Source: Streptomyces sp. T12 (GTDB lineage Bacteria > Actinomycetota > Actinomycetes > Streptomycetales > Streptomycetaceae). From it: 64,000 nucleotides of DNA. Of the stretch, positions 1 through 64,000 are shown in pieces. The stretch lies in assembly GCF_028736035.1 (NCBI RefSeq), contig NZ_CP117866.1, positions 10,705,001 through 10,769,000 on the forward strand. Reading direction: 5' to 3'. The first letter of the stretch is position 1. The number at the start of each line of letters is the position of its first letter. The position numbers were made by a program, and so were the translations under genes. A model generated the notes under the pieces. It was given only the letters and a program-made list of their open reading frames with translations. It had not been told where the DNA came from and ran no database searches.

Positions 1-263
1 CTCATCAGCTCGCCCGCCGTGACCCCGCCCGCCTTGGCCCGCTCCGAGAGATCGCCCTCTTCGGTGTCCCGGAACTCCTCCTTGGGCAGCAGATCCGCCT
101 CGGAGACCACACCGATGACCCGGCCCTCGCCCTCCAGCACGGGCAGTGCGCTGACCTTCCACTGGTCGATCAGCTCGACGATCTCCTTGAAGGGCGCGTC
201 CCTCCCCACGGCGATGACGGTGTGTGTCATCACATCGCTCACGGTGTGCGGATATTCAGGCAT
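1..263 (-). CDS. CBS-domain protein (3' part outside window)
   Basis: The first ~87 residues of a CBS-pair protein are visible, starting at the ATG whose complement is 261-263 and running off the left edge. The N-terminus has the pattern of a first CBS motif: TVSDVMTHTVIAVG, then FKEIVELIDQWKVSALPVLEGEGRV, then VIGVVSEADLL. CBS pairs bind adenine nucleotides or act as regulatory modules. It lies about 8 bp after the hydrogenase large-subunit gene in the same direction and is probably the last visible gene of that operon. Short CBS proteins commonly accompany universal stress proteins in actinobacterial hypoxia regulons, which fits this neighbourhood. Ligand and target cannot be told from the sequence. 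Confidence 0.85.
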   Translation of the reverse strand, partial: MPEYPHTVSDVMTHTVIAVGRDAPFKEIVELIDQWKVSALPVLEGEGRVIGVVSEADLLPKEEFRDTEEGDLSERAKAGGVTAGELM

Positions 264-1641
264 GGCAGTCTCCCGGTGTGTCTCCCGATGTGTCTCTTGA
301 GGCGTCTCCCGAAGTACGGACGACCGTCAGGTCGAGGAAGTGGGTGGAGCAGGAGATGCAGGGGTCGTGATTGCGGATCGCCCGCTCGCACAGGGCTGTC
401 AACTCGCCGTCGTCCGGGTCGCCCTCGCCGATCGCCCGCTGGGCCAGCCGCCGCAGGTCGTCCTCGATCGCGCCCTGGTTCTGCGCGGTGGGCGGCACCA
501 GCACCGCGCTGGTGACGATGCCGTCGGCGTCGATTTCGTAGCGGTGGTAGAGCACTCCACGCGGCGCCTCGGTGGCACCGTGCCCGACGCCCGCGACCGG
601 GGGCACCTCCGTGTACGGACGCGCGGGCGGCTCGTACGCCTCGATGATCCGCAGCGCCTCTCCGACGGCGTACACCGTCTCCACGGCCCGCACCAGGATC
701 GACCGGAAGGGATTGCGGCACACGGACCCCTCGCGCGGATCGCCGAGCCCGGCCTCCACGGCCGCCTGCAGTGCCACCGGAGACAGCCGAGCGCCACTGA
801 TCGCGAACCGGGCGAGCGAGCCGGTGAGATGGAGCCGGCCGTCGAGCCGGGAGTGCAGCGCTGTGGAGTGCGGCATATGGGTCTCGGCGACGTGCTCGGT
901 GAAGTCTCGTACGGGGAAGGAGCCCGTGGTCCCATCGGCCCGCAGGACCGTAGGCGTCCCGCTCTCGATGGCGTACGTGTCCGGCTCGGCCAGTGCCAGC
1001 AGGTCGGCCTCGACCCGGGCGTCGGGGAACTCGAAGCCGGCGACCCAGCGCACGGTGTTCCACGCGTCGTCGAGGGCCTGCCTCAACTCCTCGGTGACCG
1101 GCCGGAGTTCGTCACGCGTCGGCACCCGGTGGAAGCCGCCGAGGCGGACGTTCACGGGATGCACCGCCCGCCCCCCGAGCAGCTCCATCAGCGAGTTGCC
1201 CGCCTTCTTCAGCCGGAGCCCCCGCTCGACCTCGGCCCGGTGCGTACGGGCCAGTTCGATCGCGCTCGCGCGGCCCAGGAAGTCCGGGGCGTGCAGCAGG
1301 TAGATGTGCAGCGCCTGGCTCTCGATCCACTCGCCGCAGTACAGCAGCCGGCGCAGAGCACGGATCGCCGGATCGACGCTCACTGCGCACGCGTCCTCGA
1401 TCGCCGCGCACGCGCTCATCTGGTAGGCCACCGGGCAGATCCCGCACACCCGGGCCGTGATGTCCGGCGGCTCTGTGTACGAACGGCCGCGCAGGAACGC
1501 CTCGAAGAACCGGGGAGGTTCGTAGATGTTCAGCTGTGCGTCGGTGACCGTGCCGTCGTGGACGTGCAGGCGCAGCGCGCCCTCGCCCTCGACCCGGGAC
1601 AGCGAGCCGACGTGCAGCAGACGGGAACCGCGGTGCGTCAC
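256..1641 (-). CDS. [NiFe] hydrogenase large (alpha) subunit, group 3-like
   Basis: 461 residues from a GTG start that overlaps the small-subunit stop (GTGA). It should carry the NiFe(CN)2CO active site and oxidise or produce H2. Both nickel-binding motifs are intact: RVCGIC at residues 64-69 (Cys66, Cys69) and DPCISCSTH at 426-434 (Cys428, Cys431, His434). A 27-residue tail follows His434, as expected of a precursor cleaved by the endopeptidase encoded upstream. The tail is rich in repeated SGD/TSGD. Subunit composition (FAD/NAD(P) subunit, 4Fe-4S subunit, small and large subunits) matches cytosolic NAD(P)-linked sulfhydrogenase-type group 3b enzymes; the group assignment is by gene order and motifs only. 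Confidence 0.93.
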
Positions 1642-2399
1642 TTGGCCGACTCCTTCTCGAACTTCTCGAACGCGGCGGCGTTGAAGGTGTGCAGGAACCG
1701 TTCCACGGCGGCGTCGTCGAGGCCGTCGCGGCGCAGCAGCGGGATCAGCGCGGGCAGGTTCACCGACCCGGACGGCCCGAAGCAGCCGAAGCAGCCGCGG
1801 TGATACGCCGGGCACAGCGCCCCGCACCCGGCGTGCGTGACCGGGCCCAGGCAGGGGGTGCCGTGGGCGACGGTGACGCAGACGGTGCCACGCCGCTTGC
1901 ACTCGAAGCACACGCTGTGGTCCGGGATGTCCGGCTTGCGGCCGGAGAGGAACGCGGTGATCACCTCGATGAGCTGACGCCTGTCGATCGGACAGCCGCG
2001 CAGCTCGAAGTCGACGTCCACATGCGCCGACACGGGCGTGGAGGTGGCCAGCGTCTCGACGTACTCGGGGTGCGCGTACACCACACGCCGGTACTCGTCG
2101 ACGTCCGCGAAGTTCCTGAGCGCCTGAATGCCCCCGGCGGTCGCGCACGCCCCGATGGTCACCAGGTGGCGCGAGGCCGCCCGGATCGCGCGGACCCGCT
2201 CGGCGTCCTCGGCCGTGGTGACGGAGCCCTCGACCAGGGACAGGTCGTACGGTCCGGGTTCCACCGCGCTGGACGCCTCCAGGAAGTGCGCGATCTCCAC
2301 CTCGCCCGCCAGTGCCAGGAGTTCGTCCTCGCAGTCCAGCAGGGTGAGCTGGCAGCCGTCGCAGGAGGCCAACTTGAACACGGCGAGTGTGGGTGCCAT
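1638..2399 (-). CDS. [NiFe] hydrogenase small (delta) subunit
   Basis: 253 residues. This is the electron-transfer subunit that carries the FeS clusters next to the NiFe subunit. The proximal-cluster motif is at the N-terminus (CDGC, Cys13 and Cys16), followed by GACATAGG near residue 115, CPID, a CFECKRRG stretch and a C-terminal [21 protein letters not shown] cysteine cluster. No twin-arginine signal is present, so the enzyme should be cytoplasmic, as in group 3 hydrogenases. The gene is separated by one base from the gamma-subunit stop and overlaps the large-subunit start by 4 bp, so translation is likely coupled. Confidence 0.92.
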
Positions 2400-2400
2400 C

Positions 2401-3207
2401 TCACAACTCCCTTACGGACAGCAGCGGTTCGGCGCGCTCCCAGTCCACGACGGGGCCCACTTGGCACAGCAGCAGCGGTCCGAGCTGGCAGTGCCCGCAG
2501 TGCCCTGTCGCGCAGCGCATGTTCCGTTCCAGCGAGACACGGACACGGTCGCCGGGGACACCGCGCTGGGCGAGTTCGCGGGCGGTGGCCCGGATCATCG
2601 GCTCGGGCCCGCAGACGAACGCCCAGGTGCGGTCCGGGTCGAAGTACGCCCGCCCCAGCAGCTGGGTGACCATGCCGACGTCGCCGCGCCAGTCGGCGTC
2701 GGGCTGGTCGACCGTCACTCCGGTGAACGCCGTGGGCCAGCTCTCGATCTCCTGCCGGGCGATCACGTCGCCCGGGGTACGTGCCCCGACCAGGACGTTG
2801 ACGCGGCGGTAGGCCTCCGGCCCGGCCAGCGCGCTGAGGATCAGCGGCCGCAGCGGGGCAAGGCCGATGCCGCCGGCCACGACCAGCACGTCACACTCGC
2901 GCGCCCGCTCCAGCTCCCAGGTGTTGCCGTACGGGCCACTCAGCCCGACGACATCGCCGACCCGCGCCGAGCACAGCCCGTCGGAGACCGCGCCCACCGA
3001 GCGGATCGTGTGTGCCAGTCCGCCCGTGGCCTGCACGGAACTCACCGAGACGGGGATCTCGCCCCGGCCGAAGGAGTGCACCATCGCGAATTGCCCCGGC
3101 GCGAAGTCGGGCAGCGCCGCGCCGACCGGTTCGAGGTGCAGCGTGACCGTGTCCGCGGTCTCCGGCCGGCGGGCGACCACGCGATGGGGGACCGGTACGG
3201 CGGTCAT
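2401..3207 (-). CDS. Hydrogenase gamma subunit, FAD/NAD(P)-binding ferredoxin-reductase type
   Basis: 268 residues. It links the hydrogenase FeS chain to NAD(P)H. The ferredoxin-reductase fold is visible: FAD region [22 protein letters not shown], a nucleotide-binding [14 protein letters not shown] loop, the CGPEPM motif near the C-terminal third, and a final cysteine cluster [17 protein letters not shown] that should bind a [2Fe-2S] centre as in dihydroorotate-dehydrogenase electron-transfer and sulfhydrogenase gamma subunits. It overlaps the upstream cyclic-nucleotide-binding gene by 4 bp (ATGA). Confidence 0.92.
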
Positions 3208-3667
3208 CGTGGTTCCTTCGTCTCATGGATCCCGTACAGGTCGACAAGCCGGGCGCGGGCCGCGTTCAGCCGGTGCGCCAGCACGCGGCCGACCCAGTGC
3301 TCGACGGCCCGCCCGAACTCGGGATCGTTCAGGCACATCAATCGGACGGCGACGGCGTCGAACTCGTGGGCCCTGAGCGGGGTCAGGGCCTCGGCGCCCA
3401 GCTGCCACACGAACGGCTCGTACAGCCAGGACCAGCCGACGAGGTCGCCGACGCCGAGCGTCTCGATGACCGGCGGCCGGCGGCCTGGCACATGCATGTC
3501 GAGCGCGGCGGTGCCGTCCCGGATGATCCAGAAGTTGTTGGCGTGGCCGCCCTCCTCGAACAGGCGGGCGCCCTGCGGGAAGTGGGTCTCGCGGCCGACG
3601 CGGAGCAGCCGCTCGCGGTGCTCGACGGGCAGAGCGTGGTTCATGCGCAGGTCCAGCGAGGGAGGCA

Positions 3668-3668
<1 letters not shown>
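3204..3668 (-). CDS. Cyclic-nucleotide-binding-domain (Crp/Fnr sensor fold) protein in the hydrogenase operon
   Basis: 154 residues, started at the ATG that overlaps the preceding stop (ATGA). A single cNMP-binding beta-roll is recognisable: [26 protein letters not shown], then [16 protein letters not shown]. No DNA-binding helix-turn-helix follows, so this is not a full Crp/Fnr regulator. It sits between beta and gamma subunit genes with overlaps on both sides, so it is made in step with the hydrogenase. It may be a regulatory or assembly subunit that gates electron flow; that role is inference. Similar free-standing sensor domains are known in hydrogenase and dormancy operons. Confidence 0.82.
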
Positions 3669-4822
<1,154 letters not shown>

Positions 4823-4902
4823 GAGGTCCTCCTCGTCGGGCGGCTCCGTGCTCCTCCACCGCCAGGTTCCGACTGCGAGGGGTGCTTGCGGCAGGGGCTG
4901 AT

Positions 4903-4932
4903 CGGCCCTCTTGACGGGCCGACCGGGTCCCT
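4903..4932. promoter_or_regulatory. Inverted repeat resembling a DevR/OsdR box upstream of the hydrogenase beta gene
   Basis: The region reads TCGGCCC, a 7-bp spacer TCTTGAC, then GGGCCGA, and continues CCGGGTCC. The perfect 7-bp arms sit in the ~180-bp gap between hypC and the beta-subunit gene and share the GGGCCGA core with the sites at 8102 and 9081. From memory, Streptomyces OsdR (DevR-like) boxes contain GGGCCG..CGGCCC; assignment to that regulator is inference. Confidence 0.4.
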
Positions 4933-5006
4933 CGGCGGAGCCGTACGAGGAAGGCCGACCGACGGGCTCGCCAGCCCGCGGGTTCTCGGACAGAGCGTGC
5001 CGACGG

Positions 5007-5264
5007 TCAGGGCAGCGGCTCGCCCAGCTCGCCCTCCACCGCGCCCGCCATCGCCCGCAGCACCTCGAGCGTCCGCTGCGCCTCCGCCTCGTCGACCTGG
5101 GTGATCGCGAAGCCGACATGCACGATGACGTACGACCCGACGCGCGCCTCGGGTGTGCAGCTCAGGCAGACCTCTCGCCGGATGCCGCCGAAGTCGACGG
5201 TTGCCATGCGCAGACCGGTGTCGTCGTGGATCTCCACGACCCGGCCGGGGATGCCCAGGCACAT
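5007..5264 (-). CDS. hypC: [NiFe] hydrogenase maturation chaperone HypC
   Basis: 85 residues with the diagnostic N-terminus MCLGIPGRVVEI, whose Cys2 is exposed after Met removal and holds the Fe(CN)2CO unit. The length is normal for the HypC/HupF family. It acts with HypD to deliver the iron centre to the large-subunit precursor. It follows hypF by 6 bp in the same direction. hypD, hypE, hypA and hypB are not visible in this window and must be supplied elsewhere if the enzyme is functional. Confidence 0.95.
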   Translation of the reverse strand: MCLGIPGRVVEIHDDTGLRMATVDFGGIRREVCLSCTPEARVGSYVIVHVGFAITQVDEAEAQRTLEVLRAMAGAVEGELGEPLP

Positions 5265-5270
5265 ACGCGT

Positions 5271-7562
5271 TCACCTCTCCCCGGCCAGCCGCGCGGCCGC
5301 GACCGCCGCCTGGCCGTAGCTGATGCCGCCGTCCCCGACCGGGACCTGACCGCCGACCAGCACGCGCAGCCCCTGCGCGTGCAGCCGGCGCTTCACCTCG
5401 GTCAGCAGCCGCCGGTTGACGAAGCAGCCACCACCCAGGCACACCGTACGCGGGGCACCTTCGGCGACGGCCCGCGCCACGAGATCGGCGGTGGCGATCG
5501 CGAGCGTCGAATGGAAGGCCGCCGCCAGCAGGCCCACAGGCTCCCGGTCGTGCTGCCGCTGCAGGAGATCGGCCAGGGTCGGCGCGGAGTCGTACACCCA
5601 CAGGCCCTGGGCCCGTACGACGCGATGGGCGAGGGGGACGGCATGCTCTTCGCCCGCCGCCGCTTCGAGCCGGACGGCCGCCTCGCCCTCGTAGCTGACC
5701 TGGTCGGCGAGGCCGAGCAGCGCGGCCACCGCGTCGAACAACCGTCCCGCGCTGGACGCCCGCGGGCAGTTGACGTCTCTCGCGATCATGGCGCGCACGG
5801 TGGCGGCCTCGGCCGGGTCGAGCCGATCGGTGAAGGCTCGTGTGAGCCAGGGATACGGGCGCGGGGAGCCCAGTGCTTCGCAGCCCAGCAGATGGCCGAG
5901 GGCCGTACGGGAGGGATGGCGTACCGCCGCGTCGCCGCCGGGCAGGGGCGCCGTGGCGAACCTGCCCACGCGGCGGTAGCCGCATCGATCGGCGACGAGG
6001 ATCTCGCCGCCCCACAGTGTGCCGTCGTCGCCCAGCCCCAGCCCGTCGTAGGCGACCCCGAGGAACCGGCCCCGCACCCCGTGCTCGGCCGCACAGGCGG
6101 CCACGTGCGCATGATGGTGCTGCACCGGGATCCGGCGCAGCGGCTGTTCCATGGCCCACTGTGTGGAGAGATAGCCGGGGTGCAGGTCGTGAGCGAGGAC
6201 GGCGGGCTCGATGCCGGTGAGCTCCTTGAGGTGCGCATACGACGCCGTGAACGCGTCGTACGTCGGCAGATCGGCCAGGTCTCCGGTGTGCGGCCCGATG
6301 TGGGCCCTGCCGTCGGCGGCCAGGGTGAACGTGTGCTTCAACTGGGCGCCGGCCCCGGCCACCGGCTGCCGGACAGCCAGCGGCAGCGGGGCGGGAGCGA
6401 GCCCGCGCGCCCGGCGGACGGTGATCCGGGTCCGCCCGGTGAACTGCACCACGGAGTCGTCGTACCGGGAGCGGATGGGCCGGTCATGGGTGAGGAAGCC
6501 ATCCGCCACGCCGACCAGGGCGGCCCGGGCCTTCTCGTCGTCGATGGCGATCGGCTCGTCACTGAGGTTGCCGCTGGTGACCACGAGCGGACGGGCCAGC
6601 GAGTCGAGGAGGAGGTGGTGCAGGCCGGTGGTGGGCAGGAACAGTCCGACCCGGGGCAGGCCGGGGTGGACTTCGGGAGCGAGCGGAGCCGTTCGACCCC
6701 GCCCCCGGCGCCTGCTGAGCAGCACCACGGGACGCTCCGGAGCAGCCAGCGCCTGGCGTTCGCCGGCACTGATCTGCGCCAGCCGCGCGGCGGCCGCGAT
6801 GTCCCGGACCATCACCGCGAACGGTTTCGCCCCGCGCCGCTTACGGCGCCGCAGCTCCGCCACGACCACCGGATCGCCCGCATCGCACACCAGTTGATAG
6901 CCGCCCAGCCCCTTCAGCGCGACGATCCCGCCCTCGTCGACCGACTTCACCGCCGCCCGCAGCGCTTCTTCGCCGCGCAGCTTCTCCCAGGCCAGCGTTG
7001 GTCCGCACAGCGGGCAGGCGACGGGTTCGGCGTGGAAGCGCCGGTCGCCGGGGTCGGCGTACTCGGCGGCGCATGCGGTGCACAGCGGGAAGCGGCGCAT
7101 GGTCGTGCGGATCCGGTCGTACGGCAGGCTCTCGATGATCGTGGCGCGGGGGCCGCAGTCCGTGCAGTTGATGAACGGGTAGCGGTAGCGGCGGTCGCGT
7201 GGGTCGCGCAGTTCGCTGAGGCACGCGTCGCAGATCGCCGCGTCGGGCGGGATCTCGCGGGGTGCCGCGTCGGAGTCGCCGGGGGCGCTGAGCCGTACCT
7301 GGAACCCGGTGTCGTGCATCGCCTGGCGTGCACTGTCTGTCAACTGGACGCGGCGCACCCGCGCGAGGGCCGGGGCGTCGGTGCTCAGCCGGGCGGCGAA
7401 CTGCTCGATGGCCCGCGTCGGTCCGGCGACCTCGCCCTCCACATGCCCGTTGACGTTGGCCACCCAGCCGTCCAGGCCGAGCGCGGCCGCGGTGCGGTAG
7501 ACGAAGGGCCGGAAGCCGACCCCCTGGACGATGCCCTCGACGTGGAAGCGGCGCACGGTCAT
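5271..7562 (-). CDS. hypF: Carbamoyltransferase HypF
   Basis: 763 residues, the usual HypF length. HypF makes the carbamoyl-AMP/thiocarboxamide precursor of the cyanide ligands of the NiFe site. Domains in order: an acylphosphatase-like N-terminus (VEGIVQGVGFRPFVY, residues ~8-22), two zinc fingers (CDACLSEL and CTDCGPR, then CTACAAEYADPGDRRFHAEP and CPLCGP, ~105-190), a YrdC-like domain (GGIVALKGLGGYQLVCDA), and a Kae1-like domain with VQHHHAHVAAC and GVAYDGLGLGDDGTLWGGE. It overlaps the upstream protease gene by 4 bp and precedes hypC by 6 bp. Confidence 0.95.
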   Translation of the reverse strand: MTVRRFHVEGIVQGVGFRPFVYRTAAALGLDGWVANVNGHVEGEVAGPTRAIEQFAARLSTDAPALARVRRVQLTDSARQAMHDTGFQVRLSAPGDSDAAPREIPPDAAICDACLSELRDPRDRRYRYPFINCTDCGPRATIIESLPYDRIRTTMRRFPLCTACAAEYADPGDRRFHAEPVACPLCGPTLAWEKLRGEEALRAAVKSVDEGGIVALKGLGGYQLVCDAGDPVVVAELRRRKRRGAKPFAVMVRDIAAAARLAQISAGERQALAAPERPVVLLSRRRGRGRTAPLAPEVHPGLPRVGLFLPTTGLHHLLLDSLARPLVVTSGNLSDEPIAIDDEKARAALVGVADGFLTHDRPIRSRYDDSVVQFTGRTRITVRRARGLAPAPLPLAVRQPVAGAGAQLKHTFTLAADGRAHIGPHTGDLADLPTYDAFTASYAHLKELTGIEPAVLAHDLHPGYLSTQWAMEQPLRRIPVQHHHAHVAACAAEHGVRGRFLGVAYDGLGLGDDGTLWGGEILVADRCGYRRVGRFATAPLPGGDAAVRHPSRTALGHLLGCEALGSPRPYPWLTRAFTDRLDPAEAATVRAMIARDVNCPRASSAGRLFDAVAALLGLADQVSYEGEAAVRLEAAAGEEHAVPLAHRVVRAQGLWVYDSAPTLADLLQRQHDREPVGLLAAAFHSTLAIATADLVARAVAEGAPRTVCLGGGCFVNRRLLTEVKRRLHAQGLRVLVGGQVPVGDGGISYGQAAVAAARLAGER

Positions 7563-8065
7563 GCCGGCCTCCCTGCTGCCGTGCCCCGGTGGCGTGCGAT
7601 CTCGTCCTCGACAGCCTTCACGAGGGGTTCCACCGCGCCTGCGACGGCGGGGGACAGACCGGTGCCCAGCTCGCTCTCGGCGCCCTCGACGGCGTACACG
7701 ACCAGCCGCTCGGGCAGCAGGCCCAGCACCCGGGCCAGCTCGACGGCCTCACCCAGCCCCAGCCCGTGGGAACTCGTGGTCGCGGGTTGTGCGAGGAGCC
7801 CGGCGTCGAGTTCGATGCGATGCACCCGGCCGGGCGTGCCCGGGTGGGCGTGGGCCGCGTCGACGACGACCGCGAGGCGGGCGCCCTCCCACAGCCCGAT
7901 CAGCCGCCCCGGTTCGCCGTCGCAGGTCGCGAGGCCGACGTCCGGCGGCAACGGCCGGTCCTCGGCCCGCTCGCGCAGCCGGGCGAGCACGGCCCAGCCC
8001 ACACCGTCGTCGCGCCGGAACTCGTTCCCGACGCCGATGACGGTGATCCGACCGCGGCTTTGCAT
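7559..8065 (-). CDS. Hydrogenase maturation endopeptidase (HyaD/HycI family)
   Basis: 168 residues from the ATG at 8065. It should clip the C-terminal tail of the large subunit after nickel insertion. The N-terminus ITVIGVGNEFRRDDGVGWAV carries the family's GxGNxxxxDDGxG motif with the nickel-contacting acidic residue; VVVDAAHAHPGTPG supplies the second conserved region and SSHGLGLGEAVEL the conserved His segment. The start is uncertain: an in-frame ATG at 8122 has a better GGGAGGG site, but using it would put the DevR-like palindrome at 8102-8115 inside the gene. It overlaps hypF by 4 bp and is the first gene of the leftward hydrogenase operon. Confidence 0.9.
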   Translation of the reverse strand: MQSRGRITVIGVGNEFRRDDGVGWAVLARLRERAEDRPLPPDVGLATCDGEPGRLIGLWEGARLAVVVDAAHAHPGTPGRVHRIELDAGLLAQPATTSSHGLGLGEAVELARVLGLLPERLVVYAVEGAESELGTGLSPAVAGAVEPLVKAVEDEIARHRGTAAGRPA

Positions 8066-8101
8066 GCCCCCACGGTGGGCCGCGACCGCTGGGCGCCGCA
8101 T

Positions 8102-8115
8102 GGGCCGAACGACCC
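8102..8115. promoter_or_regulatory. DevR/OsdR-like palindrome at the head of the hydrogenase operon
   Basis: GGGCCGAACGACCC sits 37 bp upstream of the ATG at 8065 and differs at few positions from GGGCCGAACGGACC at 9081-9094. The near-palindromic shape and the setting (hydrogenase, universal stress proteins, PPDK) match the dormancy-regulator boxes described for Streptomyces. The regulator gene itself is not in the window. Confidence 0.45.
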
Positions 8116-8179
8116 CGGTCATGGGGCCGACCCTCCCCGGCGGTCGCCCGCCCTGCCGGGGCCGAGAACCCGTCGCGCG

Positions 8180-9004
8180 CTATCCCGGCACGACCGCGAC
8201 CGGGCAACTGGCGTGCTGCAGCAGCGCCAGCGCCGTACGGCCCGACCGGCGGCCGACCACCACCAGACCGGAGTTCGCGCCGGCATGGGCGAGCGCCACC
8301 TCCGGGGCGAGCAGGACGACATCCTCCAGCACGTCCACCTCCGGATACTTGCCGCACCACGGACGCAACGCGTCCGACAGCCGCTGCACCTCGTCGTCCT
8401 CCCAGGTGGCTCGGTCCTCCTCCAGCGCGGGGAAGGGCCGCTCCGCCGCCTGCGCGGGCAGCGTCCAGACATGAACGGCGTGCAGCCGCGCGCCGCGCAA
8501 CCGGGCCGCCTCGAACGCGAGGCCGACGGCACCGTCAGCCGGGTTGCGGGCGTCGATCCCGAGCGTCACGGCGTCGGCGCGGCCGGGCGGCCTCTCGCCG
8601 GAGAGGCTGCCGGGGACCAGCACCACCGGCCGCTCGCAGGCCCGGGCCAGAGCCGTGGCGGTCGAGCCCACGGGGACCCTGGGATGACTGCCCTCGCCGC
8701 GCAGACCGAGCACGAGTAGCTCCGCGTCCCCGGCCACCGTGCGCAGGGCCGCCACCGGATCCCCGGTGAGGTTCAGGCCCTGGGCCCGCAGAGCCGGATG
8801 CCGGTCGGCGAGCTCGGCGACCACGCGGTCCGCCACCGCCTCGGGACGGTACGGCCACTGCTCGGCCGGATCCGGACCGTCCGGCGGCGACACATGCACC
8901 ACCCGCAGAGGCAGTCCACGCGACAGCGCCTCGCGCGCGGCCCAGTCGGCCGCCGCACGGCTGCGTGCCGACCGGTCGACGCCGGTGATGATCACTCGTT
9001 CCAT
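8180..9004 (-). CDS. Universal stress protein (tandem UspA domains)
   Basis: 274 residues in two UspA repeats. The first begins RVIITGVDRSARSRAAADWAAREAL and ends with the ATP-loop-like GLRGEGSHPRVPVGSTATAL. The second begins AVTLGIDARNPADGAVGLAFEAARLRGARLHAVHVW and ends VVVGRRSGRTALALLQHASCPVAVVPG. Start chosen at the ATG at 9004 with GGAAGG upstream. Tandem Usp proteins of this type bind ATP and accompany hypoxia or stationary-phase responses in actinobacteria. It is divergent from the Usp gene at 9186, sharing a 181-bp control region with a DevR-like palindrome. Confidence 0.93.
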   Translation of the reverse strand: MERVIITGVDRSARSRAAADWAAREALSRGLPLRVVHVSPPDGPDPAEQWPYRPEAVADRVVAELADRHPALRAQGLNLTGDPVAALRTVAGDAELLVLGLRGEGSHPRVPVGSTATALARACERPVVLVPGSLSGERPPGRADAVTLGIDARNPADGAVGLAFEAARLRGARLHAVHVWTLPAQAAERPFPALEEDRATWEDDEVQRLSDALRPWCGKYPEVDVLEDVVLLAPEVALAHAGANSGLVVVGRRSGRTALALLQHASCPVAVVPG

Positions 9005-9080
9005 GATGTGCCGCCTTCCGCCGGAGGGGCACCCGGCACCCGGGCACCCCCAGCGTCGCCGCGGAGCCGGTCCGTACGCA

Positions 9081-9094
9081 GGGGCCGAACGGAC
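9081..9094. promoter_or_regulatory. DevR/OsdR-like palindrome between divergent usp genes
   Basis: GGGCCGAACGGACC lies in the 181-bp divergent promoter region, about 77 bp from the left gene start and 92 bp from the right one, so it could control both. It closely matches the site at 8102-8115. The proposed binding protein is inferred from published knowledge of Streptomyces OsdR/DevR. Confidence 0.45.
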
Positions 9095-9185
9095 CTGGAT
9101 CGGAGCCCTGGCGGCCCATACCCGGCGGTGAGCCGCAGGACGACGCTGGCACCGAGGAGCAGACCGACCGCAGGAGGTGCGCGCC

Positions 9186-10088
9186 ATGCTTCCGCCCGTC
9201 ATGGCAGGAGTCGACGGATCCGCCGAGAGCCTTGCCGCCGCCGACTGGGCCGCCCGCGAGGCGATGCGCCGGGATCGGCCGCTGCGGCTGGTGCACGTCT
9301 GGAGCTGGCAGCCCCGCCAGGGGGCAGGTACGTCGGCCACGGCAGCCCAGCGGTATCTGGCCCGGCGCGCCCTGCGCCAGGCGGAGGACCGCGTCCGGCG
9401 TGTGTGCCCCGGCGTCAAACTCGACGACGAGCAGATCGAGGGACCGGCCACCGCCGCCCTGCTGCGCGCCGCCGAGCAGGCCGAGCTGCTGGTACTGGGA
9501 TCACGAGGCCTCAGTGGCTTCACCGGGTTCCTGGTCGGGTCCGTCGCCCTGGGCGTGGTGGCACGGGCCGCCCGCCCGGTCGTCCTCGTCCGTGCGGGCG
9601 AGGAGGCGTCCGACGAGCATCTCCCGGCCGACGACGGCAGCCTGTCCACCCACACCGGCTACCGGGACGTCGTCCTGGGCATCGACCTCGACGACCCCTG
9701 CGACGACGTGATCGAGTTCGCCTTCGAGGCGGCCCGGCTGCGCGGCGCGCGCCTGCATGTCGTGCACGCATGGCAGGCGCAGTCCCCGATCGGGCTCGGC
9801 CCGGGCGATATCGGTCTGGCCGAGGGCCCCGCGCAGGCGGATGAATGGCTCGGCTTCCTGACAGCCGTCCTGAAGGTGTGGCGGGACAAATACCCCGAGG
9901 TCGAGGTCGCCGAGACGGTGACCGAAGGCCGCGCCCAGTCGGTGCTGGTCCGAGCCTCGACCGGGGCGAGCCTGGTCGTGGTCGGCCGCCGTATGACCGA
10001 GCGCCCGACCGGCCCCCGCACCGGGCCCGTCACCCATGCCGCCATCCATCACATCGGCTGCCCCGTGGCCGTCGTCCCCCACGAGTGA
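9186..10088 (+). CDS. Universal stress protein (tandem UspA domains)
   Basis: 300 residues, starting at the ATG 9 bp after a GCAGGAGG ribosome site (the in-frame GTG at 9177 overlaps that site and is less likely). First UspA unit: MAGVDGSAESLAAADWAAREA ending LVLGSRGLSGFTGFLVGSVAL, which carries the G-2x-G-9x-G(S/T) ATP-binding signature. Second unit: VVLGIDLDDPCDDVIEFAFEAARLRGARLHVVHAW ending SLVVVGRRM, then HHIGCPVAVVPHE. It is a paralogue of the divergent gene. The PPDK gene starts 15 bp downstream, so the two are probably co-transcribed. Confidence 0.94.
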   Translation: MLPPVMAGVDGSAESLAAADWAAREAMRRDRPLRLVHVWSWQPRQGAGTSATAAQRYLARRALRQAEDRVRRVCPGVKLDDEQIEGPATAALLRAAEQAELLVLGSRGLSGFTGFLVGSVALGVVARAARPVVLVRAGEEASDEHLPADDGSLSTHTGYRDVVLGIDLDDPCDDVIEFAFEAARLRGARLHVVHAWQAQSPIGLGPGDIGLAEGPAQADEWLGFLTAVLKVWRDKYPEVEVAETVTEGRAQSVLVRASTGASLVVVGRRMTERPTGPRTGPVTHAAIHHIGCPVAVVPHE

Positions 10089-10103
10089 GAGGCCAGAGCC
10101 CTG

Positions 10104-12682
<2,579 letters not shown>

Positions 12683-12786
12683 GGCGCACGGGCGAATGCC
12701 CCGGCAGCGGCGCATTGGGGTGGGCAGCAGGACCGAGTCGGCGCGTGGGAGACCGGCCCGGCCGCGCCGGAGATCCGGCGGGGTCG

Positions 12787-12926
12787 TTGCTGGGCTGGGC
12801 GACGACGACCAAACAGAAGGTGATCGGCAACCTCCACATGACGACCGCTATCGGCTTCTTCCTCCTCAGCGGCGTCCTCACCTTGTTGTGCGGGCGGAAC
12901 TCGCCTGCCCCGGAGTGCAGTCGTAA
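12787..12926 (+). pseudogene. ctaD: Remnant of cytochrome c oxidase subunit I (ctaD) N-terminus
   Basis: About 46 codons resemble the start of actinobacterial CtaD: SLLGWATTTKQKVIGNLHM, TTAIGFFLLSGVLTLL, then after a one-base shift near 12885 RAELACPGVQS and a stop. In intact proteins the same region reads approximately TTDHKVIGNLYLxT...FFLLGGVxAL...RAELAxPGLQ. The rest of the ~550-residue protein is absent. The remaining part of the 12683-13083 interval shows no other convincing feature. Confidence 0.7.
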
Positions 12927-13083
12927 CCGCTACCAGACACATCACCCGGCGAGGTGGCTCGGCGCATCCCTGAACCTACGCCCTGCGCATCAATTTTGGC
13001 CTGATTGGCATGCCTGGGCGTAGCAGGCAGCGATCGCCTCCGTGGGGCACGATCGTTTGTCGTGCTGATGGACGGGGGGCGTA

Positions 13084-13391
13084 TGGAAACGGATTCACTC
13101 AGATCCGGGGACGCGCGGGCAGGCTGGGCACCATCGCTGCTGAAGGTGCCGGCGGTGCCACGGCAAACGGCGGGTGGCAACAGACAACCCGGCAACGGAC
13201 AGGGCTTCCAACTGCACTTGGAGGCGCGGCCGTTAGCCGATGGCCGCACGGCGGTCGAGTTGCAGTGGGACCCACGCGCCGTGGCCGCGGCCTGCGTCCG
13301 TCGCTTGCGCGACGTGCTGGTGACCGATGCGGAACGCATGGCGAGTGCGACAGCGAAGTTGTCTACCGGAAGGCGCCAGAGCAGAACGTGA
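13084..13391 (+). CDS. Small protein of unknown function
   Basis: Unrecognised 102-residue ORF from the ATG after GGACGGGGGGCGT. The C-terminal half, FQLHLEARPLADGRTAVELQ followed by WDPRAVAAACVRRLRDVLV, has an amphipathic, protein-like composition and the codons show normal G/C third-position bias. It has no signal peptide or membrane segment. It converges on the XRE regulator gene with 26 bp between stops. It could equally be a fragment of a longer lost gene, since a ctaD remnant lies just upstream. Confidence 0.4.
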
Positions 13392-13417
13392 AGCCCGTTG
13401 GCAAGCGGCCATGGCAT

Positions 13418-14662
13418 CTACGCGTCGACCGGGATCGAGCGCTCCGCCGCGCCCAGCACGACGGAGCGTACGCAGGACAACACCCGGTACCGGTAGACGT
13501 CACCGCGGACGACTTGGACCAGGGAGTGGTCGGCGAGTTGGGCCAGCATCTGGACGATGTCCAGAGGTGAGGAAGGGGCAGGAGAAGCGGAAGAAGCGGG
13601 AGAGGGAAACCTCTCGATGTCCCGCAACGAGAACTCGCCGCGGATGGACGCGAGGCGGCCAAGGAACGAGCGAAGGGTGGGGTCCAGCAGTTCGAGGCTC
13701 CATTCCACGCTCCTGACGACGTCCCGCTGGTGCGGCAGCAGCGAGCCGTCCATGGACCTCAGCACCTCCAGCTTCGCGTCGTTCCCCAGCAGAGCCAGCA
13801 GATCGTCGAGGGAGACGGAGCGCAGCCGCTCCGCGGCGATCTCAAGGGAACGCGGTATGCCGTCGAGCAGTCGGCACAGCCTTTGCACCTGGGCTGGATC
13901 CATGGTGTCGGCCAGACTGGGGAACGAGGTGCTCGTGCGCTGCAGGACCAACTCAACGGCCGGCGGCAGCCCGTCTCGCGCACGGGGAGAATCCGTGCGC
14001 AACGGTGTGACCTCCCAAGTGCAAGCGGCGTCCATCGCGAGGCGGAGTCTGGAGGTGATGATCAGCCGCATCCCGGGATGATCGGCGAGGAGGCGCCGGC
14101 TCAGCCGGGTGACCGATGTGGCAACGTGCTCGGCGTTGTCGAGAACAACCAGGTGGGAGGGGTGCAGACGCTCCTTCGTGACCGCGGCCGAGACCCGTTC
14201 GTAGCTCTGCTGCGGGTCGCCGCCCTCGGCGGGTAAGAAACCCAGGTCGATCACCGACACACCCTTGACCGGCCCGTCCGTCGCGGACTCGGCCAGCGCC
14301 ATGGCCAGCCTGGTCTTTCCCACCCCACCCGGTCCCACGAGGACGACCGAGCGCCGCTCACGGATCACCCCGGAAAGGAATCGGAGGTCCTCGTCCCGGC
14401 CCACGAGTGGGTTCTGTGGAGATTTCGCACCGTGCCAGGGCACTGTCAATTCGGCATGCGCTTGTTGCTTCATCAGGAATGCCTGTCTGCCCTCCGGGTC
14501 GAGAACCGAGGACAGGAGGCGCAGGGAGGCCCGTCGCGGATGGCTCACCTTTCCGGTTTCCAGATTTCTGATGGTGCGTACACTGACGCCGGAAAGCTCC
14601 GAGAGTTCCTCTTGCGTCCAACCGCGACGCTGGCGCAGATTCAACAGCATCTCATGCAGCAA
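13418..14662 (-). CDS. XRE-family HTH regulator with NB-ARC/AAA-like ATPase domain
   Basis: 414 residues from a TTG start preceded by GAGGA at 8-bp spacing (an ATG four codons in is the alternative). An XRE helix-turn-helix occupies residues ~7-55 (RQRRGWTQEELSELSGVSVRTIRNLETGK). A P-loop ATPase follows: VLVGPGGVGKTRLA at ~108-121, Walker-B-like HLVVLDNAEHV, and the sensor-like MRLIITSRLRLA, the layout of SARP/AfsR-type and LuxR-STAND ATPases. The helical C-terminal part stops early, without the TPR block usual in ~700-900-residue relatives. It is divergent from the condensation-domain gene and could regulate it; that is inference. Confidence 0.85.
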   Translation of the reverse strand: MLHEMLLNLRQRRGWTQEELSELSGVSVRTIRNLETGKVSHPRRASLRLLSSVLDPEGRQAFLMKQQAHAELTVPWHGAKSPQNPLVGRDEDLRFLSGVIRERRSVVLVGPGGVGKTRLAMALAESATDGPVKGVSVIDLGFLPAEGGDPQQSYERVSAAVTKERLHPSHLVVLDNAEHVATSVTRLSRRLLADHPGMRLIITSRLRLAMDAACTWEVTPLRTDSPRARDGLPPAVELVLQRTSTSFPSLADTMDPAQVQRLCRLLDGIPRSLEIAAERLRSVSLDDLLALLGNDAKLEVLRSMDGSLLPHQRDVVRSVEWSLELLDPTLRSFLGRLASIRGEFSLRDIERFPSPASSASPAPSSPLDIVQMLAQLADHSLVQVVRGDVYRYRVLSCVRSVVLGAAERSIPVDA

Positions 14663-15145
14663 GGAATACGTCCTCGTTCAATAAACCGCTTCGTCGATCT
14701 GGCCTGTTGGCACGAGGCGGATGTGCGTTGTGTTCAGAGCGGAAGGCGCTACTCGCGTAGGCGCAGGTCTAAGAAGCAGTCATACGCGTACGCCACCTCC
14801 CCCGGCCCCTTGGCTCCCCGGTAGTCAGCCCGGCTGCATGAGCATCGTCTGCCGAGATTAAGAGTGCCTTCGCAAATTAAGCAAGCCCTTTCTCTTGCCC
14901 CTGGTAAAAATCTCCGAAAGCAACCAAGTCGGACCAAAAGGTGGAAAAGGCGCAGTTACTGATTTGTGGCCCAGGGCCTCACCAGGTGTGCGGCAAACTC
15001 GCAGGGTTCGGTTTTTACCAAAAATTGAGAAATCCTCGATGCGGGGTGGTGGTGGCGTTGACAAGCGCTTTCTGGTCGGATTAGATATCGCGGACCGTCA
15101 ATTCCGCAAAGCGTTTCCGTCAATGGAAATGGAAAAGAGGCGAAA
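14663..15145. other. AT-rich divergent control region
   Basis: This 483-bp interval separates the leftward XRE/NB-ARC gene from the rightward condensation-domain gene. From about 14850 on it is markedly richer in A/T than the rest of the window. No RNA gene or transposon end was recognised. It must contain the promoters of both genes; no single promoter can be assigned with confidence. Confidence 0.5.
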
Positions 15146-16471
15146 GTGGACAAAATAACGATTCGCTTCGAAGGTGAGCGCGAAGCGATCGCACCCCTTA
15201 CATGGGCACAGCGGAGGACTTACCGAGGATCTCGCTTCAAGCACCGACCGTTTGTGTGTGTCCAATCCGTTCCACCAGGGAAAAGCCTCCGTGAAGTCGG
15301 TGACGCTGCCAAATGGGCATTCGAGGAGTTTGAGTCCCTGCGAACGGTGTTTCCATTGGGTGCCGGTGGCGAGCCCTTTCAAAAGGTTGAAAAAGTCGGA
15401 TCGGCGGAGATCTTCATAATTCCGGCCGGAGAATCCACCGTAGAGGCTGATATTAAAAGTGCAATACACCGCCTCCAGGGAGAACGCTTTGATGTTACGG
15501 CCGAGTTCGGGGCGTTATTCGCCATAGTGACGTGCGTCGACGTTCCAACGCACCTTATTTGTCTGGTTTCCCACCTCTCAGTGGATGGTCATGGTCGCGG
15601 GGCGCTGGGAGCGGCGCTCGACAGCCACCTTTCCGGGCAGTACGACCGGCCATCAACGCCGCTGATGCAGCCGGTGGACCGAGCGCAGCTGGAGCAATCG
15701 ACGAAGTGGCAAGAAAGGAGTGACCGCTCCCTCGAATACTGGAAGTCGGTTCTGGAGAAGCTGCCGCAAGACGCCAGTCGGTCAGCAGTAATGGATTCTG
15801 ACGCACTGGGGGCTGCTGTTTCAGTTATCTCAAAGAAGTATGCAATGGGTACACCCGCTGTCTACCTGGCCGCTCTTTCGGTGGTCGCCGGCGCACTCAT
15901 CGGGCGGGACAAGTCCTCCTTTCTGTTGCCGGCTTCCAATCGTTTGAACCTGGAAGAGCGTTCGTTCGTCGGGGAGCTTGTGCAATTTGCCCCTGGGGTA
16001 CTGGAATCGCTTGACAGGCCTTTCGAGGCGATAATTAATGATGCTTGGAGAGCAAGCGCCAAGGGCTACAGGTTCAGTCGCTACGACGAGCAGGCTCTTC
16101 AGCTGATGCTCACAGACCTCGACGAAGGCAGGGAGTACAAAAGAGCTTTCGACTTTTCATTCAATGACGTGAGGAATTCCACGGAAGGGGAGGCGTATCG
16201 CGGAGTGGTAGAAAAAATTCGCGACCTCACGAAACGGACGAAAATAGAATTGCGCGAAAAGGTGCCTCAAGGTGGAGCTCGTTTCCTGTCGTTCACCCTC
16301 TGGGGTGAAGGCAGCCAAACGCTCTCGATCGCTGTTCACGACTCGTACTTCCCGGAGCTTCCTGTCGGGCGCATTTTGCTGGCAATTGAGGCTCTAGCGG
16401 TCGGGGTAGCCCTGGGGGATGCAGAGGCGCTTAATCACCCCCTGCGATTCGCGAGAGAGTGCCTGACATGA
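15146..16471 (+). CDS. Free-standing condensation-domain protein
   Basis: 441 residues from a GTG with AGAGG at 5-bp spacing. It resembles a single NRPS condensation/acyltransferase domain (CoA-dependent acyltransferase fold) without adenylation or carrier domains. The catalytic motif appears as SHLSVDG at residues 142-148, keeping the second His and the Asp-Gly of HHxxxDG but with Ser in place of the first His. Further C-domain-like features are the N-terminal PLTWAQRRTYRG and FDFSFNDVRN late in the protein. Codon use is unlike the neighbours: many A/T-ending codons (AAA, ATT, GAA). It could acylate or join a peptide to a carrier-bound unit; substrate unknown. Confidence 0.75.
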   Translation: MDKITIRFEGEREAIAPLTWAQRRTYRGSRFKHRPFVCVQSVPPGKSLREVGDAAKWAFEEFESLRTVFPLGAGGEPFQKVEKVGSAEIFIIPAGESTVEADIKSAIHRLQGERFDVTAEFGALFAIVTCVDVPTHLICLVSHLSVDGHGRGALGAALDSHLSGQYDRPSTPLMQPVDRAQLEQSTKWQERSDRSLEYWKSVLEKLPQDASRSAVMDSDALGAAVSVISKKYAMGTPAVYLAALSVVAGALIGRDKSSFLLPASNRLNLEERSFVGELVQFAPGVLESLDRPFEAIINDAWRASAKGYRFSRYDEQALQLMLTDLDEGREYKRAFDFSFNDVRNSTEGEAYRGVVEKIRDLTKRTKIELREKVPQGGARFLSFTLWGEGSQTLSIAVHDSYFPELPVGRILLAIEALAVGVALGDAEALNHPLRFARECLT

Positions 16472-16538
16472 GGAGGTCGGCTTGGTCCGGGTGTGAGCTT
16501 GTCTGCGCAGGATTTTCGACGGTGGAGGAAATGCCGGT

Positions 16539-17213
16539 ATGGCAACGCAGCGTACTCGTACCCATAGCGTGAACCGGCCCGCGAGCGATCAGCCCTCCTT
16601 CCTGCTCGATGCGGCCGCAGAGTTGTTCCTGGCCGCCGGCTTCGACAAGACCTCCATGAACGAGATCGCCGCTCGGGCCGGTGTCTCGAAGACCACGGTC
16701 CATGCCTACTTCCGTGACAAGCTCGAACTGTTTCACGCGGTGATCCGGCGGGGCGCGTCCAAGATGAACTTCAGATTCGACCAAGCGCTGCTCGACTCGG
16801 CCCACGATACCGAGGAAAAACTCTCCCGGGTCGCTCTGATTCTCCTGGAATCCATGACCGAGCCCGAGAGCCTGGCCTTTCTGCGGATCCTGGTCATGGA
16901 GCGCGACCGCATACCAGAGCCGTTACGGGCGGTGCACGAATTCGACGGCCACAACGTCATCAATGTTGTAGCCGCTGTCCTCAGCGAGGATGCCGCCGAG
17001 CATGGCTACTCCGTGCCAGAACTGAACACTTGTGCTGCGTTGTTCACTCGAACCGCAGTGGCCGGCATTCAATTGTCCGCACTTCTCGACCCTGGCTTCC
17101 GCCGCGACCGCACACTTCTCCAGGCCAACGCCGACTGGATCACTGCAGTCTTCCTGCGCGGCATCCGCCCACGGGACGGCGCCGACAGTCAAACCTTGCC
17201 GTCAATCACCTGA
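16539..17213 (+). CDS. TetR/AcrR-family regulator
   Basis: 224 residues, ATG preceded by GGAGGAA. The TetR DNA-binding domain is clear at residues ~20-68: LLDAAAELFLAAGFDKTSMNEIAARAGVSKTTVHAYFRDKLELFHAVI. The C-terminal ligand domain is of the AefR/AcrR C-terminal type (LRILVMERDRIPEPLRAVHEF). It ends 49 bp before the fused ABC exporter gene, in the same direction, so local control of that exporter is likely. It begins 67 bp after the condensation-domain gene. Confidence 0.92.
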   Translation: MATQRTRTHSVNRPASDQPSFLLDAAAELFLAAGFDKTSMNEIAARAGVSKTTVHAYFRDKLELFHAVIRRGASKMNFRFDQALLDSAHDTEEKLSRVALILLESMTEPESLAFLRILVMERDRIPEPLRAVHEFDGHNVINVVAAVLSEDAAEHGYSVPELNTCAALFTRTAVAGIQLSALLDPGFRRDRTLLQANADWITAVFLRGIRPRDGADSQTLPSIT

Positions 17214-17262
17214 TTTAACACCAGTTATCCGACAGGCCGGAGTGTCAGTGGAGAAGTTTGTA

Positions 17263-20200
17263 ATGATGGGGCGAGAGTCGATGACCGAAGAATCATCGGC
17301 CAGTCCGGGATGGGTTCGGCGCCTGTCGGCTCACATGCTCCGGCACCGCAAGGAAATAGTGCTCACACTGCTCGGCGCCCTACTCGGCAGTACCTGCATG
17401 ATCACCACGCCCCTGGTCGTGCGGCAGATCATCGACGGCGTCATACTCACCCAGGGATCGGCGCTGTGGCCGTGGCTGGTCCTGGTCCTGGTGCTCGGCG
17501 CCGCCACGGTCGGCTTCGAATTTCTCCGCCGTCTGTCCGGTGCTCGCCTTGCCCTTGAAGTCGAGTGCGACCTTCGCAATGGCATGCACGACCGCCTTCA
17601 GTCCATGGACGCGGAGAACCTCAACCGCATGCCGACGGGCCAACTTGTCGGGCGAGCCAATTCCGACACCACCCTGGTCCAGGGACTGCTCAACTACTTC
17701 CCGTTCCTGAGCAGCGACGCCCTGCGGGTAGTGCTGGCGGTCGGGGTGATGCTCTTCCTGTCCCCACTGCTGGCCATCGTCAGTATCGCCATAGTGCCAA
17801 CGGTGCTCGTGCTCTCCTACCGGATGCGCTGGAAGGTGTTCCCCGCCACCTGGGACGCCCAGCAGCGCGTGGGCGACGTCGTCCAGATCGTCGACGAGGA
17901 CCTCAACGGCGTGCGGGTCGTCAAGGCTTTCGGCCAGGAGCAGCAGGAACTCAAGCGAGTCGCCGAGGCCTCGCGGGCCCTCTACGGTTCGCAGATGCGC
18001 CTGGTGCGACTGCAGGCGCGCTACCAGCCGGTCCTGCAGGCTGTTCCGGTCTTCGGGCAGGTCGCCATCCTGGCCTTCGGCGGCTGGATGGTGTTACGCC
18101 ACGAGATCACGCTGGGCACGTTCCTGGCCTTCTCCACCTACGTCGCCCAACTCGTTCCCCCCGCCGGCCGCTTGGCCCGCTTTCCTCTCGTCGCGCAGCA
18201 AGCCAGGGCCGGCGTCGAGCGCATCTTCCAGCTCATCGACATGCGCCCTGCCATCGCCGACGCGCCTGACGCGACAGAACTGCCGGCTCTCCGCGGCGAT
18301 ATCACCTTCTCCGGTGTTCATTTCTCCTATGCGGAAGGTGCCGAGGTGCTGCGCGGCCTCGACCTGCACATCCCGGCCGGGTCACGCGTCGCCATCGTGG
18401 GCCCGAGCGGGAGCGGCAAGTCGACCGCGATAGCGCTGGTTTCGCGCATCTATGACCCGCAGCAGGGTGCCGTGCTCGTGGACGGCCACAACGTACGGGA
18501 CGTGACTCTGCACTCCCTGCGCAGCCAGGTCGGCGTGGCGTTCGAGGAGAGCTTCCTGTTCTCCGAGTCGGTTCGGGACAACATCGCCTACGGATGCCCG
18601 GACGCCAGCGACGCCGACATCGAGCAGGCGGCACGCGCCGCGGGTGCGCACGACTTCATCATGGACCTGCCCCGCGGCTACGACACCGCGGTGGGAGAGC
18701 GGGGACTGAGCCTGTCCGGCGGGCAGCGTCAGCGGGTGGCCCTGGCCCGGGCGCTGCTGTACGACCCCCGGGTCCTGATCCTCGACGACGCGACCAGCGC
18801 GGTGGACGCCTCCACCGAGGAGGCCATCCACGACGCCCTGCGCGAGGTGATGGCCGGACGGACCACCATCCTGATCGCGCACCGCCGCTCGACCCTGCAT
18901 CTCGCGGACCGGGTCGTCGTCATCGACCACGGCCAGGTCGTCGATACCGGCGCCCACGACGAGCTGATGGAGCGCAGCGCCCTCTACCGGACACTGCTCA
19001 GCGGGGAGCCCGACGCGGAAGCGGCCGGCGGCGTTGTCGAGACCTTGGCATCCCTTTCCGGCACCGGCACGACCGCCACGGCGTCGAACGAGAAGCGTCA
19101 GCCCGGCCAGGGCGACGGCGGCCGTGGCCGGCGAAGCGACGCGGCGTCAGCTCCCGAACCACTCGGCCGTGGGGCGGCACTCAAGCCGGTGCGCGACATT
19201 CCGGCCATCGACCTGGAGACCGAGTCACGCCGGGACCCCTCGTTCGGGCTGGGCCGGTTCCTGTCGGAATTCCGCCGCCCGCTCCTGCTCGGCCTGCTCC
19301 TGGTCGTCCTCGACGCGCTCGCCTCGCTGGCCGGCCCCTATCTGATCAAGAACGGCATCAACAGCGGCGTGACGGCCGGATCGGAGGTCGCCCTCTTCAC
19401 CGCATCGGGCATCTACCTGACGGTGGCCCTGGTCGGCATGATTGTTCAGATCGGCGGCACGTTCGTGGCCGGTAAGACCGCCCAGCGCATCATGCTGTCC
19501 CTGCGGATCCGGATCTGGGCCCAGTTGCAACGGCTGTCCCTCGACTACTACGAGAGCGAGATGGCCGGACGGATCATGACTCGGATGACCACCGACGTCA
19601 ATCAGTTCGAGTCGCTGATCGACAGCGGCATGCTCTCCGCGATCGTCTCACTGGTCACTTTCGCCGGCGTGGGTATAGCGCTGTTCGTACTCAACCCCGA
19701 ACTGGCAGCTCTCGTGCTCACCCTCGTCGTCCCGCTCGCCATCGCGACCGTGCTGTACCGACGGCGCGGCAGCATTCTCTACGGCCGGGCCAGGGAACGT
19801 ATCGCCATCGTCAACGCCGACTTCCAGGAGAGCCTGTCCGGGATACGCGAAGCCCAGGCCTTCGTCCACGAAGAGGCCGCCAAAGCCCAGTACCGCCGGT
19901 TCGGCCGCGACCACATCGTCTCCCGAATGTCAGCCCAGCGGCTGATGCTGGCCTATTTCCTGTTCGTGCAGTTCCTTCCGGACGCCGCCGTCGCCATCAT
20001 CCTGGGCGTGGGAGCCGGGATGGTCACGTCCGGGCATCTGACCGCGGGCGCTCTGATCGCGTTCATCCTCTACATCGACCTGTTCTTCTCACCCCTCCAA
20101 CAGTTCTCGCAGGTCTTCGACTCATGGCAGCAGACCCGCGTCTCGGGGAACCGCATCGCCGACCTCATGAAGACCGACACCCTCACCCCCAACCCCGAGG

Positions 20201-21015
20201 ATCCTAAGGAAGCGGGTCACCTGTCGGGTGAGGTGGTCATCGACGACGTGCACTTCTCCTACCCGGCCGTGGCGCACGCCGACGCCCTGGCGGTCAGGCC
20301 ACCCGAGGCGCTGCGCGGCATCAGTCTGCGTATCGCCTCCGGTGAGACGGTCGCGCTCGTCGGCGAAACAGGCGCGGGCAAGTCGACCATCATGAAGCTG
20401 GTGGCACGGTTCTACGATCCGGGTGAGGGTGCCATCCGCGTCGACGGCCACGATCTCCGCGCGCTCGACCTGCCGTCGTACCGGCGCCGGCTCGGCTACG
20501 TGCCGCAGGAAGCGTTCCTGTTCACCGGATCGGTCCGCGACAACATCGCCTACGGCCGGCCCGGCGCCGGCGACGCCGAGGTCGAGGCGGCGGCGTGGGC
20601 GGTCGGCGCCCACGACTTCATCGCCGGTCTGCCCGGCGGCTATCTGCACGAGCTGGCCGAACGTGGCCGGTCCCTGTCGGCCGGGCAGCGTCAGCTCATC
20701 GCGCTGGCCAGAGCCGAACTGGTCGACCCCGTCCTGCTCTTGCTGGACGAGGCCACCTCCAACCTCGACCTCGCCACCGAGGCCCGGGTCGCGGCGGCGA
20801 TGCGGCGCGTCTCGCACGGCCGGACCACGATCGTGATCGCGCACCGCCTGCAGACGGCCCGGACCGCGGACCGTGTCGTCGTGCTCGACGGCGGCCGGAT
20901 CATCGAGGCGGGGACGCACGAGGAGTTGCTCGCCGAGGGCGGGAAGTACGCCTCGATGTGGGAGGCGTTCGAAACGGCAGGCCACGCCGGAGCGCGCACC
21001 GTGCTCGAAACGTAG
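17263..21015 (+). CDS. Fused heterodimer-like ABC exporter (two TMD-NBD units in one chain)
   Basis: 1250 residues with two complete MDR-type half-exporters. The first has TM segments from LTLLGALLGSTCMITTPLVV on, then NBD1 with Walker A GPSGSGKST, signature LSGGQRQR and Walker B LILDDATSAVD. The second starts near DPSFGLGRFLSEFRRPLLLG and has NBD2 with GETGAGKST, LSAGQRQL and LLLDEATSNLD. A Ser/Gly/Arg-rich linker joins them. NBD1 has Asp where the catalytic Glu is expected (DD against DE), so one ATP site is degenerate, as in TM287/288-type exporters. Start chosen at the ATG with GGAGAAG upstream; 17248 (GTG) and 17281 (ATG) are alternatives. It may export a cluster product; convergent with the RiPP operon, 9 bp apart. 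Confidence 0.93.
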   Translation: MMGRESMTEESSASPGWVRRLSAHMLRHRKEIVLTLLGALLGSTCMITTPLVVRQIIDGVILTQGSALWPWLVLVLVLGAATVGFEFLRRLSGARLALEVECDLRNGMHDRLQSMDAENLNRMPTGQLVGRANSDTTLVQGLLNYFPFLSSDALRVVLAVGVMLFLSPLLAIVSIAIVPTVLVLSYRMRWKVFPATWDAQQRVGDVVQIVDEDLNGVRVVKAFGQEQQELKRVAEASRALYGSQMRLVRLQARYQPVLQAVPVFGQVAILAFGGWMVLRHEITLGTFLAFSTYVAQLVPPAGRLARFPLVAQQARAGVERIFQLIDMRPAIADAPDATELPALRGDITFSGVHFSYAEGAEVLRGLDLHIPAGSRVAIVGPSGSGKSTAIALVSRIYDPQQGAVLVDGHNVRDVTLHSLRSQVGVAFEESFLFSESVRDNIAYGCPDASDADIEQAARAAGAHDFIMDLPRGYDTAVGERGLSLSGGQRQRVALARALLYDPRVLILDDATSAVDASTEEAIHDALREVMAGRTTILIAHRRSTLHLADRVVVIDHGQVVDTGAHDELMERSALYRTLLSGEPDAEAAGGVVETLASLSGTGTTATASNEKRQPGQGDGGRGRRSDAASAPEPLGRGAALKPVRDIPAIDLETESRRDPSFGLGRFLSEFRRPLLLGLLLVVLDALASLAGPYLIKNGINSGVTAGSEVALFTASGIYLTVALVGMIVQIGGTFVAGKTAQRIMLSLRIRIWAQLQRLSLDYYESEMAGRIMTRMTTDVNQFESLIDSGMLSAIVSLVTFAGVGIALFVLNPELAALVLTLVVPLAIATVLYRRRGSILYGRARERIAIVNADFQESLSGIREAQAFVHEEAAKAQYRRFGRDHIVSRMSAQRLMLAYFLFVQFLPDAAVAIILGVGAGMVTSGHLTAGALIAFILYIDLFFSPLQQFSQVFDSWQQTRVSGNRIADLMKTDTLTPNPEDPKEAGHLSGEVVIDDVHFSYPAVAHADALAVRPPEALRGISLRIASGETVALVGETGAGKSTIMKLVARFYDPGEGAIRVDGHDLRALDLPSYRRRLGYVPQEAFLFTGSVRDNIAYGRPGAGDAEVEAAAWAVGAHDFIAGLPGGYLHELAERGRSLSAGQRQLIALARAELVDPVLLLLDEATSNLDLATEARVAAAMRRVSHGRTTIVIAHRLQTARTADRVVVLDGGRIIEAGTHEELLAEGGKYASMWEAFETAGHAGARTVLET

Positions 21016-21024
21016 GCCCCTGGG

Positions 21025-22200
21025 TCAGGCGAGGGTCACCGAGCGGTCCCACAGCGTCAGGGCGCCGTTGGCCGTCCACAGCCTGTCGTTGGAGTAGTTC
21101 AGGCTCGCCGACCGCAGGTCTCTGAGCGCTCGCTCCAGTGGTACAGGGCTGCTCGACGAGTAGCCGGTGGACAGCCCGGCCAGCTCCACCATCCGGTCCA
21201 CCGCGCGGAAGGAGAGGTCCGAGGCGGCCAACTTGAGCGAGTTCAGATGGATCTGCAGCACCTCCGCGCGCACCTCGCGGGCACCTTCGCGAACCTCGGC
21301 GACCTCCTGGGTCACGCGCTCCAGGTAACCGTGGACGAGTTCGAGGTCGAGACGGATCCGGGCGAGTCGCTCCCGTACCAGGTCGGAGGTGAGGGTGGGG
21401 CCGCCCTTGCGGCGTGGGTTGCGCAGATGGCCGATGAGCTGGGCGAAGACATCCCGTGCGGCGCCGAGCCAGCATGCGGACAGTCCCAGGTGCGCCAGCG
21501 GAATGGCGCTCTCGGAGGCCACCGTGCGGAAGCCGCCGGGGCCACCGACCAGATTCCGTTCGGGCACGGTGCCGCTCAGTTTGAGCGAGACATTCTCCAT
21601 GCCCCGCATGCCCAGAGTGTCCCAGTCACCCGAACACTCGACGCTCACCTGGTCGCGTCCGGCGTACACCAACGAGACCTCGTGGCTGGGGGCGTCCGGG
21701 GCCGCCCGCATCGTCAGGAGGAAGCCGTCGGCGTGTGCCCCGCCCGAGACCACGGGGGCCCATCGGTCCAGGTGCAGCCCGTCCGCGCCCGGGACGACCG
21801 GGGACTGGGCCGAGACGAAGCTCCAGCCCTTGACCGCCTCCGTGGTGATCGACGCGAGATAGGTCTCCCCGCGTGCCACGGAGGGCAGCAGCTCCTCCTT
21901 GAGCTCCCTCGTGCCGTAACGCACCACGGCATCGACCTGCTGACAGTGCATCGCCCAGATCGTCGCTGTGTTCAGACAGGCGCCGCCCAGCCGTTGAGCG
22001 GTCCGCACCAGGGCCGACAGATCCCCGCCCCAGCCGCCGTACTCGACGGGTACGAGAAATCCGAGGAGTCCCGACCCGCGGACAGTTGCCATGCCGTGGG
22101 CGGGGAAGGACGCCTCCTTGTCGGCGTGGGCGGCGTGCTTGCGCAGCGTTTCCAGTACGTCCGTCAGGACGTCGTCGACGATCTGGCCGGGGGCCGTCAT
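21025..22200 (-). CDS. Acyl-CoA dehydrogenase-family protein
   Basis: 391 residues. The acyl-CoA dehydrogenase/acyl-ACP dehydrogenase fold shows in GLLGFLVPVEYGGWGGDLSALVRTAQ (N-terminal helical part), SGDWDTLGMRGMENVSLKLSGTV (middle beta part) and RAVDRMVELAGLSTGYSSSSPVPLERALRDLRSASL (C-terminal helical part). It is an FAD enzyme that would desaturate or oxidise an acyl thioester. It overlaps the ACP gene (ATGA) and is the last gene of the operon, so its substrate is probably carried by that ACP, as in prolyl-carrier oxidation systems. It is diverged from degradative members; the exact reaction is unknown. Confidence 0.87.
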   Translation of the reverse strand: MTAPGQIVDDVLTDVLETLRKHAAHADKEASFPAHGMATVRGSGLLGFLVPVEYGGWGGDLSALVRTAQRLGGACLNTATIWAMHCQQVDAVVRYGTRELKEELLPSVARGETYLASITTEAVKGWSFVSAQSPVVPGADGLHLDRWAPVVSGGAHADGFLLTMRAAPDAPSHEVSLVYAGRDQVSVECSGDWDTLGMRGMENVSLKLSGTVPERNLVGGPGGFRTVASESAIPLAHLGLSACWLGAARDVFAQLIGHLRNPRRKGGPTLTSDLVRERLARIRLDLELVHGYLERVTQEVAEVREGAREVRAEVLQIHLNSLKLAASDLSFRAVDRMVELAGLSTGYSSSSPVPLERALRDLRSASLNYSNDRLWTANGALTLWDRSVTLA

Positions 22201-22460
22201 GCCTGCGGCTCCGCAGTGGGCAGTCCGGAGACCGCCTGCCACAGGCTGCCCGCCGTGGCGAAGGTGATCGGCTGCAGCAACTCGTCCGGAATCTCCACGT
22301 CGTAGTTCTCCTCCAGCATGAGCAGCAGTTCGACGCTGGCCATCGAGTCCAGTCCTGCCGCTGCCAGGTCCAGGTCGGCTCGCAGCGGTTCACCGTCCGA
22401 CAGGGTGCGCAGCACAGAGCGCAGGATGGACTCGAACGCCGAGTCCCAGGGGGCCGTCAT
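22197..22460 (-). CDS. Acyl/peptidyl carrier protein
   Basis: 87 residues with the carrier-protein signature AAGLDSMASVELLLMLEENYDVEIPDELL. Ser39 (in LDSM) is the site for 4'-phosphopantetheine. It overlaps genes on both sides by 4 bp, which ties it to the decarboxylase and the dehydrogenase. Likely loaded by the AMP-dependent ligase of the same operon. Confidence 0.93.
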   Translation of the reverse strand: MTAPWDSAFESILRSVLRTLSDGEPLRADLDLAAAGLDSMASVELLLMLEENYDVEIPDELLQPITFATAGSLWQAVSGLPTAEPQA

Positions 22461-23716
22461 GTCTCTCTACCTTCCAGTGGTGTCTCGATCACTTCGAGCC
22501 GACGGACGTGCACCTCGGCGGCGCCGTCGACGACCACCTCCGTGGCCGGGGGGTGGCTCAGAAAGGCCAACAGGCTCGCGGTCAGGCCGTAGGCACCCGT
22601 GTTGGGAATGCGCAGCACGTCTCCCACTTTCAGCGACCCGAGGGGCGCCGACCGGCTGAGCACGTCGAGGGGGGTGCAGAGGGGGCCCACGAGGGTGACG
22701 GCTTCGCGGGCCGGCTCGCCGCCCGACGCCTCCCGCGTGCCGGCACCGGCGTCCGCGCCCGGTTCCGGAAGGGCGGCGGGGGCCATGATCCGGCCCAGTC
22801 CGGACATGCCGCCCAGCACGTTCGTCCCCGCGTCAAGGATCGCGTACGTCCTGTCGCCGCTGTCCTTGATGTCGAGCACGGTGGTCAGCAGGGTGCCGCA
22901 GGCGGCAGTGAGGTGGCGCCCCGATTCGAAGGCGATGACCGGACGGCCGTCCCGCCATCCGGGAAGGTGGCGGTCCAGAACCGACTCGAGCACAGCACGC
23001 AGGCCGCCGTAGTCCGGGAGGTCTCCCGGCTTGGCGAAGGGAGCGGCGAAGCCCCCTCCGAGATCGATCAGCTCGGGGTCGAAACCGGTTCTCTCGCGCA
23101 GGGCGGCGGCCGTCTCCACGCTCAACCGGAACTCCTCGGCCAGCGCGGCCGGGTCGGCGACATTGGTGGCGGGAAAGAAGTGCAGCCCCACAGGGCGCAG
23201 TCGGCCGGTGGCCCGGAACAGGCCGGGCTGGGCACAGGCCTGGTCGAAGTCGATGCCGAACTGCGAGGGCACTCCCGTCATCCGCAGCCCGGTGCTTCCT
23301 GCCGCCGGGCCGGGGGCGTTGATCCGTATCAGACAGCCGATGTCCTCCGCCTCCGCCTCGGCGGCCTCGGCGAGCCGGTCCCGCTCGGTGGCGGACTCGA
23401 CGGAGAAGCGGCGGACCCCGGACCGGATCGCGGTCCGCATCTCTTGGAGGGTCTTGCCGGGGCCGGTGTAGAGGATGTCGGACGGAGACTGGGAAGCGGC
23501 CAGGGCCGCCCGCAGTTCGCCGGGCGAGCTGATCTCGGCGTGCACGGCCAGGTCCGTCAGCTCCCGCACGATCCGGGGGTGCGGATTCGCCTTCAGGGAG
23601 TAGTAGAGCCGGGAGCCGTCGGGCAGTCCGCGCCGCAGTGCGGCGACCGCTTCCCGGACCTTCTCCAGCCGGTAGACGTACAAGGGGGTGCCGTAGCGGC
23701 TCGCGTAGTCGATCAC
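22457..23716 (-). CDS. Fold-III PLP-dependent amino-acid decarboxylase
   Basis: 419 residues from a GTG that overlaps the ligase stop. This is the DapDC/ornithine-decarboxylase family (alanine-racemase fold barrel). The PLP lysine lies in LYYSLKANPHP near residue 48; ELIDLGGGFAAPF is the phosphate-binding glycine motif, and GPLCTPLDVL carries the conserved active-site Cys-Asp region near the C-terminus. The gene order ligase-decarboxylase-ACP recalls the VinN/VinO type, where an amino acid is decarboxylated while bound to a carrier, and the decarboxylases of exosortase-A loci. Which amino acid is used cannot be read from the sequence. Confidence 0.88.
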   Translation of the reverse strand: MIDYASRYGTPLYVYRLEKVREAVAALRRGLPDGSRLYYSLKANPHPRIVRELTDLAVHAEISSPGELRAALAASQSPSDILYTGPGKTLQEMRTAIRSGVRRFSVESATERDRLAEAAEAEAEDIGCLIRINAPGPAAGSTGLRMTGVPSQFGIDFDQACAQPGLFRATGRLRPVGLHFFPATNVADPAALAEEFRLSVETAAALRERTGFDPELIDLGGGFAAPFAKPGDLPDYGGLRAVLESVLDRHLPGWRDGRPVIAFESGRHLTAACGTLLTTVLDIKDSGDRTYAILDAGTNVLGGMSGLGRIMAPAALPEPGADAGAGTREASGGEPAREAVTLVGPLCTPLDVLSRSAPLGSLKVGDVLRIPNTGAYGLTASLLAFLSHPPATEVVVDGAAEVHVRRLEVIETPLEGRET

Positions 23717-25278
23717 GGCTTGGTGCCCGTCCGTGTCACTGGCATCGCAGGTCCCGGCAGGTCCCGCTCGGCCTCGCGCAGCCGCCGCTTGTCCACCTTT
23801 CCGTGCGCCGTCTGCGGAAGCTGTTCCCGTACCCAGCAGTGGTCGGGAACCTTGGCGGGCTCCAGCCGTTCGGACAGCCCTCGCAGGACATCGGCGGGAC
23901 CGGCGTCCGAGACCACCCACAGGTGCAACCTGCCGTCCGAGCCGGGCGGGTTGACCGCGGCTTGGACGACTCCGGGTACGTCGAGGGCGGCCGCCTCGAT
24001 CTCGGCCGCACTGGTGCGCATGCCGCGCCGCTTGAAGATGTCGTCGTCCCGGCCGAGGAATGTCAGACGCCCCGCTGAGTCGAGCATCCCGAAGTCGCCC
24101 GTGAACAGAGCCCGCTCACCCGTGACCGGATGTGGGCGGTAGCGCGCTTCGGTGGGCCCGGAGGCCTGCCAGTAACCGTCCATCAGATGAGGTCCGCACA
24201 CCACGATCTGGCCGGGCTGCCCGGGAGACAGGACCGTCCCCGCCTCGTCCACGATGTCGACGGTCGTGCCGGGCAGCGCCGTGCCCACGGTGCCGGGGGT
24301 GCGCAGATCCTCGTCGGCACCGGCGATGGTGATCCGCTTGCACTCCGTCATGCCGTACATGAGGACGACCGCGGCTCCCGGGAACACGGACCGCAACTCC
24401 GCGGCCGTACCCGCCGTCAGCTCGGCACCCGTGTTGGTGATCAGACGCACCGGTGGCAGCTGCCGGCCCCGTCGCGCGAGCCGTAGCAGCAGGACCGCCA
24501 GCGTCGGTACCAGTGGCAGAACGGTCGCTCCGTACTGGGCGGCGAACTTCAGCACCGCGGGCTCGGGCTGATGGCCGGTCACCGCGAGAGCGGCTCCGGC
24601 CTGTGCACAGAGGAAGATCTGATAGAGGCCGTAATCGAAGGAGAACGGAAGCCTGCAGTAGACGACGTCGTCCGGACGGTACGCCAGTCGGCTCGCCACC
24701 GCTGCCACCGCGAAGGCGATCTGTTCGTGCCGGCAGACGACCGCCTTGGGCCGGGACGTGGATCCGGAGGTGTACATCAGCAGAGCGATGTCGGAGGGAT
24801 CCGCCCGATCCGCGTGCGCGCGTGACAGCGGGGCGGGCAGGTCCGCGAGAAGCTGGTCGACGGAGATCTGCCGGGCATCGCCCCCAGGGACGTCGCGGTC
24901 GTGTTCCTTCCGTCCCTCGTGCACGAAGAGGACCGGTCGACAGTCCTGCAGCAGCGCGGCGAGCTGGTACGGCCGCGACTCGGGGCTCACCGGAACGAAC
25001 ACAGCGCCGTACCGGATGACGCCGTACAACAGACCCACCGCCGTCCGGGAGTTGGGCAGGCAGACGACTACCCGGTCCCCCCGGAGAACGCCCTGGCCCT
25101 TCAGCCAGGCGCACACCGACCTGCTGAACCGGTCGAGTTCTCGGTAGGTCCATACGGCGGTCTCGTCCCGGACCGCGACCGCGTCGGGTACTCGCTCGGC
25201 AGCCTTCGCCAGCCACTCGTACACCGGCCCGGTGGGCGAGGCCCCGGCTGTGTTCCCTTCGTGGACAGTGGCGGTCAT
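23713..25278 (-). CDS. AMP-dependent acyl/aminoacyl ligase
   Basis: 521 residues of the ANL superfamily. Motifs: A3 YTSGSTSRPKAVV, A5 MYGMTECKR, A7 FTGDFG, A8 LGRDDDIFKRRGMRTSAAEIE and the A10 lysine in AHGKVDKRRL. It activates a carboxylic acid as an adenylate and should transfer it to the ACP encoded two genes downstream. The A-loop TECKR resembles exosortase-A-associated acyl-CoA ligases and small amino-acid-activating enzymes. It overlaps the LuxR gene stop (ATGA) and the decarboxylase start (GTGA). Confidence 0.9.
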   Translation of the reverse strand: MTATVHEGNTAGASPTGPVYEWLAKAAERVPDAVAVRDETAVWTYRELDRFSRSVCAWLKGQGVLRGDRVVVCLPNSRTAVGLLYGVIRYGAVFVPVSPESRPYQLAALLQDCRPVLFVHEGRKEHDRDVPGGDARQISVDQLLADLPAPLSRAHADRADPSDIALLMYTSGSTSRPKAVVCRHEQIAFAVAAVASRLAYRPDDVVYCRLPFSFDYGLYQIFLCAQAGAALAVTGHQPEPAVLKFAAQYGATVLPLVPTLAVLLLRLARRGRQLPPVRLITNTGAELTAGTAAELRSVFPGAAVVLMYGMTECKRITIAGADEDLRTPGTVGTALPGTTVDIVDEAGTVLSPGQPGQIVVCGPHLMDGYWQASGPTEARYRPHPVTGERALFTGDFGMLDSAGRLTFLGRDDDIFKRRGMRTSAAEIEAAALDVPGVVQAAVNPPGSDGRLHLWVVSDAGPADVLRGLSERLEPAKVPDHCWVREQLPQTAHGKVDKRRLREAERDLPGPAMPVTRTGTKP

Positions 25279-25994
25279 CGGCGCTCACCTCGCGCGGCCG
25301 CTGCGGACGGGGTGTCCGTGAGCAACCCCGCCTCCAGCGCGAACACGGCGGCAGCCGTGCGGTTGGGCGTTCCCAGTTTCAACAGGATGTTGCCCACGAG
25401 CCGCTTGACGCCATGGTCGGAAATGCCGAGCTGCCGCGCTATCTGCTTGTTGCTCAGCCCCTCCGTCAGGTGCACCAGGGTCTCCCGCTCGCGTGCCGTG
25501 AGCGGGGACAGCGGGAACCGGCCCCGGCCGGGCTCCTCCAGGGAGGCGACAAGCCGCCTGCCCAGCCGGAGTGGCATCGGCATCTCGTTCCTGGCGAGTT
25601 GGGCCAAGGCCCGGTCCAGGGTCTGCTCGGTCACTTCCTCCCGCAGCAGAAAGCCGTCGGCCGGCAGGGTGTTCAGCGGTGTCGTCGAGGTCAGCTGTGA
25701 CTCGTCGAGCAGGACCAGAACCCGCGGTGCCGGGCCGGAACGTCCAGACAGGCAGGCACGCAGCGCGGCACTCTGGGAGCCCGAGACGACCAGCACGTCC
25801 GTCTGCCCCTGCGACAGGACGCGCGACAGTTCGGCGAGAGTGGCACAGCTGTGGGCGAGCCGGACGATCGCCAGCTCGCTCAGCTGCTTCTGGAGCCCCT
25901 TCCGCAGAAGTTCGTCCTCGACGAAGAGCGAGACGTGCAGGGTGTCCTGCTCGGCAATGGCCGGCGTGTTCGCCAGCGACGTTCCGTGTTTCAT
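25275..25994 (-). CDS. LuxR-type response-regulator-like transcription factor
   Basis: 239 residues from the ATG at 25994, which overlaps the nitroreductase stop (ATGA). The C-terminal LuxR helix-turn-helix is at ~165-225: LTARERETLVHLTEGLSNKQIARQLGISDHGVKRLVGNILLKLGTPNRTAAAVFAL. The N-terminal ~120 residues look like a degenerate receiver (LFVEDELLRKGLQKQL), without a clear phospho-Asp. No partner kinase is nearby. It lies inside the RiPP operon, so it is presumably cluster-specific and autoregulated. Confidence 0.88.
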   Translation of the reverse strand: MKHGTSLANTPAIAEQDTLHVSLFVEDELLRKGLQKQLSELAIVRLAHSCATLAELSRVLSQGQTDVLVVSGSQSAALRACLSGRSGPAPRVLVLLDESQLTSTTPLNTLPADGFLLREEVTEQTLDRALAQLARNEMPMPLRLGRRLVASLEEPGRGRFPLSPLTARERETLVHLTEGLSNKQIARQLGISDHGVKRLVGNILLKLGTPNRTAAAVFALEAGLLTDTPSAAAARGERR

Positions 25995-26671
25995 TCTGCG
26001 ATCGCCTTGGTGAGAAGGGAGCTTGACTTCGGGTTCGGTAGCCCCACTGACAGGCCGATGAGTGGCGCGCGGGTGACATGGTCGAAGCGCAGGGCGGTGC
26101 GCCCCGCGAGAGTGGGGCCGTAGAAGAGGCACGACTCCAGACCCGCTGTCGCGGCCGCCATGTGCGCCCGGTAGGCCGACCGTCCGGCCAGGTGGTAGAG
26201 CGGGGCGGCGGACCTCCCTTCCGGGACGAGCAGGTTCGCCATGGCGACGACGATCACGGGAGCGAAGTGAATCTCGCGCTGCGGCCATGCCTCGGCACCC
26301 GGGACGGGCCCTACTCGGTGCAGCCTCAAGCCGCCGTCCGACAGCGCCTCGACGTGGTACGAGCCGACGGCGAGGCCCTGCGCGCGCCGGACGACCACGG
26401 CCCAGCCCAACAGCGGGGTCAACCTCAGGGCGGCCGAGAGCACTGCCGAGACCGCCGCCGCCGGGACCTCCTGCTTCGCGTAGAGCCGCGTCGACCGCCG
26501 ATCGGCGAGGGCGGCGGGCAACGGCACCGCCGGGTCAGCGGGCGTCGGGAGCGGCACCGGCGTGTCCCCCCGTTCCGGCAAGCAGGGCGGCAGACCGTCC
26601 GTACCGGCCGCGCCCGCCCGCGGATCCCGCGCCTCCTCCAGGGCCTGCGCGAACTGCGGATACCCCGTCAT
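25991..26671 (-). CDS. Nitroreductase-like protein (azoline dehydrogenase half)
   Basis: 226 residues. DRRSTRLYAKQEVPAAAVSAVLSAAL matches the RRSxRxF...L opening of FMN nitroreductases and SagB-type azoline dehydrogenases, followed by GSYHVEA and a C-terminal part with YRAHMAAATAGLESCLFYG. In RiPP pathways these enzymes oxidise (methyl)oxazolines or thiazolines to the aromatic azoles. It is separated by one base from the E1/SagB-like fusion, whose C-terminal domain looks like the complementary nitroreductase domain, so the two may form one flavoenzyme. FMN use is inferred. Confidence 0.75.
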   Translation of the reverse strand: MTGYPQFAQALEEARDPRAGAAGTDGLPPCLPERGDTPVPLPTPADPAVPLPAALADRRSTRLYAKQEVPAAAVSAVLSAALRLTPLLGWAVVVRRAQGLAVGSYHVEALSDGGLRLHRVGPVPGAEAWPQREIHFAPVIVVAMANLLVPEGRSAAPLYHLAGRSAYRAHMAAATAGLESCLFYGPTLAGRTALRFDHVTRAPLIGLSVGLPNPKSSSLLTKAIAE

Positions 26672-26672
26672 G

Positions 26673-28319
26673 TCACTCGCTCCCCGTGTGGATGTCCGGC
26701 AGTTCGACCAGCCCGGCCAGGAGCAGCTGCCGCGACAGCCGCGGAACCGCGTCGAAGAACTCCCCGGCGCACACGGGAGAAGACAGGCGTGCTGTGATCG
26801 TCCGGGCCTCGCAGACCATCAACAGGTGTTCGAGGGTCACGCCGGCGTCGAGTCGGCCGATGTGCGGGGCCCGGGGACCGTACTTGCTCTCCAGCGGCTC
26901 GATGTCGACCACCTGGAGAACGCAGGTCGTGTCGCCCGCCGACGCCCGGAGCAGGTCGTGCGCCCCGTGCGGGACCTCCAGCCGGCACAACGCGTCGATC
27001 TGCGGCTCGTAACTGTGCAGACCGGCCCGCTCCGAACCCCATATCGACTCCGGCAACCAGACCAGCGCCCGCGGTGAGCCGATGTTTCCGCCGGTCGGCG
27101 GATAGCGGCGCAGAGTGCCGGGCCGTAGTCCGTAGGTCTCGGTCAGGAGGGCGCTCAACCGCGCCCACGGCCCGTGCTCGATCACGGCCGGCTCGCGGAC
27201 GTCGGTGCTCCACAACGCCGTCTCATCGACACACAGCCGTCGTGGCACCTGGGCCAGCATGTTCGCGGCGGTGTAGTGACCGTACTGGGCCCGGCCTCCG
27301 TGCAGGTCCTCCGGAAGCCCGGCGACCGCGTACTCGTACACATGGGCCGATGCCATCGGCGTGTCCCGCACCGGTCCCTCGGATACGCACCGACGGCAGT
27401 CGGCAGCCGGGCTGACCGACCGCACGGTGATGCCGTCCTCGACGTCTCCCAGACCGATGATCTGGCGCACGGTGGAGGGATGGCCGACGCCCGCCATCAG
27501 AGCGAGACACTCGGCCGCGACGTAGGCGGCCACGACATCGGTGCGCGTCTCCCGTTCGACAAGGGTGTCGGTGTTCTCGGGGGCCGGTGGCTCCTCCTGC
27601 CCGGCCCGATCGGGCAGGGCCCGTCGGGCGCAGCCGAGGCACGGAAACAGACTCCTGTCGAGCAGCGGGCCCAGGAAGGCGCCGTCCTCGCTTTCGAGAA
27701 CGACAAGCCAGCGCCCTCCCGACACGGCCATGGCGTCGTCGAGGGCGATGAGCTCCGCCGGATCGGCGGCCCACGGTTTGATGACGACGGTCAGGTCGGC
27801 CGTACCGTCCAGGTCGATGGTGTCGGGGCTGCCGAAGGCACTCGTCCGCACCGTCAGGCCGTGCTCCGTCAGCAGGTCGCCGACCCGGGAGTGCAGTCCG
27901 CCGTTGCCGATCAGCCGGATCACCTGGTTCTGCAGGCACCGCACCACTGCCCGGCCACTGGAGTGGAGGCCCGTGTCGGCGGTGGCCCGCGCGTACCAGT
28001 CGGACAACGGGGTGTCCGGGATGTCCTCGCAACCGGCCAGATCCTCCAGGACTCCGATGGAATCCAGCTGCCGCAGCGCCTTGTGCAGGACGGCCTCCGA
28101 GCAGGCCGCGGCCGCGGCGAGCTCGGTCTGGTCGGCCCGGCCCGTCATGGCGGAGAGCAGGGGCACGAGCAGTCGGCCGACGTGCCGCCCACGGACATAG
28201 TGCGTCCGGTTGGCCCCCCGGACGACCATGGCATCGTTCTCCAGGGCCCATGTCACCCCCGGCCTGAGTCGAGGCTTCAACGGCAGTTCGGGCAGGCTCA
28301 GATCGATTGCGTCCGTCAT
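26673..28319 (-). CDS. E1-like RiPP leader-binding/cyclodehydratase partner fused to a SagB-like domain
   Basis: 548 residues, ATG overlapping the preceding stop. The N-terminal ~20-95 region (LKPRLRPGVTWALENDAMVV, then VLHKALRQLDSIGVLEDL) has the winged-helix shape of a RiPP recognition element. A degenerate E1/ThiF-like part follows, with two CxxC pairs (Cys227/Cys230 in FPCLGC; Cys308/Cys311 in DCRRC) that should hold a structural zinc, as in azoline-forming cyclodehydratases. Residues ~340-548 resemble a SagB/nitroreductase domain: RRYPPTGGNIGSPRALV and AGLHSYEPQIDALCRLE. It should bind the precursor leader and present the core to the YcaO protein encoded two genes upstream. Confidence 0.82.
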   Translation of the reverse strand: MTDAIDLSLPELPLKPRLRPGVTWALENDAMVVRGANRTHYVRGRHVGRLLVPLLSAMTGRADQTELAAAAACSEAVLHKALRQLDSIGVLEDLAGCEDIPDTPLSDWYARATADTGLHSSGRAVVRCLQNQVIRLIGNGGLHSRVGDLLTEHGLTVRTSAFGSPDTIDLDGTADLTVVIKPWAADPAELIALDDAMAVSGGRWLVVLESEDGAFLGPLLDRSLFPCLGCARRALPDRAGQEEPPAPENTDTLVERETRTDVVAAYVAAECLALMAGVGHPSTVRQIIGLGDVEDGITVRSVSPAADCRRCVSEGPVRDTPMASAHVYEYAVAGLPEDLHGGRAQYGHYTAANMLAQVPRRLCVDETALWSTDVREPAVIEHGPWARLSALLTETYGLRPGTLRRYPPTGGNIGSPRALVWLPESIWGSERAGLHSYEPQIDALCRLEVPHGAHDLLRASAGDTTCVLQVVDIEPLESKYGPRAPHIGRLDAGVTLEHLLMVCEARTITARLSSPVCAGEFFDAVPRLSRQLLLAGLVELPDIHTGSE

Positions 28320-28915
28320 GAGACCTCCCTGGCCGAGGCGTCCCGACCGCCCGTGCACCGACGGCAGTACGGCATCGGCAGGATGTGCAGAGCGCGCGCG
28401 CCGTGGGGTGGCAACTCCACGTGCCAGGCCAGCCCAGCAGGGGCACCGTCGCGCCCCGTGCGGAGTGCCATGCGTATCACCAGCGCGGCCGCGGCCCTCG
28501 CCGACAACGGGCTCACCCCGGACACCCCGGAGGGCCTGCCATCGGTGGCGAAGAACGGTTTCAGTCCCCACTGGTGCTGGTCACTGCGTTGCAACAGGCA
28601 GGAAACGCAGGGTTGTCCGGCGTCCCGAAGCGGGCCGACCAAGAGACCGTGAGGACTGCTCAGCACAGGGAGCGTCCATGTGCCCGCCGACTGCGCCTCG
28701 TGTTCGTCGGCGCTGAGTGCCGATACGGGAGACGCGGAGGCCTCGACAACCAGAGTTGGACTGCCGGAACCCTGGGCGGGGCGACGTCCGGGCACCTCAT
28801 GGCGCTGCAGGTACGCGGCCACGAGATCGGCCACCTGCTGTCCGAAGGCGTCCTGTGCCGTGCACCGCACGACGGGCAGCACGCTGTTGCGGCGACCGGG
28901 GTCTTCTTGGAGCAT
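28316..28915 (-). CDS. Small E1-like zinc protein of the azoline RiPP type
   Basis: 199 residues. LLVGPLRDAGQPCVSCLLQRSD (Cys103, Cys106) followed later by MPYCRRCTGG (Cys184, Cys187) is the zinc-tetrathiolate layout of the ocin-ThiF/E1-like partner of YcaO cyclodehydratases, but the N-terminal leader-binding part is missing. It therefore looks like a second, shortened paralogue of the E1-like protein encoded just downstream (4-bp overlap). It starts 8 bp after the YcaO gene. The function is probably structural or regulatory in the cyclodehydratase complex; inferred. Confidence 0.7.
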   Translation of the reverse strand: MLQEDPGRRNSVLPVVRCTAQDAFGQQVADLVAAYLQRHEVPGRRPAQGSGSPTLVVEASASPVSALSADEHEAQSAGTWTLPVLSSPHGLLVGPLRDAGQPCVSCLLQRSDQHQWGLKPFFATDGRPSGVSGVSPLSARAAAALVIRMALRTGRDGAPAGLAWHVELPPHGARALHILPMPYCRRCTGGRDASAREVS

Positions 28916-28923
28916 GCCGTTCC

Positions 28924-30219
28924 TCAGGCCAGGGGACAGGGCATCGGATTCACCTCGGCGAGCGGCACTCCGGTGCGACGGAGGCGGTCGCTCGCGAGGT
29001 ATCGCGCCGCGAACACGGGGGACAGTGGTTGGAGGGAGGGAATGATCGCCCGCACGACGCGAACGCCGGACGGGGCGACGTCGCGCGGTGTCAGATCCAC
29101 CGCGTAGATCTCGTGCCCGGCCTCGATCAGCCGGCGGACAGGATCGGAACCGGGCGTCAGGTTCCGGGACGGCTCCGTGGCGTCGTCCGGCCTGGAGCCG
29201 CCCAGAAAGTCGAAGTAGTGAGCCATGCTCTCCGGTGCCATGAAGAGGGCGCCGTCATGGACGCGTCGGCATCGGACCGGGCTCCTGGGCGCCCGGTCTC
29301 CCGCGCGCACGGAGGCTTCCAGACCCGCGTGGATCTGGGCTGCCTCCGCAGCGCTCGCCGCGGAGGCAGCCCATAGTGTCCGGCGTGCCGCGGCTCCGAC
29401 GACCTGGTGCACGCTGCGTCCGGGGCCACGTAGGACCGAGAGCACGGTGGGGATACCGAGGTCACTGGTGATGTCCCAGCGGGCGAGGGTGTACTCCCGC
29501 AAGTGCTCGGCGGAGTACGGCAGTCGGGCTTCCGGTTCCGCTCCCGAGGGATCGCCGAATCCGTCCGGCAGCCTCTCCGCGGGGGTTCGCAGAAGCCAGG
29601 TGAGCGCGACCGCGTCACGCTCGACGACCTCGAGCACCGCGTTCTCCAGCGCCTGCGCCCAGGACAGGTGCGCGGCGGTGCCGGTGGAGACGGGCACCCA
29701 GAACTCCTCCCCGGGGTACCGGGGCGCGGTGTTGAACGCCATGACCGTCGGTACGTACACCACGGCCCCGTCCCCGCAGCGAGTCGCACGTACCCAACGC
29801 ACCCGGTCCCGGTCGCCGAGCACGCCATGCGTGCCTGAGCGCGGGCCAGGCTCCCCCGGGTCGTGGCGGGGCAGGACCCGCGTGGGGAGCGCGCCCGGCC
29901 CCAGTTCGACCGCTGACGCAACTGTCGACAGCTGTTCGGCACAGGTGACGGAGGCATAGCGTTCCACCGCTTCCATCCGTGCTTTGAGGGTGGCCAAGGC
30001 AGGGTCCGGGTCGCTGGCCGCGCCATGCAGGATCTCGGCACAGCCCAGGCTGTCCACAGGCGGCCGGTTTCCGGTCGCCGCCCGGTGCAGCCCAGCGCTT
30101 ACCACGACGGTGTGCCGGTCGCCGTACGCGGTATGGCCACCCCGCGGCGGCGACAGCACACCGTTGAGCAACTCCGCGAGCCGGGAAGCCCCGGCGTGTG
30201 ATTCGCGCATCGCGGTCAC
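28924..30219 (-). CDS. YcaO-family cyclodehydratase
   Basis: 431 residues from a GTG overlapping the glycosyltransferase stop (GTGA). YcaO enzymes use ATP to phosphorylate the backbone amide and form azolines from Cys, Ser or Thr. ATP/Mg motifs are present: TLKARMEAVERYAS (Glu83, Glu86 at ~79-90) and ALENAVLEVVERDAVALTW. The C-terminus ends EVNPMPCPLA, close to the proline-rich PxPxP tail found in azoline-forming members. The precursor core has no Cys or Ser but two Thr per repeat, so methyloxazoline formation from Thr is the expected reaction. Confidence 0.92.
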   Translation of the reverse strand: MTAMRESHAGASRLAELLNGVLSPPRGGHTAYGDRHTVVVSAGLHRAATGNRPPVDSLGCAEILHGAASDPDPALATLKARMEAVERYASVTCAEQLSTVASAVELGPGALPTRVLPRHDPGEPGPRSGTHGVLGDRDRVRWVRATRCGDGAVVYVPTVMAFNTAPRYPGEEFWVPVSTGTAAHLSWAQALENAVLEVVERDAVALTWLLRTPAERLPDGFGDPSGAEPEARLPYSAEHLREYTLARWDITSDLGIPTVLSVLRGPGRSVHQVVGAAARRTLWAASAASAAEAAQIHAGLEASVRAGDRAPRSPVRCRRVHDGALFMAPESMAHYFDFLGGSRPDDATEPSRNLTPGSDPVRRLIEAGHEIYAVDLTPRDVAPSGVRVVRAIIPSLQPLSPVFAARYLASDRLRRTGVPLAEVNPMPCPLA

Positions 30220-31019
30220 CTCTGCACGAGCAGCGGCCAGGCGTCGACGCCATGGCGGTCCATGACGTCGGTCACCACTTCCAGGTAGACGGCAGCTCGG
30301 GCGCAGCGGTCGCCGAGCCGATCCGCCCCGTACCGCTGTTCCACACCCAGCCCGGCGTAGATGGCGGGATGCGGTACTTCAGTGATCGAGAAACGACCGG
30401 CCAGACCGAGCAGCAGCAGGATTTCCAGCGTGCTCCCGTATTCCCGCACCTGGATCCGCGGGGCCAGGAACTCCATCGCCGTACGGCCCATGGCCCAGCA
30501 GCCGGAGATGACGTCGGTCATCGCCAGACCGCAGACCTGCTGGACTAGGGACCGGAACATGACGTTGAGCGCGATGCGGTCGGTGGGCGGCGCGGCGACG
30601 ACGTGGGACAGCGGGTGGTAGCGGGATCCCAGCACCAGGTCGGCTCCGGCCCGCTGCTGCGCCAGGAGTTCCCGCAGCACGGCGGGATCGTGCTGGCCGT
30701 CGCCGTCGATCCGGGTGACGACGTCGTAGCCGTGGTCCATGGCGTACTCGATGCCGTGCCGTACCGCCGATCCCACGCCCCGCGGCACGCCGACGGAGGT
30801 CACCCGGCCGGGAAAGGCCGAGGCGCTGAAAGCGTTGCCGCCCGCGTCGAGCACGAGTACATCGGTGTCGAGCGCGTCCAGGACGGAGCCGACCACACCG
30901 GACACCCGGCCGGACTCGGCCAGTGCCGGGACCAGCACCAGTGCCCGAGGAGCCGGAGTGCCGTTCGCCGGGGTGCCGCGGTCGGCGGCGGAGAGGCTCG
31001 TCATGCCGAGCTGGGTCAC
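30216..31019 (-). CDS. GT2-family glycosyltransferase
   Basis: 267 residues, GTG start one base after the methyltransferase stop. GT-A fold features: ALVLVPALAESGRVSGVVGSVLDAL, RGVGSAVRHGIEYA, the metal-binding DxD-like VVTRIDGDGQHDP, and LVLGSRYHP, as in dolichol-phosphate-mannose-synthase-like enzymes. No membrane segments are visible, so it is a soluble enzyme. Placed between tailoring genes of the RiPP operon, it may glycosylate the peptide (Tyr or Thr) or a lipid carrier; the substrate is unknown. Confidence 0.86.
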   Translation of the reverse strand: MTQLGMTSLSAADRGTPANGTPAPRALVLVPALAESGRVSGVVGSVLDALDTDVLVLDAGGNAFSASAFPGRVTSVGVPRGVGSAVRHGIEYAMDHGYDVVTRIDGDGQHDPAVLRELLAQQRAGADLVLGSRYHPLSHVVAAPPTDRIALNVMFRSLVQQVCGLAMTDVISGCWAMGRTAMEFLAPRIQVREYGSTLEILLLLGLAGRFSITEVPHPAIYAGLGVEQRYGADRLGDRCARAAVYLEVVTDVMDRHGVDAWPLLVQR

Positions 31020-31020
31020 C

Positions 31021-31785
31021 TCAGACCCACCCCTCCACGACGTAGCGGTTCCAACGGCGGGCCCAGCGTTCCAGCCGGGGCATCGCCGGGCGTTCCACCG
31101 CGTCGATCCACGGCAGGCGCTCTCCCTGGACCCGGACCAGGCCGGCCCGGCGCATGGCGTTGGCGACCGGCAGCACAGACGTGGCCCGCTTCAGCGGCTG
31201 CTCGTGGAGGGGGATCTTCGGGAAGTCACCGTCATGGCTGTCACCGCTGCCGATCAGCGGGTTGAGCAGGTCGGCCAGCTCCCGGACGCCCTGGCGCACG
31301 GGGTGCACCCGGGGGCGCAGCTGGTCGATCACAATGATCTTCCCGCCCGGACGGCACACTTCTCTCCAGCGGCGCAGCACCTCCTCGGGGTAGGGGAGGG
31401 CCCACAACAGATGTCGGCAGACGACCACGTCGAACTGCGCGTTCGCCAGTTCGCCGAGCATGGCGTCGGTGTGCACGAACGAGATGTTCAGGTCCCGCGC
31501 GGATTGCTTGGCCTTGCGGGCGGCCACCTCCAGCATCGCTTCGGAGTAGTCGGCGCCGGTCACTTCATGGCCCAGCTCGGCCACCAGGAGGGCGATCATG
31601 CCGGTCCCGGTACCGACGTCGAGGACCTTGAGCGGTGTCTCCTGAGCGGGCAGGAGACGCCGCAGGAGCAGCAGCCAGGCGGTGCGCTCCGCTTCCGAGT
31701 GGAGGCCGTGCCCGTACAGGGAGTCGTAACCCTGGGCGGACTGGCCCCACGCGGTCCGGAATGCCGACCACAGGTCTTGTGACAC
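31021..31785 (-). CDS. SAM-dependent methyltransferase
   Basis: 254 residues from the GTG at 31785 with GAAAGG upstream; the longer open frame is rejected because its N-terminus is Pro/Cys-rich noise. Class I motif I is KVLDVGTGTGMIALLVAELGHEVTGADYSEAML (~50-82), followed by FDVVVCRHLLWALPYPEEVLRRWREVCRPGGKIIVID. Likely an N-, O- or C-terminal methylation of the peptide or its appended group; target unknown. Confidence 0.9.
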   Translation of the reverse strand: MSQDLWSAFRTAWGQSAQGYDSLYGHGLHSEAERTAWLLLLRRLLPAQETPLKVLDVGTGTGMIALLVAELGHEVTGADYSEAMLEVAARKAKQSARDLNISFVHTDAMLGELANAQFDVVVCRHLLWALPYPEEVLRRWREVCRPGGKIIVIDQLRPRVHPVRQGVRELADLLNPLIGSGDSHDGDFPKIPLHEQPLKRATSVLPVANAMRRAGLVRVQGERLPWIDAVERPAMPRLERWARRWNRYVVEGWV

Positions 31786-31813
31786 CGGGAAAACCTTTCG
31801 GTAGCGCGACGGT

Positions 31814-33328
31814 TCAGCCGCGGGAGCCGTACACCGGAACGAACAGGGGCAGCAGACGCAGAGCCGAGGAGGGGGGAAGGCGCCGGCGGTCGTCGGGGGT
31901 GAGGAGGGCATGTCCGCCGAGATAGGTCCCGCCTCGGAAGTAGGCGGCGAGCTTCAGCGTTCCGGAGACCGGTGACGGTTCCCCGTCGGCGTCCAAGACG
32001 GGGAAGGTGAACCGGCTTTGGCGGACCCGCTCCTGGAGCAGCAGCCCCTCGTGGTGCGAGGCCGTGAGTGAGTCGGTGAGCTCTGCCCTTTCGCCGGCCG
32101 ACGCAGGCCGGCTGGTCATCTTCAGCCCCGCACCGCCCGTGGAGTCCGCCCGCTTCAGCACGGCCCCGTCGAGATCACCGGGCCGACGCTCACGCACCGA
32201 GAACCGGGTGGGCGCCACTCGTTCCCCGTCGACGACCCGAAGAGTGGGCGGGATGCGGGACATCAGGTACGACCGGTCCGCTTCGCCGTGCAGGGCGCGG
32301 AATCTGTGCGCGAACTCCTCGTCGTGCCAGTAGTGCATCCAGGCGTGGCTTTCCAGATACATGTGGAACCCGGGAGCCATACGGACGGCACCCGACCGCC
32401 AGGCGTCCGTGAGGTGCTGGAACGCCTGGGCCTCACGCAGCCTCACGGCCGCGGTCGCCGCGTGTTTGGTCGTCGCCCGGACCTGCCGGACGACCCGCTG
32501 GACCCTGTCGCCGGAGCCGTCGGTCAGCCGTCCCTCGACGAACCGCAGTTCGTCGAGAGAGGTGAGCCGGGCCCGGGTGCCGTTGCGCCGCAGTGCGGAC
32601 ACCACAGCCTGCGCGTCGGGCACCAGGGCGTGCCCGGACCGGACGACGTAGTCGATCACGCCCGTGCCGGGAGCGGGGTCCGGCAGTCCGTCGGCGATGC
32701 CCCGCGCCCAGGCGTCGAGGTCGAAGGAACCGAGGAGCGCGTCCGGGCCCCAGACGAGCTCAGAGTAGGCGGCATAGGCCTGCTGGATCTCGGCCGTGAC
32801 GCCGGCCATGCCGGCCATGAGGTTGATGTCCACCAGCCAAGGGACGATCTCGGTGCCGTTCTGTTCGAGAAGGAGGTCCAGCCGGAAGAGAGGCGCGTCG
32901 CCGAGCGGGTACGCCTGCCGGGGGTCGAAGTGCTCGCCTTCCGCTTTCGGCGACCGGAAGATGAACGAACGTATGTCCCCGCAGGCCACGAGGGTGTCCC
33001 ACGAGCAGCGGAGAGCGTCGGGCACCAGGGCGCCGATGTTCCGCACCTCCGAGATCAGCCGGGCGGGCAGCACGATGGGAGCGAGAGAGACGGGCCAGGG
33101 CACGTCAATATGTCCGATGCCGGGCTGCGGGGCCCTGCAGGGAGACGCGGCGAGCAGGTCACGCACCACCGGCTTGTCGGAGAGTCCCTCGGAGACACGG
33201 TATTTCGCCGAGGCGGCGTTCAGTCGTTCCGTGAGGAGTTCGCGGTGTGCAGCTTGGAACACGGAAGAAGGGAGTGGAAGGGAAATAGGGTCGGGCGCTG
33301 TTCCGGTGACCCAAGATGTTTTCTTCAC
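31814..33328 (-). CDS. ATP-grasp-like (glutathionylspermidine-synthase-like) protein
   Basis: About 504 residues if the GTG at 33328 is used; in-frame starts at 33412 and 33424 fall inside a strong hairpin and lack a ribosome site. PLFRLDLLLEQNG followed by WLVDINLMAGMAGVTAEIQ, and GAVLKRADSTGGAGLKMTS followed by HHEGLLLQERVRQ, resemble the substrate/ATP-binding part of circularly permuted ATP-grasp and glutathionylspermidine-synthase-like ligases (VLKP..G.GG.G.. then ..QE). It is the first gene after the precursor, which argues for a direct role on the peptide, perhaps amide-bond formation with the carrier-derived amine. No closer family assignment is possible. Confidence 0.6.
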   Translation of the reverse strand: MKKTSWVTGTAPDPISLPLPSSVFQAAHRELLTERLNAASAKYRVSEGLSDKPVVRDLLAASPCRAPQPGIGHIDVPWPVSLAPIVLPARLISEVRNIGALVPDALRCSWDTLVACGDIRSFIFRSPKAEGEHFDPRQAYPLGDAPLFRLDLLLEQNGTEIVPWLVDINLMAGMAGVTAEIQQAYAAYSELVWGPDALLGSFDLDAWARGIADGLPDPAPGTGVIDYVVRSGHALVPDAQAVVSALRRNGTRARLTSLDELRFVEGRLTDGSGDRVQRVVRQVRATTKHAATAAVRLREAQAFQHLTDAWRSGAVRMAPGFHMYLESHAWMHYWHDEEFAHRFRALHGEADRSYLMSRIPPTLRVVDGERVAPTRFSVRERRPGDLDGAVLKRADSTGGAGLKMTSRPASAGERAELTDSLTASHHEGLLLQERVRQSRFTFPVLDADGEPSPVSGTLKLAAYFRGGTYLGGHALLTPDDRRRLPPSSALRLLPLFVPVYGSRG

Positions 33329-33368
33329 GGTCTGAATGCCGTTCGGTTCTGCTGCTTCAGGAAATGTT

Positions 33369-33418
33369 CGGGGTATGGCGCCGAACGCTCTGATGCCGGT
33401 GTCCGACGCCATACCCCG
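33369..33418 (-). terminator. 12-bp-stem hairpin between precursor and biosynthetic genes
   Basis: CGGGGTATGGCG (33369-33380) and CGCCATACCCCG (33407-33418) are perfect 12-bp complements with a 26-nt loop. It lies 20 bp after the precursor stop and has no clear U-run, so it is more likely an attenuator or an RNA-processing/stabilising hairpin that makes the precursor mRNA more abundant than the downstream enzymes. Confidence 0.6.
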
Positions 33419-33437
33419 GCTCACTCAGGAGCGTGTG

Positions 33438-33641
33438 TCAGACGGTCGGAGCGTACGTGCCGAGCTGGGTCGGGGCGTACGTACCGAGCTGCGTCGGAGC
33501 GTACGTACCGAGCTGCGTCGGAGCGTAGGTGCCCAGCTGCGTCGGAGCGTAGGTGCCCAGCTGAGTCGATGCTTCCTCGGCCACGGTGGTGCCGCCGTCC
33601 AGGTAGAGCTCCAGCTCTTCAATCTCAAGCAAGGCTTCCAT
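33438..33641 (-). CDS. RiPP precursor peptide with five TQLGTYAP core repeats
   Basis: 67 residues, ATG with AAAGGA at good spacing. A 25-residue acidic leader (MEALLEIEELELYLDGG, then TTVAEEAS) is followed by five identical 8-residue units TQLGTYAP (residues 26-65) and a final Thr-Val. The leader is Leu/Glu-rich like those recognised by E1-like/RRE proteins of azole RiPPs. The core lacks Cys and Ser; each unit has two Thr that could become methyloxazol(in)es (Pro-Thr and Gly-Thr sites), and one Tyr. The gene heads an operon with YcaO, E1-like and nitroreductase genes. Repeated cores imply several product molecules per precursor and a protease that cuts between units. Confidence 0.9.
   Translation of the reverse strand: MEALLEIEELELYLDGGTTVAEEASTQLGTYAPTQLGTYAPTQLGTYAPTQLGTYAPTQLGTYAPTV
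33447..33566 (-). repeat. Five tandem 24-bp repeats coding for TQLGTYAP
   Basis: Five in-frame 24-bp units, identical in protein but with scattered silent differences (for example TAC CGT-side changes between units 1-3 and 4-5 such as GTACGT against GTAGGT on the plus strand). Silent divergence with fixed protein sequence points to selection on the repeat unit after duplication. Confidence 0.95.
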
Positions 33642-33783
33642 GAGGATTCCTTTCGCGTAGGCGGATAGCCCGCTGGCTTTTAAGCCCCTGCAGGGAGGCG
33701 CCTTTTTGAAGACCGTGAAGTCGCTTGTCAGCGAGCCGAAAAAACTGAAGCACAGTCGAGTTATATTGGCAAGACCTTCTTTA

Positions 33784-33801
33784 TTCTCGGCCTACCGAGA
33801 A
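33784..33801. promoter_or_regulatory. Short perfect inverted repeat upstream of the precursor gene
   Basis: TTCTCGG - CCTA - CCGAGAA: perfect 7-bp arms with a 4-nt loop, about 20 bp upstream of the candidate -10 of the precursor transcript. It could be an operator or a hairpin; the cluster's LuxR protein is a possible binder, but nothing in the sequence proves this. Confidence 0.4.
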
Positions 33802-33874
33802 AGGGGTTCTTTCGAATTCTGAAAACGGACAGTCGTATCGATCAATTCTGGGCGGCCACAGCCGGCTGCGTCCA

Positions 33875-33974
33875 GGCAACTGACCGGCAACTGCGGACGA
33901 CCGAAGTTGCCGAATGGCTCTCGACAAGTTGCCGGGCAGTTGCCTGTGGTGACCAGCGTGCGCGGCCAGTTGCC
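33875..33974. promoter_or_regulatory. Phased heptamer array (AGTTGCC/GGCAACT), SARP-operator-like
   Basis: GGCAACT occurs at 33875 and 33886 (11-bp period); AGTTGCC occurs at 33905, 33927, 33938 and 33968. The pairs at 33875/33886 and 33927/33938 are direct heptamers with 4-bp spacers, and 33905 to 33927 is two turns. Direct heptamer repeats with 4-bp spacing are the known operator form of SARP-family activators. Two opposite-facing pairs could serve the leftward RiPP operon and the rightward operon. No SARP gene is in the window. Confidence 0.65.
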
Positions 33975-34104
33975 AGATGTTCTTCCGGCCCACCGGTCCG
34001 AGCAGACCGTGCAGCTCTTCCGACCTACGGGCGTCGATCAAAAGCTGCATGTCTGCGTCCGCCATGAGAAACGAACGGACGCAAGGCGGGCCAGGCAAGA
34101 AACC

Positions 34105-34141
34105 GGCAACTCAACCTGGAGGTAAATGCCGGGCAATTGCC
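34105..34141. promoter_or_regulatory. Further heptamer copies, including a perfect GGCAATTGCC palindrome
   Basis: GGCAACT at 34105-34111 and the perfect 10-bp palindrome GGCAATTGCC at 34132-34141 extend the array at 33875-33974 towards the rightward operon, whose first gene starts about 150 bp downstream. They share the TTGCC/GGCAA core. Confidence 0.45.
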
Positions 34142-34294
34142 TGGAGCGACTCCGGGACGCACGGCAGTATCAAGGGCGGTCTGCTGCTAGCGCCCTTATG
34201 GGAGAGCCGTCAAGAAGCCGGTCGTACGGCCGGCTCGGTGACGCCCGCGTGCACCCGAGTCCGCCGAATAGCTACGCACAGGCAGGAGCAAGCA

Positions 34295-35641
34295 CTGAGT
34301 ACGAGACGCACTGGGACGCTGCACCTCAATGTCTTCCTTCACAACGTGGGCCATCACGAGTCGGCCTGGCGGCTGCCGGAGAGCAATCCCGTCGCGGACA
34401 CGGATATCGATCACTACAGGGACCTGGCGGTCATCGCGGAACGGGGGAAGTTCGACTCGGTCTTCCTGGCTGACAATCCCAAGCTCACCACGGACATCCG
34501 CCGGCGTCCCTCCGGAACACTGGAGCCGACCGTCGTCCTGACGGCGCTGGCCGGGGTGACCCGGCGCATTGGGCTCATCGCCACGGCCTCGACCACCTAC
34601 AACGACCCGTACAACCTCGCGCGCCGGTTCGCGTCCGTCGACCACATCAGCTCCGGACGTGCCGGATGGAACATCGTCACCAGCTCCGGGGCGGCGGCCG
34701 CCCGCAACTTCGGCCTCGACGACTCGCCCCCGCACCATGAACGGTACGCGCGGGCCGCGGAGTTCGTGGAAGTCGCTCTGCGGCTGTGGGACAGCTGGGA
34801 GGACGATACGGTCGTCGCGGACAAGGTGCGCGGCGTCTGGGGGGACGGGGCGAAGATCCACCCCGCGGCCCATGCCGGGAAGTTCTTCCGGGTCGAGGGC
34901 GCGCTCAACGTACCCCGCTGCCCTCAGGGATCCCCCTTGCTCGTCCAGGCCGGCTCCTCGGAAGACGGACGCGCTTTCGCCGCCCGGTACGCCGAAGCGG
35001 TCTTCACGGCTCAACAGACCTTGGAGGAGGCGCAGCGGTTCTACGCCGACATGACCAAGCGAGTGGCGCGGGCCGGCCGCGACCCCGGCATGGTCAAGAT
35101 CCTTCCCGGTCTCGTCCCGGTCGTCGGATCCACAGAGAGCGAGGCCCAGGAGCGGGCCGATGAGCTCGATCGGCTCATTCTTCCCGAGTACGCCAAACTC
35201 CAGCTCGCCTCCCGGCTCCGGCTGTCTCCGGACGAGCTCCACCTGGACCGCGAGTTGCCGGCGAATCTCCCCCAGGAGAGCGAGATCGAGGACGTCAAGA
35301 GCCGCTTCACCCTGATCGTCGACCTCGCCCGGCGGGAACGCCTGACCGTCCGTCAACTCATTGAGCGTCTCGGGCCGGGGCGGGGCCACCGAACCCTGGT
35401 CGGTACCGCGGAGAGCATCGCCGACTCGATGCAGCACTGGTTCGACAACCGTGCCGCCGACGGGTTCAACCTCATGCCCGCAGTGATGCCCTCCGGACTT
35501 GAGGTGTTCGTCGACCAAGTCGTACCGATCCTTCAGGACCGTGGCATCTTCCGCCGTGACTACGAGGGCAGCACGCTACGCGAGCACTATGGCCTCTCTC
35601 GACCGGCCAACCGCTTCGCGCCCGATCGGGCCCACTTGTGA
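34295..35641 (+). CDS. NtaA/SnaA/DszA-type FMN-dependent monooxygenase
   Basis: 448 residues if translation starts at the CTG at 34295 (GGAG at 6-bp spacing; protein then begins STRRTGTLHLNVFLHNVGHHE, the usual family N-terminus). A GTG at 34238 is the alternative. Luciferase-like flavin monooxygenase features: LHLNVFLHNVGHHESAWRLP, FDSVFLADNP, GRAGWNIVTSSG, ARNFGLDDSPPHHERYARAAEFVEVALRLWDSW. These two-component enzymes hydroxylate or cleave with reduced FMN supplied by a separate reductase, which is not seen here. It overlaps the next gene start (GTGA) and opens the rightward operon. Confidence 0.9.
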   Translation: MSTRRTGTLHLNVFLHNVGHHESAWRLPESNPVADTDIDHYRDLAVIAERGKFDSVFLADNPKLTTDIRRRPSGTLEPTVVLTALAGVTRRIGLIATASTTYNDPYNLARRFASVDHISSGRAGWNIVTSSGAAAARNFGLDDSPPHHERYARAAEFVEVALRLWDSWEDDTVVADKVRGVWGDGAKIHPAAHAGKFFRVEGALNVPRCPQGSPLLVQAGSSEDGRAFAARYAEAVFTAQQTLEEAQRFYADMTKRVARAGRDPGMVKILPGLVPVVGSTESEAQERADELDRLILPEYAKLQLASRLRLSPDELHLDRELPANLPQESEIEDVKSRFTLIVDLARRERLTVRQLIERLGPGRGHRTLVGTAESIADSMQHWFDNRAADGFNLMPAVMPSGLEVFVDQVVPILQDRGIFRRDYEGSTLREHYGLSRPANRFAPDRAHL

Positions 35642-37281
35642 CCACCGGCTCTCCGATACCGGAGCTCGACCCCGGCACCGCGCTGCGGTTCGCGGTACTG
35701 ACCGATGCCGCCGCCCCGCGTCACTGGCACACTCAGTGCCTTCAAGGGCTGGTGGCCCAGGGGGAAACCTGTGTGGCGCTGCTCCGGGTCGCAGCACCCT
35801 CTACAAGGCGTGGGCGCACCGGCGTCCTCCACGATCCGGCGAGGCGGTCGGTGGCGCTCGCCGACGCGGATCCCGACGCTTTCGCATGTCCCGCCTGCGA
35901 CGTCGAAGCGGGCGAAGTGGCGGCCCGTCTGGCCGAGCACGACCTCGACTTCGTCCTTGACCTGCGCGAGCGGCACCAGGACATCACGTTCCAGGTGCCG
36001 GTCCACGGCGTGTGGCGATTCTCGTTCCCCACGCGCCCGGCACGGATGGCCGCACATGCACTGCTCGACGGCGACCTGACGATAACCGCGGCCTTGATCC
36101 GCACCACCGTGGACGGGGAGAGCCGGGCGCTCGTGGACGGGAAGTACGGCGTCGTAGCCGCCTCGGTCGCCGGAACGACCGACCGTGTCCTGCGCGGAGC
36201 AGCCGGCTTCCCGTCCCGGGCCGCGCGCGCCGTCCGGCTCAGGCTGCCGCATCCGGCGGCCGCGCATGACCGAGGACAGGTCTCCCCTGCAACGGCCACG
36301 CTCGGCTTTCTGCGGCGCGTCCGCCTCGCCGTCACCCTGGTGAGCAGGCGCTGTGCCAAGGCGCTGCGGGACGCCGTCACCGAGACGTACTGGTCGATCG
36401 GCGTGGTGAAGGCGCCGGTCGAGAACGTCATGGACGGATCGGTGACGGGCGACCACTTCCACTGGCATCCGGGAACCCGGCCTGACACCTACGTCGCGGA
36501 CCCGATCCCGCTGCCGGGCGACCCCGGCGTGGTGTACGCCGAAGAGTTCGACCACATGACCCGTCGCGGCCGGCTGATCGCGACGACGTACTCGGAGACG
36601 GAGGGCTGGTCGGGCTCGGAGGTGGTCGCACAGGAGACGTTCCACATGTCGTACCCCTATCTCTTCGAGCACCACGGCGAGACGCTCTGTGTCCCGGAGA
36701 CCGGATGGAACAACGCGGTGTCGGTCTACCGCCTTAAGGACCCTCCGCGCCTGGAGAAGGACCGCGACCTCCTCACCGGAGTGGCCGCCGGTGACCCCAC
36801 GGTCTTCCGGTGGGACGGCCGTTGGTGGATGTTCTACACGGACTGTTTCGAACCACGGGACACGGACCTGTACATCTGGTACGCCTCCACCCCCTGGGGG
36901 CCTTGGCGCCCGCACCTGCGCAACCCTGTCAAGAGCGATGTCACCTCCAGCCGTCCGGCCGGGGCACCGTTCGTACGCGACGGAAGACTGCTGCGCCCCG
37001 CCCAGGACGACGCCGGGCGGTACGGCTGGCGGATGGTCGTCAACGAGGTCGTGAGGCTGAGCCCGAGCGAGTTCGCGGAAGTCGAAGTCACCCGGATCGG
37101 ACCCTTCGCAAGCGGCCCCTACCCGGTGGGGCCGCACACTCTCTCGGTGGCCGGCCCCCATGTGTACGTCGACGGTAAGCGCAGCGTCGTCTCGCTCTCC
37201 CTGAAGGCCCGTCGGCTGCTCGGGCGCCTGCGCGCACGACCCGCCGGTCGCCGCCACGACTCCGCATCGAAGGGACACTGA
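35638..37281 (+). CDS. GINT1-like / formyltransferase-like sugar-transfer protein
   Basis: 547 residues from a GTG overlapping the monooxygenase stop. The N-terminal ~200 residues (RFAVLTDAAAPRHWHTQCLQGLV, then LDFVLDLRER) look like the methionyl-tRNA-formyltransferase-like fold used in polysaccharide enzymes; the C-terminal half (WHPGTRPDTYVADPIPLPGDPGVVYAEEFDH, AAGDPTVFRWDGRWWMFYTDCFEPRDTDLYIWYASTPWGPW) resembles the five-bladed propeller of the glucosamine-inositolphosphorylceramide-transferase N-terminal family and GH43-like proteins. Role in glycan or glycolipid building is plausible from its neighbours (nucleotide-sugar dehydrogenase, phosphatase); exact reaction unknown. Confidence 0.65.
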   Translation: MTTGSPIPELDPGTALRFAVLTDAAAPRHWHTQCLQGLVAQGETCVALLRVAAPSTRRGRTGVLHDPARRSVALADADPDAFACPACDVEAGEVAARLAEHDLDFVLDLRERHQDITFQVPVHGVWRFSFPTRPARMAAHALLDGDLTITAALIRTTVDGESRALVDGKYGVVAASVAGTTDRVLRGAAGFPSRAARAVRLRLPHPAAAHDRGQVSPATATLGFLRRVRLAVTLVSRRCAKALRDAVTETYWSIGVVKAPVENVMDGSVTGDHFHWHPGTRPDTYVADPIPLPGDPGVVYAEEFDHMTRRGRLIATTYSETEGWSGSEVVAQETFHMSYPYLFEHHGETLCVPETGWNNAVSVYRLKDPPRLEKDRDLLTGVAAGDPTVFRWDGRWWMFYTDCFEPRDTDLYIWYASTPWGPWRPHLRNPVKSDVTSSRPAGAPFVRDGRLLRPAQDDAGRYGWRMVVNEVVRLSPSEFAEVEVTRIGPFASGPYPVGPHTLSVAGPHVYVDGKRSVVSLSLKARRLLGRLRARPAGRRHDSASKGH

Positions 37282-37283
37282 TC

Positions 37284-39059
37284 GTGGAGCCCATGGTGCC
37301 GATCTCGGCCGCCCTCCCCGGCGGCGTGACAGAGATCGGGCTCGGATACCTGCCCGGCAGCACGACTCCGTCCAGGCCGCACGACTGGCGGTCGGGGAGC
37401 CTGCTTCTCGACCCCGATGTCCTGTTGTCCGTCTCGTACTGGTCCGGGCAAGCAGAGATCATCCGCCGCGGTGCCCCGGCCCGCCGGAAGATCGTCGCGG
37501 GACTGACCGGGCCCCGGGGCGTCGCGCGTTGTGCCGAAGGACTGGCCGTCGTCGCACAACCGGAGATCGGCAGGCTGACGCGCATCGACGGCGACGGCCG
37601 GATCCACGGTCACCTGGACCTGCCGGGGATCTCCCCGTGGTTCGCCTGCCAGTGGCAGGACCGGTGGCTGGTCAGCGACGACACGCGTAAGGCGGTGCTT
37701 CTGGTGTCCGCGGACGGCCGCACCGCCGACCGGCTTCCCGCCCCGTTCACCCTACGGTCCGTGCGCTCGGCCGTCCCGGTCGATGACAGGCACTACCTGC
37801 TGTGCGACCGGGAGAGCCAGAGCGTCGTCGTCGTCTCCCTGACCGGCGAGGTGGTGTGGCAGTACGGGCGCAGCAACCACCCCTCGTCGGAGGAGGGGTG
37901 CCTCACCAGCCCGGAGCACGCCATCCCGCTGCCCTCCGGAGTCGTGATCGCGGACACACGCAATCACCGGGTGCTCTTCGTGGACTGGAACGGCAAACTT
38001 GTCTGGTCGCTCGGAGGGGTGGGCAGGGTGGGAAGCGGACCGGGCCGTCTGTGGCATCCGACATCCGTCTCCGCCCGCGGATCCCTGCTTCTGATCACCG
38101 ATACGGGCAACGACCGCATCCTTGAGGCGGATCTGGACGGCAGGGTCACCGCCGTCCACGGTGACAGCCGGGTGGAGGCAGGGGTGTTCCATCTGCCCCG
38201 CTCTCTCGAGGCCACGCCCGCGGGGTATCTGGTCGCCGACTCCTACAACAACCGGGTGACCTCCTTCGGCGCGGACGGCCGCGATGTCGTCCACACGGCT
38301 TCCGCCCTCGGCCGAAACCTGTTCTGGCCGCGGAACGCCTCGGTCATCGACGGCTCCACGGTCGTCTCCGACAGCCGCAACGGCCGGTTGCTCCTGTCGC
38401 CCGGCCATGACGCCGACGCTTGGCAGGAGTTGCGGCTATCCCTCGCCGGCAGGCCCGTCGGCCTGATCGACCCGCACGCCGTGCGCAAGAGCGGTCCGGG
38501 CTGGCTGGTCACGGACACGGGGCTCAACGCGGTGCTGCTCTTCGACCCGCGGACCGGAGAAGTGCTGCACGCCTGGTGCGGTGAGCGGACCGGAGCGGCC
38601 CTGGGCCCCGGCGAAGTGACGCTGCTGCCGCTGGACGACGTCCATGACGCCGTGATCGACGACGAGCGCACGGTCTGGTTCGCGAACACCGGCCACGACC
38701 GGATCTCCGCCCTGCCGTACGGCGAGTCCCGGCTGCGGAACATCACCCCGCGCCGGGCGGCGGGGACCGAGTCGCCTTTCATATCGCCCCGCAGCGTCGA
38801 CCTGGTCGGCGGTCAACTGCTGGTGACCGACAGCGGAAACCACCGCGTCGTCCGCTTGACGCCATCGGGAGTGGTGACCGGCGTGTACGGACGACGGCGC
38901 GGCCATGCCGTCGACAGCCTCTCGGACCCTCGCCTCGCCAGGGTCTGCCGCTCAGGTGACGTCATTTCGATTGCGGACTACCTCAACGACAGAGTGCTGC
39001 TCGTGCCCCTCGCGGCACTGCGCGAAGACGGTGACAAAGTGGGGAGTGCTGCCTCGTGA
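37284..39059 (+). CDS. NHL-repeat beta-propeller protein
   Basis: 591 residues, GTG start 2 bp after the previous stop with AGGGA upstream. Repeats of the NHL type recur: VVIADTRNHRVLFVDWNGKLVWSLGG, LLITDTGNDRILEADLDGRVTAVHG, YLVADSYNNRVTSFGADGRDVV, TVVSDSRNGRLLL, LLVTDSGNHRVVRLTPSGVVTGVYG and ISIADYLNDRVLLV. No signal peptide or membrane segment is evident, so it is probably cytoplasmic. Propellers of this kind are binding scaffolds, sometimes lyases. It overlaps the nucleotide-sugar dehydrogenase start (GTGA). The role is not known. Confidence 0.85.
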   Translation: MEPMVPISAALPGGVTEIGLGYLPGSTTPSRPHDWRSGSLLLDPDVLLSVSYWSGQAEIIRRGAPARRKIVAGLTGPRGVARCAEGLAVVAQPEIGRLTRIDGDGRIHGHLDLPGISPWFACQWQDRWLVSDDTRKAVLLVSADGRTADRLPAPFTLRSVRSAVPVDDRHYLLCDRESQSVVVVSLTGEVVWQYGRSNHPSSEEGCLTSPEHAIPLPSGVVIADTRNHRVLFVDWNGKLVWSLGGVGRVGSGPGRLWHPTSVSARGSLLLITDTGNDRILEADLDGRVTAVHGDSRVEAGVFHLPRSLEATPAGYLVADSYNNRVTSFGADGRDVVHTASALGRNLFWPRNASVIDGSTVVSDSRNGRLLLSPGHDADAWQELRLSLAGRPVGLIDPHAVRKSGPGWLVTDTGLNAVLLFDPRTGEVLHAWCGERTGAALGPGEVTLLPLDDVHDAVIDDERTVWFANTGHDRISALPYGESRLRNITPRRAAGTESPFISPRSVDLVGGQLLVTDSGNHRVVRLTPSGVVTGVYGRRRGHAVDSLSDPRLARVCRSGDVISIADYLNDRVLLVPLAALREDGDKVGSAAS

Positions 39060-40315
39060 CGGATCAGCGTCGGTTGACGGTCGTGGGTCTCGGCTATGTC
39101 GGACTGCCCCTGGTCATGGAGGCGGTGCGGGCGGGTCTGCGTGTGCACGGCCTGGACCGCGACGACACACGGGTCGCGGGGCTGGCCGAAGGGCGCAGCC
39201 ACGTCGACGACATCACGGACGAGCAGGTCGCCCAGGCCCTCGCCGATGGGTTCGTACCGACCACCGACCCCGGCTGCCTCGCCTCCGCGGACGTCGTCAT
39301 CATCTGCGTCCCCACGCCGCTGCGCGACGGCGTTCCGGATCTGGACGCCGTACGGGCGGCTACCGAACAGATCGCCCTCACCATCCGGCCGGGCACCCTC
39401 GTAGTCCTGGAGTCCACCTCCTACCCGGGCACGACGACGGAGGTGCTGCTCCCCATGCTGGAGCGGGAGGGGCTACAGGTGGGCAGCGATTTCCACCTCG
39501 CCTACTCGCCGGAGCGCATCGACCCGGGCAACCGGGAGTTCTCGCTGCGCAATACCCCGAAGGTGGTGGGAGGGGTGACACCGGCCTGCTCGGAGGCGGC
39601 AGTGCGCTTCTACGAACGCCTCGCGGACAGGGTGGTCCCGGTCAGCTCGCCCTCGGTGGCCGAGATGTCCAAGTTGCTGGAGAACACCTACCGACAGGTC
39701 AACATCGCCCTGGTCAACGAGATGGCCGTGTTCTGCCACGAGTTGGACATCGACCTGTGGGAGGCGATCGACGCGGCCGCCACCAAGCCCTTCGGCTTCC
39801 ATCCGTTCCGCCCGGGACCGGGGGTCGGCGGACACTGCATTCCGATCGACCCCAACTACCTCTCCCACAGGGTGCGCAGCCTCGGGTATCCGTTCCGTTT
39901 CGTGGAGCTGGCGCAGGAGATCAACGGGAGAATGCCCGCCTTCGTGGCCGACCGCGTGATCCGGCTGCTCAACGAGGACGGGCTCGCTCTACGGGGCTCG
40001 CGCGTGCTGCTGCTCGGGGTCACCTACAAAGCGGACATCGCGGATGACCGCGAGTCTCCGAGCCTGGTCGTCGCCGAGCGACTGCGGGCCCTCGGCGCGG
40101 AACTCTCCTACCACGACCCGTTCGTGCCCGAGTGGCACGTCGCGGGTGAGCGGCTCGTCCGGGTTCCCGACCTGATCACCGCGGTCTCCGAGGCAAAGCT
40201 GACCGTGGTGCTCCAGCACCACCGTCACTACGACCTGGACGAGATCGCCAAGCATGCGCGACGGGTGCTGGACACCCGGGGGCGCGCAGACGGCGCGAAT
40301 GTCACCAGACTCTGA
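39056..40315 (+). CDS. UDP-sugar (nucleotide-sugar) 6-dehydrogenase
   Basis: 419 residues, UDP-glucose/UDP-ManNAc/UDP-GlcNAc dehydrogenase family. NAD-binding N-terminus TVVGLGYVGLPLVMEAVRAG, CVPTPL, ESTSYPGTTTEV, the central AEMSKLLENTYRQVNIALVNEMAVF, the catalytic cysteine in GPGVGGHCIPIDPNYL (~residue 262), and the C-terminal LGVTYKADIADDRESPSLVVAERL. It oxidises the sugar C6 to a uronate. The WecC-like VGGHCIPIDP suggests a HexNAc-uronate rather than UDP-glucuronate, but this cannot be decided by eye. Co-transcribed with the flanking sugar genes. Confidence 0.92.
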   Translation: MTDQRRLTVVGLGYVGLPLVMEAVRAGLRVHGLDRDDTRVAGLAEGRSHVDDITDEQVAQALADGFVPTTDPGCLASADVVIICVPTPLRDGVPDLDAVRAATEQIALTIRPGTLVVLESTSYPGTTTEVLLPMLEREGLQVGSDFHLAYSPERIDPGNREFSLRNTPKVVGGVTPACSEAAVRFYERLADRVVPVSSPSVAEMSKLLENTYRQVNIALVNEMAVFCHELDIDLWEAIDAAATKPFGFHPFRPGPGVGGHCIPIDPNYLSHRVRSLGYPFRFVELAQEINGRMPAFVADRVIRLLNEDGLALRGSRVLLLGVTYKADIADDRESPSLVVAERLRALGAELSYHDPFVPEWHVAGERLVRVPDLITAVSEAKLTVVLQHHRHYDLDEIAKHARRVLDTRGRADGANVTRL

Positions 40316-40355
40316 CCGCTCCCCACGGGCCGCCGCCGAGAGAGGAAAGACGGAC

Positions 40356-42713
40356 ATGTCCCCTGCCCCTGCGTGGTGGCGGCCGCTGACGGTCGTCGAG
40401 GACAAGGCGCTGGAGTTCGCGCGAGAGACCAACTTCCGTGAAGCCGCTGCCGCTCTCGAAGCGGTCGGCGGTCTGCGTGCCGGGCCCGCGCTCCAACGGC
40501 TCGCGGCCATCACCTTCAAGCCGGAGGCCGTGGTGGGCCGACGAATCCCCATGGCCCTGGACTTTATGAGCAGGCACGGGTTCCGGCCGATCGCCTTTCG
40601 CCGGGTACGGCTGCACCGGTATCGCGCGAGGGAGTTGTGGCGGTTCCAGTGGAACGTCGCCACGTTGGACAGACTGGCCGTCGCCGACCTGTTGATGCCC
40701 GCCTGCGATTCGCTGTGGGTCGCGTTCTGGGACGAGACAGCGCCGCTGGAGATACCGGGGACTGTGCGCTTCCGTAGCCTGAAGGGGCCCGCGTACCCGT
40801 CCGTACGCAAGGAAGGCCAGCTGCGGTACGAACTCGGCGGCACGAACCGGATGATGACCTTCATCCACGCAGCCGACGAACCGGTTGACATCGTCCGGGA
40901 ACTGGGCATCCTCTTCGATGCGGAGGAGCGTCCCGCACTGGCACGGGAACTCGTCACCGCCGACGGCGCCGATGTGACGGAGGTCCTCCGAAAGCATCTG
41001 TCGTCACTCCACGACGACGTGCCCGGCGAAGAACTCGACATCGACGCCGTCATGGGCCGGTTCGACTCCGTGCTCGCGGAGCACCTGTCCCGTTCTCCGT
41101 CGTCCAGCCTGAGTGCCGTGCGCCAGGCGGTGAACCGGGCCCGGGAGGGGGCGACGCTCGACTGGGCCGGTCTGGTCCGGGACCTCGACGAAACCGGGAT
41201 ACGGCTGCCGCTCTGGGACCGGATCCAGATCGGTGCCCAGTACATCCGGCACGACGAGGAGAACACGGTCTGCACCATCGACGAGGACGGACGCTCCGGC
41301 TGGCTCTCCGGCCGGGGCACGATCCTGCCGCTGGAGGAGCCGCGACCCGTACACGTCCGTGAAGCGAACGACCGTCCCGTCGAGATCGTCGGCGTGACCG
41401 TGGTCGACGTGGCGGGCGGCCGCCTGCTCCCCGACATGACACTCCGCCTCTCGGACGGGCGGCTGACCCCCGCCGACCGGGACGCCGCTTCGTCTCACCC
41501 GGTCATCGACGGCTCGGGCCGTTATCTGTGTCCCGGACTCCACGACGGCCATGTCCACTACCACGACGACGACGGTGCCCTGTATCTGGCCAACGGCGTC
41601 ACCCGTGTCCGGAACATGTGGGGCAACGAGGAGCATCTGGCCCTCGCAGCCGGGAAGGACAGCGGGCTCCCGGGACCGCGGCTGGTCACGACAAGCCCCG
41701 TCATCGACGGCCCCGCGGACTCACAGGCGTCCACCTGGCCGGGGGTCGTCGTGTGCCAGTCCTACGAGGAGGGCGCCAAAGCGGCCACCGAGCTCGCCGA
41801 CGAGGGATACCCGATGCTGAAGGTCTACGGGAATCTGGACCGGGAGACCCTGGCCGGAATCTGCGCGGTCGCCGAGGCGCGCGGCCTGCAAGTGGTCGGC
41901 CATTGCCCGGGTGCCCTCACCTTCGAGGAGGCGGCGGGCCTGGGGATGGCATGTATCGAGCACCTGGAGAACGTGGAGACAGGACATCTGCTCCCCGAGT
42001 ACGCGCGGGCACTGCGCTCGCTCGGCGGACGAGCCCGGCAGCTGGGACCGGCGTACACCGCTGTGGAGGCGCTGAGGATTCGTACGGCCGGAATCGACTG
42101 GGCCGCGATGGAACGCATGGCCGACGAACTGGCCGCGACGGGCGTCGCCATCTGCCCGACGCTGTCCGTGTACCGCATGATGTTCCAGGAACCCGAGGTT
42201 GCCCTGCGTGATCCCGCGCTGGAACACCTCGCGCCGGAGCGAGTGCACCACTGGCATCCCCGACAGGACTTCCGGACGCGTGACCTTGCGCCGGTGTGGC
42301 CGGACATCGTCGCGCTGTCGCGGCAGAGGCTGGACAACTACCTGGAGATCGTGGCGCTCCTCCACGCACGCGGTGTGCGGATCATCGCGGGAACCGATGC
42401 CCCCAACCCCTTCCTGGTCCCCGGCTTCTCCCTCCACCGGGAACTGTCCCTCCTCGTTCAGGCGGGACTCGCCCCCGCGGAGGCGTTGCGCTGCGCCACC
42501 ACGGTGCCCGCGGAAGTGTTCGGCCCGGCCGGCCGGCAACAGGGTCCGGGTGCGGGTGAAGACTTCCTGCTGCTGGACGCGAACCCGCTGGAATCGCTGC
42601 GCACCCTGCGGCAGCCGCTCGGCGTGGTGGCCAAGGGCGTCTACCGTTCCCGAAGTGCCCTCACCGCGCTCCTGGACGGCTCGCGGCGCGACCTGACGGG
42701 AGCGCACCGGTGA
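40356..42713 (+). CDS. Fusion of an NDK-like domain with an amidohydrolase
   Basis: 785 residues, ATG with GAGAGGAAAG upstream (40 bp after the previous stop). Residues ~45-205 resemble a nucleoside diphosphate kinase: RLAAITFKPEAVVGRRIPMALDFMSRHGFRPIAFRRVRL, then PGTVRFRSLKGP and GGTNRMMTFIHAADEPVDIVRELGILF, with the His of the NxIHGSDS motif kept. Residues ~345-785 are an imidazolonepropionase-type amidohydrolase with metal ligands HVH in GLHDGHVHYHD, MLKVYGN, VVGHCPG, CIEHLEN and AGTDAPNP. This combination is not one I know. The next gene overlaps by 4 bp. Substrate unknown; a nucleotide-linked amide or cyclic imide is one guess. Confidence 0.8.
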   Translation: MSPAPAWWRPLTVVEDKALEFARETNFREAAAALEAVGGLRAGPALQRLAAITFKPEAVVGRRIPMALDFMSRHGFRPIAFRRVRLHRYRARELWRFQWNVATLDRLAVADLLMPACDSLWVAFWDETAPLEIPGTVRFRSLKGPAYPSVRKEGQLRYELGGTNRMMTFIHAADEPVDIVRELGILFDAEERPALARELVTADGADVTEVLRKHLSSLHDDVPGEELDIDAVMGRFDSVLAEHLSRSPSSSLSAVRQAVNRAREGATLDWAGLVRDLDETGIRLPLWDRIQIGAQYIRHDEENTVCTIDEDGRSGWLSGRGTILPLEEPRPVHVREANDRPVEIVGVTVVDVAGGRLLPDMTLRLSDGRLTPADRDAASSHPVIDGSGRYLCPGLHDGHVHYHDDDGALYLANGVTRVRNMWGNEEHLALAAGKDSGLPGPRLVTTSPVIDGPADSQASTWPGVVVCQSYEEGAKAATELADEGYPMLKVYGNLDRETLAGICAVAEARGLQVVGHCPGALTFEEAAGLGMACIEHLENVETGHLLPEYARALRSLGGRARQLGPAYTAVEALRIRTAGIDWAAMERMADELAATGVAICPTLSVYRMMFQEPEVALRDPALEHLAPERVHHWHPRQDFRTRDLAPVWPDIVALSRQRLDNYLEIVALLHARGVRIIAGTDAPNPFLVPGFSLHRELSLLVQAGLAPAEALRCATTVPAEVFGPAGRQQGPGAGEDFLLLDANPLESLRTLRQPLGVVAKGVYRSRSALTALLDGSRRDLTGAHR

Positions 42714-43522
42714 CGACACCGGAGGAGGAATTCATCGTCGGTCTGCTGCGGCGAGCCGGCACTCTGCTGACCGGCGTCCGACGGGACGGACTCTCCTGGC
42801 ACACCAAGTCGGGTCCCCAGGACATCGTCACGGAGGCGGACACACGGGCCGAGGAACTCATCCTCGGTGAGATCCGGCGGAGCTACCCCCTGGACAGTGT
42901 CCTGTCCGAGGAGGACGGGCTGTCCCGCGGGGCGTCCGATGCGGTCTGGGTGGTCGATCCGCTGGACGGCACCAAGAACTTCGCCGCGGGCTCACCGGAC
43001 TTCGGTGTCATGATCTCCAGACAGATCGGTGGCCGGGGCCAGGCAGCAGGGATCCATCTCCCCGCCCACGGTGTGCTCTACTCCGCATCGGCCGGAGCGG
43101 GCGCCCGCCGGAACGGAGAGCCCTTCCGTCTCGGCGTCGCCCCGCCGCTGAGCCAGGCCCTGGTGGACTTCTCGACGGTGGCCGAGGACGGCAGCTTCAT
43201 GGAGGAACAGCTACGGCTGCTGCGGCTGTTGCTGGAGCGTTCGCGTGGCGTTCGAGCGGTGGGCAGCGCGAAGATGTTCGCCGATGTGTTTGACGGAACT
43301 CTGGCGGCCGCCTGCTCCTTCGCGTACCGCTTCTGGGATGTCGTCGCCCCTGCCCTGATCGTGACCGAGGCCGGCGGGCGGGTTTGCGGACTTCGAGGCA
43401 CCCCGCTGAACCTGCTCGCCTCCGGAGCGCAGGCCCGAGGTGAGCGGGTCCCGGCGGTCTTCGGCGCTCCGAGCGTGGTGGAGGAGATCGTCCGGGCCGC
43501 GCGCGACGCCGGCGCCGCCTGA
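42710..43522 (+). CDS. Inositol-monophosphatase/CysQ-family phosphatase
   Basis: 270 residues, GTG overlapping the previous stop. Mg-dependent lithium-sensitive phosphatase motifs: SGPQDIVTEADTRAEELI, SVLSEEDG (metal Glu pair), VVDPLDGTKNFAAGSPDFGVMIS (DPxDGTxNF) and FWDVVAPALIVTEAGGRV (WDxAA-type). Such enzymes hydrolyse inositol phosphates, PAP or sugar phosphates. As the last gene of the sugar operon, a sugar- or polyol-phosphate is a likely substrate. A strong terminator follows at once. Confidence 0.92.
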   Translation: MTTPEEEFIVGLLRRAGTLLTGVRRDGLSWHTKSGPQDIVTEADTRAEELILGEIRRSYPLDSVLSEEDGLSRGASDAVWVVDPLDGTKNFAAGSPDFGVMISRQIGGRGQAAGIHLPAHGVLYSASAGAGARRNGEPFRLGVAPPLSQALVDFSTVAEDGSFMEEQLRLLRLLLERSRGVRAVGSAKMFADVFDGTLAAACSFAYRFWDVVAPALIVTEAGGRVCGLRGTPLNLLASGAQARGERVPAVFGAPSVVEEIVRAARDAGAA

Positions 43523-43526
43523 CACG

Positions 43527-43568
43527 GACGGACGGCCCGCCCCGGTACGCCCGGGCGGGCCGTCCGTC
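43527..43568. terminator. Strong bidirectional terminator hairpin
   Basis: Perfect 16-bp stem (43527-43542 with 43553-43568, all G/C-rich) with a 10-nt loop, directly between the convergent phosphatase and nucleotidyltransferase-like genes. Without a U-run, as is common for Streptomyces terminators. Confidence 0.85.
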
Positions 43569-43583
43569 GCCTCGATGCCTCGT

Positions 43584-44723
43584 TCAGTGCCGCGGAATAG
43601 GGCTGGCCTGCTGTACCTCGGCCGTCCGGCGCGTGTCGAACAGGCGCTGGAGGAACGGCTGTTGCCAGCGCTCCGGTCTGCCCTCGAACCTGCCGTACTC
43701 GTCCAGGTAGTCGCAGTCCGCGGGGCGCAGCGCCACAAGCTCCTCCGCCGGCACCGACTCCGGATACAGCAGCGCCGTGTGGTGCAGGGCGTAGTAGACG
43801 CTCTCTACGACGCCGAGGTCCTCGGCCCGTTTCCGCACGGTGGGCCACCTGTTCTCCGCGGTGATCCGGCGGCATCCCATGGCGACGTCCAAGAACTTCA
43901 GGACTTCCAGATCGCCGCCCTCGGTGACGTAGTACAGCGAGGTCGCCTCCATGTGCAGATTGGCGCATACGTCGATGAACTGGTCCTCCGGGGCGAGGAC
44001 GAAGCCCTGCTCGCCGCAGAGCGACACCGGGGTCCTCAGCTCCAGCAGATCACCGGTCATACGGGCGCCGTCCGCCCGAGTCTGGAAAACGTTGGAACAG
44101 ATGTCGACGATGAAGGTCTCGATGCCGTCGTGCTCGGAGATCCTCTGATAGGGGAGTTCCACAGGCACGTTGAGCTGCCAAAAGATCTTGGTGCGCCGGC
44201 TGAACGGTTCGATACGCTCACCGTCGGCCGACAGCTTGCCCTGCACGTAGCCGAGGCCGGTGAGCACCGCCCCGGCGGCTGCGGCGTCCCGAAGCTCCAC
44301 CAGGACATCGAGGTCGCTGACCGGCCGTAGGCCCGCGTCGCCGTAGAGCCGCTCGCCGAGTACCGGGCCCTTGCGAATCGCGTAGGCCACTCCGGAGTCG
44401 TTGAGAGCGCGGATGACCTGCCCGAACTCGCGGGCGAGGAGGTCGTTGCGGTTCCGGTTGCCGAAGTACACGAAGGTGTAGACCCAGTGATACGGGATGG
44501 GGGAGGTGCGGTGGAGCCCGTGCCGGAGGATGTTCCGGGCCACAAGCGGCAGCAGGCGATGACGCGCCGCCTGGTCGACAAAGAAGCCCCATTCGAGCTC
44601 CTGGCCGCTATGGGCGAGAAGCTCGCGGCAGCGCTCGACGCGTTCCTCGTCGAGGTCGACGTCGGCCAGCAGCAACAGCAGCGCCGTTTCCAGCCGCTGC
44701 TGCGGTACGTCTGGCGTGTTCAT
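43584..44723 (-). CDS. Nucleotidyltransferase-family protein (PF14907-like)
   Basis: 379 residues, ATG with GAGAGGA upstream. A minimal nucleotidyltransferase core is visible: YAIRKGPVLGERLYGDAGLRPVSDLDVLVEL, with the DxD metal pair (DLDVLV) typical of pol-beta-fold proteins, and a later EDQFIDVCANLHMEA. Members of this uncharacterised family occur next to polysaccharide and peptide-antibiotic genes. It ends against the phosphatase gene; the adenylation-domain gene lies 48 bp upstream in the same direction, so the two may form an operon. Confidence 0.8.
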   Translation of the reverse strand: MNTPDVPQQRLETALLLLLADVDLDEERVERCRELLAHSGQELEWGFFVDQAARHRLLPLVARNILRHGLHRTSPIPYHWVYTFVYFGNRNRNDLLAREFGQVIRALNDSGVAYAIRKGPVLGERLYGDAGLRPVSDLDVLVELRDAAAAGAVLTGLGYVQGKLSADGERIEPFSRRTKIFWQLNVPVELPYQRISEHDGIETFIVDICSNVFQTRADGARMTGDLLELRTPVSLCGEQGFVLAPEDQFIDVCANLHMEATSLYYVTEGGDLEVLKFLDVAMGCRRITAENRWPTVRKRAEDLGVVESVYYALHHTALLYPESVPAEELVALRPADCDYLDEYGRFEGRPERWQQPFLQRLFDTRRTAEVQQASPIPRH

Positions 44724-44771
44724 GTATGGCAGTCCTCTCGGCGAGACGCTGGAATCACAGTTCCTGGGACG

Positions 44772-46358
44772 TCATGGCCCTGGCTCACCCGCTCGTGGGC
44801 CGGGCCATGCGGCAAGAGCCTTCCGGTCCGTCTTGCCCCGGTCGTTCACCGGGAGCTGGTCGAGCAGTACATATCGGGCGGGGACCAGGGCCGGCGGTAG
44901 CGCCTTGCGTAGCTGTTTGTCGATCAGGGCCTCGTCCAGCGAACTGCCGCTGCAGAAGGCGACCAGATGTCGGGCGACGCCCTCGCCCTCCGCGAGGACG
45001 ACCGCGGCCGTCACGCCCGGCAGAGCCCGCAGCCGATGCTCGATCTCCGCCGGCTCGACGCGTTGACCCCGGATCTTCGTCTGGTGGTCGGTCCGGCCCA
45101 GATAGAGCAGACCTGCTTCATCGCTTCGGCGCACCACGTCGCCGGTGCGATACCAGAGGCGGCCGGCCGACTGGAGAAAACGCCCCTCGTCGTCCTCGGA
45201 TCGCAGATAGCCGGAGAACATCTGAGGGCCGCTCACACACAGCTCACCCTGACGCGGGTCCGGCATGCCGGTCTCGTCGAGCAGCACCGCGTCATGACCG
45301 GGGAACAGCCGGCCGATGGGCACGATGCCGTGGTCACCAAAGTGCCCGTCCTCCGGTGACCAGCGGTGCACCGAGCATGCGATCGTCAGCTCCGTCGGGC
45401 CGTAGAGGTTCTCCACGGTGGAGTTGGCTGCGGCCGCCTGCCAAGCGGCCGCGTCCTCGTGGAGCAGCGCCTCCCCGCAGAACAGGCTCCACCGCAACGA
45501 GGGCAGGGAACCGGCCGTCAGCGCACCGGAGCGCCGCAGCAACGAGATCGCCCCGGGAACGGAGAACCAGACAGAGACCTGTTCCCGTGCCACGAACTGC
45601 GGCAGGCGGGCCAGCGCCGCCGGATGGGTGTACACCAAGGTGCCGCCGCAGGCCCACGTCACGAACAGGTCGAAGAAGGCCAGGTCGAAGGTGAGGCCGA
45701 AGGTTTGGCTGAAGACGTCGTCCTCGGTGAAGTCGTAACGGTCCAGAACACTGGTCACGAAGTGGAGGACGTTGGAATGGCCGATCGGCACCCCCTTGGG
45801 GCGCCCGGTCGAGCCCGAGGTGAACAGCACGTAGGCGATGTCGCTGGGCTGTTGCCGGGGGGCGAGCGCGGTGTGGCCGGTCCCGGTGAGAACGGCCACG
45901 TCCGAGCCCGCCCATGCGGAGGCATCGACCTCGGGCGAGAAGACCGGCGGGAGCTTTGCGCGCCCCGCCAGTTCCCGTACCTTGGCGGCACACACAGGGT
46001 CGGTGACCAGGGCATCCATCGGATGGTCGCGGAGCAGCTCGCCGAGCCGGTCGGCCGGGAGGTCCGGTGGGAGGGGGACCACCGCTGCCCCTGCGCACAT
46101 GCCGGCCAGGATGCCCACGTACCCAGTGAAGGTGCGATCCGCCAGGATGCCGATCGAGCGGGGCTCACCCTCGGGGTGCGCCGACCGCAGGACTCCGGCC
46201 CAGCGATCGGCTGTGGTCCTCAGCTCCGAGTAACTCACCCGGCGGGGGCCGATACACAGGGCTGCCCTGTCCGGCACACGGTGCGCGCTGTGGCGTACGA
46301 GATCCTCCAGACGAGGCTCCGCGGCCGCAGCGTCGGTTTCGAAGGACGCTCTCGTCAC
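44772..46358 (-). CDS. Free-standing amino-acid adenylation domain protein
   Basis: 528 residues from the GTG at 46358 (GGGAG upstream). NRPS adenylation-domain motifs are complete: A3 FTSGSTGRPKGVPIGHSN, A5 NLYGPTEL, A7 YRTGD, A8 RTDHQTKIRGQRVEPAEIEHRL, and A10 NDRGKTDRKAL with the catalytic lysine. No carrier or condensation domain is attached. It would activate an amino or aryl acid as AMP ester for a separate carrier protein; the only ACP in the window is at 22197-22460. The substrate was not deduced. Confidence 0.9.
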   Translation of the reverse strand: MTRASFETDAAAAEPRLEDLVRHSAHRVPDRAALCIGPRRVSYSELRTTADRWAGVLRSAHPEGEPRSIGILADRTFTGYVGILAGMCAGAAVVPLPPDLPADRLGELLRDHPMDALVTDPVCAAKVRELAGRAKLPPVFSPEVDASAWAGSDVAVLTGTGHTALAPRQQPSDIAYVLFTSGSTGRPKGVPIGHSNVLHFVTSVLDRYDFTEDDVFSQTFGLTFDLAFFDLFVTWACGGTLVYTHPAALARLPQFVAREQVSVWFSVPGAISLLRRSGALTAGSLPSLRWSLFCGEALLHEDAAAWQAAAANSTVENLYGPTELTIACSVHRWSPEDGHFGDHGIVPIGRLFPGHDAVLLDETGMPDPRQGELCVSGPQMFSGYLRSEDDEGRFLQSAGRLWYRTGDVVRRSDEAGLLYLGRTDHQTKIRGQRVEPAEIEHRLRALPGVTAAVVLAEGEGVARHLVAFCSGSSLDEALIDKQLRKALPPALVPARYVLLDQLPVNDRGKTDRKALAAWPGPRAGEPGP

Positions 46359-46568
46359 CGCATCTCCCGTTTCGTATGCGACGCCCCGGACGTCGGGGCA
46401 CACCGCGGCCATCGTGCCGGGCGGCGGCGCGTCGCAACAGATCCTTCCGGCCGCCCATCAGAGGAGGCTCATACGGCCATGCCCGCTCGGGTACCCCGCG
46501 TTGGGCGGTGGGGAGTGGCCGAGCGTGCGTGACAGTGGCGAGCCCGGGGATGCCTGCCGAGCACGTCG

Positions 46569-47276
46569 CTACGGTCGATGAGCAGCCGAGTGCTTGCCGT
46601 CGCTCCGGTACGGGGTCGCGCAGTCGCGCAGCAGCTCCAGCATGAGGTCCACGACGAGCTCGGGTCGGACGACGAAGGGGGAGTGGCCCGTTGGCCACTC
46701 GCGAACCGATGTGCAACGTCGGGCCAACACGCGTTGCAGTTCGGGCTCTATCGCCCGGTCTCGCGCGCAGACGACGTACGTGGACGGCGTGTGCTTCCAG
46801 CTCTGACGCTCGGGAACGCCCCGCCCGCACCCTGGCGCCTGAACGCGCAGCAGGTCCACCGCCCAGGCGGCGCGATCCTCGGGGCAGTCGGCGTAGAAGA
46901 CGTCGGCGGCCAAATCGCGGCGGATGAAGGTGGAGTCGTCAGGTGCGGACTCGATGGCGTTTCGGAGCCGAGGAGTTGCACCGCCGGTGCTCGCCGCGCT
47001 CTCACCCGCGTCGAGCACGAAGGCCGCCACGTAGACGAGGTGTGCCGCGTTCTGAAGACCGGTGAGCACCGAACCGCCGTAGGAGTGTCCGAGGACGACG
47101 GGCGGCTCGTCCATTTCGTCGACGGCAGCCTGAACCACCGCCGTGTCCGCTCCAAGGGAGCCGCGGTGCAACTCGGGAACGACCACGTCAACGCCTGCGG
47201 CGTGCAGGCCTTCCACTACCAGGGCAAAGTGCTCGGCGCGGTGGTACAGACCGTGGACCAGTACTGCGCCGGCCAT
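46569..47276 (-). CDS. Alpha/beta hydrolase
   Basis: 235 residues. Oxyanion region AVLVHGLYHRAEHFALVVEGL, nucleophile elbow VLGHSYGGSVLTGL (Ser ~75), and the late catalytic His in WPTGHSPFVVRPELVVDLM. Related to the salicylate-esterase/AB_hydrolase_6-type enzymes. The region 46359-46568 between it and the adenylation gene shows nothing else. A palindrome lies 33 bp upstream of its start. The substrate is unknown; a peptide or ester of one of the neighbouring pathways is possible. Confidence 0.88.
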   Translation of the reverse strand: MAGAVLVHGLYHRAEHFALVVEGLHAAGVDVVVPELHRGSLGADTAVVQAAVDEMDEPPVVLGHSYGGSVLTGLQNAAHLVYVAAFVLDAGESAASTGGATPRLRNAIESAPDDSTFIRRDLAADVFYADCPEDRAAWAVDLLRVQAPGCGRGVPERQSWKHTPSTYVVCARDRAIEPELQRVLARRCTSVREWPTGHSPFVVRPELVVDLMLELLRDCATPYRSDGKHSAAHRP

Positions 47277-47598
47277 CGCAATCGCCTCCCCTGGTTACCC
47301 GCTGGAACGTGATCCTACAGATCACGGCGGCGGAGCGGCCCGGCGGAATCTCGTGGCCGCGACCAGTCCAGGCGACGGACGTTCGGATTGAGGTGGGCCT
47401 CAGTACGCCGCACCTCGTAGGAGGCATATCGGCCTGGCGTCGAAACAGCCGACTGCTACAGACTCGTAGGGACCTCCACGCTGACCACACAGCTCCAACA
47501 CCTGGAACAAGACCCCCAAGGACAACTCCTGATCGGCGGCCGGTGCAGGCACGAGATGGGGCTCACCGACTTCATTGGGGACGATATAGCCTGGGCAT
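47277..47598. other. Divergent intergenic region
   Basis: About 320 bp between the leftward hydrolase and the rightward C39-like peptidase. It contains the palindrome at 47309-47325 and a TATAGC -10-like box at 47585-47590. No gene is supported. Confidence 0.5.
47309..47325. promoter_or_regulatory. Palindromic operator candidate GTGATC-N5-GATCAC
   Basis: Perfect 6-bp inverted arms with a 5-bp spacer, 33 bp upstream of the alpha/beta hydrolase ATG. The length and symmetry fit a dimeric HTH repressor site (GntR- or TetR-like); the regulator is not identified. Confidence 0.45.
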
Positions 47599-48309
47599 GT
47601 GAATGAGGTGATCTTGGGGCGCGGTGACCTGTCAGACGCTGAGCACCGGCGTGATCGGTGCGGGCTCTGTCACACCGAGGGGGTGCCGCGGGCGGGGAGC
47701 GTCCATCAGCCCGTGCCCGCTGTCACTCAGTACCAGTCGCCGGACTTCATCGCAGCCATCGCGTACGAGGGGGCGGACCCGGCCGATGATCCCTTGTGGT
47801 GGCGGTCGGGAGCCGGCAGCCGGGAGGAGTACGGGTTCTGGTCGCGGCGGTCCTGCGGGATGGCCTGTCTGCAGATGGTGCTGACGCACCGTGGACAGCC
47901 GGTGCCGCCGTTGCAACACCTCATGCGCGACGGCATCGCTTGCGGCGCCTACCGGCCGAAGGAGGACGGGAGTGTTCTCGGCCTGCTGTACGCGCCGTTC
48001 CTGGAGTACGTGCGTGAGGTGCACCAGATCGACGGTGCCGTACATCCCGAGCTGTCCCTTCGGGAGCTGAGTGAGGAGCTGGACCGCGGCGGCATGGTGC
48101 TGGCCTCGGTGCACAAGGAGATCCGCCGGCCTTCGCTGCCCTCTCCGGGGCGGGGCGGGCACCTCGTTCTGGCCATTGGGCGGGACAGCCGAGGCGTCCA
48201 CTTTCGCAACCCGTCCGGCCACACCGAGGAAGCACGGTACGGGCTCCTGCCCGCCGAGGTGTTCGAGACGTTCTTCGGCCGGCGCGGTGTGACTCTTCGG
48301 GTCGCCTGA
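47599..48309 (+). CDS. C39-like cysteine peptidase-fold protein
   Basis: 236 residues. The papain-like C39 layout is visible: Cys in RRSCGMACLQMVLTHRGQ, His in GRGGHLVLAIGRD, and Asn/Asp in VHFRNPSGHTEEARYG. It has no ABC transporter domains and no signal peptide. The GTG at 47599 follows a TATAGC box by only ~9 bp, so a leaderless transcript is possible; an internal GTG at 47715 is the alternative. C39 enzymes cut leader peptides or act as acyltransferases (BtrH-like). It could mature one of the peptides encoded nearby; this is inference. Confidence 0.72.
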   Translation: MNEVILGRGDLSDAEHRRDRCGLCHTEGVPRAGSVHQPVPAVTQYQSPDFIAAIAYEGADPADDPLWWRSGAGSREEYGFWSRRSCGMACLQMVLTHRGQPVPPLQHLMRDGIACGAYRPKEDGSVLGLLYAPFLEYVREVHQIDGAVHPELSLRELSEELDRGGMVLASVHKEIRRPSLPSPGRGGHLVLAIGRDSRGVHFRNPSGHTEEARYGLLPAEVFETFFGRRGVTLRVA

Positions 48310-48363
48310 CCTGCGGCAGGCGCTCGAAGCTGGTGCTCAGGGCCTGTGCCTCCCACCGAGCTC

Positions 48364-49662
48364 TCAGGCCGTGGCCTCGTCCACGGCTCGGGTCCGCATC
48401 GCCCAGCCGATCAGCAGCGGTGTCAGTAGCCCGGAAAGGACGAAGAGACCCGCGGCGACCAGCCAGCCGGTGAGCGCGCCGGAGGTGACCACGGTGGTGA
48501 CCAGGACCGGCCCAGCCATCTGGCTCGCGGCCATGCCCGTCGAGAAGAGCCCCTGGTACTGCCCCTGGGCGTGATCCGGAGCCAGGCCGAAGCCAGCCGC
48601 CCAGGAACCGGTGGTGTGGCAGATCTCGCCGACCACGTGCACACACCCGGCCGCGACCAGGAGGGCGACCGTCAGCACACCGGTGGTCGCTGCGGACACG
48701 CCGAGCAACAGACAGGCGCAGGCGACGAGGGCGCCCGCCACGGCACAGATGGGACCGGCCTGCCGAAGCCCTCCCCATCGCCGTCCCACCGGAACCTGGA
48801 AAATAAAGACGAAGAGCGTATTCAGCAGGAACAGGACAGAGACCAGTTGGCGTGGAGCGTCCGTGTGCTCGGACACCCACAGGGGGATACCGACTTCGAG
48901 CACCGCGTAGTGGAGCTGAAGGATCGAGGTCACCACGACGACCGAGGCGAAAGGTCCGTCGCGCAGGGCGAGCCAGGGGCTGACGGGCGTCGTGTGCTCG
49001 GCCGGTGCAACCGCAGGCACGCCGTACATCGCGGCGGCGGCTCCCACGAAACACAAGGCACCGAAGCAGAACAGCACCTCGTACACCGTGCGTCCCGAGG
49101 ACGCCAGACCCACGCTGGCCAGAGCCGCGCCGATCGCGAATCCAACGTTGGTGACGGATCTCAGATAGGCGCGGGAGACGACGCGTTCCTCGGGGGGCAT
49201 CGCCCTGGCGATCAGGGCGGAGCGCACCGCTGATGCCCCCTGGTTCGCGATCGCCAGCAGGCCGGTCACGGCGACGAACACGCCGAAGGAGTGTACGAAG
49301 CCGTGCAGGAAGACCGCGACTCCCTGGCAGACCAGAAGGCATGCCAGCAGGCCTCGAGGGCCCACGCGGTCGGACAGGCGACCGAAGGGGACCCCGACCA
49401 GGAGACTGACCAGCCCGGAGACCGTCAGCCCGAGTCCCAGACGTTCCACAGAGATTCCGACGACCCGCGTGAAGTAGATCGTCGTCAGCGTGACCACGAG
49501 CCCCGTTCCCACCGTGTGCAGGAGCGTGGTCACGGCAAGCGGGCGCGACGTCCGGGTGGGCGGTAGGACCAGTTGCCTCCCGACCCGGACGACCTTGCTG
49601 CGAATATCCGAGCGTGGCCGTGCTCTTACGGGTCGTTCGGCGACCGGGACGCCCCTACTCAC
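48364..49662 (-). CDS. MFS transporter
   Basis: 432 residues, GTG overlapping the ATP-grasp gene stop (GTGA). Twelve hydrophobic segments are apparent, starting VTTLLHTVGTGLVVTLTTIYF. The cytoplasmic loop motif GVPFGRLSDRVGPRGLLA between TM2 and TM3 is the MFS signature. The SET/drug-efflux type and its position as the last gene of the ATP-grasp operon suggest export of that pathway's peptide. Confidence 0.92.
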   Translation of the reverse strand: MSRGVPVAERPVRARPRSDIRSKVVRVGRQLVLPPTRTSRPLAVTTLLHTVGTGLVVTLTTIYFTRVVGISVERLGLGLTVSGLVSLLVGVPFGRLSDRVGPRGLLACLLVCQGVAVFLHGFVHSFGVFVAVTGLLAIANQGASAVRSALIARAMPPEERVVSRAYLRSVTNVGFAIGAALASVGLASSGRTVYEVLFCFGALCFVGAAAAMYGVPAVAPAEHTTPVSPWLALRDGPFASVVVVTSILQLHYAVLEVGIPLWVSEHTDAPRQLVSVLFLLNTLFVFIFQVPVGRRWGGLRQAGPICAVAGALVACACLLLGVSAATTGVLTVALLVAAGCVHVVGEICHTTGSWAAGFGLAPDHAQGQYQGLFSTGMAASQMAGPVLVTTVVTSGALTGWLVAAGLFVLSGLLTPLLIGWAMRTRAVDEATA

Positions 49663-50957
49663 CGGGATTCCCGCGCGCTTCGCTCGTGGACGAAAGCGAA
49701 GCAGTCGTCGGAGTTGAGCGCCTCGTGCGTCGCGAGGAGGTCGTCGATGGTTTCGGCGACGGCGAAGACGCGGGCCAGGTTCGCCGACGTGCCGCGGCGC
49801 CAGTCGGTGGGGCTTCCGGCCTGACAGAGGACGTCTGCGCTCACCACACCGGGCAGGGACAGCAGGTGAGCCGCCTCCGGCGCGCGGGCGACATGCGTCG
49901 CCGTGTGGGGAGGTTGGGGGGTGAGGAACGCGGCGTGACGGCGGTGCCGCGGGGCGGCGAGGGAGGCTCTGCCCACGGCTACGGCCGCCAGGTCGGCCAC
50001 GACGTCGTAGTCGGCCGAGTAGTGCAGCAGCTCGGTCACGCCGCCGCCGATACGGCCATTGACCTCGATGACGCGCGGACCGTCGGGTGTCAGCTTGAAC
50101 TCCGTGTGGACGGCCGTGTTGTCGAGGTCGAGGGCACGGATGGCGGCCGTGCTGATCTCACGCAGTTCCTCCTGCAGGGGGGCGGGCAGGCTCGATGGTG
50201 AGATGTCACCGGTTTCCCGGAACTCCCGTTCCAGCGGGAGCTTGTCCGTGACGGTCAGATGGTGGACCCGTCCATCGCATACGACGGACTCGACACTTAC
50301 TTGGTCGCCGAAGCGCTCGTCGCCGTGTTGGTTCTGTCCGAACAGCCGTGCCTCCAGGATGAAGGACATCTGTCCGCTGCCGCGGGGGTCGGGGAGGTAG
50401 GCGCGTTCGGCGGTCCGCCAGAGGGTAGCGAGATCGGTGGCCTGGTCGACGGGGTACGTCGCGGCGCTGCCCACCCCCACCACCGGCTTGAGGACCGCCG
50501 GCAGACCAACGTGCTCGGCGGCCTCGCGGAGTTCCTCCAGGGTGCCGACACAGCGGAACGCCGGCATGGGGATTCCCGCGGCGGCCATCAGCGTGCGCTG
50601 GCTGTGCTTGCTGCGGAGTCTTTCGGCGGCGTGGACCGGTGCGCCGGGAAGGCCCGTTTTCGAGGCCGCCGCATGGCAGTCCGCGGCGACGAGTTCGCTG
50701 AAGGCCAGGATCCCGTCGGGTTTCCAGTCGGTGGCCTGTTCGAGGAGGAACGGGCCCCATGGGGTGTCCGGGTCGACTGCGACGCTTTCGCCGTGTTGGC
50801 CAAAGCTCTCCGCCAGGGCAGCGTCGGACATGGGATCGCCGCTGGGGCGCCAGAGGACCCGCAGCTGGTACGTTCCGCTCAGCCGGGGCAGGTACCAGGA
50901 CGGGTGGGGACCACCGGGGCCATGGACGAAGAGAAGCCTTTCCGGCCGCTCAGTCAT
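49659..50957 (-). CDS. ATP-grasp ligase (L-amino-acid ligase type)
   Basis: 432 residues. ATP-grasp features: HSQRTLMAAAGIPMPAFRCVGTLEELREAAEHVGLPAVLKPVVGVGSAATYPV (central lysine and glycine loop), SVESVVCDGRVHHLTVTDKLPL, and the metal-binding VHTEFKLTPDGPRVIEVNGRIGGGVTELLHYS near the C-terminus. The layout matches carboxylate-amine ligases such as BacD/RizA-type dipeptide synthetases. It follows the PLP-enzyme gene by about 50 bp and overlaps the MFS gene. Confidence 0.9.
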   Translation of the reverse strand: MTERPERLLFVHGPGGPHPSWYLPRLSGTYQLRVLWRPSGDPMSDAALAESFGQHGESVAVDPDTPWGPFLLEQATDWKPDGILAFSELVAADCHAAASKTGLPGAPVHAAERLRSKHSQRTLMAAAGIPMPAFRCVGTLEELREAAEHVGLPAVLKPVVGVGSAATYPVDQATDLATLWRTAERAYLPDPRGSGQMSFILEARLFGQNQHGDERFGDQVSVESVVCDGRVHHLTVTDKLPLEREFRETGDISPSSLPAPLQEELREISTAAIRALDLDNTAVHTEFKLTPDGPRVIEVNGRIGGGVTELLHYSADYDVVADLAAVAVGRASLAAPRHRRHAAFLTPQPPHTATHVARAPEAAHLLSLPGVVSADVLCQAGSPTDWRRGTSANLARVFAVAETIDDLLATHEALNSDDCFAFVHERSARESR

Positions 50958-51006
50958 CTTCGATCTCTCTCAGTCTTGACGACACGTTGGTTGTTTGCGG
51001 GGACTG

Positions 51007-52023
51007 TCAGGAGGCCAAGGCACCGAGGTCGTCAGAGCGGCTTCCGAGATCCGCGAGCGTGCGGAAGTTGCTCCAGTCGACGTTGCCTCCGGACAGCACC
51101 ACGCCGGCTCGCTTCACGCCGCGCAGATGCCGGCCGGAAGTCACTGCCGCCATGGCACAGGCCCCGCTGGGCTCTGGCACCACCTTGAGGTGGGTGAAGG
51201 CCAGCCGCATCGCTTCCGCGATCTCGCTGTCGCTGACCAGTACGACGTCGTCCAGGAGCCGGGTGTTGACCGCGAGGGCTCGGGAGCTCGGCGTCTGATG
51301 GCGCAGTCCGTCCGCGACGGTGGAGACCTGCGTGATGGTCGACCGCTCGCCCCGGCGCCAGGAGACGTAGGTGTCGTTGGCACCCTCGGGCTCGACTCCG
51401 ATCACGCGGATGCTTGGATTGCGTGCCTTGGCGATGGTGGCGCAGCCGGCAGCGAGGCCCCCGCCTCCGAGCGGCACGAACAGGGTGTCCAGCTCGGGGT
51501 CGTCCTCCAGCATCTCCAGCGCCACCGTGCCGTTGCCCGCCATGACGGAGTAGGCGTCAGACGAAGGAACGACGTGGGCGCCGGTCTCCTCGGCGATCTC
51601 CGCGACGATCTTGTCCCGCTCGTCCGTTTCCCGGTGGTAGCGGACGATGTCCGCTCCGTCGGCCGTGATGGCAGCGATCTTGGTCTGCGGGCAGTCCTCC
51701 GGTACCACGACCGTGGCGTGGATGCCCAGGAGCCGGGCCGTCAGCGCCAACGCCTGGGCGTGGTTTCCGGAGGAGGCGCCGACGACTCCCCGGGCGCGGG
51801 ACGAAGGGGACAACCCCATTACGTGGTTGTACGCCCCTCTGAACTTGAACGCGTTGGTGTGCTGGAACAGCTCGGCCTTGAACTTCCCGGTGACGCCGGT
51901 CAGGCGGTCGATGGCGCGGGAGGAGAGCATCGGGGTCCGGACGGCGACACCAGCGAGCAACTGAGCCGCTTGCGTGACGTGGTGCTCTGTGAGTGGCGTT
52001 GCCGAATCGCTTCCTTCGTTCAT
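51007..52023 (-). CDS. Threonine dehydratase/serine racemase-family PLP enzyme
   Basis: 338 residues, fold-type II. PLP lysine in FKAELFQHTNAFKFRGAYNH (~residue 60), substrate loop ASSGNHAQALALTARLLG, phosphate loop PLGGGGLAAG, and the C-terminal VVLSGGN. No regulatory ACT domain is present, so this is the biodegradative/serine-racemase size class. It may supply a D-amino acid, 2-oxobutyrate-derived unit or dehydroamino acid for the ligases. It overlaps the D-Ala-D-Ala ligase-like gene by 4 bp. Confidence 0.88.
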   Translation of the reverse strand: MNEGSDSATPLTEHHVTQAAQLLAGVAVRTPMLSSRAIDRLTGVTGKFKAELFQHTNAFKFRGAYNHVMGLSPSSRARGVVGASSGNHAQALALTARLLGIHATVVVPEDCPQTKIAAITADGADIVRYHRETDERDKIVAEIAEETGAHVVPSSDAYSVMAGNGTVALEMLEDDPELDTLFVPLGGGGLAAGCATIAKARNPSIRVIGVEPEGANDTYVSWRRGERSTITQVSTVADGLRHQTPSSRALAVNTRLLDDVVLVSDSEIAEAMRLAFTHLKVVPEPSGACAMAAVTSGRHLRGVKRAGVVLSGGNVDWSNFRTLADLGSRSDDLGALAS

Positions 52024-53015
52024 GCCACGTATCCCTCGCGTGCAGCGGCGGACTCGAGGATGAGCCGCACGAGGCTGTCGTAGTCGATCCCCTGAGCCTG
52101 GGCCATCGTCGCGAGGTTTCCGGTACGGGAAAGACCGGGGAGGGTGTTGACCTCCAGGAAGTACTCCATGCCGTTCTCATCCACGATGAAATCTGTGCGG
52201 GAGTACCCGATGCAGTTCAGTACCTTGTGGACCATGACAGCGATGTCAGCGAGCCGGGCGCGGGTGTCCTCGTCCAGGGAGGCCGGGCACTCGTAGCTGT
52301 GCAGGGCCGGGTCGCGTTTGGTCTCGTAGTCGTAGAACTCGCCCGCGGTTTTGGCCTCCAGAGGCGGAAGGGCCTGGGGACCGGCGGGGCCGTCCAGAAC
52401 GCCCACCGTGATCGAGCGGCCGGGGCAGTAGCGCTCTGCGAAGAATCGCTGGCCGCTGCGGCCGGCCGACTCGATCAGATCGCACAGCTCAGCGACGTCG
52501 GACGCGATGGACATGCCCACGCTGCCCCCCTCGGATACCGGCTTGATCATGACCGGCAGGCCCACGGTGTCGGCGACTTCCTTGGCCAGGGCATCGGACG
52601 AGTCAGTCGGACCGAATTCGGCGTGGCCGAGAACGGGTACGCCGTGAGCCCCCACGAACGACTTGAGAGCGGTCTTGTTCATGCCCAGCGCACTGGCCAT
52701 GACGCCCGACCCGGTATAGGGGATGCCTAGCATTTCGAGCAGGCCCTGCAGCTTGCCGTCCTCGGCGTATTGGCCGGCGATCGCCAGGAAGGCGATGTCG
52801 ACCTCTCGTACCTGCTCGACGAAATCCGGAGCCGCCGAGTCGATAAGCTGGGTCCGATACCCCTGAGTGGTGAGGGATTCGTAGACGGTGCGGCCTGAGA
52901 GCAGCGAACGGTCGCGCTCCTGGGAGACTCCTCCAGTGATGACGCCGATCAACACCTCGCGGGAGACGTCCTGCGGGCGGGGTGTGTCCTCGTGCATTTT
53001 TGGTGACTCGCTCAT
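52020..53015 (-). CDS. D-alanine-D-alanine-ligase-family ATP-grasp enzyme
   Basis: 331 residues from the ATG at 53015 (weak ribosome site; 52997 is an alternative). Ddl hallmarks: VLIGVITGGVSQERDRSLLSG (N-terminal GGxSxE), FLAIAGQYAEDGKLQGLLEMLGIPYTGSGVMASALGMNK, VMIKPVSEGGSVGMSI, and the C-terminal SRTDFIVDENGMEYFLEVNTLPGLS. In the first-substrate region AIAGQYAEDG replaces the usual LHGxxGEDG, so the substrate may differ from D-Ala. It is more likely a pathway-specific peptide ligase than the housekeeping Ddl. Confidence 0.88.
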   Translation of the reverse strand: MSESPKMHEDTPRPQDVSREVLIGVITGGVSQERDRSLLSGRTVYESLTTQGYRTQLIDSAAPDFVEQVREVDIAFLAIAGQYAEDGKLQGLLEMLGIPYTGSGVMASALGMNKTALKSFVGAHGVPVLGHAEFGPTDSSDALAKEVADTVGLPVMIKPVSEGGSVGMSIASDVAELCDLIESAGRSGQRFFAERYCPGRSITVGVLDGPAGPQALPPLEAKTAGEFYDYETKRDPALHSYECPASLDEDTRARLADIAVMVHKVLNCIGYSRTDFIVDENGMEYFLEVNTLPGLSRTGNLATMAQAQGIDYDSLVRLILESAAAREGYVA

Positions 53016-53053
53016 TTCGATGGGATCAACTGAATTCTGCGTGCGGATGGCCG

Positions 53054-54334
53054 CTATTTCCTTGCCGTCACCGAGGCATCGAATGCATCGAATGCCTGGT
53101 CCACTTCCTCGGCGAAGACCTTTCCGCGGGGATACGGGACTTCTTCGAATCCCCGGGTGCGGATCTGGATCTGTGAGGCGTGGAGAGTGGCGCGCGCCAT
53201 GGCATCGTCGGCGCTTGCTCCCGTGGCGATGACGTGGCCGGCGTAGTCTCCCGACCACCGGAGTCCCCGCGAGACGCCGCCGGGGCTCGCGTAGATTTCG
53301 ACCTCTGCCACGTCCGGCACGGCCATAACCGAAGAGACGCCGCTGATGTCCTGAATCTCACCGGGTTCGGCGATCAGGAACCGAATGGCGGCGGCTTTTG
53401 TCGCCGACGGAACGTCAGGGAGGCGGGAAGCGTCATCCGCGGCGAGCTCAAAGGCCAGCCGCTCCATGTCGATTCCGTAGACCAGACGCACGAGCTCGTT
53501 GATGTGCCCACCTGCCCGGCGGCTGTGCGATTCGACCAGTTCGGGGCCGTGCGCCGTCAAGATGACCTCCGTGTGCGAAGGGCCCCACGTCAGGCCCGCT
53601 ACGTCGAGAACGGCGCGGACCAGCCTGGCGGCTTCGTCGAACTGCCGCTCGGTGAGTGGGGCGGGCACGGCGTGTCCCAGCTCCACGGAGCCGGAGGAGA
53701 GCTCCTTGGTTGTCGCGGCGAGAGGGATGTGCGTGCCGTTGACCGAGAAGAACTCGAGGGACACCTCCGTACCTTCGATGATCTCCTCGGCCAGCATCTC
53801 CGACAGGCCGATCGACGATGCCCATTTCCAGGCTGCTGCGGCATCCTCGGCGCCATGGACGAAGTGGATTCCGACACTGCCGTCACCGCTTCTCGGCTTC
53901 ACCACCGCACCGCCGTGCCGCTCGGCGAAGTCTTGAATGTCCTGCTCGTTCGTGACGATCTGCGCTGCAATCGTCCGTACACCGTGCTCGCGCAGCAGAC
54001 TGCGCAGCCGATACTTGTCGCGCAATGCCTGCACCGTGTCGAATGAGTTTCCAGGAATGCCGAAGTGCGTACTTAGATGGCCAGAGAGCATCTGAAGCGG
54101 TTCCGAATGACAGATTATTCTATCGAACGGTGCTCTGGCCTGCAGACGCTCCACCAATTGCGCAACATCGGTAGTGCTACTGACGTCGACCTCGTGTATC
54201 TCGGTACAGAATCGCGCGGCGGCCGGATCCAGGTCGAGTGCGGCCCGGACATTGACGACATCCAGATTCAGTCCGGCCACCTTCTTGATGAGTCGGCTGG
54301 TTCCCCCCAGGAGGAGAATCCGTCGTCGCACCAT
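53054..54334 (-). CDS. ATP-grasp ligase, first gene of the operon
   Basis: 426 residues, started at the ATG 54334 with GAGAGGTG upstream (an in-frame ATG at 54358 lacks a site). ATP-grasp features: LRDKYRLRSLLREHGVRTIAAQIV, GGAVVKPRSGDGSVGIHFV, EIIEGTEVSLEFFSVNGTH, and the C-terminal EVILTAHGPELVESHSRRAGGHINELVRLVYG. This is the carbamoyl-phosphate-synthetase-like/biotin-carboxylase-like ATP-grasp of amino-acid ligases. It lies 38 bp upstream of the Ddl-like gene. Confidence 0.9.
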   Translation of the reverse strand: MVRRRILLLGGTSRLIKKVAGLNLDVVNVRAALDLDPAAARFCTEIHEVDVSSTTDVAQLVERLQARAPFDRIICHSEPLQMLSGHLSTHFGIPGNSFDTVQALRDKYRLRSLLREHGVRTIAAQIVTNEQDIQDFAERHGGAVVKPRSGDGSVGIHFVHGAEDAAAAWKWASSIGLSEMLAEEIIEGTEVSLEFFSVNGTHIPLAATTKELSSGSVELGHAVPAPLTERQFDEAARLVRAVLDVAGLTWGPSHTEVILTAHGPELVESHSRRAGGHINELVRLVYGIDMERLAFELAADDASRLPDVPSATKAAAIRFLIAEPGEIQDISGVSSVMAVPDVAEVEIYASPGGVSRGLRWSGDYAGHVIATGASADDAMARATLHASQIQIRTRGFEEVPYPRGKVFAEEVDQAFDAFDASVTARK

Positions 54335-54360
54335 TGGGTCTGCACCTCTCACGGACATAT

Positions 54361-54416
54361 TCGAAATCGCTGAATCGAAATCGTTTCACAGTTAACGAGA
54401 TCATCTAGATCATCTA
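54361..54416. promoter_or_regulatory. Direct repeats upstream of the ATP-grasp operon
   Basis: TCGAAATCG occurs at 54361 and 54375, and GATCATCTA is repeated in perfect tandem at 54399-54416. All lie within ~80 bp of the first gene start in an AT-rich stretch, so they probably belong to its promoter or operator. The rest of the 54335-55226 gap contains only the IS256 scrap. Confidence 0.4.
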
Positions 54417-54946
54417 GCCGGGTTTCGATGAGATGTGTCAACGATCGGTTTCCGGTCAGAGTCATCCATGTAACAGGATGGAACTTTTCTTGAAAATGTG
54501 CACAAAATGGACAGCGCATACATGGGGCAAAGCGCCCGCGGTGCCTGCTTTCGGATGCGGCCGGGAGTCCTGCGGTGTTCCGCCGATTGCCGCATGGCCG
54601 ATTTCCTACGCGCAACTTTGGGGATGTCTTTACTGACGTGTGTGTTGATCGCCACATGATTTTCATGCAGGCGAGTCGCCCTTGACGTCGCGAGTTTGTG
54701 GACTGCCTCCATCGGCAGCGGTCTGTTGCTGGTCGGCTCGGCCATGGGCCTGCATGTCCTCGGCCAGTCGACGACGGGCCGTCGGGTGACGTCGCGGCCC
54801 GTCGGGTTCCATGCGCCCTGGGGTGGTGAAGACCGCCCCCGCATTCGGCGCCGGCATCAGCGGACGGCTGCACCCCGGCACAGCCGCAGGCTGGTGTTGC
54901 TCTCCATGACCGTGACCAGCAGCAGCCGAGGCGGTCGGTCGCAGCA

Positions 54947-55057
54947 GTGGCGTCGGTTGCGCCAGGTCGTGCGCTTGCCGGAGCGCTCGCCCGGGGCGGC
55001 ACCGATCACGTCGGTGCCCTCGGCCTCGATGAGCCCCTGCAGGATGCGCAAGGCCAT
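54947..55057 (-). pseudogene. IS256-family transposase fragment
   Basis: A 37-codon stretch reads ALRILQGLIEAEGTDVIGAA, then PGERSGKRTTWRNRRHC, which matches the N-terminal zone of IS256 transposases (LMEAEVTEHIGAxxGERxxxRTTYRNG). No DDE catalytic part and no terminal inverted repeats remain. The fragment marks an old insertion between the peptide-ligase operon and the next genes. Confidence 0.6.
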
Positions 55058-55226
55058 ATCTCACGGCTGGTGCCGGATGGAAGTCGGATCCGACGTGGCG
55101 CTCCGAGTGGCTGTCCGCTCTCACTCCAGTGGCTGGTCAGGGCTGCGGCGGATCAAAATGCAGGTGCGTATGAGCCGGTTCGCACTCGTATACTCGTGCG
55201 GGCTCACGGAGGGGGAGGGGGAGACA

Positions 55227-55697
55227 GTGAAGCTTGCTGAGGCACTGGCAGAACGTGCGGAGGCGACGCGCCGTGTAGAACAGCTGCGAGCGCGTGTCGT
55301 CAGCAGTGCGCGGTACCAGGAAGGGGAGACGCCCGCCGAGGATGCAGCTCAGCTGTTGGCTGAGGCCGGTGAGGTGCTGGACGCTCTGGAAACGTTGATC
55401 CGGCGGATCAATCGGACCAATGCCACCGTGGAGATGGGTCCGAACGGCACGCTCACCGATGCCCTCGCACGCCGGGATGTCCTGCGGTTGCGTCACTCTG
55501 TGGTCACCGCGGCGGCGGACGCGGCGGCGGGTCAGGGTGAGCGGGGATACGGCCGGCAGCTCCGGTCCGAGCTGATGATGCTTTCCGCGCTTCCGGTCGC
55601 GGAACTGCGCGGTCAGGCGGATGCCCTCGCCCGGGAGATCCGCGAGGTCGATGTGCGGATCCAGCGTACGAACTGGGAGGTCGATTTGCTGGACTGA
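55227..55697 (+). CDS. DIP1984-family protein
   Basis: 156 residues from the GTG after GGGGGAGGGGGAGACA; the longer open frame upstream runs through the transposase scrap and is not credible. Sequence KLAEALAERAEATRRVEQLRARVVSSARYQEGETP followed by LIRRINRTNATVEMG and a C-terminal LRGQADALAREIREVDVRIQRTNWEVDLLD is the DIP1984 family. It is a helical, probably coiled-coil protein of unknown function, often found near toxin-antitoxin or phage-type genes. Confidence 0.9.
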   Translation: MKLAEALAERAEATRRVEQLRARVVSSARYQEGETPAEDAAQLLAEAGEVLDALETLIRRINRTNATVEMGPNGTLTDALARRDVLRLRHSVVTAAADAAAGQGERGYGRQLRSELMMLSALPVAELRGQADALAREIREVDVRIQRTNWEVDLLD

Positions 55698-56235
55698 GTA
55701 GTCCAGCAAGCTGGGACGATGTGGAGCAGGTAGCAGCTTCGGAGGCGTGCACACACCGAGGGCCGGCGGTTTTCCGGCCCACTCCTGGCGCGTGAAGAGC
55801 AACGCGGGGGTTCGACTCCCCAATTAACAGTGCAGCTCAGTACCGCGTACAGGTAACGGTGCACATCGCACAGCACATCACCACGTGCAGATCCGAGGCG
55901 GCGAGGGCGGGTTCGGGGCTTTCCACATCGCAGCAAACAACCTGGCAACAGCGCAGGTCAGCAGCCCACCACACGCCAGACGCAGTGCGACAGGACAATG
56001 CAGGTCGCGCCTGTACCTCGTTCGCGTTGAAACGCCGACGCCTGGAAGGCCAAGCGGCCGCGCCGGGAACATCCGGTCCGGCCGGCACGGTTGCATCGAC
56101 CGAGGGACCGGCGCCGCACGGGCGGGGAACACGGAGACCAGAGGGTCGTCCGCCCCACCAGGATCCGGGCCCCAGGATCGCGGTACGCCCGCCGCGCACT
56201 CGGACCAAGACGTATTTCTGCTGGAGGACTGTTTC
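55698..56235. other. Intergenic region with a short GC hairpin
   Basis: About 540 bp. GGGCCGG-N7-CCGGCCC at 55760-55780 may terminate DIP1984 transcription. A GGGGGTTCGACTCCCC stretch at about 55806-55822 looks like a tRNA T-arm but no complete tRNA could be folded around it. The end of the region has the GGAGGA site for the next gene. Confidence 0.5.
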
Positions 56236-57069
56236 ATGACTGACCGGCCCTTGACGCTCATGGCAGTACACGCCCACCCGGACGACGAGGCCACCGGAAC
56301 CGGAGGGGTCCTCGCGCGGTACGCGGCGGAAGGCATCCGCACAGTTCTCGTGACGTGTACCGACGGCGGTTGCGGTGACGGACCGGGGGGTGTCAAGCCG
56401 GGCGATCCCGGGCACGATCCGGCGGCCATCGCCCTGATGCGCCGTCAAGAACTCGAGGCGAGCTGTGACGTGCTGAAGGTCAGCGATCTGGAGATGCTGG
56501 ACTATGCCGACTCCGGGATGATGGGCTGGCCGAGCAACGACGCCCCCGGATCCTTCTGGCAGACCCCCGTGGAGGAAGGCGCGGCCCGACTCGCGGAACT
56601 CATGCGGCACTACCGACCTGATGTGGTCGTCACCTACGACGAGAACGGCTTCTACGGCCACCCCGATCACATCCAGGCCCACCGCATCACGATGGCGGCG
56701 CTGGAGATGACCGCGCTGACACCGAAGGTGTACTGGACCACGATGCCCCGCTCGGGGATGCAGCGGTTCGGGGAGATCATGCGCGAGTTTCATCCGGACA
56801 TGCCGGAGCCGGATCCCGCCGAGGCCGCCGCGATGGCCGAGATCGGCCTCCCCGACGATGAGATCACCACGTGGGTGGACACCACCGCGTTCAGCGGCCA
56901 GAAGTTCGACGCGCTGGCCGCGCACGCCAGTCAGGGCGAGAACATCTTCTTCCTCAAGATGGGCAAGGAGAGGTTCGGCGAGTTGATGGGCATGGAGACC
57001 TTCGTACGTGTCCAGGACGCCACCGGCGCGGCCGTGCCCGAGAACGATCTCTTCGCCGGACTGCGCTGA
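56236..57069 (+). CDS. PIG-L family deacetylase (mycothiol conjugate amidase/MshB-like)
   Basis: 277 residues, ATG 7 bp after GGAGGA. Zinc-binding motif HAHPDDEATGTGG at ~10-22 (AHPDDE) and the second histidine site YGHPDHIQAHRITM near 138 identify the PIG-L/MshB/Mca family. These hydrolyse N-acetyl groups of GlcNAc-inositol or cleave mycothiol conjugates. Mca-like features include the CTDGGCGDGPGG loop. Likely a detoxification or thiol-metabolism enzyme. Confidence 0.9.
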   Translation: MTDRPLTLMAVHAHPDDEATGTGGVLARYAAEGIRTVLVTCTDGGCGDGPGGVKPGDPGHDPAAIALMRRQELEASCDVLKVSDLEMLDYADSGMMGWPSNDAPGSFWQTPVEEGAARLAELMRHYRPDVVVTYDENGFYGHPDHIQAHRITMAALEMTALTPKVYWTTMPRSGMQRFGEIMREFHPDMPEPDPAEAAAMAEIGLPDDEITTWVDTTAFSGQKFDALAAHASQGENIFFLKMGKERFGELMGMETFVRVQDATGAAVPENDLFAGLR

Positions 57070-57430
57070 TCAGCCCGCGACCAGGTCGGCAGGCCCTCGC
57101 CGACGGCGTCGACGCGTGCCCGCACTGCCGACTCGGAAGTCCGACACGCCGTGAGACTGCGGAAGGAACTGCAGGTCACGAGGGCGGTATCCGACACCAG
57201 CCGCGAGATCCTGCATGAATTGTGGGATCTCAAGTTCGGCTGCACAAATCCCACCGCCCGCTTCATATCGACTGCACTCTCCGTGCTTCTCGACGAACTC
57301 GCCCACCGCGCACGGCACATCGAACTGGCTGGCGAGCCCGGCCGCAGCACCTCCCACCTTGTCTGGGGTTAGCCTCCCTGCCCGTCTCGCTCTCGGCACG
57401 CGCGGATCATGGGTGAGCTAACCTGCGCGC
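57070..57430. other. Intergenic region
   Basis: About 360 bp without a supported gene. A 73-codon frame from a GTG at 57151 has no ribosome site and no recognisable motif. No RNA, repeat or hairpin was seen. Confidence 0.4.
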
Positions 57431-58063
57431 ATGCGCGGACAGTTCACCGGCTGGCCGGAGCAGGCCATGGACGTGTTGTGGCAGCTCCAGGGCGAACCGA
57501 CCCACGCGACCCGCGAGCGCTACCGCGCGGACCGCGAACGCCTGGTCCGGCAGCCGATGATCGCCCTGCTCAACGAGGTCGCGGACACCGACCCCCGGTA
57601 CGAGGACTTCTCCGTCTGGCACTACCGCACCGATTCCTGGTGGTGGCAGCACCAGGGCGCGGTGATCCGGCTCGGCCGCAAGATCGAGATCGGTCTCCGG
57701 TTCTCCCTGGACGGCCTGCGGATCCAGGGCGCCTGGTGGTACCCCGATCCCGGCCAGGTGGACATGTTCCGCAAAGCCGTGGCCTCCGAGGGGAGCGGCC
57801 GCGAACTGTCCGCCATCGTCGAGGACGTGCGGAAGAAGGGCTACGACATCTCCGGGGACGTGATGAAACGACCCCCGCGCGGCTATCCGACGGACCACTC
57901 CCGTACGAACCTGCTGCGCCACCGTTCGCTGATCGCCGCCCGTCCCCTCGGCTGCGAGCAATGGCTGCACACCCCCGAGGCGGTCGACCGGGTCCTCTCG
58001 GCCGCCGCCGACCTGGACGCCCTGCTGATGTGGCTCGTCCGCCACGTGAAGAGCGCCGCCTGA
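57431..58063 (+). CDS. DUF2461-family protein
   Basis: 210 residues. FTGWPEQAMDVLWQLQGEPTHATRERYRADRERLVRQPMIALLNEV at the N-terminus and FSLDGLRIQGAWWYPDPGQVDMFRKAVAS later are the DUF2461/TIGR02453 pattern (FxGWPxxAL...). Function of the family is unknown. No partner genes are evident. Confidence 0.85.
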   Translation: MRGQFTGWPEQAMDVLWQLQGEPTHATRERYRADRERLVRQPMIALLNEVADTDPRYEDFSVWHYRTDSWWWQHQGAVIRLGRKIEIGLRFSLDGLRIQGAWWYPDPGQVDMFRKAVASEGSGRELSAIVEDVRKKGYDISGDVMKRPPRGYPTDHSRTNLLRHRSLIAARPLGCEQWLHTPEAVDRVLSAAADLDALLMWLVRHVKSAA

Positions 58064-58126
58064 CATCACGAGGGCGCCACGCGGCACGGGAGGAACCACA
58101 CCCGTGCCGCCGGCCCCGCACTCTGA

Positions 58127-58232
58127 CGGTGATGCGCACTTTCAGCGCCGACCGGTCGTCCATCGCCCGAAAACCGTCCGGCACCTCGGCCAGGGGGACG
58201 GCACCGTCGATGACGGGCCCCGGATCGAGGGC
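58127..58232 (-). pseudogene. C-terminal remnant of a zinc alcohol dehydrogenase
   Basis: The minus strand reads LDPGPVIDGAVPLAEVPDGF, then RAMDDRSALKVRI, which is the familiar end of medium-chain zinc-dependent alcohol dehydrogenases (PLxEAPxAYRxFDxRxALKVxI). The catalytic and NAD-binding parts are absent. The remaining 58064-58405 interval has no gene. Confidence 0.65.
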
Positions 58233-58405
58233 CCAGCCTCGGCGTATACAGCGAAGCGCGAGACCCTACATGAATGTAGGCCCGCATTTCGCATGTCCTT
58301 CTCTTATTGTCAGCGGCCTTTGTCCGGCCCATGGGACGGCACATTGGGCGCCGTCCTGGCGTAGGCGATGAGGGGAAACGCCATGCGCTGGCCCTGGGGG
58401 AGGAG

Positions 58406-59271
58406 TCAGTTTCCTGACCACGTCAGCACCGTGCTGCCCCAAGTACGCCCTGCGCCGAACGCAACAACCAGAACGCGGTCACCGTCGTGGAGACGGCCGT
58501 GTTCGATCGCGCGGCCAAGTCCGTAGGGGATACATGCAGCCCCCAGGTTCCCGGCCTGGTCTCCCACGAGCACCAGGCGGTCCGCGCCGATCCCGAGCTG
58601 TACGGCAGCGTGCCGCAGCAGCGCGGGGTGCTTGCTCGGCCAAGGTGCGCTCGGAGGCAGGCATGCGCCCCGCCCCGGCTGGGAGAACGACGTCGTCCGC
58701 TCCGGTCCCGTCCGAGCCCAGGGAAATCGCGCCGAAGCCGCCGGCCGTGACCGGCCCGAGGATCGTCGCGGCGGCCCCGTCCCCGAACAGCACCGCCGTC
58801 GCTCTGTCTGCAGGGTCCAGGAACCGTGAGTACACCTCGACGCCGACCACGGCTGCATACCCTTCGCCCGAGGAGGCGAGCCAGTCACGCGCCACTCGGG
58901 CCGCGAACAGCCATCCCGAGCACGCCGCCGTCACATCGAAACGCGACCGCGTTCCGCGCCCCCAGCAATGCTTGCACCCGGCACGCCGTCGGAGGGCCGA
59001 ACTCGTCGGGAATCGACGTCGCCAGCACGAGCAGCCCCAGATCCTGCGCGCTCAGACCGGCTCGTTCAAGGGCCTGCAGTACCGCCTGGGCCGCCAGATC
59101 CGACGGCGCCTGATCAGGAGCCGCACGGTGACGTCGCAGCACTCCCGTGCGCTCCACGATCCACTCGGCCGACATGCGGCAACCGGCCGCGACCTCTTCG
59201 TTGGTGACGATCTGCTGAGGCAGATAGGCACCGGCGGACAAGACCCCGATAAGGGCCTGGAGTTCAGACAC
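58406..59271 (-). pseudogene. Broken 3-oxoacyl-ACP synthase III (KAS III/FabH-like)
   Basis: The GTG start at 59271 has a very strong AAGGAGGAGGGG site. Frame 1 gives SAGAYLPQQIVTNEEVAAGC and PSDLAAQAVLQALERAGLS up to ARNAVAF. One extra base at ~58940 (TTTCGATGTG for TTCGATGTG) shifts into the frame with DVTAACSGWLFAARVARDWLAS, which holds the catalytic Cys. A second break near 58635, with loss of roughly 60 residues including the HQAN-type histidine, leads to QAGNLGAACIPYGLGRAIEHG and VAFGAGRTWGSTVLTW. The gene is not functional. Confidence 0.85.
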
Positions 59272-59283
59272 TGCCCCTCCTCC

Positions 59284-59697
59284 TTACACGCCGAGTCCTT
59301 CAAGGGGCCGCGTCATCGACACAAGCCGCACCGGCAGGTACCCGATCCCGCGCTGTCCCGTGGAACACCGCCGCTTCGGTGTGCCGGCCAGCCGTATACG
59401 CGGGAAACGCTCGAACAGCAGCCGAAGCGCGATCTGTGTCTGGTGCCGTGTGAGCGCGCTGCCGGGGCAGCAGTGAATTCCCGTCCCGAAATCGATCACG
59501 TCGCCCAGGTTCTTGCGCCGGACGTCGAAAGTGTCGGGCCGCTCGAACACCTCCGGATCGCGGTTCGCCGCCGCGACCAGCACCACGATGGGTATTCCCG
59601 TCGGCAACCGCCGTCCGGCCACCTCCGTATCCTTGAGCACCCGTCGCATCAGGTACTGCGCGGCCGTCTCGTATCGCAGCGACTCCGTCACCGCTGC
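59284..59697 (-). pseudogene. C-terminal part of a cytochrome P450
   Basis: From the K-helix (ESLRYETAAQYLMRR) to the stop: GIPIVVLVAAANRDPEVFERPDTFDVRR and the heme loop FGTGIHCCPGSALTRHQTQIALRLLFERFPRIRLAG (FGxGxHxCxG is met). The N-terminal two-thirds is missing; at about 59697 the homology abuts the 3' end of the WD40 gene, so a deletion or rearrangement joined the two. It follows the KAS III remnant by 12 bp. Confidence 0.85.
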
Positions 59698-62600
59698 TGA
59701 TAAGCACCGTCGGGGCTGAAGGCGAGTTGCAGGGTCGCGCTGTCGCCAAGGTTGCGATCCCCGATCAGCCTGGTGGAGAGGTCGGCGATCACTCCGTCCT
59801 GGGACACCACGGTGTCTCCGTCCGGGCGCACGGCCAGCCTCTGCACACGCCATTCGAAACTGCTCATCCCCGCTGCCACCTGGCTCACGGCACTGTCGCC
59901 CCTGTCCACCGTCCGGACGCGCTCACGGCCACGCACGTCCCATAGGTCGACCGCGTTGCCGTCCCATGATCTGAACGTCAGCACAGAAGTACCGTCATGA
60001 GTGAGAGCAACGCTCTCCACTCCCCACAGGCCACGGCCGCCCGGCGGCTCAATGTCGGCGACTTCCCGACCGGCTCTGACGTCCCAGACGGTGATACTGG
60101 GAGGCCCCGGCACGCCGTCGCTGTCTTCAAGCCAGCTTCTGCCGTAGGCGAAGTACCTGCCATCGCCGCTGAACGCCATGAGATCGGCGCACATCCGCAT
60201 GGGCACGTCCTCCAGCTCCCCACCAGCGCACGGCTCTCCCTCCGGTGCGGGGAGAACCGCACCGTCGCGCGTGTCCAGCAGCTGGACGCCCGTCTGGGCG
60301 CCCTTCTGCCGGAGAACGGCAAGCGTCGTGCCGTCCTGGCTCAGCTGTGCGTCGTCGGCCGGGTATCGCTCCCACCGCTTCGCCGCCTCGTCAAGGCTCA
60401 GCGACCGTACGACCGTCGCGGCCTCGTTGAGATAGCGAAGGGCATGCGAGTCGAGGTCGATCTCGAAGCCCGCCGCCTGTCCGGGCAAAGAGTGCCGGAG
60501 GATGGGGTTGTCCGGGTCCGACAGGCGCCACACCACGAGCCCTTGAAACCCACCCGAGGCGAGGAACTGGCCGTCCGCGCTGAACCGGAGTGTCCTCAGG
60601 TCCTCCTCCTCGATCCCGGGGAGCTCACGCCCGGAGCGGAAGTCCGTCCTGCGGACCCCGGTCTCGGTCAGGAGCGCCATGCTGCGGTTGTCAGGTGAAA
60701 AGGCGAAGGGGAGGGGATCGCCGGTACATGAGTGCCGTTTCAGCCGGGCCGGCCAGGGCTCAGCTGCCGTCCCTCGCCCGGTCGTGTCCCAGATCTCCAG
60801 GGGGCGCTCGTCCGAGCACAGCGCCAGCCACCGGCCGTCCGCGCTGACCGCCCTGTTCACTGCCTCATCGTCCCCCATCGGGACACTCAGCAGCATCCGC
60901 CGGGTGCGCAGGTCCCATACCTGTACGGAACGCGAGTTGTCTGTCTCCCGATCCCAGGGGTCGGTGTCCACGAGGAGGGTGTGCCCGCCGGGCCCGAACG
61001 CCGGGTCCGTGGGCCAGGCCATGGGGAGTTTGGCGGTGATGCGTCCGGAGCGGACGTCCCAGATCCGAATCCCTTGCTCCCCCACCGACGCGAGCGAGCG
61101 ACCGTCCGGTGCGACCGCGTACATAGTGGTATTCAGCTCCGGCTCGCCGAACCCCGGGTAGTGAGTGCTGCGATGGGTCCGCAGATCCCACATCTTGATC
61201 CGGTCCGCAGCGATGGACATCAGGCTCCGGCCGTTGTCGACGAAGTGGAACTTGGGGCTTATGTCAGAGTTCTGTCCCCCGATATCCGCCCCAGGTATCG
61301 CGAATGCGTCCTCCTCTCGCTGCGTAACCGCCCCTACCAACGCCCCTCGAGTCTCCGCAGTCTCCGCCAGCCGCCACGCCGCCACACCCAGCCGCATCGA
61401 CGTCACCGGATCGGAGAGCCTCATGCTCTCCGCCACCGCCGCGATCCGACGCGCCTCCGCCTCCGCATGCCGCCGGTCACTCGTCCGCCCCTGCTGCCAG
61501 GCGACGACCCCTGCAACGAGGGCCAGGGCGACCAGGAGGCTGAGGGCGCCGATCAGCCCGCGCCGACGCCGCCGCGCCCCGGTGCGGGCCTCGCGGCTCG
61601 CGGCCAGAAAGGAACGTTCCGGCGAAGTGAGGGCGGTCCCATGCTCAGGCGTGGCGAACAGTTCGTCAGCCGTGTCGAGGCGGGATCCCCGGTACAAGGC
61701 CCCCGCATCGCGCCCCAGGTCGTCCCACGCCTGGGCCGCCTCCGTCAGCCGCCGGTGGGCGCGCAGCCGCTCCCGGTCCTCCTCGATCCAGCCGCGCAGC
61801 CGGGGCCAGGCGGTGATCAGCGCCTCGTGGGCGAGGTCGACGGTGTCCTCGTCGAGGGTGATCAGACGGGCGCGGGCCAGCCGGTCCAGGACGAGGGCGA
61901 CGTCGCTCTCATCCGCGAAGTCGAGTTCCGTACGGGCGACCGGGCGGCGGGTGTCCTGCGAGCCCTCGCCCGGCGTGATCAGCCGGAGGAGGATCAGCCG
62001 GGCCAGCTCCGCCTGTGGTGCCGACAGCCCGGCGTGCACGTCCTCCGCGGTCTGCGCGATCGACCCGTGCAGCCCGCCCGCCGCCTCGTACGCCGCCACC
62101 GTGAGCGCCCGCCCCCGCCGCCGGCGCCAGGTCTCGTGCAGCACATGCGACATGAGCGGCAACCCGCCCGGCTCGCCCTTCACCTCACCGACCACCCGGG
62201 CGGTCAGTTCCCGCTCGACGATCAGCCCGGCCGCCTGCGCGGGCCCGATCACTGCCTCGCGCAGCTCGGCCGCGCTCATCGGCCCGACCAGCAGCCCGGA
62301 GTCGGACAACGCGTCGGCCAGGGAGCGATGTTCGGCGAGGCGGCCCTAGAAGTCGGCGCGTACGGCGATCACGACCCGCAGTCGGCTGTCCGGCTCACGG
62401 GCGGCGAGCAGCCGTTCGACGAACCCGGCGCGCTCCGCCGGGTCGTGGCAGAGGGTGAAGACCTCCTCGAACTGGTCGATGACGACGACCGTGTCGCCGG
62501 AACCGGTCTCAGTCGGATTCAGCGCCTCCGCATGCGTACGCAACGGACGTTCGCCCGGCGTGAGAATCCGGATCGCGGCAATCGAGCCGCCACCACCCTC

Positions 62601-63137
62601 TCGCAACACAGGTATCAACCCGGCGCGCAACAGCGACGACTTGCCGCTCCCCGACGGCCCGAACACTGCCGTGAAGCGCCGCTCGGCGGTCAACCCCCGT
62701 AATCTCGCGATCAGTTCGCCCCGGCCGAAGAACCGGTCGTGGTCGTCGGGCTCGAACCGGGCCAGCCCCTGGTACGGAGAGCGGGCCTCGTCGTCCGTGC
62801 GCTCCCGTAACGCCGTCTCCTCGCTCGCCTCCGTCAAGCGCCGCTCCCACCCCTCCGGGTCGCCGCCGCAGGTCTCGATGTACGCCAGGGTGACGTCCAG
62901 GGACGGCAGTTGCTGTCCGGCGGCGGCCTGGGAGAGCGCGGTCACCGAGTAGTGGGCCCGGCGGGCCATCTCCCGGTAGGTGAGCCCGCCCGCCTCCTGC
63001 CGCAGCTTCCGCAGCTCGTACGCGAACCGCTGCACAGGCCCCGCGTTCGGATCCACCGGTGTTTCGCGACGTCCCACGCGTTGCTCCCCCTCGTTCCCGG
63101 CTCGTCCCTGGCTCTTCCGCGGCGCCACGACGGTCAC
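59688..63137 (-). pseudogene. HTH-STAND NTPase-WD40 protein with internal amber stop and truncated 3' end
   Basis: A single gene in one frame: HTH (LTYREMARRAHYSVTALSQAAAGQQLPS), nSTAND P-loop (TAVFGPSGSGKSSLLRAGLIP), Walker B (VVVIDQFEEVFTLC), then IAVRADF followed by a TAG (62346-62348, plus-strand CTA) and GRLAEHRSLADALSDSG. Relatives have Tyr here (RADFYGR), so the stop is a one-base change. Beyond it, 886 codons continue: helical arm, a TM segment (LIGALSLLVALALVAGVVAW) and a WD40-type propeller. The end, FSPDGAYQQR, runs into the P450 remnant, so blades are lost. Such proteins are signalling/conflict-type sensors. Confidence 0.85.
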
Positions 63138-63276
63138 CTGCTTTGTTCAGTGTGGCGGATGGGGACTGCTGAACAACCCTGACCAGCGCTGAACTCGCAG
63201 TCGGCGGCCCGCACTTGGGCCAACCGCGGCACAGAGCGAGGCCCTCGAACCGGGCCGCCGACAAGGGGAGGAACCG

Positions 63277-64000
63277 ATGCCCGTACCGGATCGCACTGGG
63301 GCAGGAAGGAGCCGAACGCCGATATGGCCACTGGCAGTGATCAGCACAGCCGTGGCGCTCGCGGCCTGCGTTCCGTCGGCGGACCCAGACCTCGACCCGG
63401 ACCCCGGGTATCGGGAACTGACGTACGCCGAGCAGGCCCTCGTCGAACGCGCCGAGGCCCTGCTCACCAAGCGATGCATGGAGAAGGAGGGATTCCGCTA
63501 CTGGATCGGGCCGATCGCGAGCATCGCCGAGCGGCAGGGCGGCGGGTATGTGCTGTCCGACCTCGGCTGGGCGAGGAAGTACGGCTACGGCACCGGGCTC
63601 GAGGAGCAGGCCAACAAGAACCGGCTTGCCGATCCGAACAACGCGTATGCCGGAAAGCTCTCCAGGCCCGAACTCATCCGCTACAACACAGCACTTGACG
63701 GCTCACCGGGGAACGGGTGGGTGAGCGTCGACCTGCCGGGCGGCGGCACGGTGCAGACCACGGCCGGCGGCTGCCGGGCGCAGGCCCTGGACCGGCTGTA
63801 CGGCGACTTCCGGGCCTGGTTCCACGCCGACCGGACCGCCGAGAACCTGAAGCCGCTCTACGCACCCGACATCGTCAAGGACACCCGTTTCAAGCGCGCG
63901 CTGACGGCCTGGGCCGCCTGCATGAACAAGGCGGGCCACCCCTACGCCGACCCGCCGCGACCTGGCTCGCCTCACCCAGGGGCTGAGCCGGGCCGACGCC
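63277..64000 (+). CDS. Putative lipoprotein (3' end outside window)
   Basis: ATG with GGGGAGG upstream. A signal peptide with lipobox is visible: RTPIWPLAVISTAVALAAC, the Cys being the lipidation site. The mature part begins with an Asp/Pro-rich stretch, then YRELTYAEQALVERAEALLTKRCMEKEGFRYW. It has paired cysteines and no recognised domain. The frame stays open to the last base. Near 63955 the protein-like reading moves to another frame (RDLARLTQGLSRADA), so a one-base error or frameshift may lie there. Confidence 0.75.
   Translation, partial: MPVPDRTGAGRSRTPIWPLAVISTAVALAACVPSADPDLDPDPGYRELTYAEQALVERAEALLTKRCMEKEGFRYWIGPIASIAERQGGGYVLSDLGWARKYGYGTGLEEQANKNRLADPNNAYAGKLSRPELIRYNTALDGSPGNGWVSVDLPGGGTVQTTAGGCRAQALDRLYGDFRAWFHADRTAENLKPLYAPDIVKDTRFKRALTAWAACMNKAGHPYADPPRPGSPHPGAEPGRR

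Follow-up and report, generated by a model that had tools for sequence, protein, structure and literature searches.

A tandem-repeat precursor in Streptomyces sp. T12 heads a gene row best read as a multicore azol(in)e-type RiPP cluster

A short minus-strand gene of Streptomyces sp. T12 (positions 33438-33641 of the window, the 64,000-nucleotide stretch of DNA analysed here) encodes a 67-residue peptide in which one octapeptide stands five times in tandem, raising the question of what such a precursor is turned into and by which of the enzymes encoded around it. Our best reading is a RiPP of the multicore azol(in)e type, in which each unit is predicted to carry one methyloxazol(in)e; its precursor is encoded in one row with a ligase of no named family and a carrier-protein module, and the product is possibly finished with a small unit joined by that ligase. 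The original prediction had described the 67-residue frame, an acidic leader of 25 residues and five identical TQLGTYAP octapeptides; coordinates and length were reproduced and the translation bears out the rest, the leader MEALLEIEELELYLDGGTTVAEEAS (eight Asp/Glu and no Lys/Arg among 25 residues) being followed by the five units and a terminal TV. The unit contains no Cys, Ser, Asp, Glu or Lys, and a stretch AAAGGA lies 5' of the precursor ATG.

33567..33641, minus strand: precursor leader, 25 residues, acidic, kept in relatives
33447..33566, minus strand: five tandem TQLGTYAP core units, with the tail TV and stop codon at 33438-33446

Among the five copies of the 24-base unit, 5 of 24 columns vary, all five at third codon positions (P ~0.0013 under random placement), and because variation is confined to these positions neither chance nor a mere repetition of DNA accounts for the array. 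This pattern, together with conservation in relatives, ruled out a chance ORF or antisense artefact. Six precursors with two to six units each, 25 units in total, were compared: those of the window and of S. viridochromogenes NRRL 3413, and P0001-P0004, of which P0002 is the S. anulatus copy. Residues 2-8 (QLGTYAP) are identical in 25/25 units, and residue 1 is Thr in 20, Ala in three (unit 2 of S. viridochromogenes and two units of P0001) and Ser in two (P0004). The protein search behind P0001-P0004 requires shared five-residue words and favours identical cores, so part of this identity is a selection effect; S. viridochromogenes NRRL 3413 and S. anulatus NBC_01010 were reached via the neighbouring ligase gene and not via the repeat, and all 10 of their units (six and four, respectively) also read QLGTYAP, so that the frame, whose loss in relatives would have spoken against the original prediction, and the core are kept in both. 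Since Ala or Ser occupies residue 1 in 5/25 units, Thr1 would not be a required ring site, and Gly4-Thr5 is predicted to be the sole conserved one; a ring had been proposed at either Thr, of which Thr5 stands (25/25 units) and Thr1 does not. Across the six precursors, TV, VG, VS or IA comes after the last unit, and the final two leader residues are AS, AP or ES; cleavage after Pro8 would fit 6/6 of them and leave units that start with the variable residue.

The precursor opens a minus-strand row that continues with a hairpin and then with genes for a ligase, a methyltransferase, a glycosyltransferase, YcaO, proteins of 199, 548 and 226 residues, a LuxR-type regulator and the four proteins of the carrier module. 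The original prediction had the precursor directly upstream of YcaO, E1-like and nitroreductase genes; they do share its row, but the hairpin and three enzyme genes (ligase, methyltransferase and glycosyltransferase) lie between precursor and YcaO. These intervening elements, the carrier module, and the oxidase and sugar genes on the opposite strand were missing from that picture.

33370..33417, minus strand: RNA hairpin directly 3' of the precursor stop, from folding and covariation
31814..33262, minus strand: ATP-grasp-like ligase, glutathione-synthetase-like predicted fold; frame open to 33424, start at 33262 inferred from relatives
31021..31911, minus strand: SAM methyltransferase (PF08241, 77.3 bits, cut-off 21.2); longest frame, true start probably ~31794
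30216..31019, minus strand: family 2 glycosyltransferase (PF00535, 39.6 bits, cut-off 23.3)
28924..30219, minus strand: YcaO, predicted cyclodehydratase (PF02624, 155.8 bits, cut-off 25.7)
28316..28915, minus strand: 199-aa leader-binding-like protein (TIGR03882, 28.9 bits, below the cut-off of 36.9)
26673..28319, minus strand: 548-aa protein, E1-like with SagB-like traces (TIGR03882, 16 bits, below cut-off)
25991..26671, minus strand: 226-aa nitroreductase-like protein (PF00881, E 0.021, 15.4 bits, below the cut-off of 23.5)
25275..25994, minus strand: LuxR-type regulator (PF00196, 56.1 bits); start taken from an ATGA overlap
23713..25278, minus strand: stand-alone VinN/BolO-like adenylation enzyme (best chain 3wvn, E 3.8e-133)
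22457..23920, minus strand: BtrK-like PLP decarboxylase (best chain 7ru7, E 3.6e-49); longest frame, with the true start inside it
22197..22460, minus strand: free-standing acyl carrier protein (best model NF005480, 52.3 bits, below the cut-off of 72)
21025..22242, minus strand: acyl-CoA-dehydrogenase-like flavoenzyme (PF02771, PF00441); longest frame
17032..21015, plus strand: two fused ABC transporter halves (PF00664 and PF00005, two stretches each)

Between the stop codon of the methyltransferase and the start of the adenylation enzyme, successive frames overlap by 4 bases or are separated by 1 to 8, and the decarboxylase and carrier-protein frames overlap by 4 bases (the decarboxylase start is not fixed); given this spacing, YcaO and the carrier module very likely form one operon. 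A row headed by the precursor was also found in S. viridochromogenes NRRL 3413 and on the S. anulatus NBC_01010 plasmid NZ_CP108693, and this synteny of the YcaO row in two other strains supports the earlier reading of a repeated-core RiPP precursor. The match to S. viridochromogenes, at ~85 to 99% identity, begins with the gene at 16539 and extends through the hydrolase that ends at 47276. Shared with S. anulatus at 61 to 84% identity are the precursor, ligase, methyltransferase (84%), glycosyltransferase, YcaO, the accessory proteins (except the 199-aa protein, at 51%), an FMN monooxygenase and the sugar block through NTP_transf_5.

The S. anulatus cluster lies on a 292-kb linear plasmid (NZ_CP108693.1), where a number of transposase genes and a CRISPR-Cas set of type I-E are close by; this setting suggests that the cluster moves between strains. 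On the same plasmid, genes for dTMP kinase and UDP-N-acetylglucosamine 1-carboxyvinyltransferase lie beyond the ABC transporter genes (348-2316 of the stretch examined there), and housekeeping enzymes present in a further copy next to a cluster can serve self-resistance. Samples of 392 genomes from the genus, 394 from the family and 396 from the phylum gave one genome with the ligase each, in every case the window's own; these samples overlap, scoring covered the top three or four first-look candidates of a genome, and the S. viridochromogenes genome (G392) lay outside the genus draw. The precursor was found in 1 of 394 genomes sampled around G392, namely G392 itself, in a partial sample that missed the window's own genome. 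By these counts the cluster looks rare, and its product may for that reason have been missed by routine mining.

Which modification the core receives would depend on YcaO, whose best NCBIfam match is the SagD-type model TIGR03604 at 175.2 bits, below the cut-off of 219.25. Partner-assisted cyclodehydratases are marked by a PxPxP end together with conserved Glu, Arg and Gln residues; the C-terminal PxPxP is present in 5 of 6 aligned YcaO sequences and the Glu, Arg and Gln positions are conserved, so that the motifs fit such an enzyme. A candidate partner is the 199-aa protein, whose S. anulatus ortholog scores 44.1 bits against TIGR03882, above the cut-off of 36.9. For the 548-aa protein, the S. 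anulatus ortholog reaches 26 bits against the same model and E 0.07 against SagB, both below cut-offs, a fold model built from two near-identical sequences has a pLDDT of 33, and no match was found in a sequence search of solved structures. Matches to dehydrogenase families in the row are confined to E = 0.02 to 0.07. The E1-like and nitroreductase labels assigned earlier are borne out as traces, but both proteins are very divergent. No TfuA was detected near the YcaO locus, by a TfuA search of the genome and Pfam scans of the window proteins; the sole match in the genome lies on contig C2 (62153-62509, 150.9 bits, cut-off 30), the window being on contig C1, and may mark another locus of the YcaO-TfuA type.

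Given the syntenic YcaO row, the PxPxP end, the leader-binding-like partner and the lack of a local TfuA, Thr-derived methyloxazol(in)es are our best guess for the predicted ring, and the earlier proposal of azoles from Thr is retained on these grounds, narrowed to Thr5. By a slight balance of probability, then, YcaO would turn the Gly-Thr of each of the five TQLGTYAP units into a methyloxazol(in)e, and the units would be cut after each Pro into equal peptides. An unlikely alternative is that YcaO makes a different backbone change on the repeated core, an amidine ring or a thioamide: YcaO proteins perform all three chemistries, according to the available text of PMC6511847 and PMC8939145 and, for amidines, to a further literature entry, repeated-core clusters with YcaO and an ATP-grasp ligase are known for thioamides (PMC6511847), the YcaO scores below the cut-off of the azoline-type model, and a TfuA does exist elsewhere in the genome, on contig C2. 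Weighing on the side of methyloxazol(in)e formation are the missing TfuA beside YcaO, the PxPxP end in 5/6 aligned sequences, and the leader-binding-like partner with the nitroreductase-like traces.

The genes on the opposite strand, beyond the precursor, contribute an oxidase and a block of sugar enzymes.

33977..35641, plus strand: FMN-dependent monooxygenase (TIGR03860, 550.8 bits, cut-off 279.7); longest frame, family match from residue 117
35638..37281, plus strand: GINT1_N-domain protein (PF24793, 107 bits)
37284..39059, plus strand: NHL-repeat protein (PF01436)
39056..40315, plus strand: nucleotide-sugar dehydrogenase (TIGR03026, 415.1 bits, cut-off 189.8)
40254..42713, plus strand: 819-aa amidohydrolase (PF01979, 39.8 bits)
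42710..43522, plus strand: inositol-monophosphatase-like protein (PF00459, 165.1 bits)
43584..44723, minus strand: NTP_transf_5 protein (PF14907, 133.4 bits)
44772..46412, minus strand: second stand-alone adenylation enzyme (PF00501; best chains 8k4r and 6akd, which we take to be VinM- and IdnL7-type)
46569..47276, minus strand: alpha/beta hydrolase (PF12697, 81.3 bits), 93% identity, the last gene common to S. viridochromogenes on this side

That the oxidase and sugar block is an unrelated cluster was ruled out by its conservation with the RiPP genes in both S. anulatus and S. viridochromogenes; this joint conservation, with an NHL gene as rare as the ligase (1/392 genomes of the genus sample), keeps the block as part of the cluster. 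Further along, a second minus-strand row (48364-54358) encodes an MFS transporter, ATP-grasp proteins (at 49659, and at 53054 with an L-amino-acid-ligase C-terminal domain), a PLP-dependent PALP enzyme and a D-Ala-D-Ala-ligase-like protein; by its gene content it looks like a small dipeptide pathway, and it has no counterpart next to the cluster of S. viridochromogenes within the region examined.

Cyanobactin clusters carry subtilisin-like proteases of the PatA/PatG type; in Pfam scans (E 0.001) of 30 proteins of the window, neither these nor any other protease was recognised. The amidohydrolase offers a lead only, through a C-terminal match of 58.2 bits to NF051886, an Xaa-Pro dipeptidase model whose cut-off is far higher, at 500; its N-terminal half has a sub-threshold nucleoside diphosphate kinase match (24.8 bits, cut-off 27). 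A further alternative, which we consider quite improbable, is that the product is a short piece of each unit and the rest a degraded spacer, as in the thiovarsolins, tripeptides excised from a longer repeat (PMC6511847, available text): residue 1 of the unit varies, and Ala-Pro may be trimmed, given the sub-threshold Xaa-Pro dipeptidase match, but a spacer would not need 7 of 8 residues identical in 25/25 units. That the whole array is modified and released as one long multi-ring peptide, uncut between units, would agree with the lack of a recognised dedicated protease among the 30 proteins but is very unlikely, since unit number varies from two to six while the unit is fixed, a better fit to separate products.

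Under the preferred reading, the freed peptide would next meet the ATP-grasp-like ligase. This protein has no Pfam match up to E 10, and its fold model, of low confidence (pLDDT 55.6), has an overall predicted fold of the glutathione-synthetase-like ATP-grasp kind, the best 26 structural alignments showing 8 to 13% identity; a sequence search of solved structures returned one row only, at E 0.57. A distant relative (P0009, 419 aa, 35% identity) lies on a 7273-base contig, and its own precursor and neighbours could reveal a different core.

A possible source of a partner for ligation is the carrier module, which ends the row in the window and in S. viridochromogenes. Of the 408 positions compared between the adenylation enzyme and chain 3wvn, 183 are identical; 3wvn is annotated as an NRPS, and we take it to be VinN because its residues 246, 315 and 347 fit Asp230, Ser299 and Arg331 of VinN with one offset. 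Where VinN has these three residues the window enzyme has Asp, Thr and Arg, so that two of three are identical to those named in the available text of PMC7756342 and the change of Ser to Thr is conservative. The same text gives an adenylation enzyme, a PLP decarboxylase, a free carrier protein and an acyl-CoA-dehydrogenase-like enzyme as the proposed makers of dehydro-beta-alanine for the bolagladins; the window module resembles this set, its predicted product being a beta-alanyl or dehydro-beta-alanyl thioester. No match to glutamate mutase E (PF06368) was found in the strain's own genome, with a weak control that matched 1 of 14 genomes and none above cut-off, and aspartate is on this ground likelier than 3-methylaspartate as the adenylation substrate. 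S. anulatus has instead an adenylation protein, SbnA, an acyl-CoA-dehydrogenase-like protein, a carrier protein and a condensation protein, where the best matches of the window adenylation enzyme and dehydrogenase are 28 and 30% identical, respectively. As the module is thus non-orthologous in S. anulatus, it may belong to a neighbouring pathway or have another purpose; a capping unit that bears a beta-amine may be made in both strains.

The hairpin directly 3' of the precursor may bear on transcript levels. Its stem folds at -38.5 kcal/mol (z -5.1), and at the equivalent position z is -6.2 for S. viridochromogenes and -6.0 for S. anulatus. Between the window and S. anulatus 17/17 pairs are kept, 8 unchanged, 4 with a change on one side and 5 with changes on both; slid versions keep 29 to 39% of cells and 19 of 500 shuffles match the observed value, in a comparison of two sequences only. 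The hairpin has no T-run, no promoter or terminator pattern was found in window positions 33200-34400, and Rfam gave no match at gathering score in 33200-34300. The likeliest role is to maintain precursor mRNA in excess of enzyme mRNA. A rival is that the site is a DNA operator for a dimeric regulator and not an RNA element; on this choice bear four pairs that are G-U in one of the two sequences, which RNA permits and a DNA palindrome does not.

Taken together, the preferred reading outlines a pathway in which the hairpin would keep precursor mRNA above enzyme mRNA, the acidic leader would dock on the leader-binding-like proteins, and YcaO would cyclise Gly4-Thr5 of every unit, with the SagB/nitroreductase-like protein perhaps oxidising the ring. 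A putative protease would cut after Pro8; the ligase would then form an amide on the released peptide, the carboxylate of Pro8 being the simplest site. In this strain and in S. viridochromogenes, a beta-alanyl or dehydro-beta-alanyl unit could come from the VinN/BolO-like enzyme, the BtrK-like decarboxylase, the carrier protein and the flavin dehydrogenase, and the methyltransferase, FMN monooxygenase and sugar enzymes might decorate the product. If true, a streptomycete obtains several copies of a peptide product from one short gene, and a fixed core whose unit number is free (2 to 6) offers a natural test case for leader-guided enzymes on tandem cores, while a ligase without a family model and a beta-amino-acid carrier module would tie ribosomal peptides to carrier-protein chemistry. 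The more important outcome would be one that we put forward as tentative and rather doubtful: a ribosomal/carrier-protein hybrid class of several identical methyloxazole peptides, each capped with a carrier-built beta-alanyl or dehydro-beta-alanyl unit joined by a glutathione-synthetase-like ATP-grasp ligase of an unnamed family, the capping module being swapped from strain to strain (an aspartate type here, a diaminopropionate type on the plasmid of S. anulatus). No literature match was found for the strings QLGTYAP, TQLGTY or LGTYAP, most subscription journals lying outside the search, and among the literature matches listed none, judged by its title or the opening of its abstract, is about this core or about a VinN-type module in a RiPP cluster.

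Features expected of azol(in)e RiPPs (TOMM/LAP) are present here in a leader-bearing precursor with Thr in every unit (Thr5 in 25/25) and a YcaO-family enzyme. Like members of this class in the available text of PMC4603692, and like goadsporin and lactazole among the literature matches listed, the locus pairs YcaO with a leader-binding-like partner and a possible dehydrogenase; unlike them, it has a core that lacks both Cys and Ser and consists of identical units in tandem, each with a single conserved ring site, and its row includes a ligase and a carrier module. The thiovarsolins, encoded by the var cluster of S. varsoviensis, arise from imperfect repeats (up to five) through a YcaO-TfuA thioamide on an APR tripeptide, and the ATP-grasp ligase of their cluster, a relative of the pheganomycin-pathway enzyme, is dispensable for them (PMC6511847, available text). 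Shared features are a repeating precursor of which each repeat gives a product (predicted here), YcaO, an ATP-grasp ligase gene, and NRPS/PKS genes, which sit beside some var-type clusters (same source); different here are the perfect units, the lack of TfuA at the locus, the leader-binding-like partners and the glutathione-synthetase-like ligase. A thiovarsolin-type thioamide was rejected because TfuA is absent from the locus. Graspetides, too, have an ATP-grasp ligase beside the precursor and in some cases several cores, as here, and one ATP-grasp branch lies beside YcaO and TfuA; their ester or amide links to Thr, Ser or Lys require acidic side chains (PMC8939145, available text), and a graspetide was ruled out, TQLGTYAP having neither Asp nor Glu. 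The ligases Cp1B, YgiC and YjfC, of which the last two are peptide-spermidine ligases according to a reference title in PMC12568646, resemble ours in predicted fold and in the carboxylate-amine amide formation predicted here, and differ in that the available text of that paper does not present them as RiPP enzymes. The carrier module shares its adenylation enzyme, PLP decarboxylase and free carrier protein with VinN/VinO/VinL of vicenistatin (PMC11284099, available text), and BolO/BolN/BolC/BolQ of the bolagladins (PMC7756342) add the acyl-CoA-dehydrogenase-like enzyme to this set; in these sources the Vin and Bol modules serve polyketide or nonribosomal assembly lines, whereas that of the window sits in a RiPP row.
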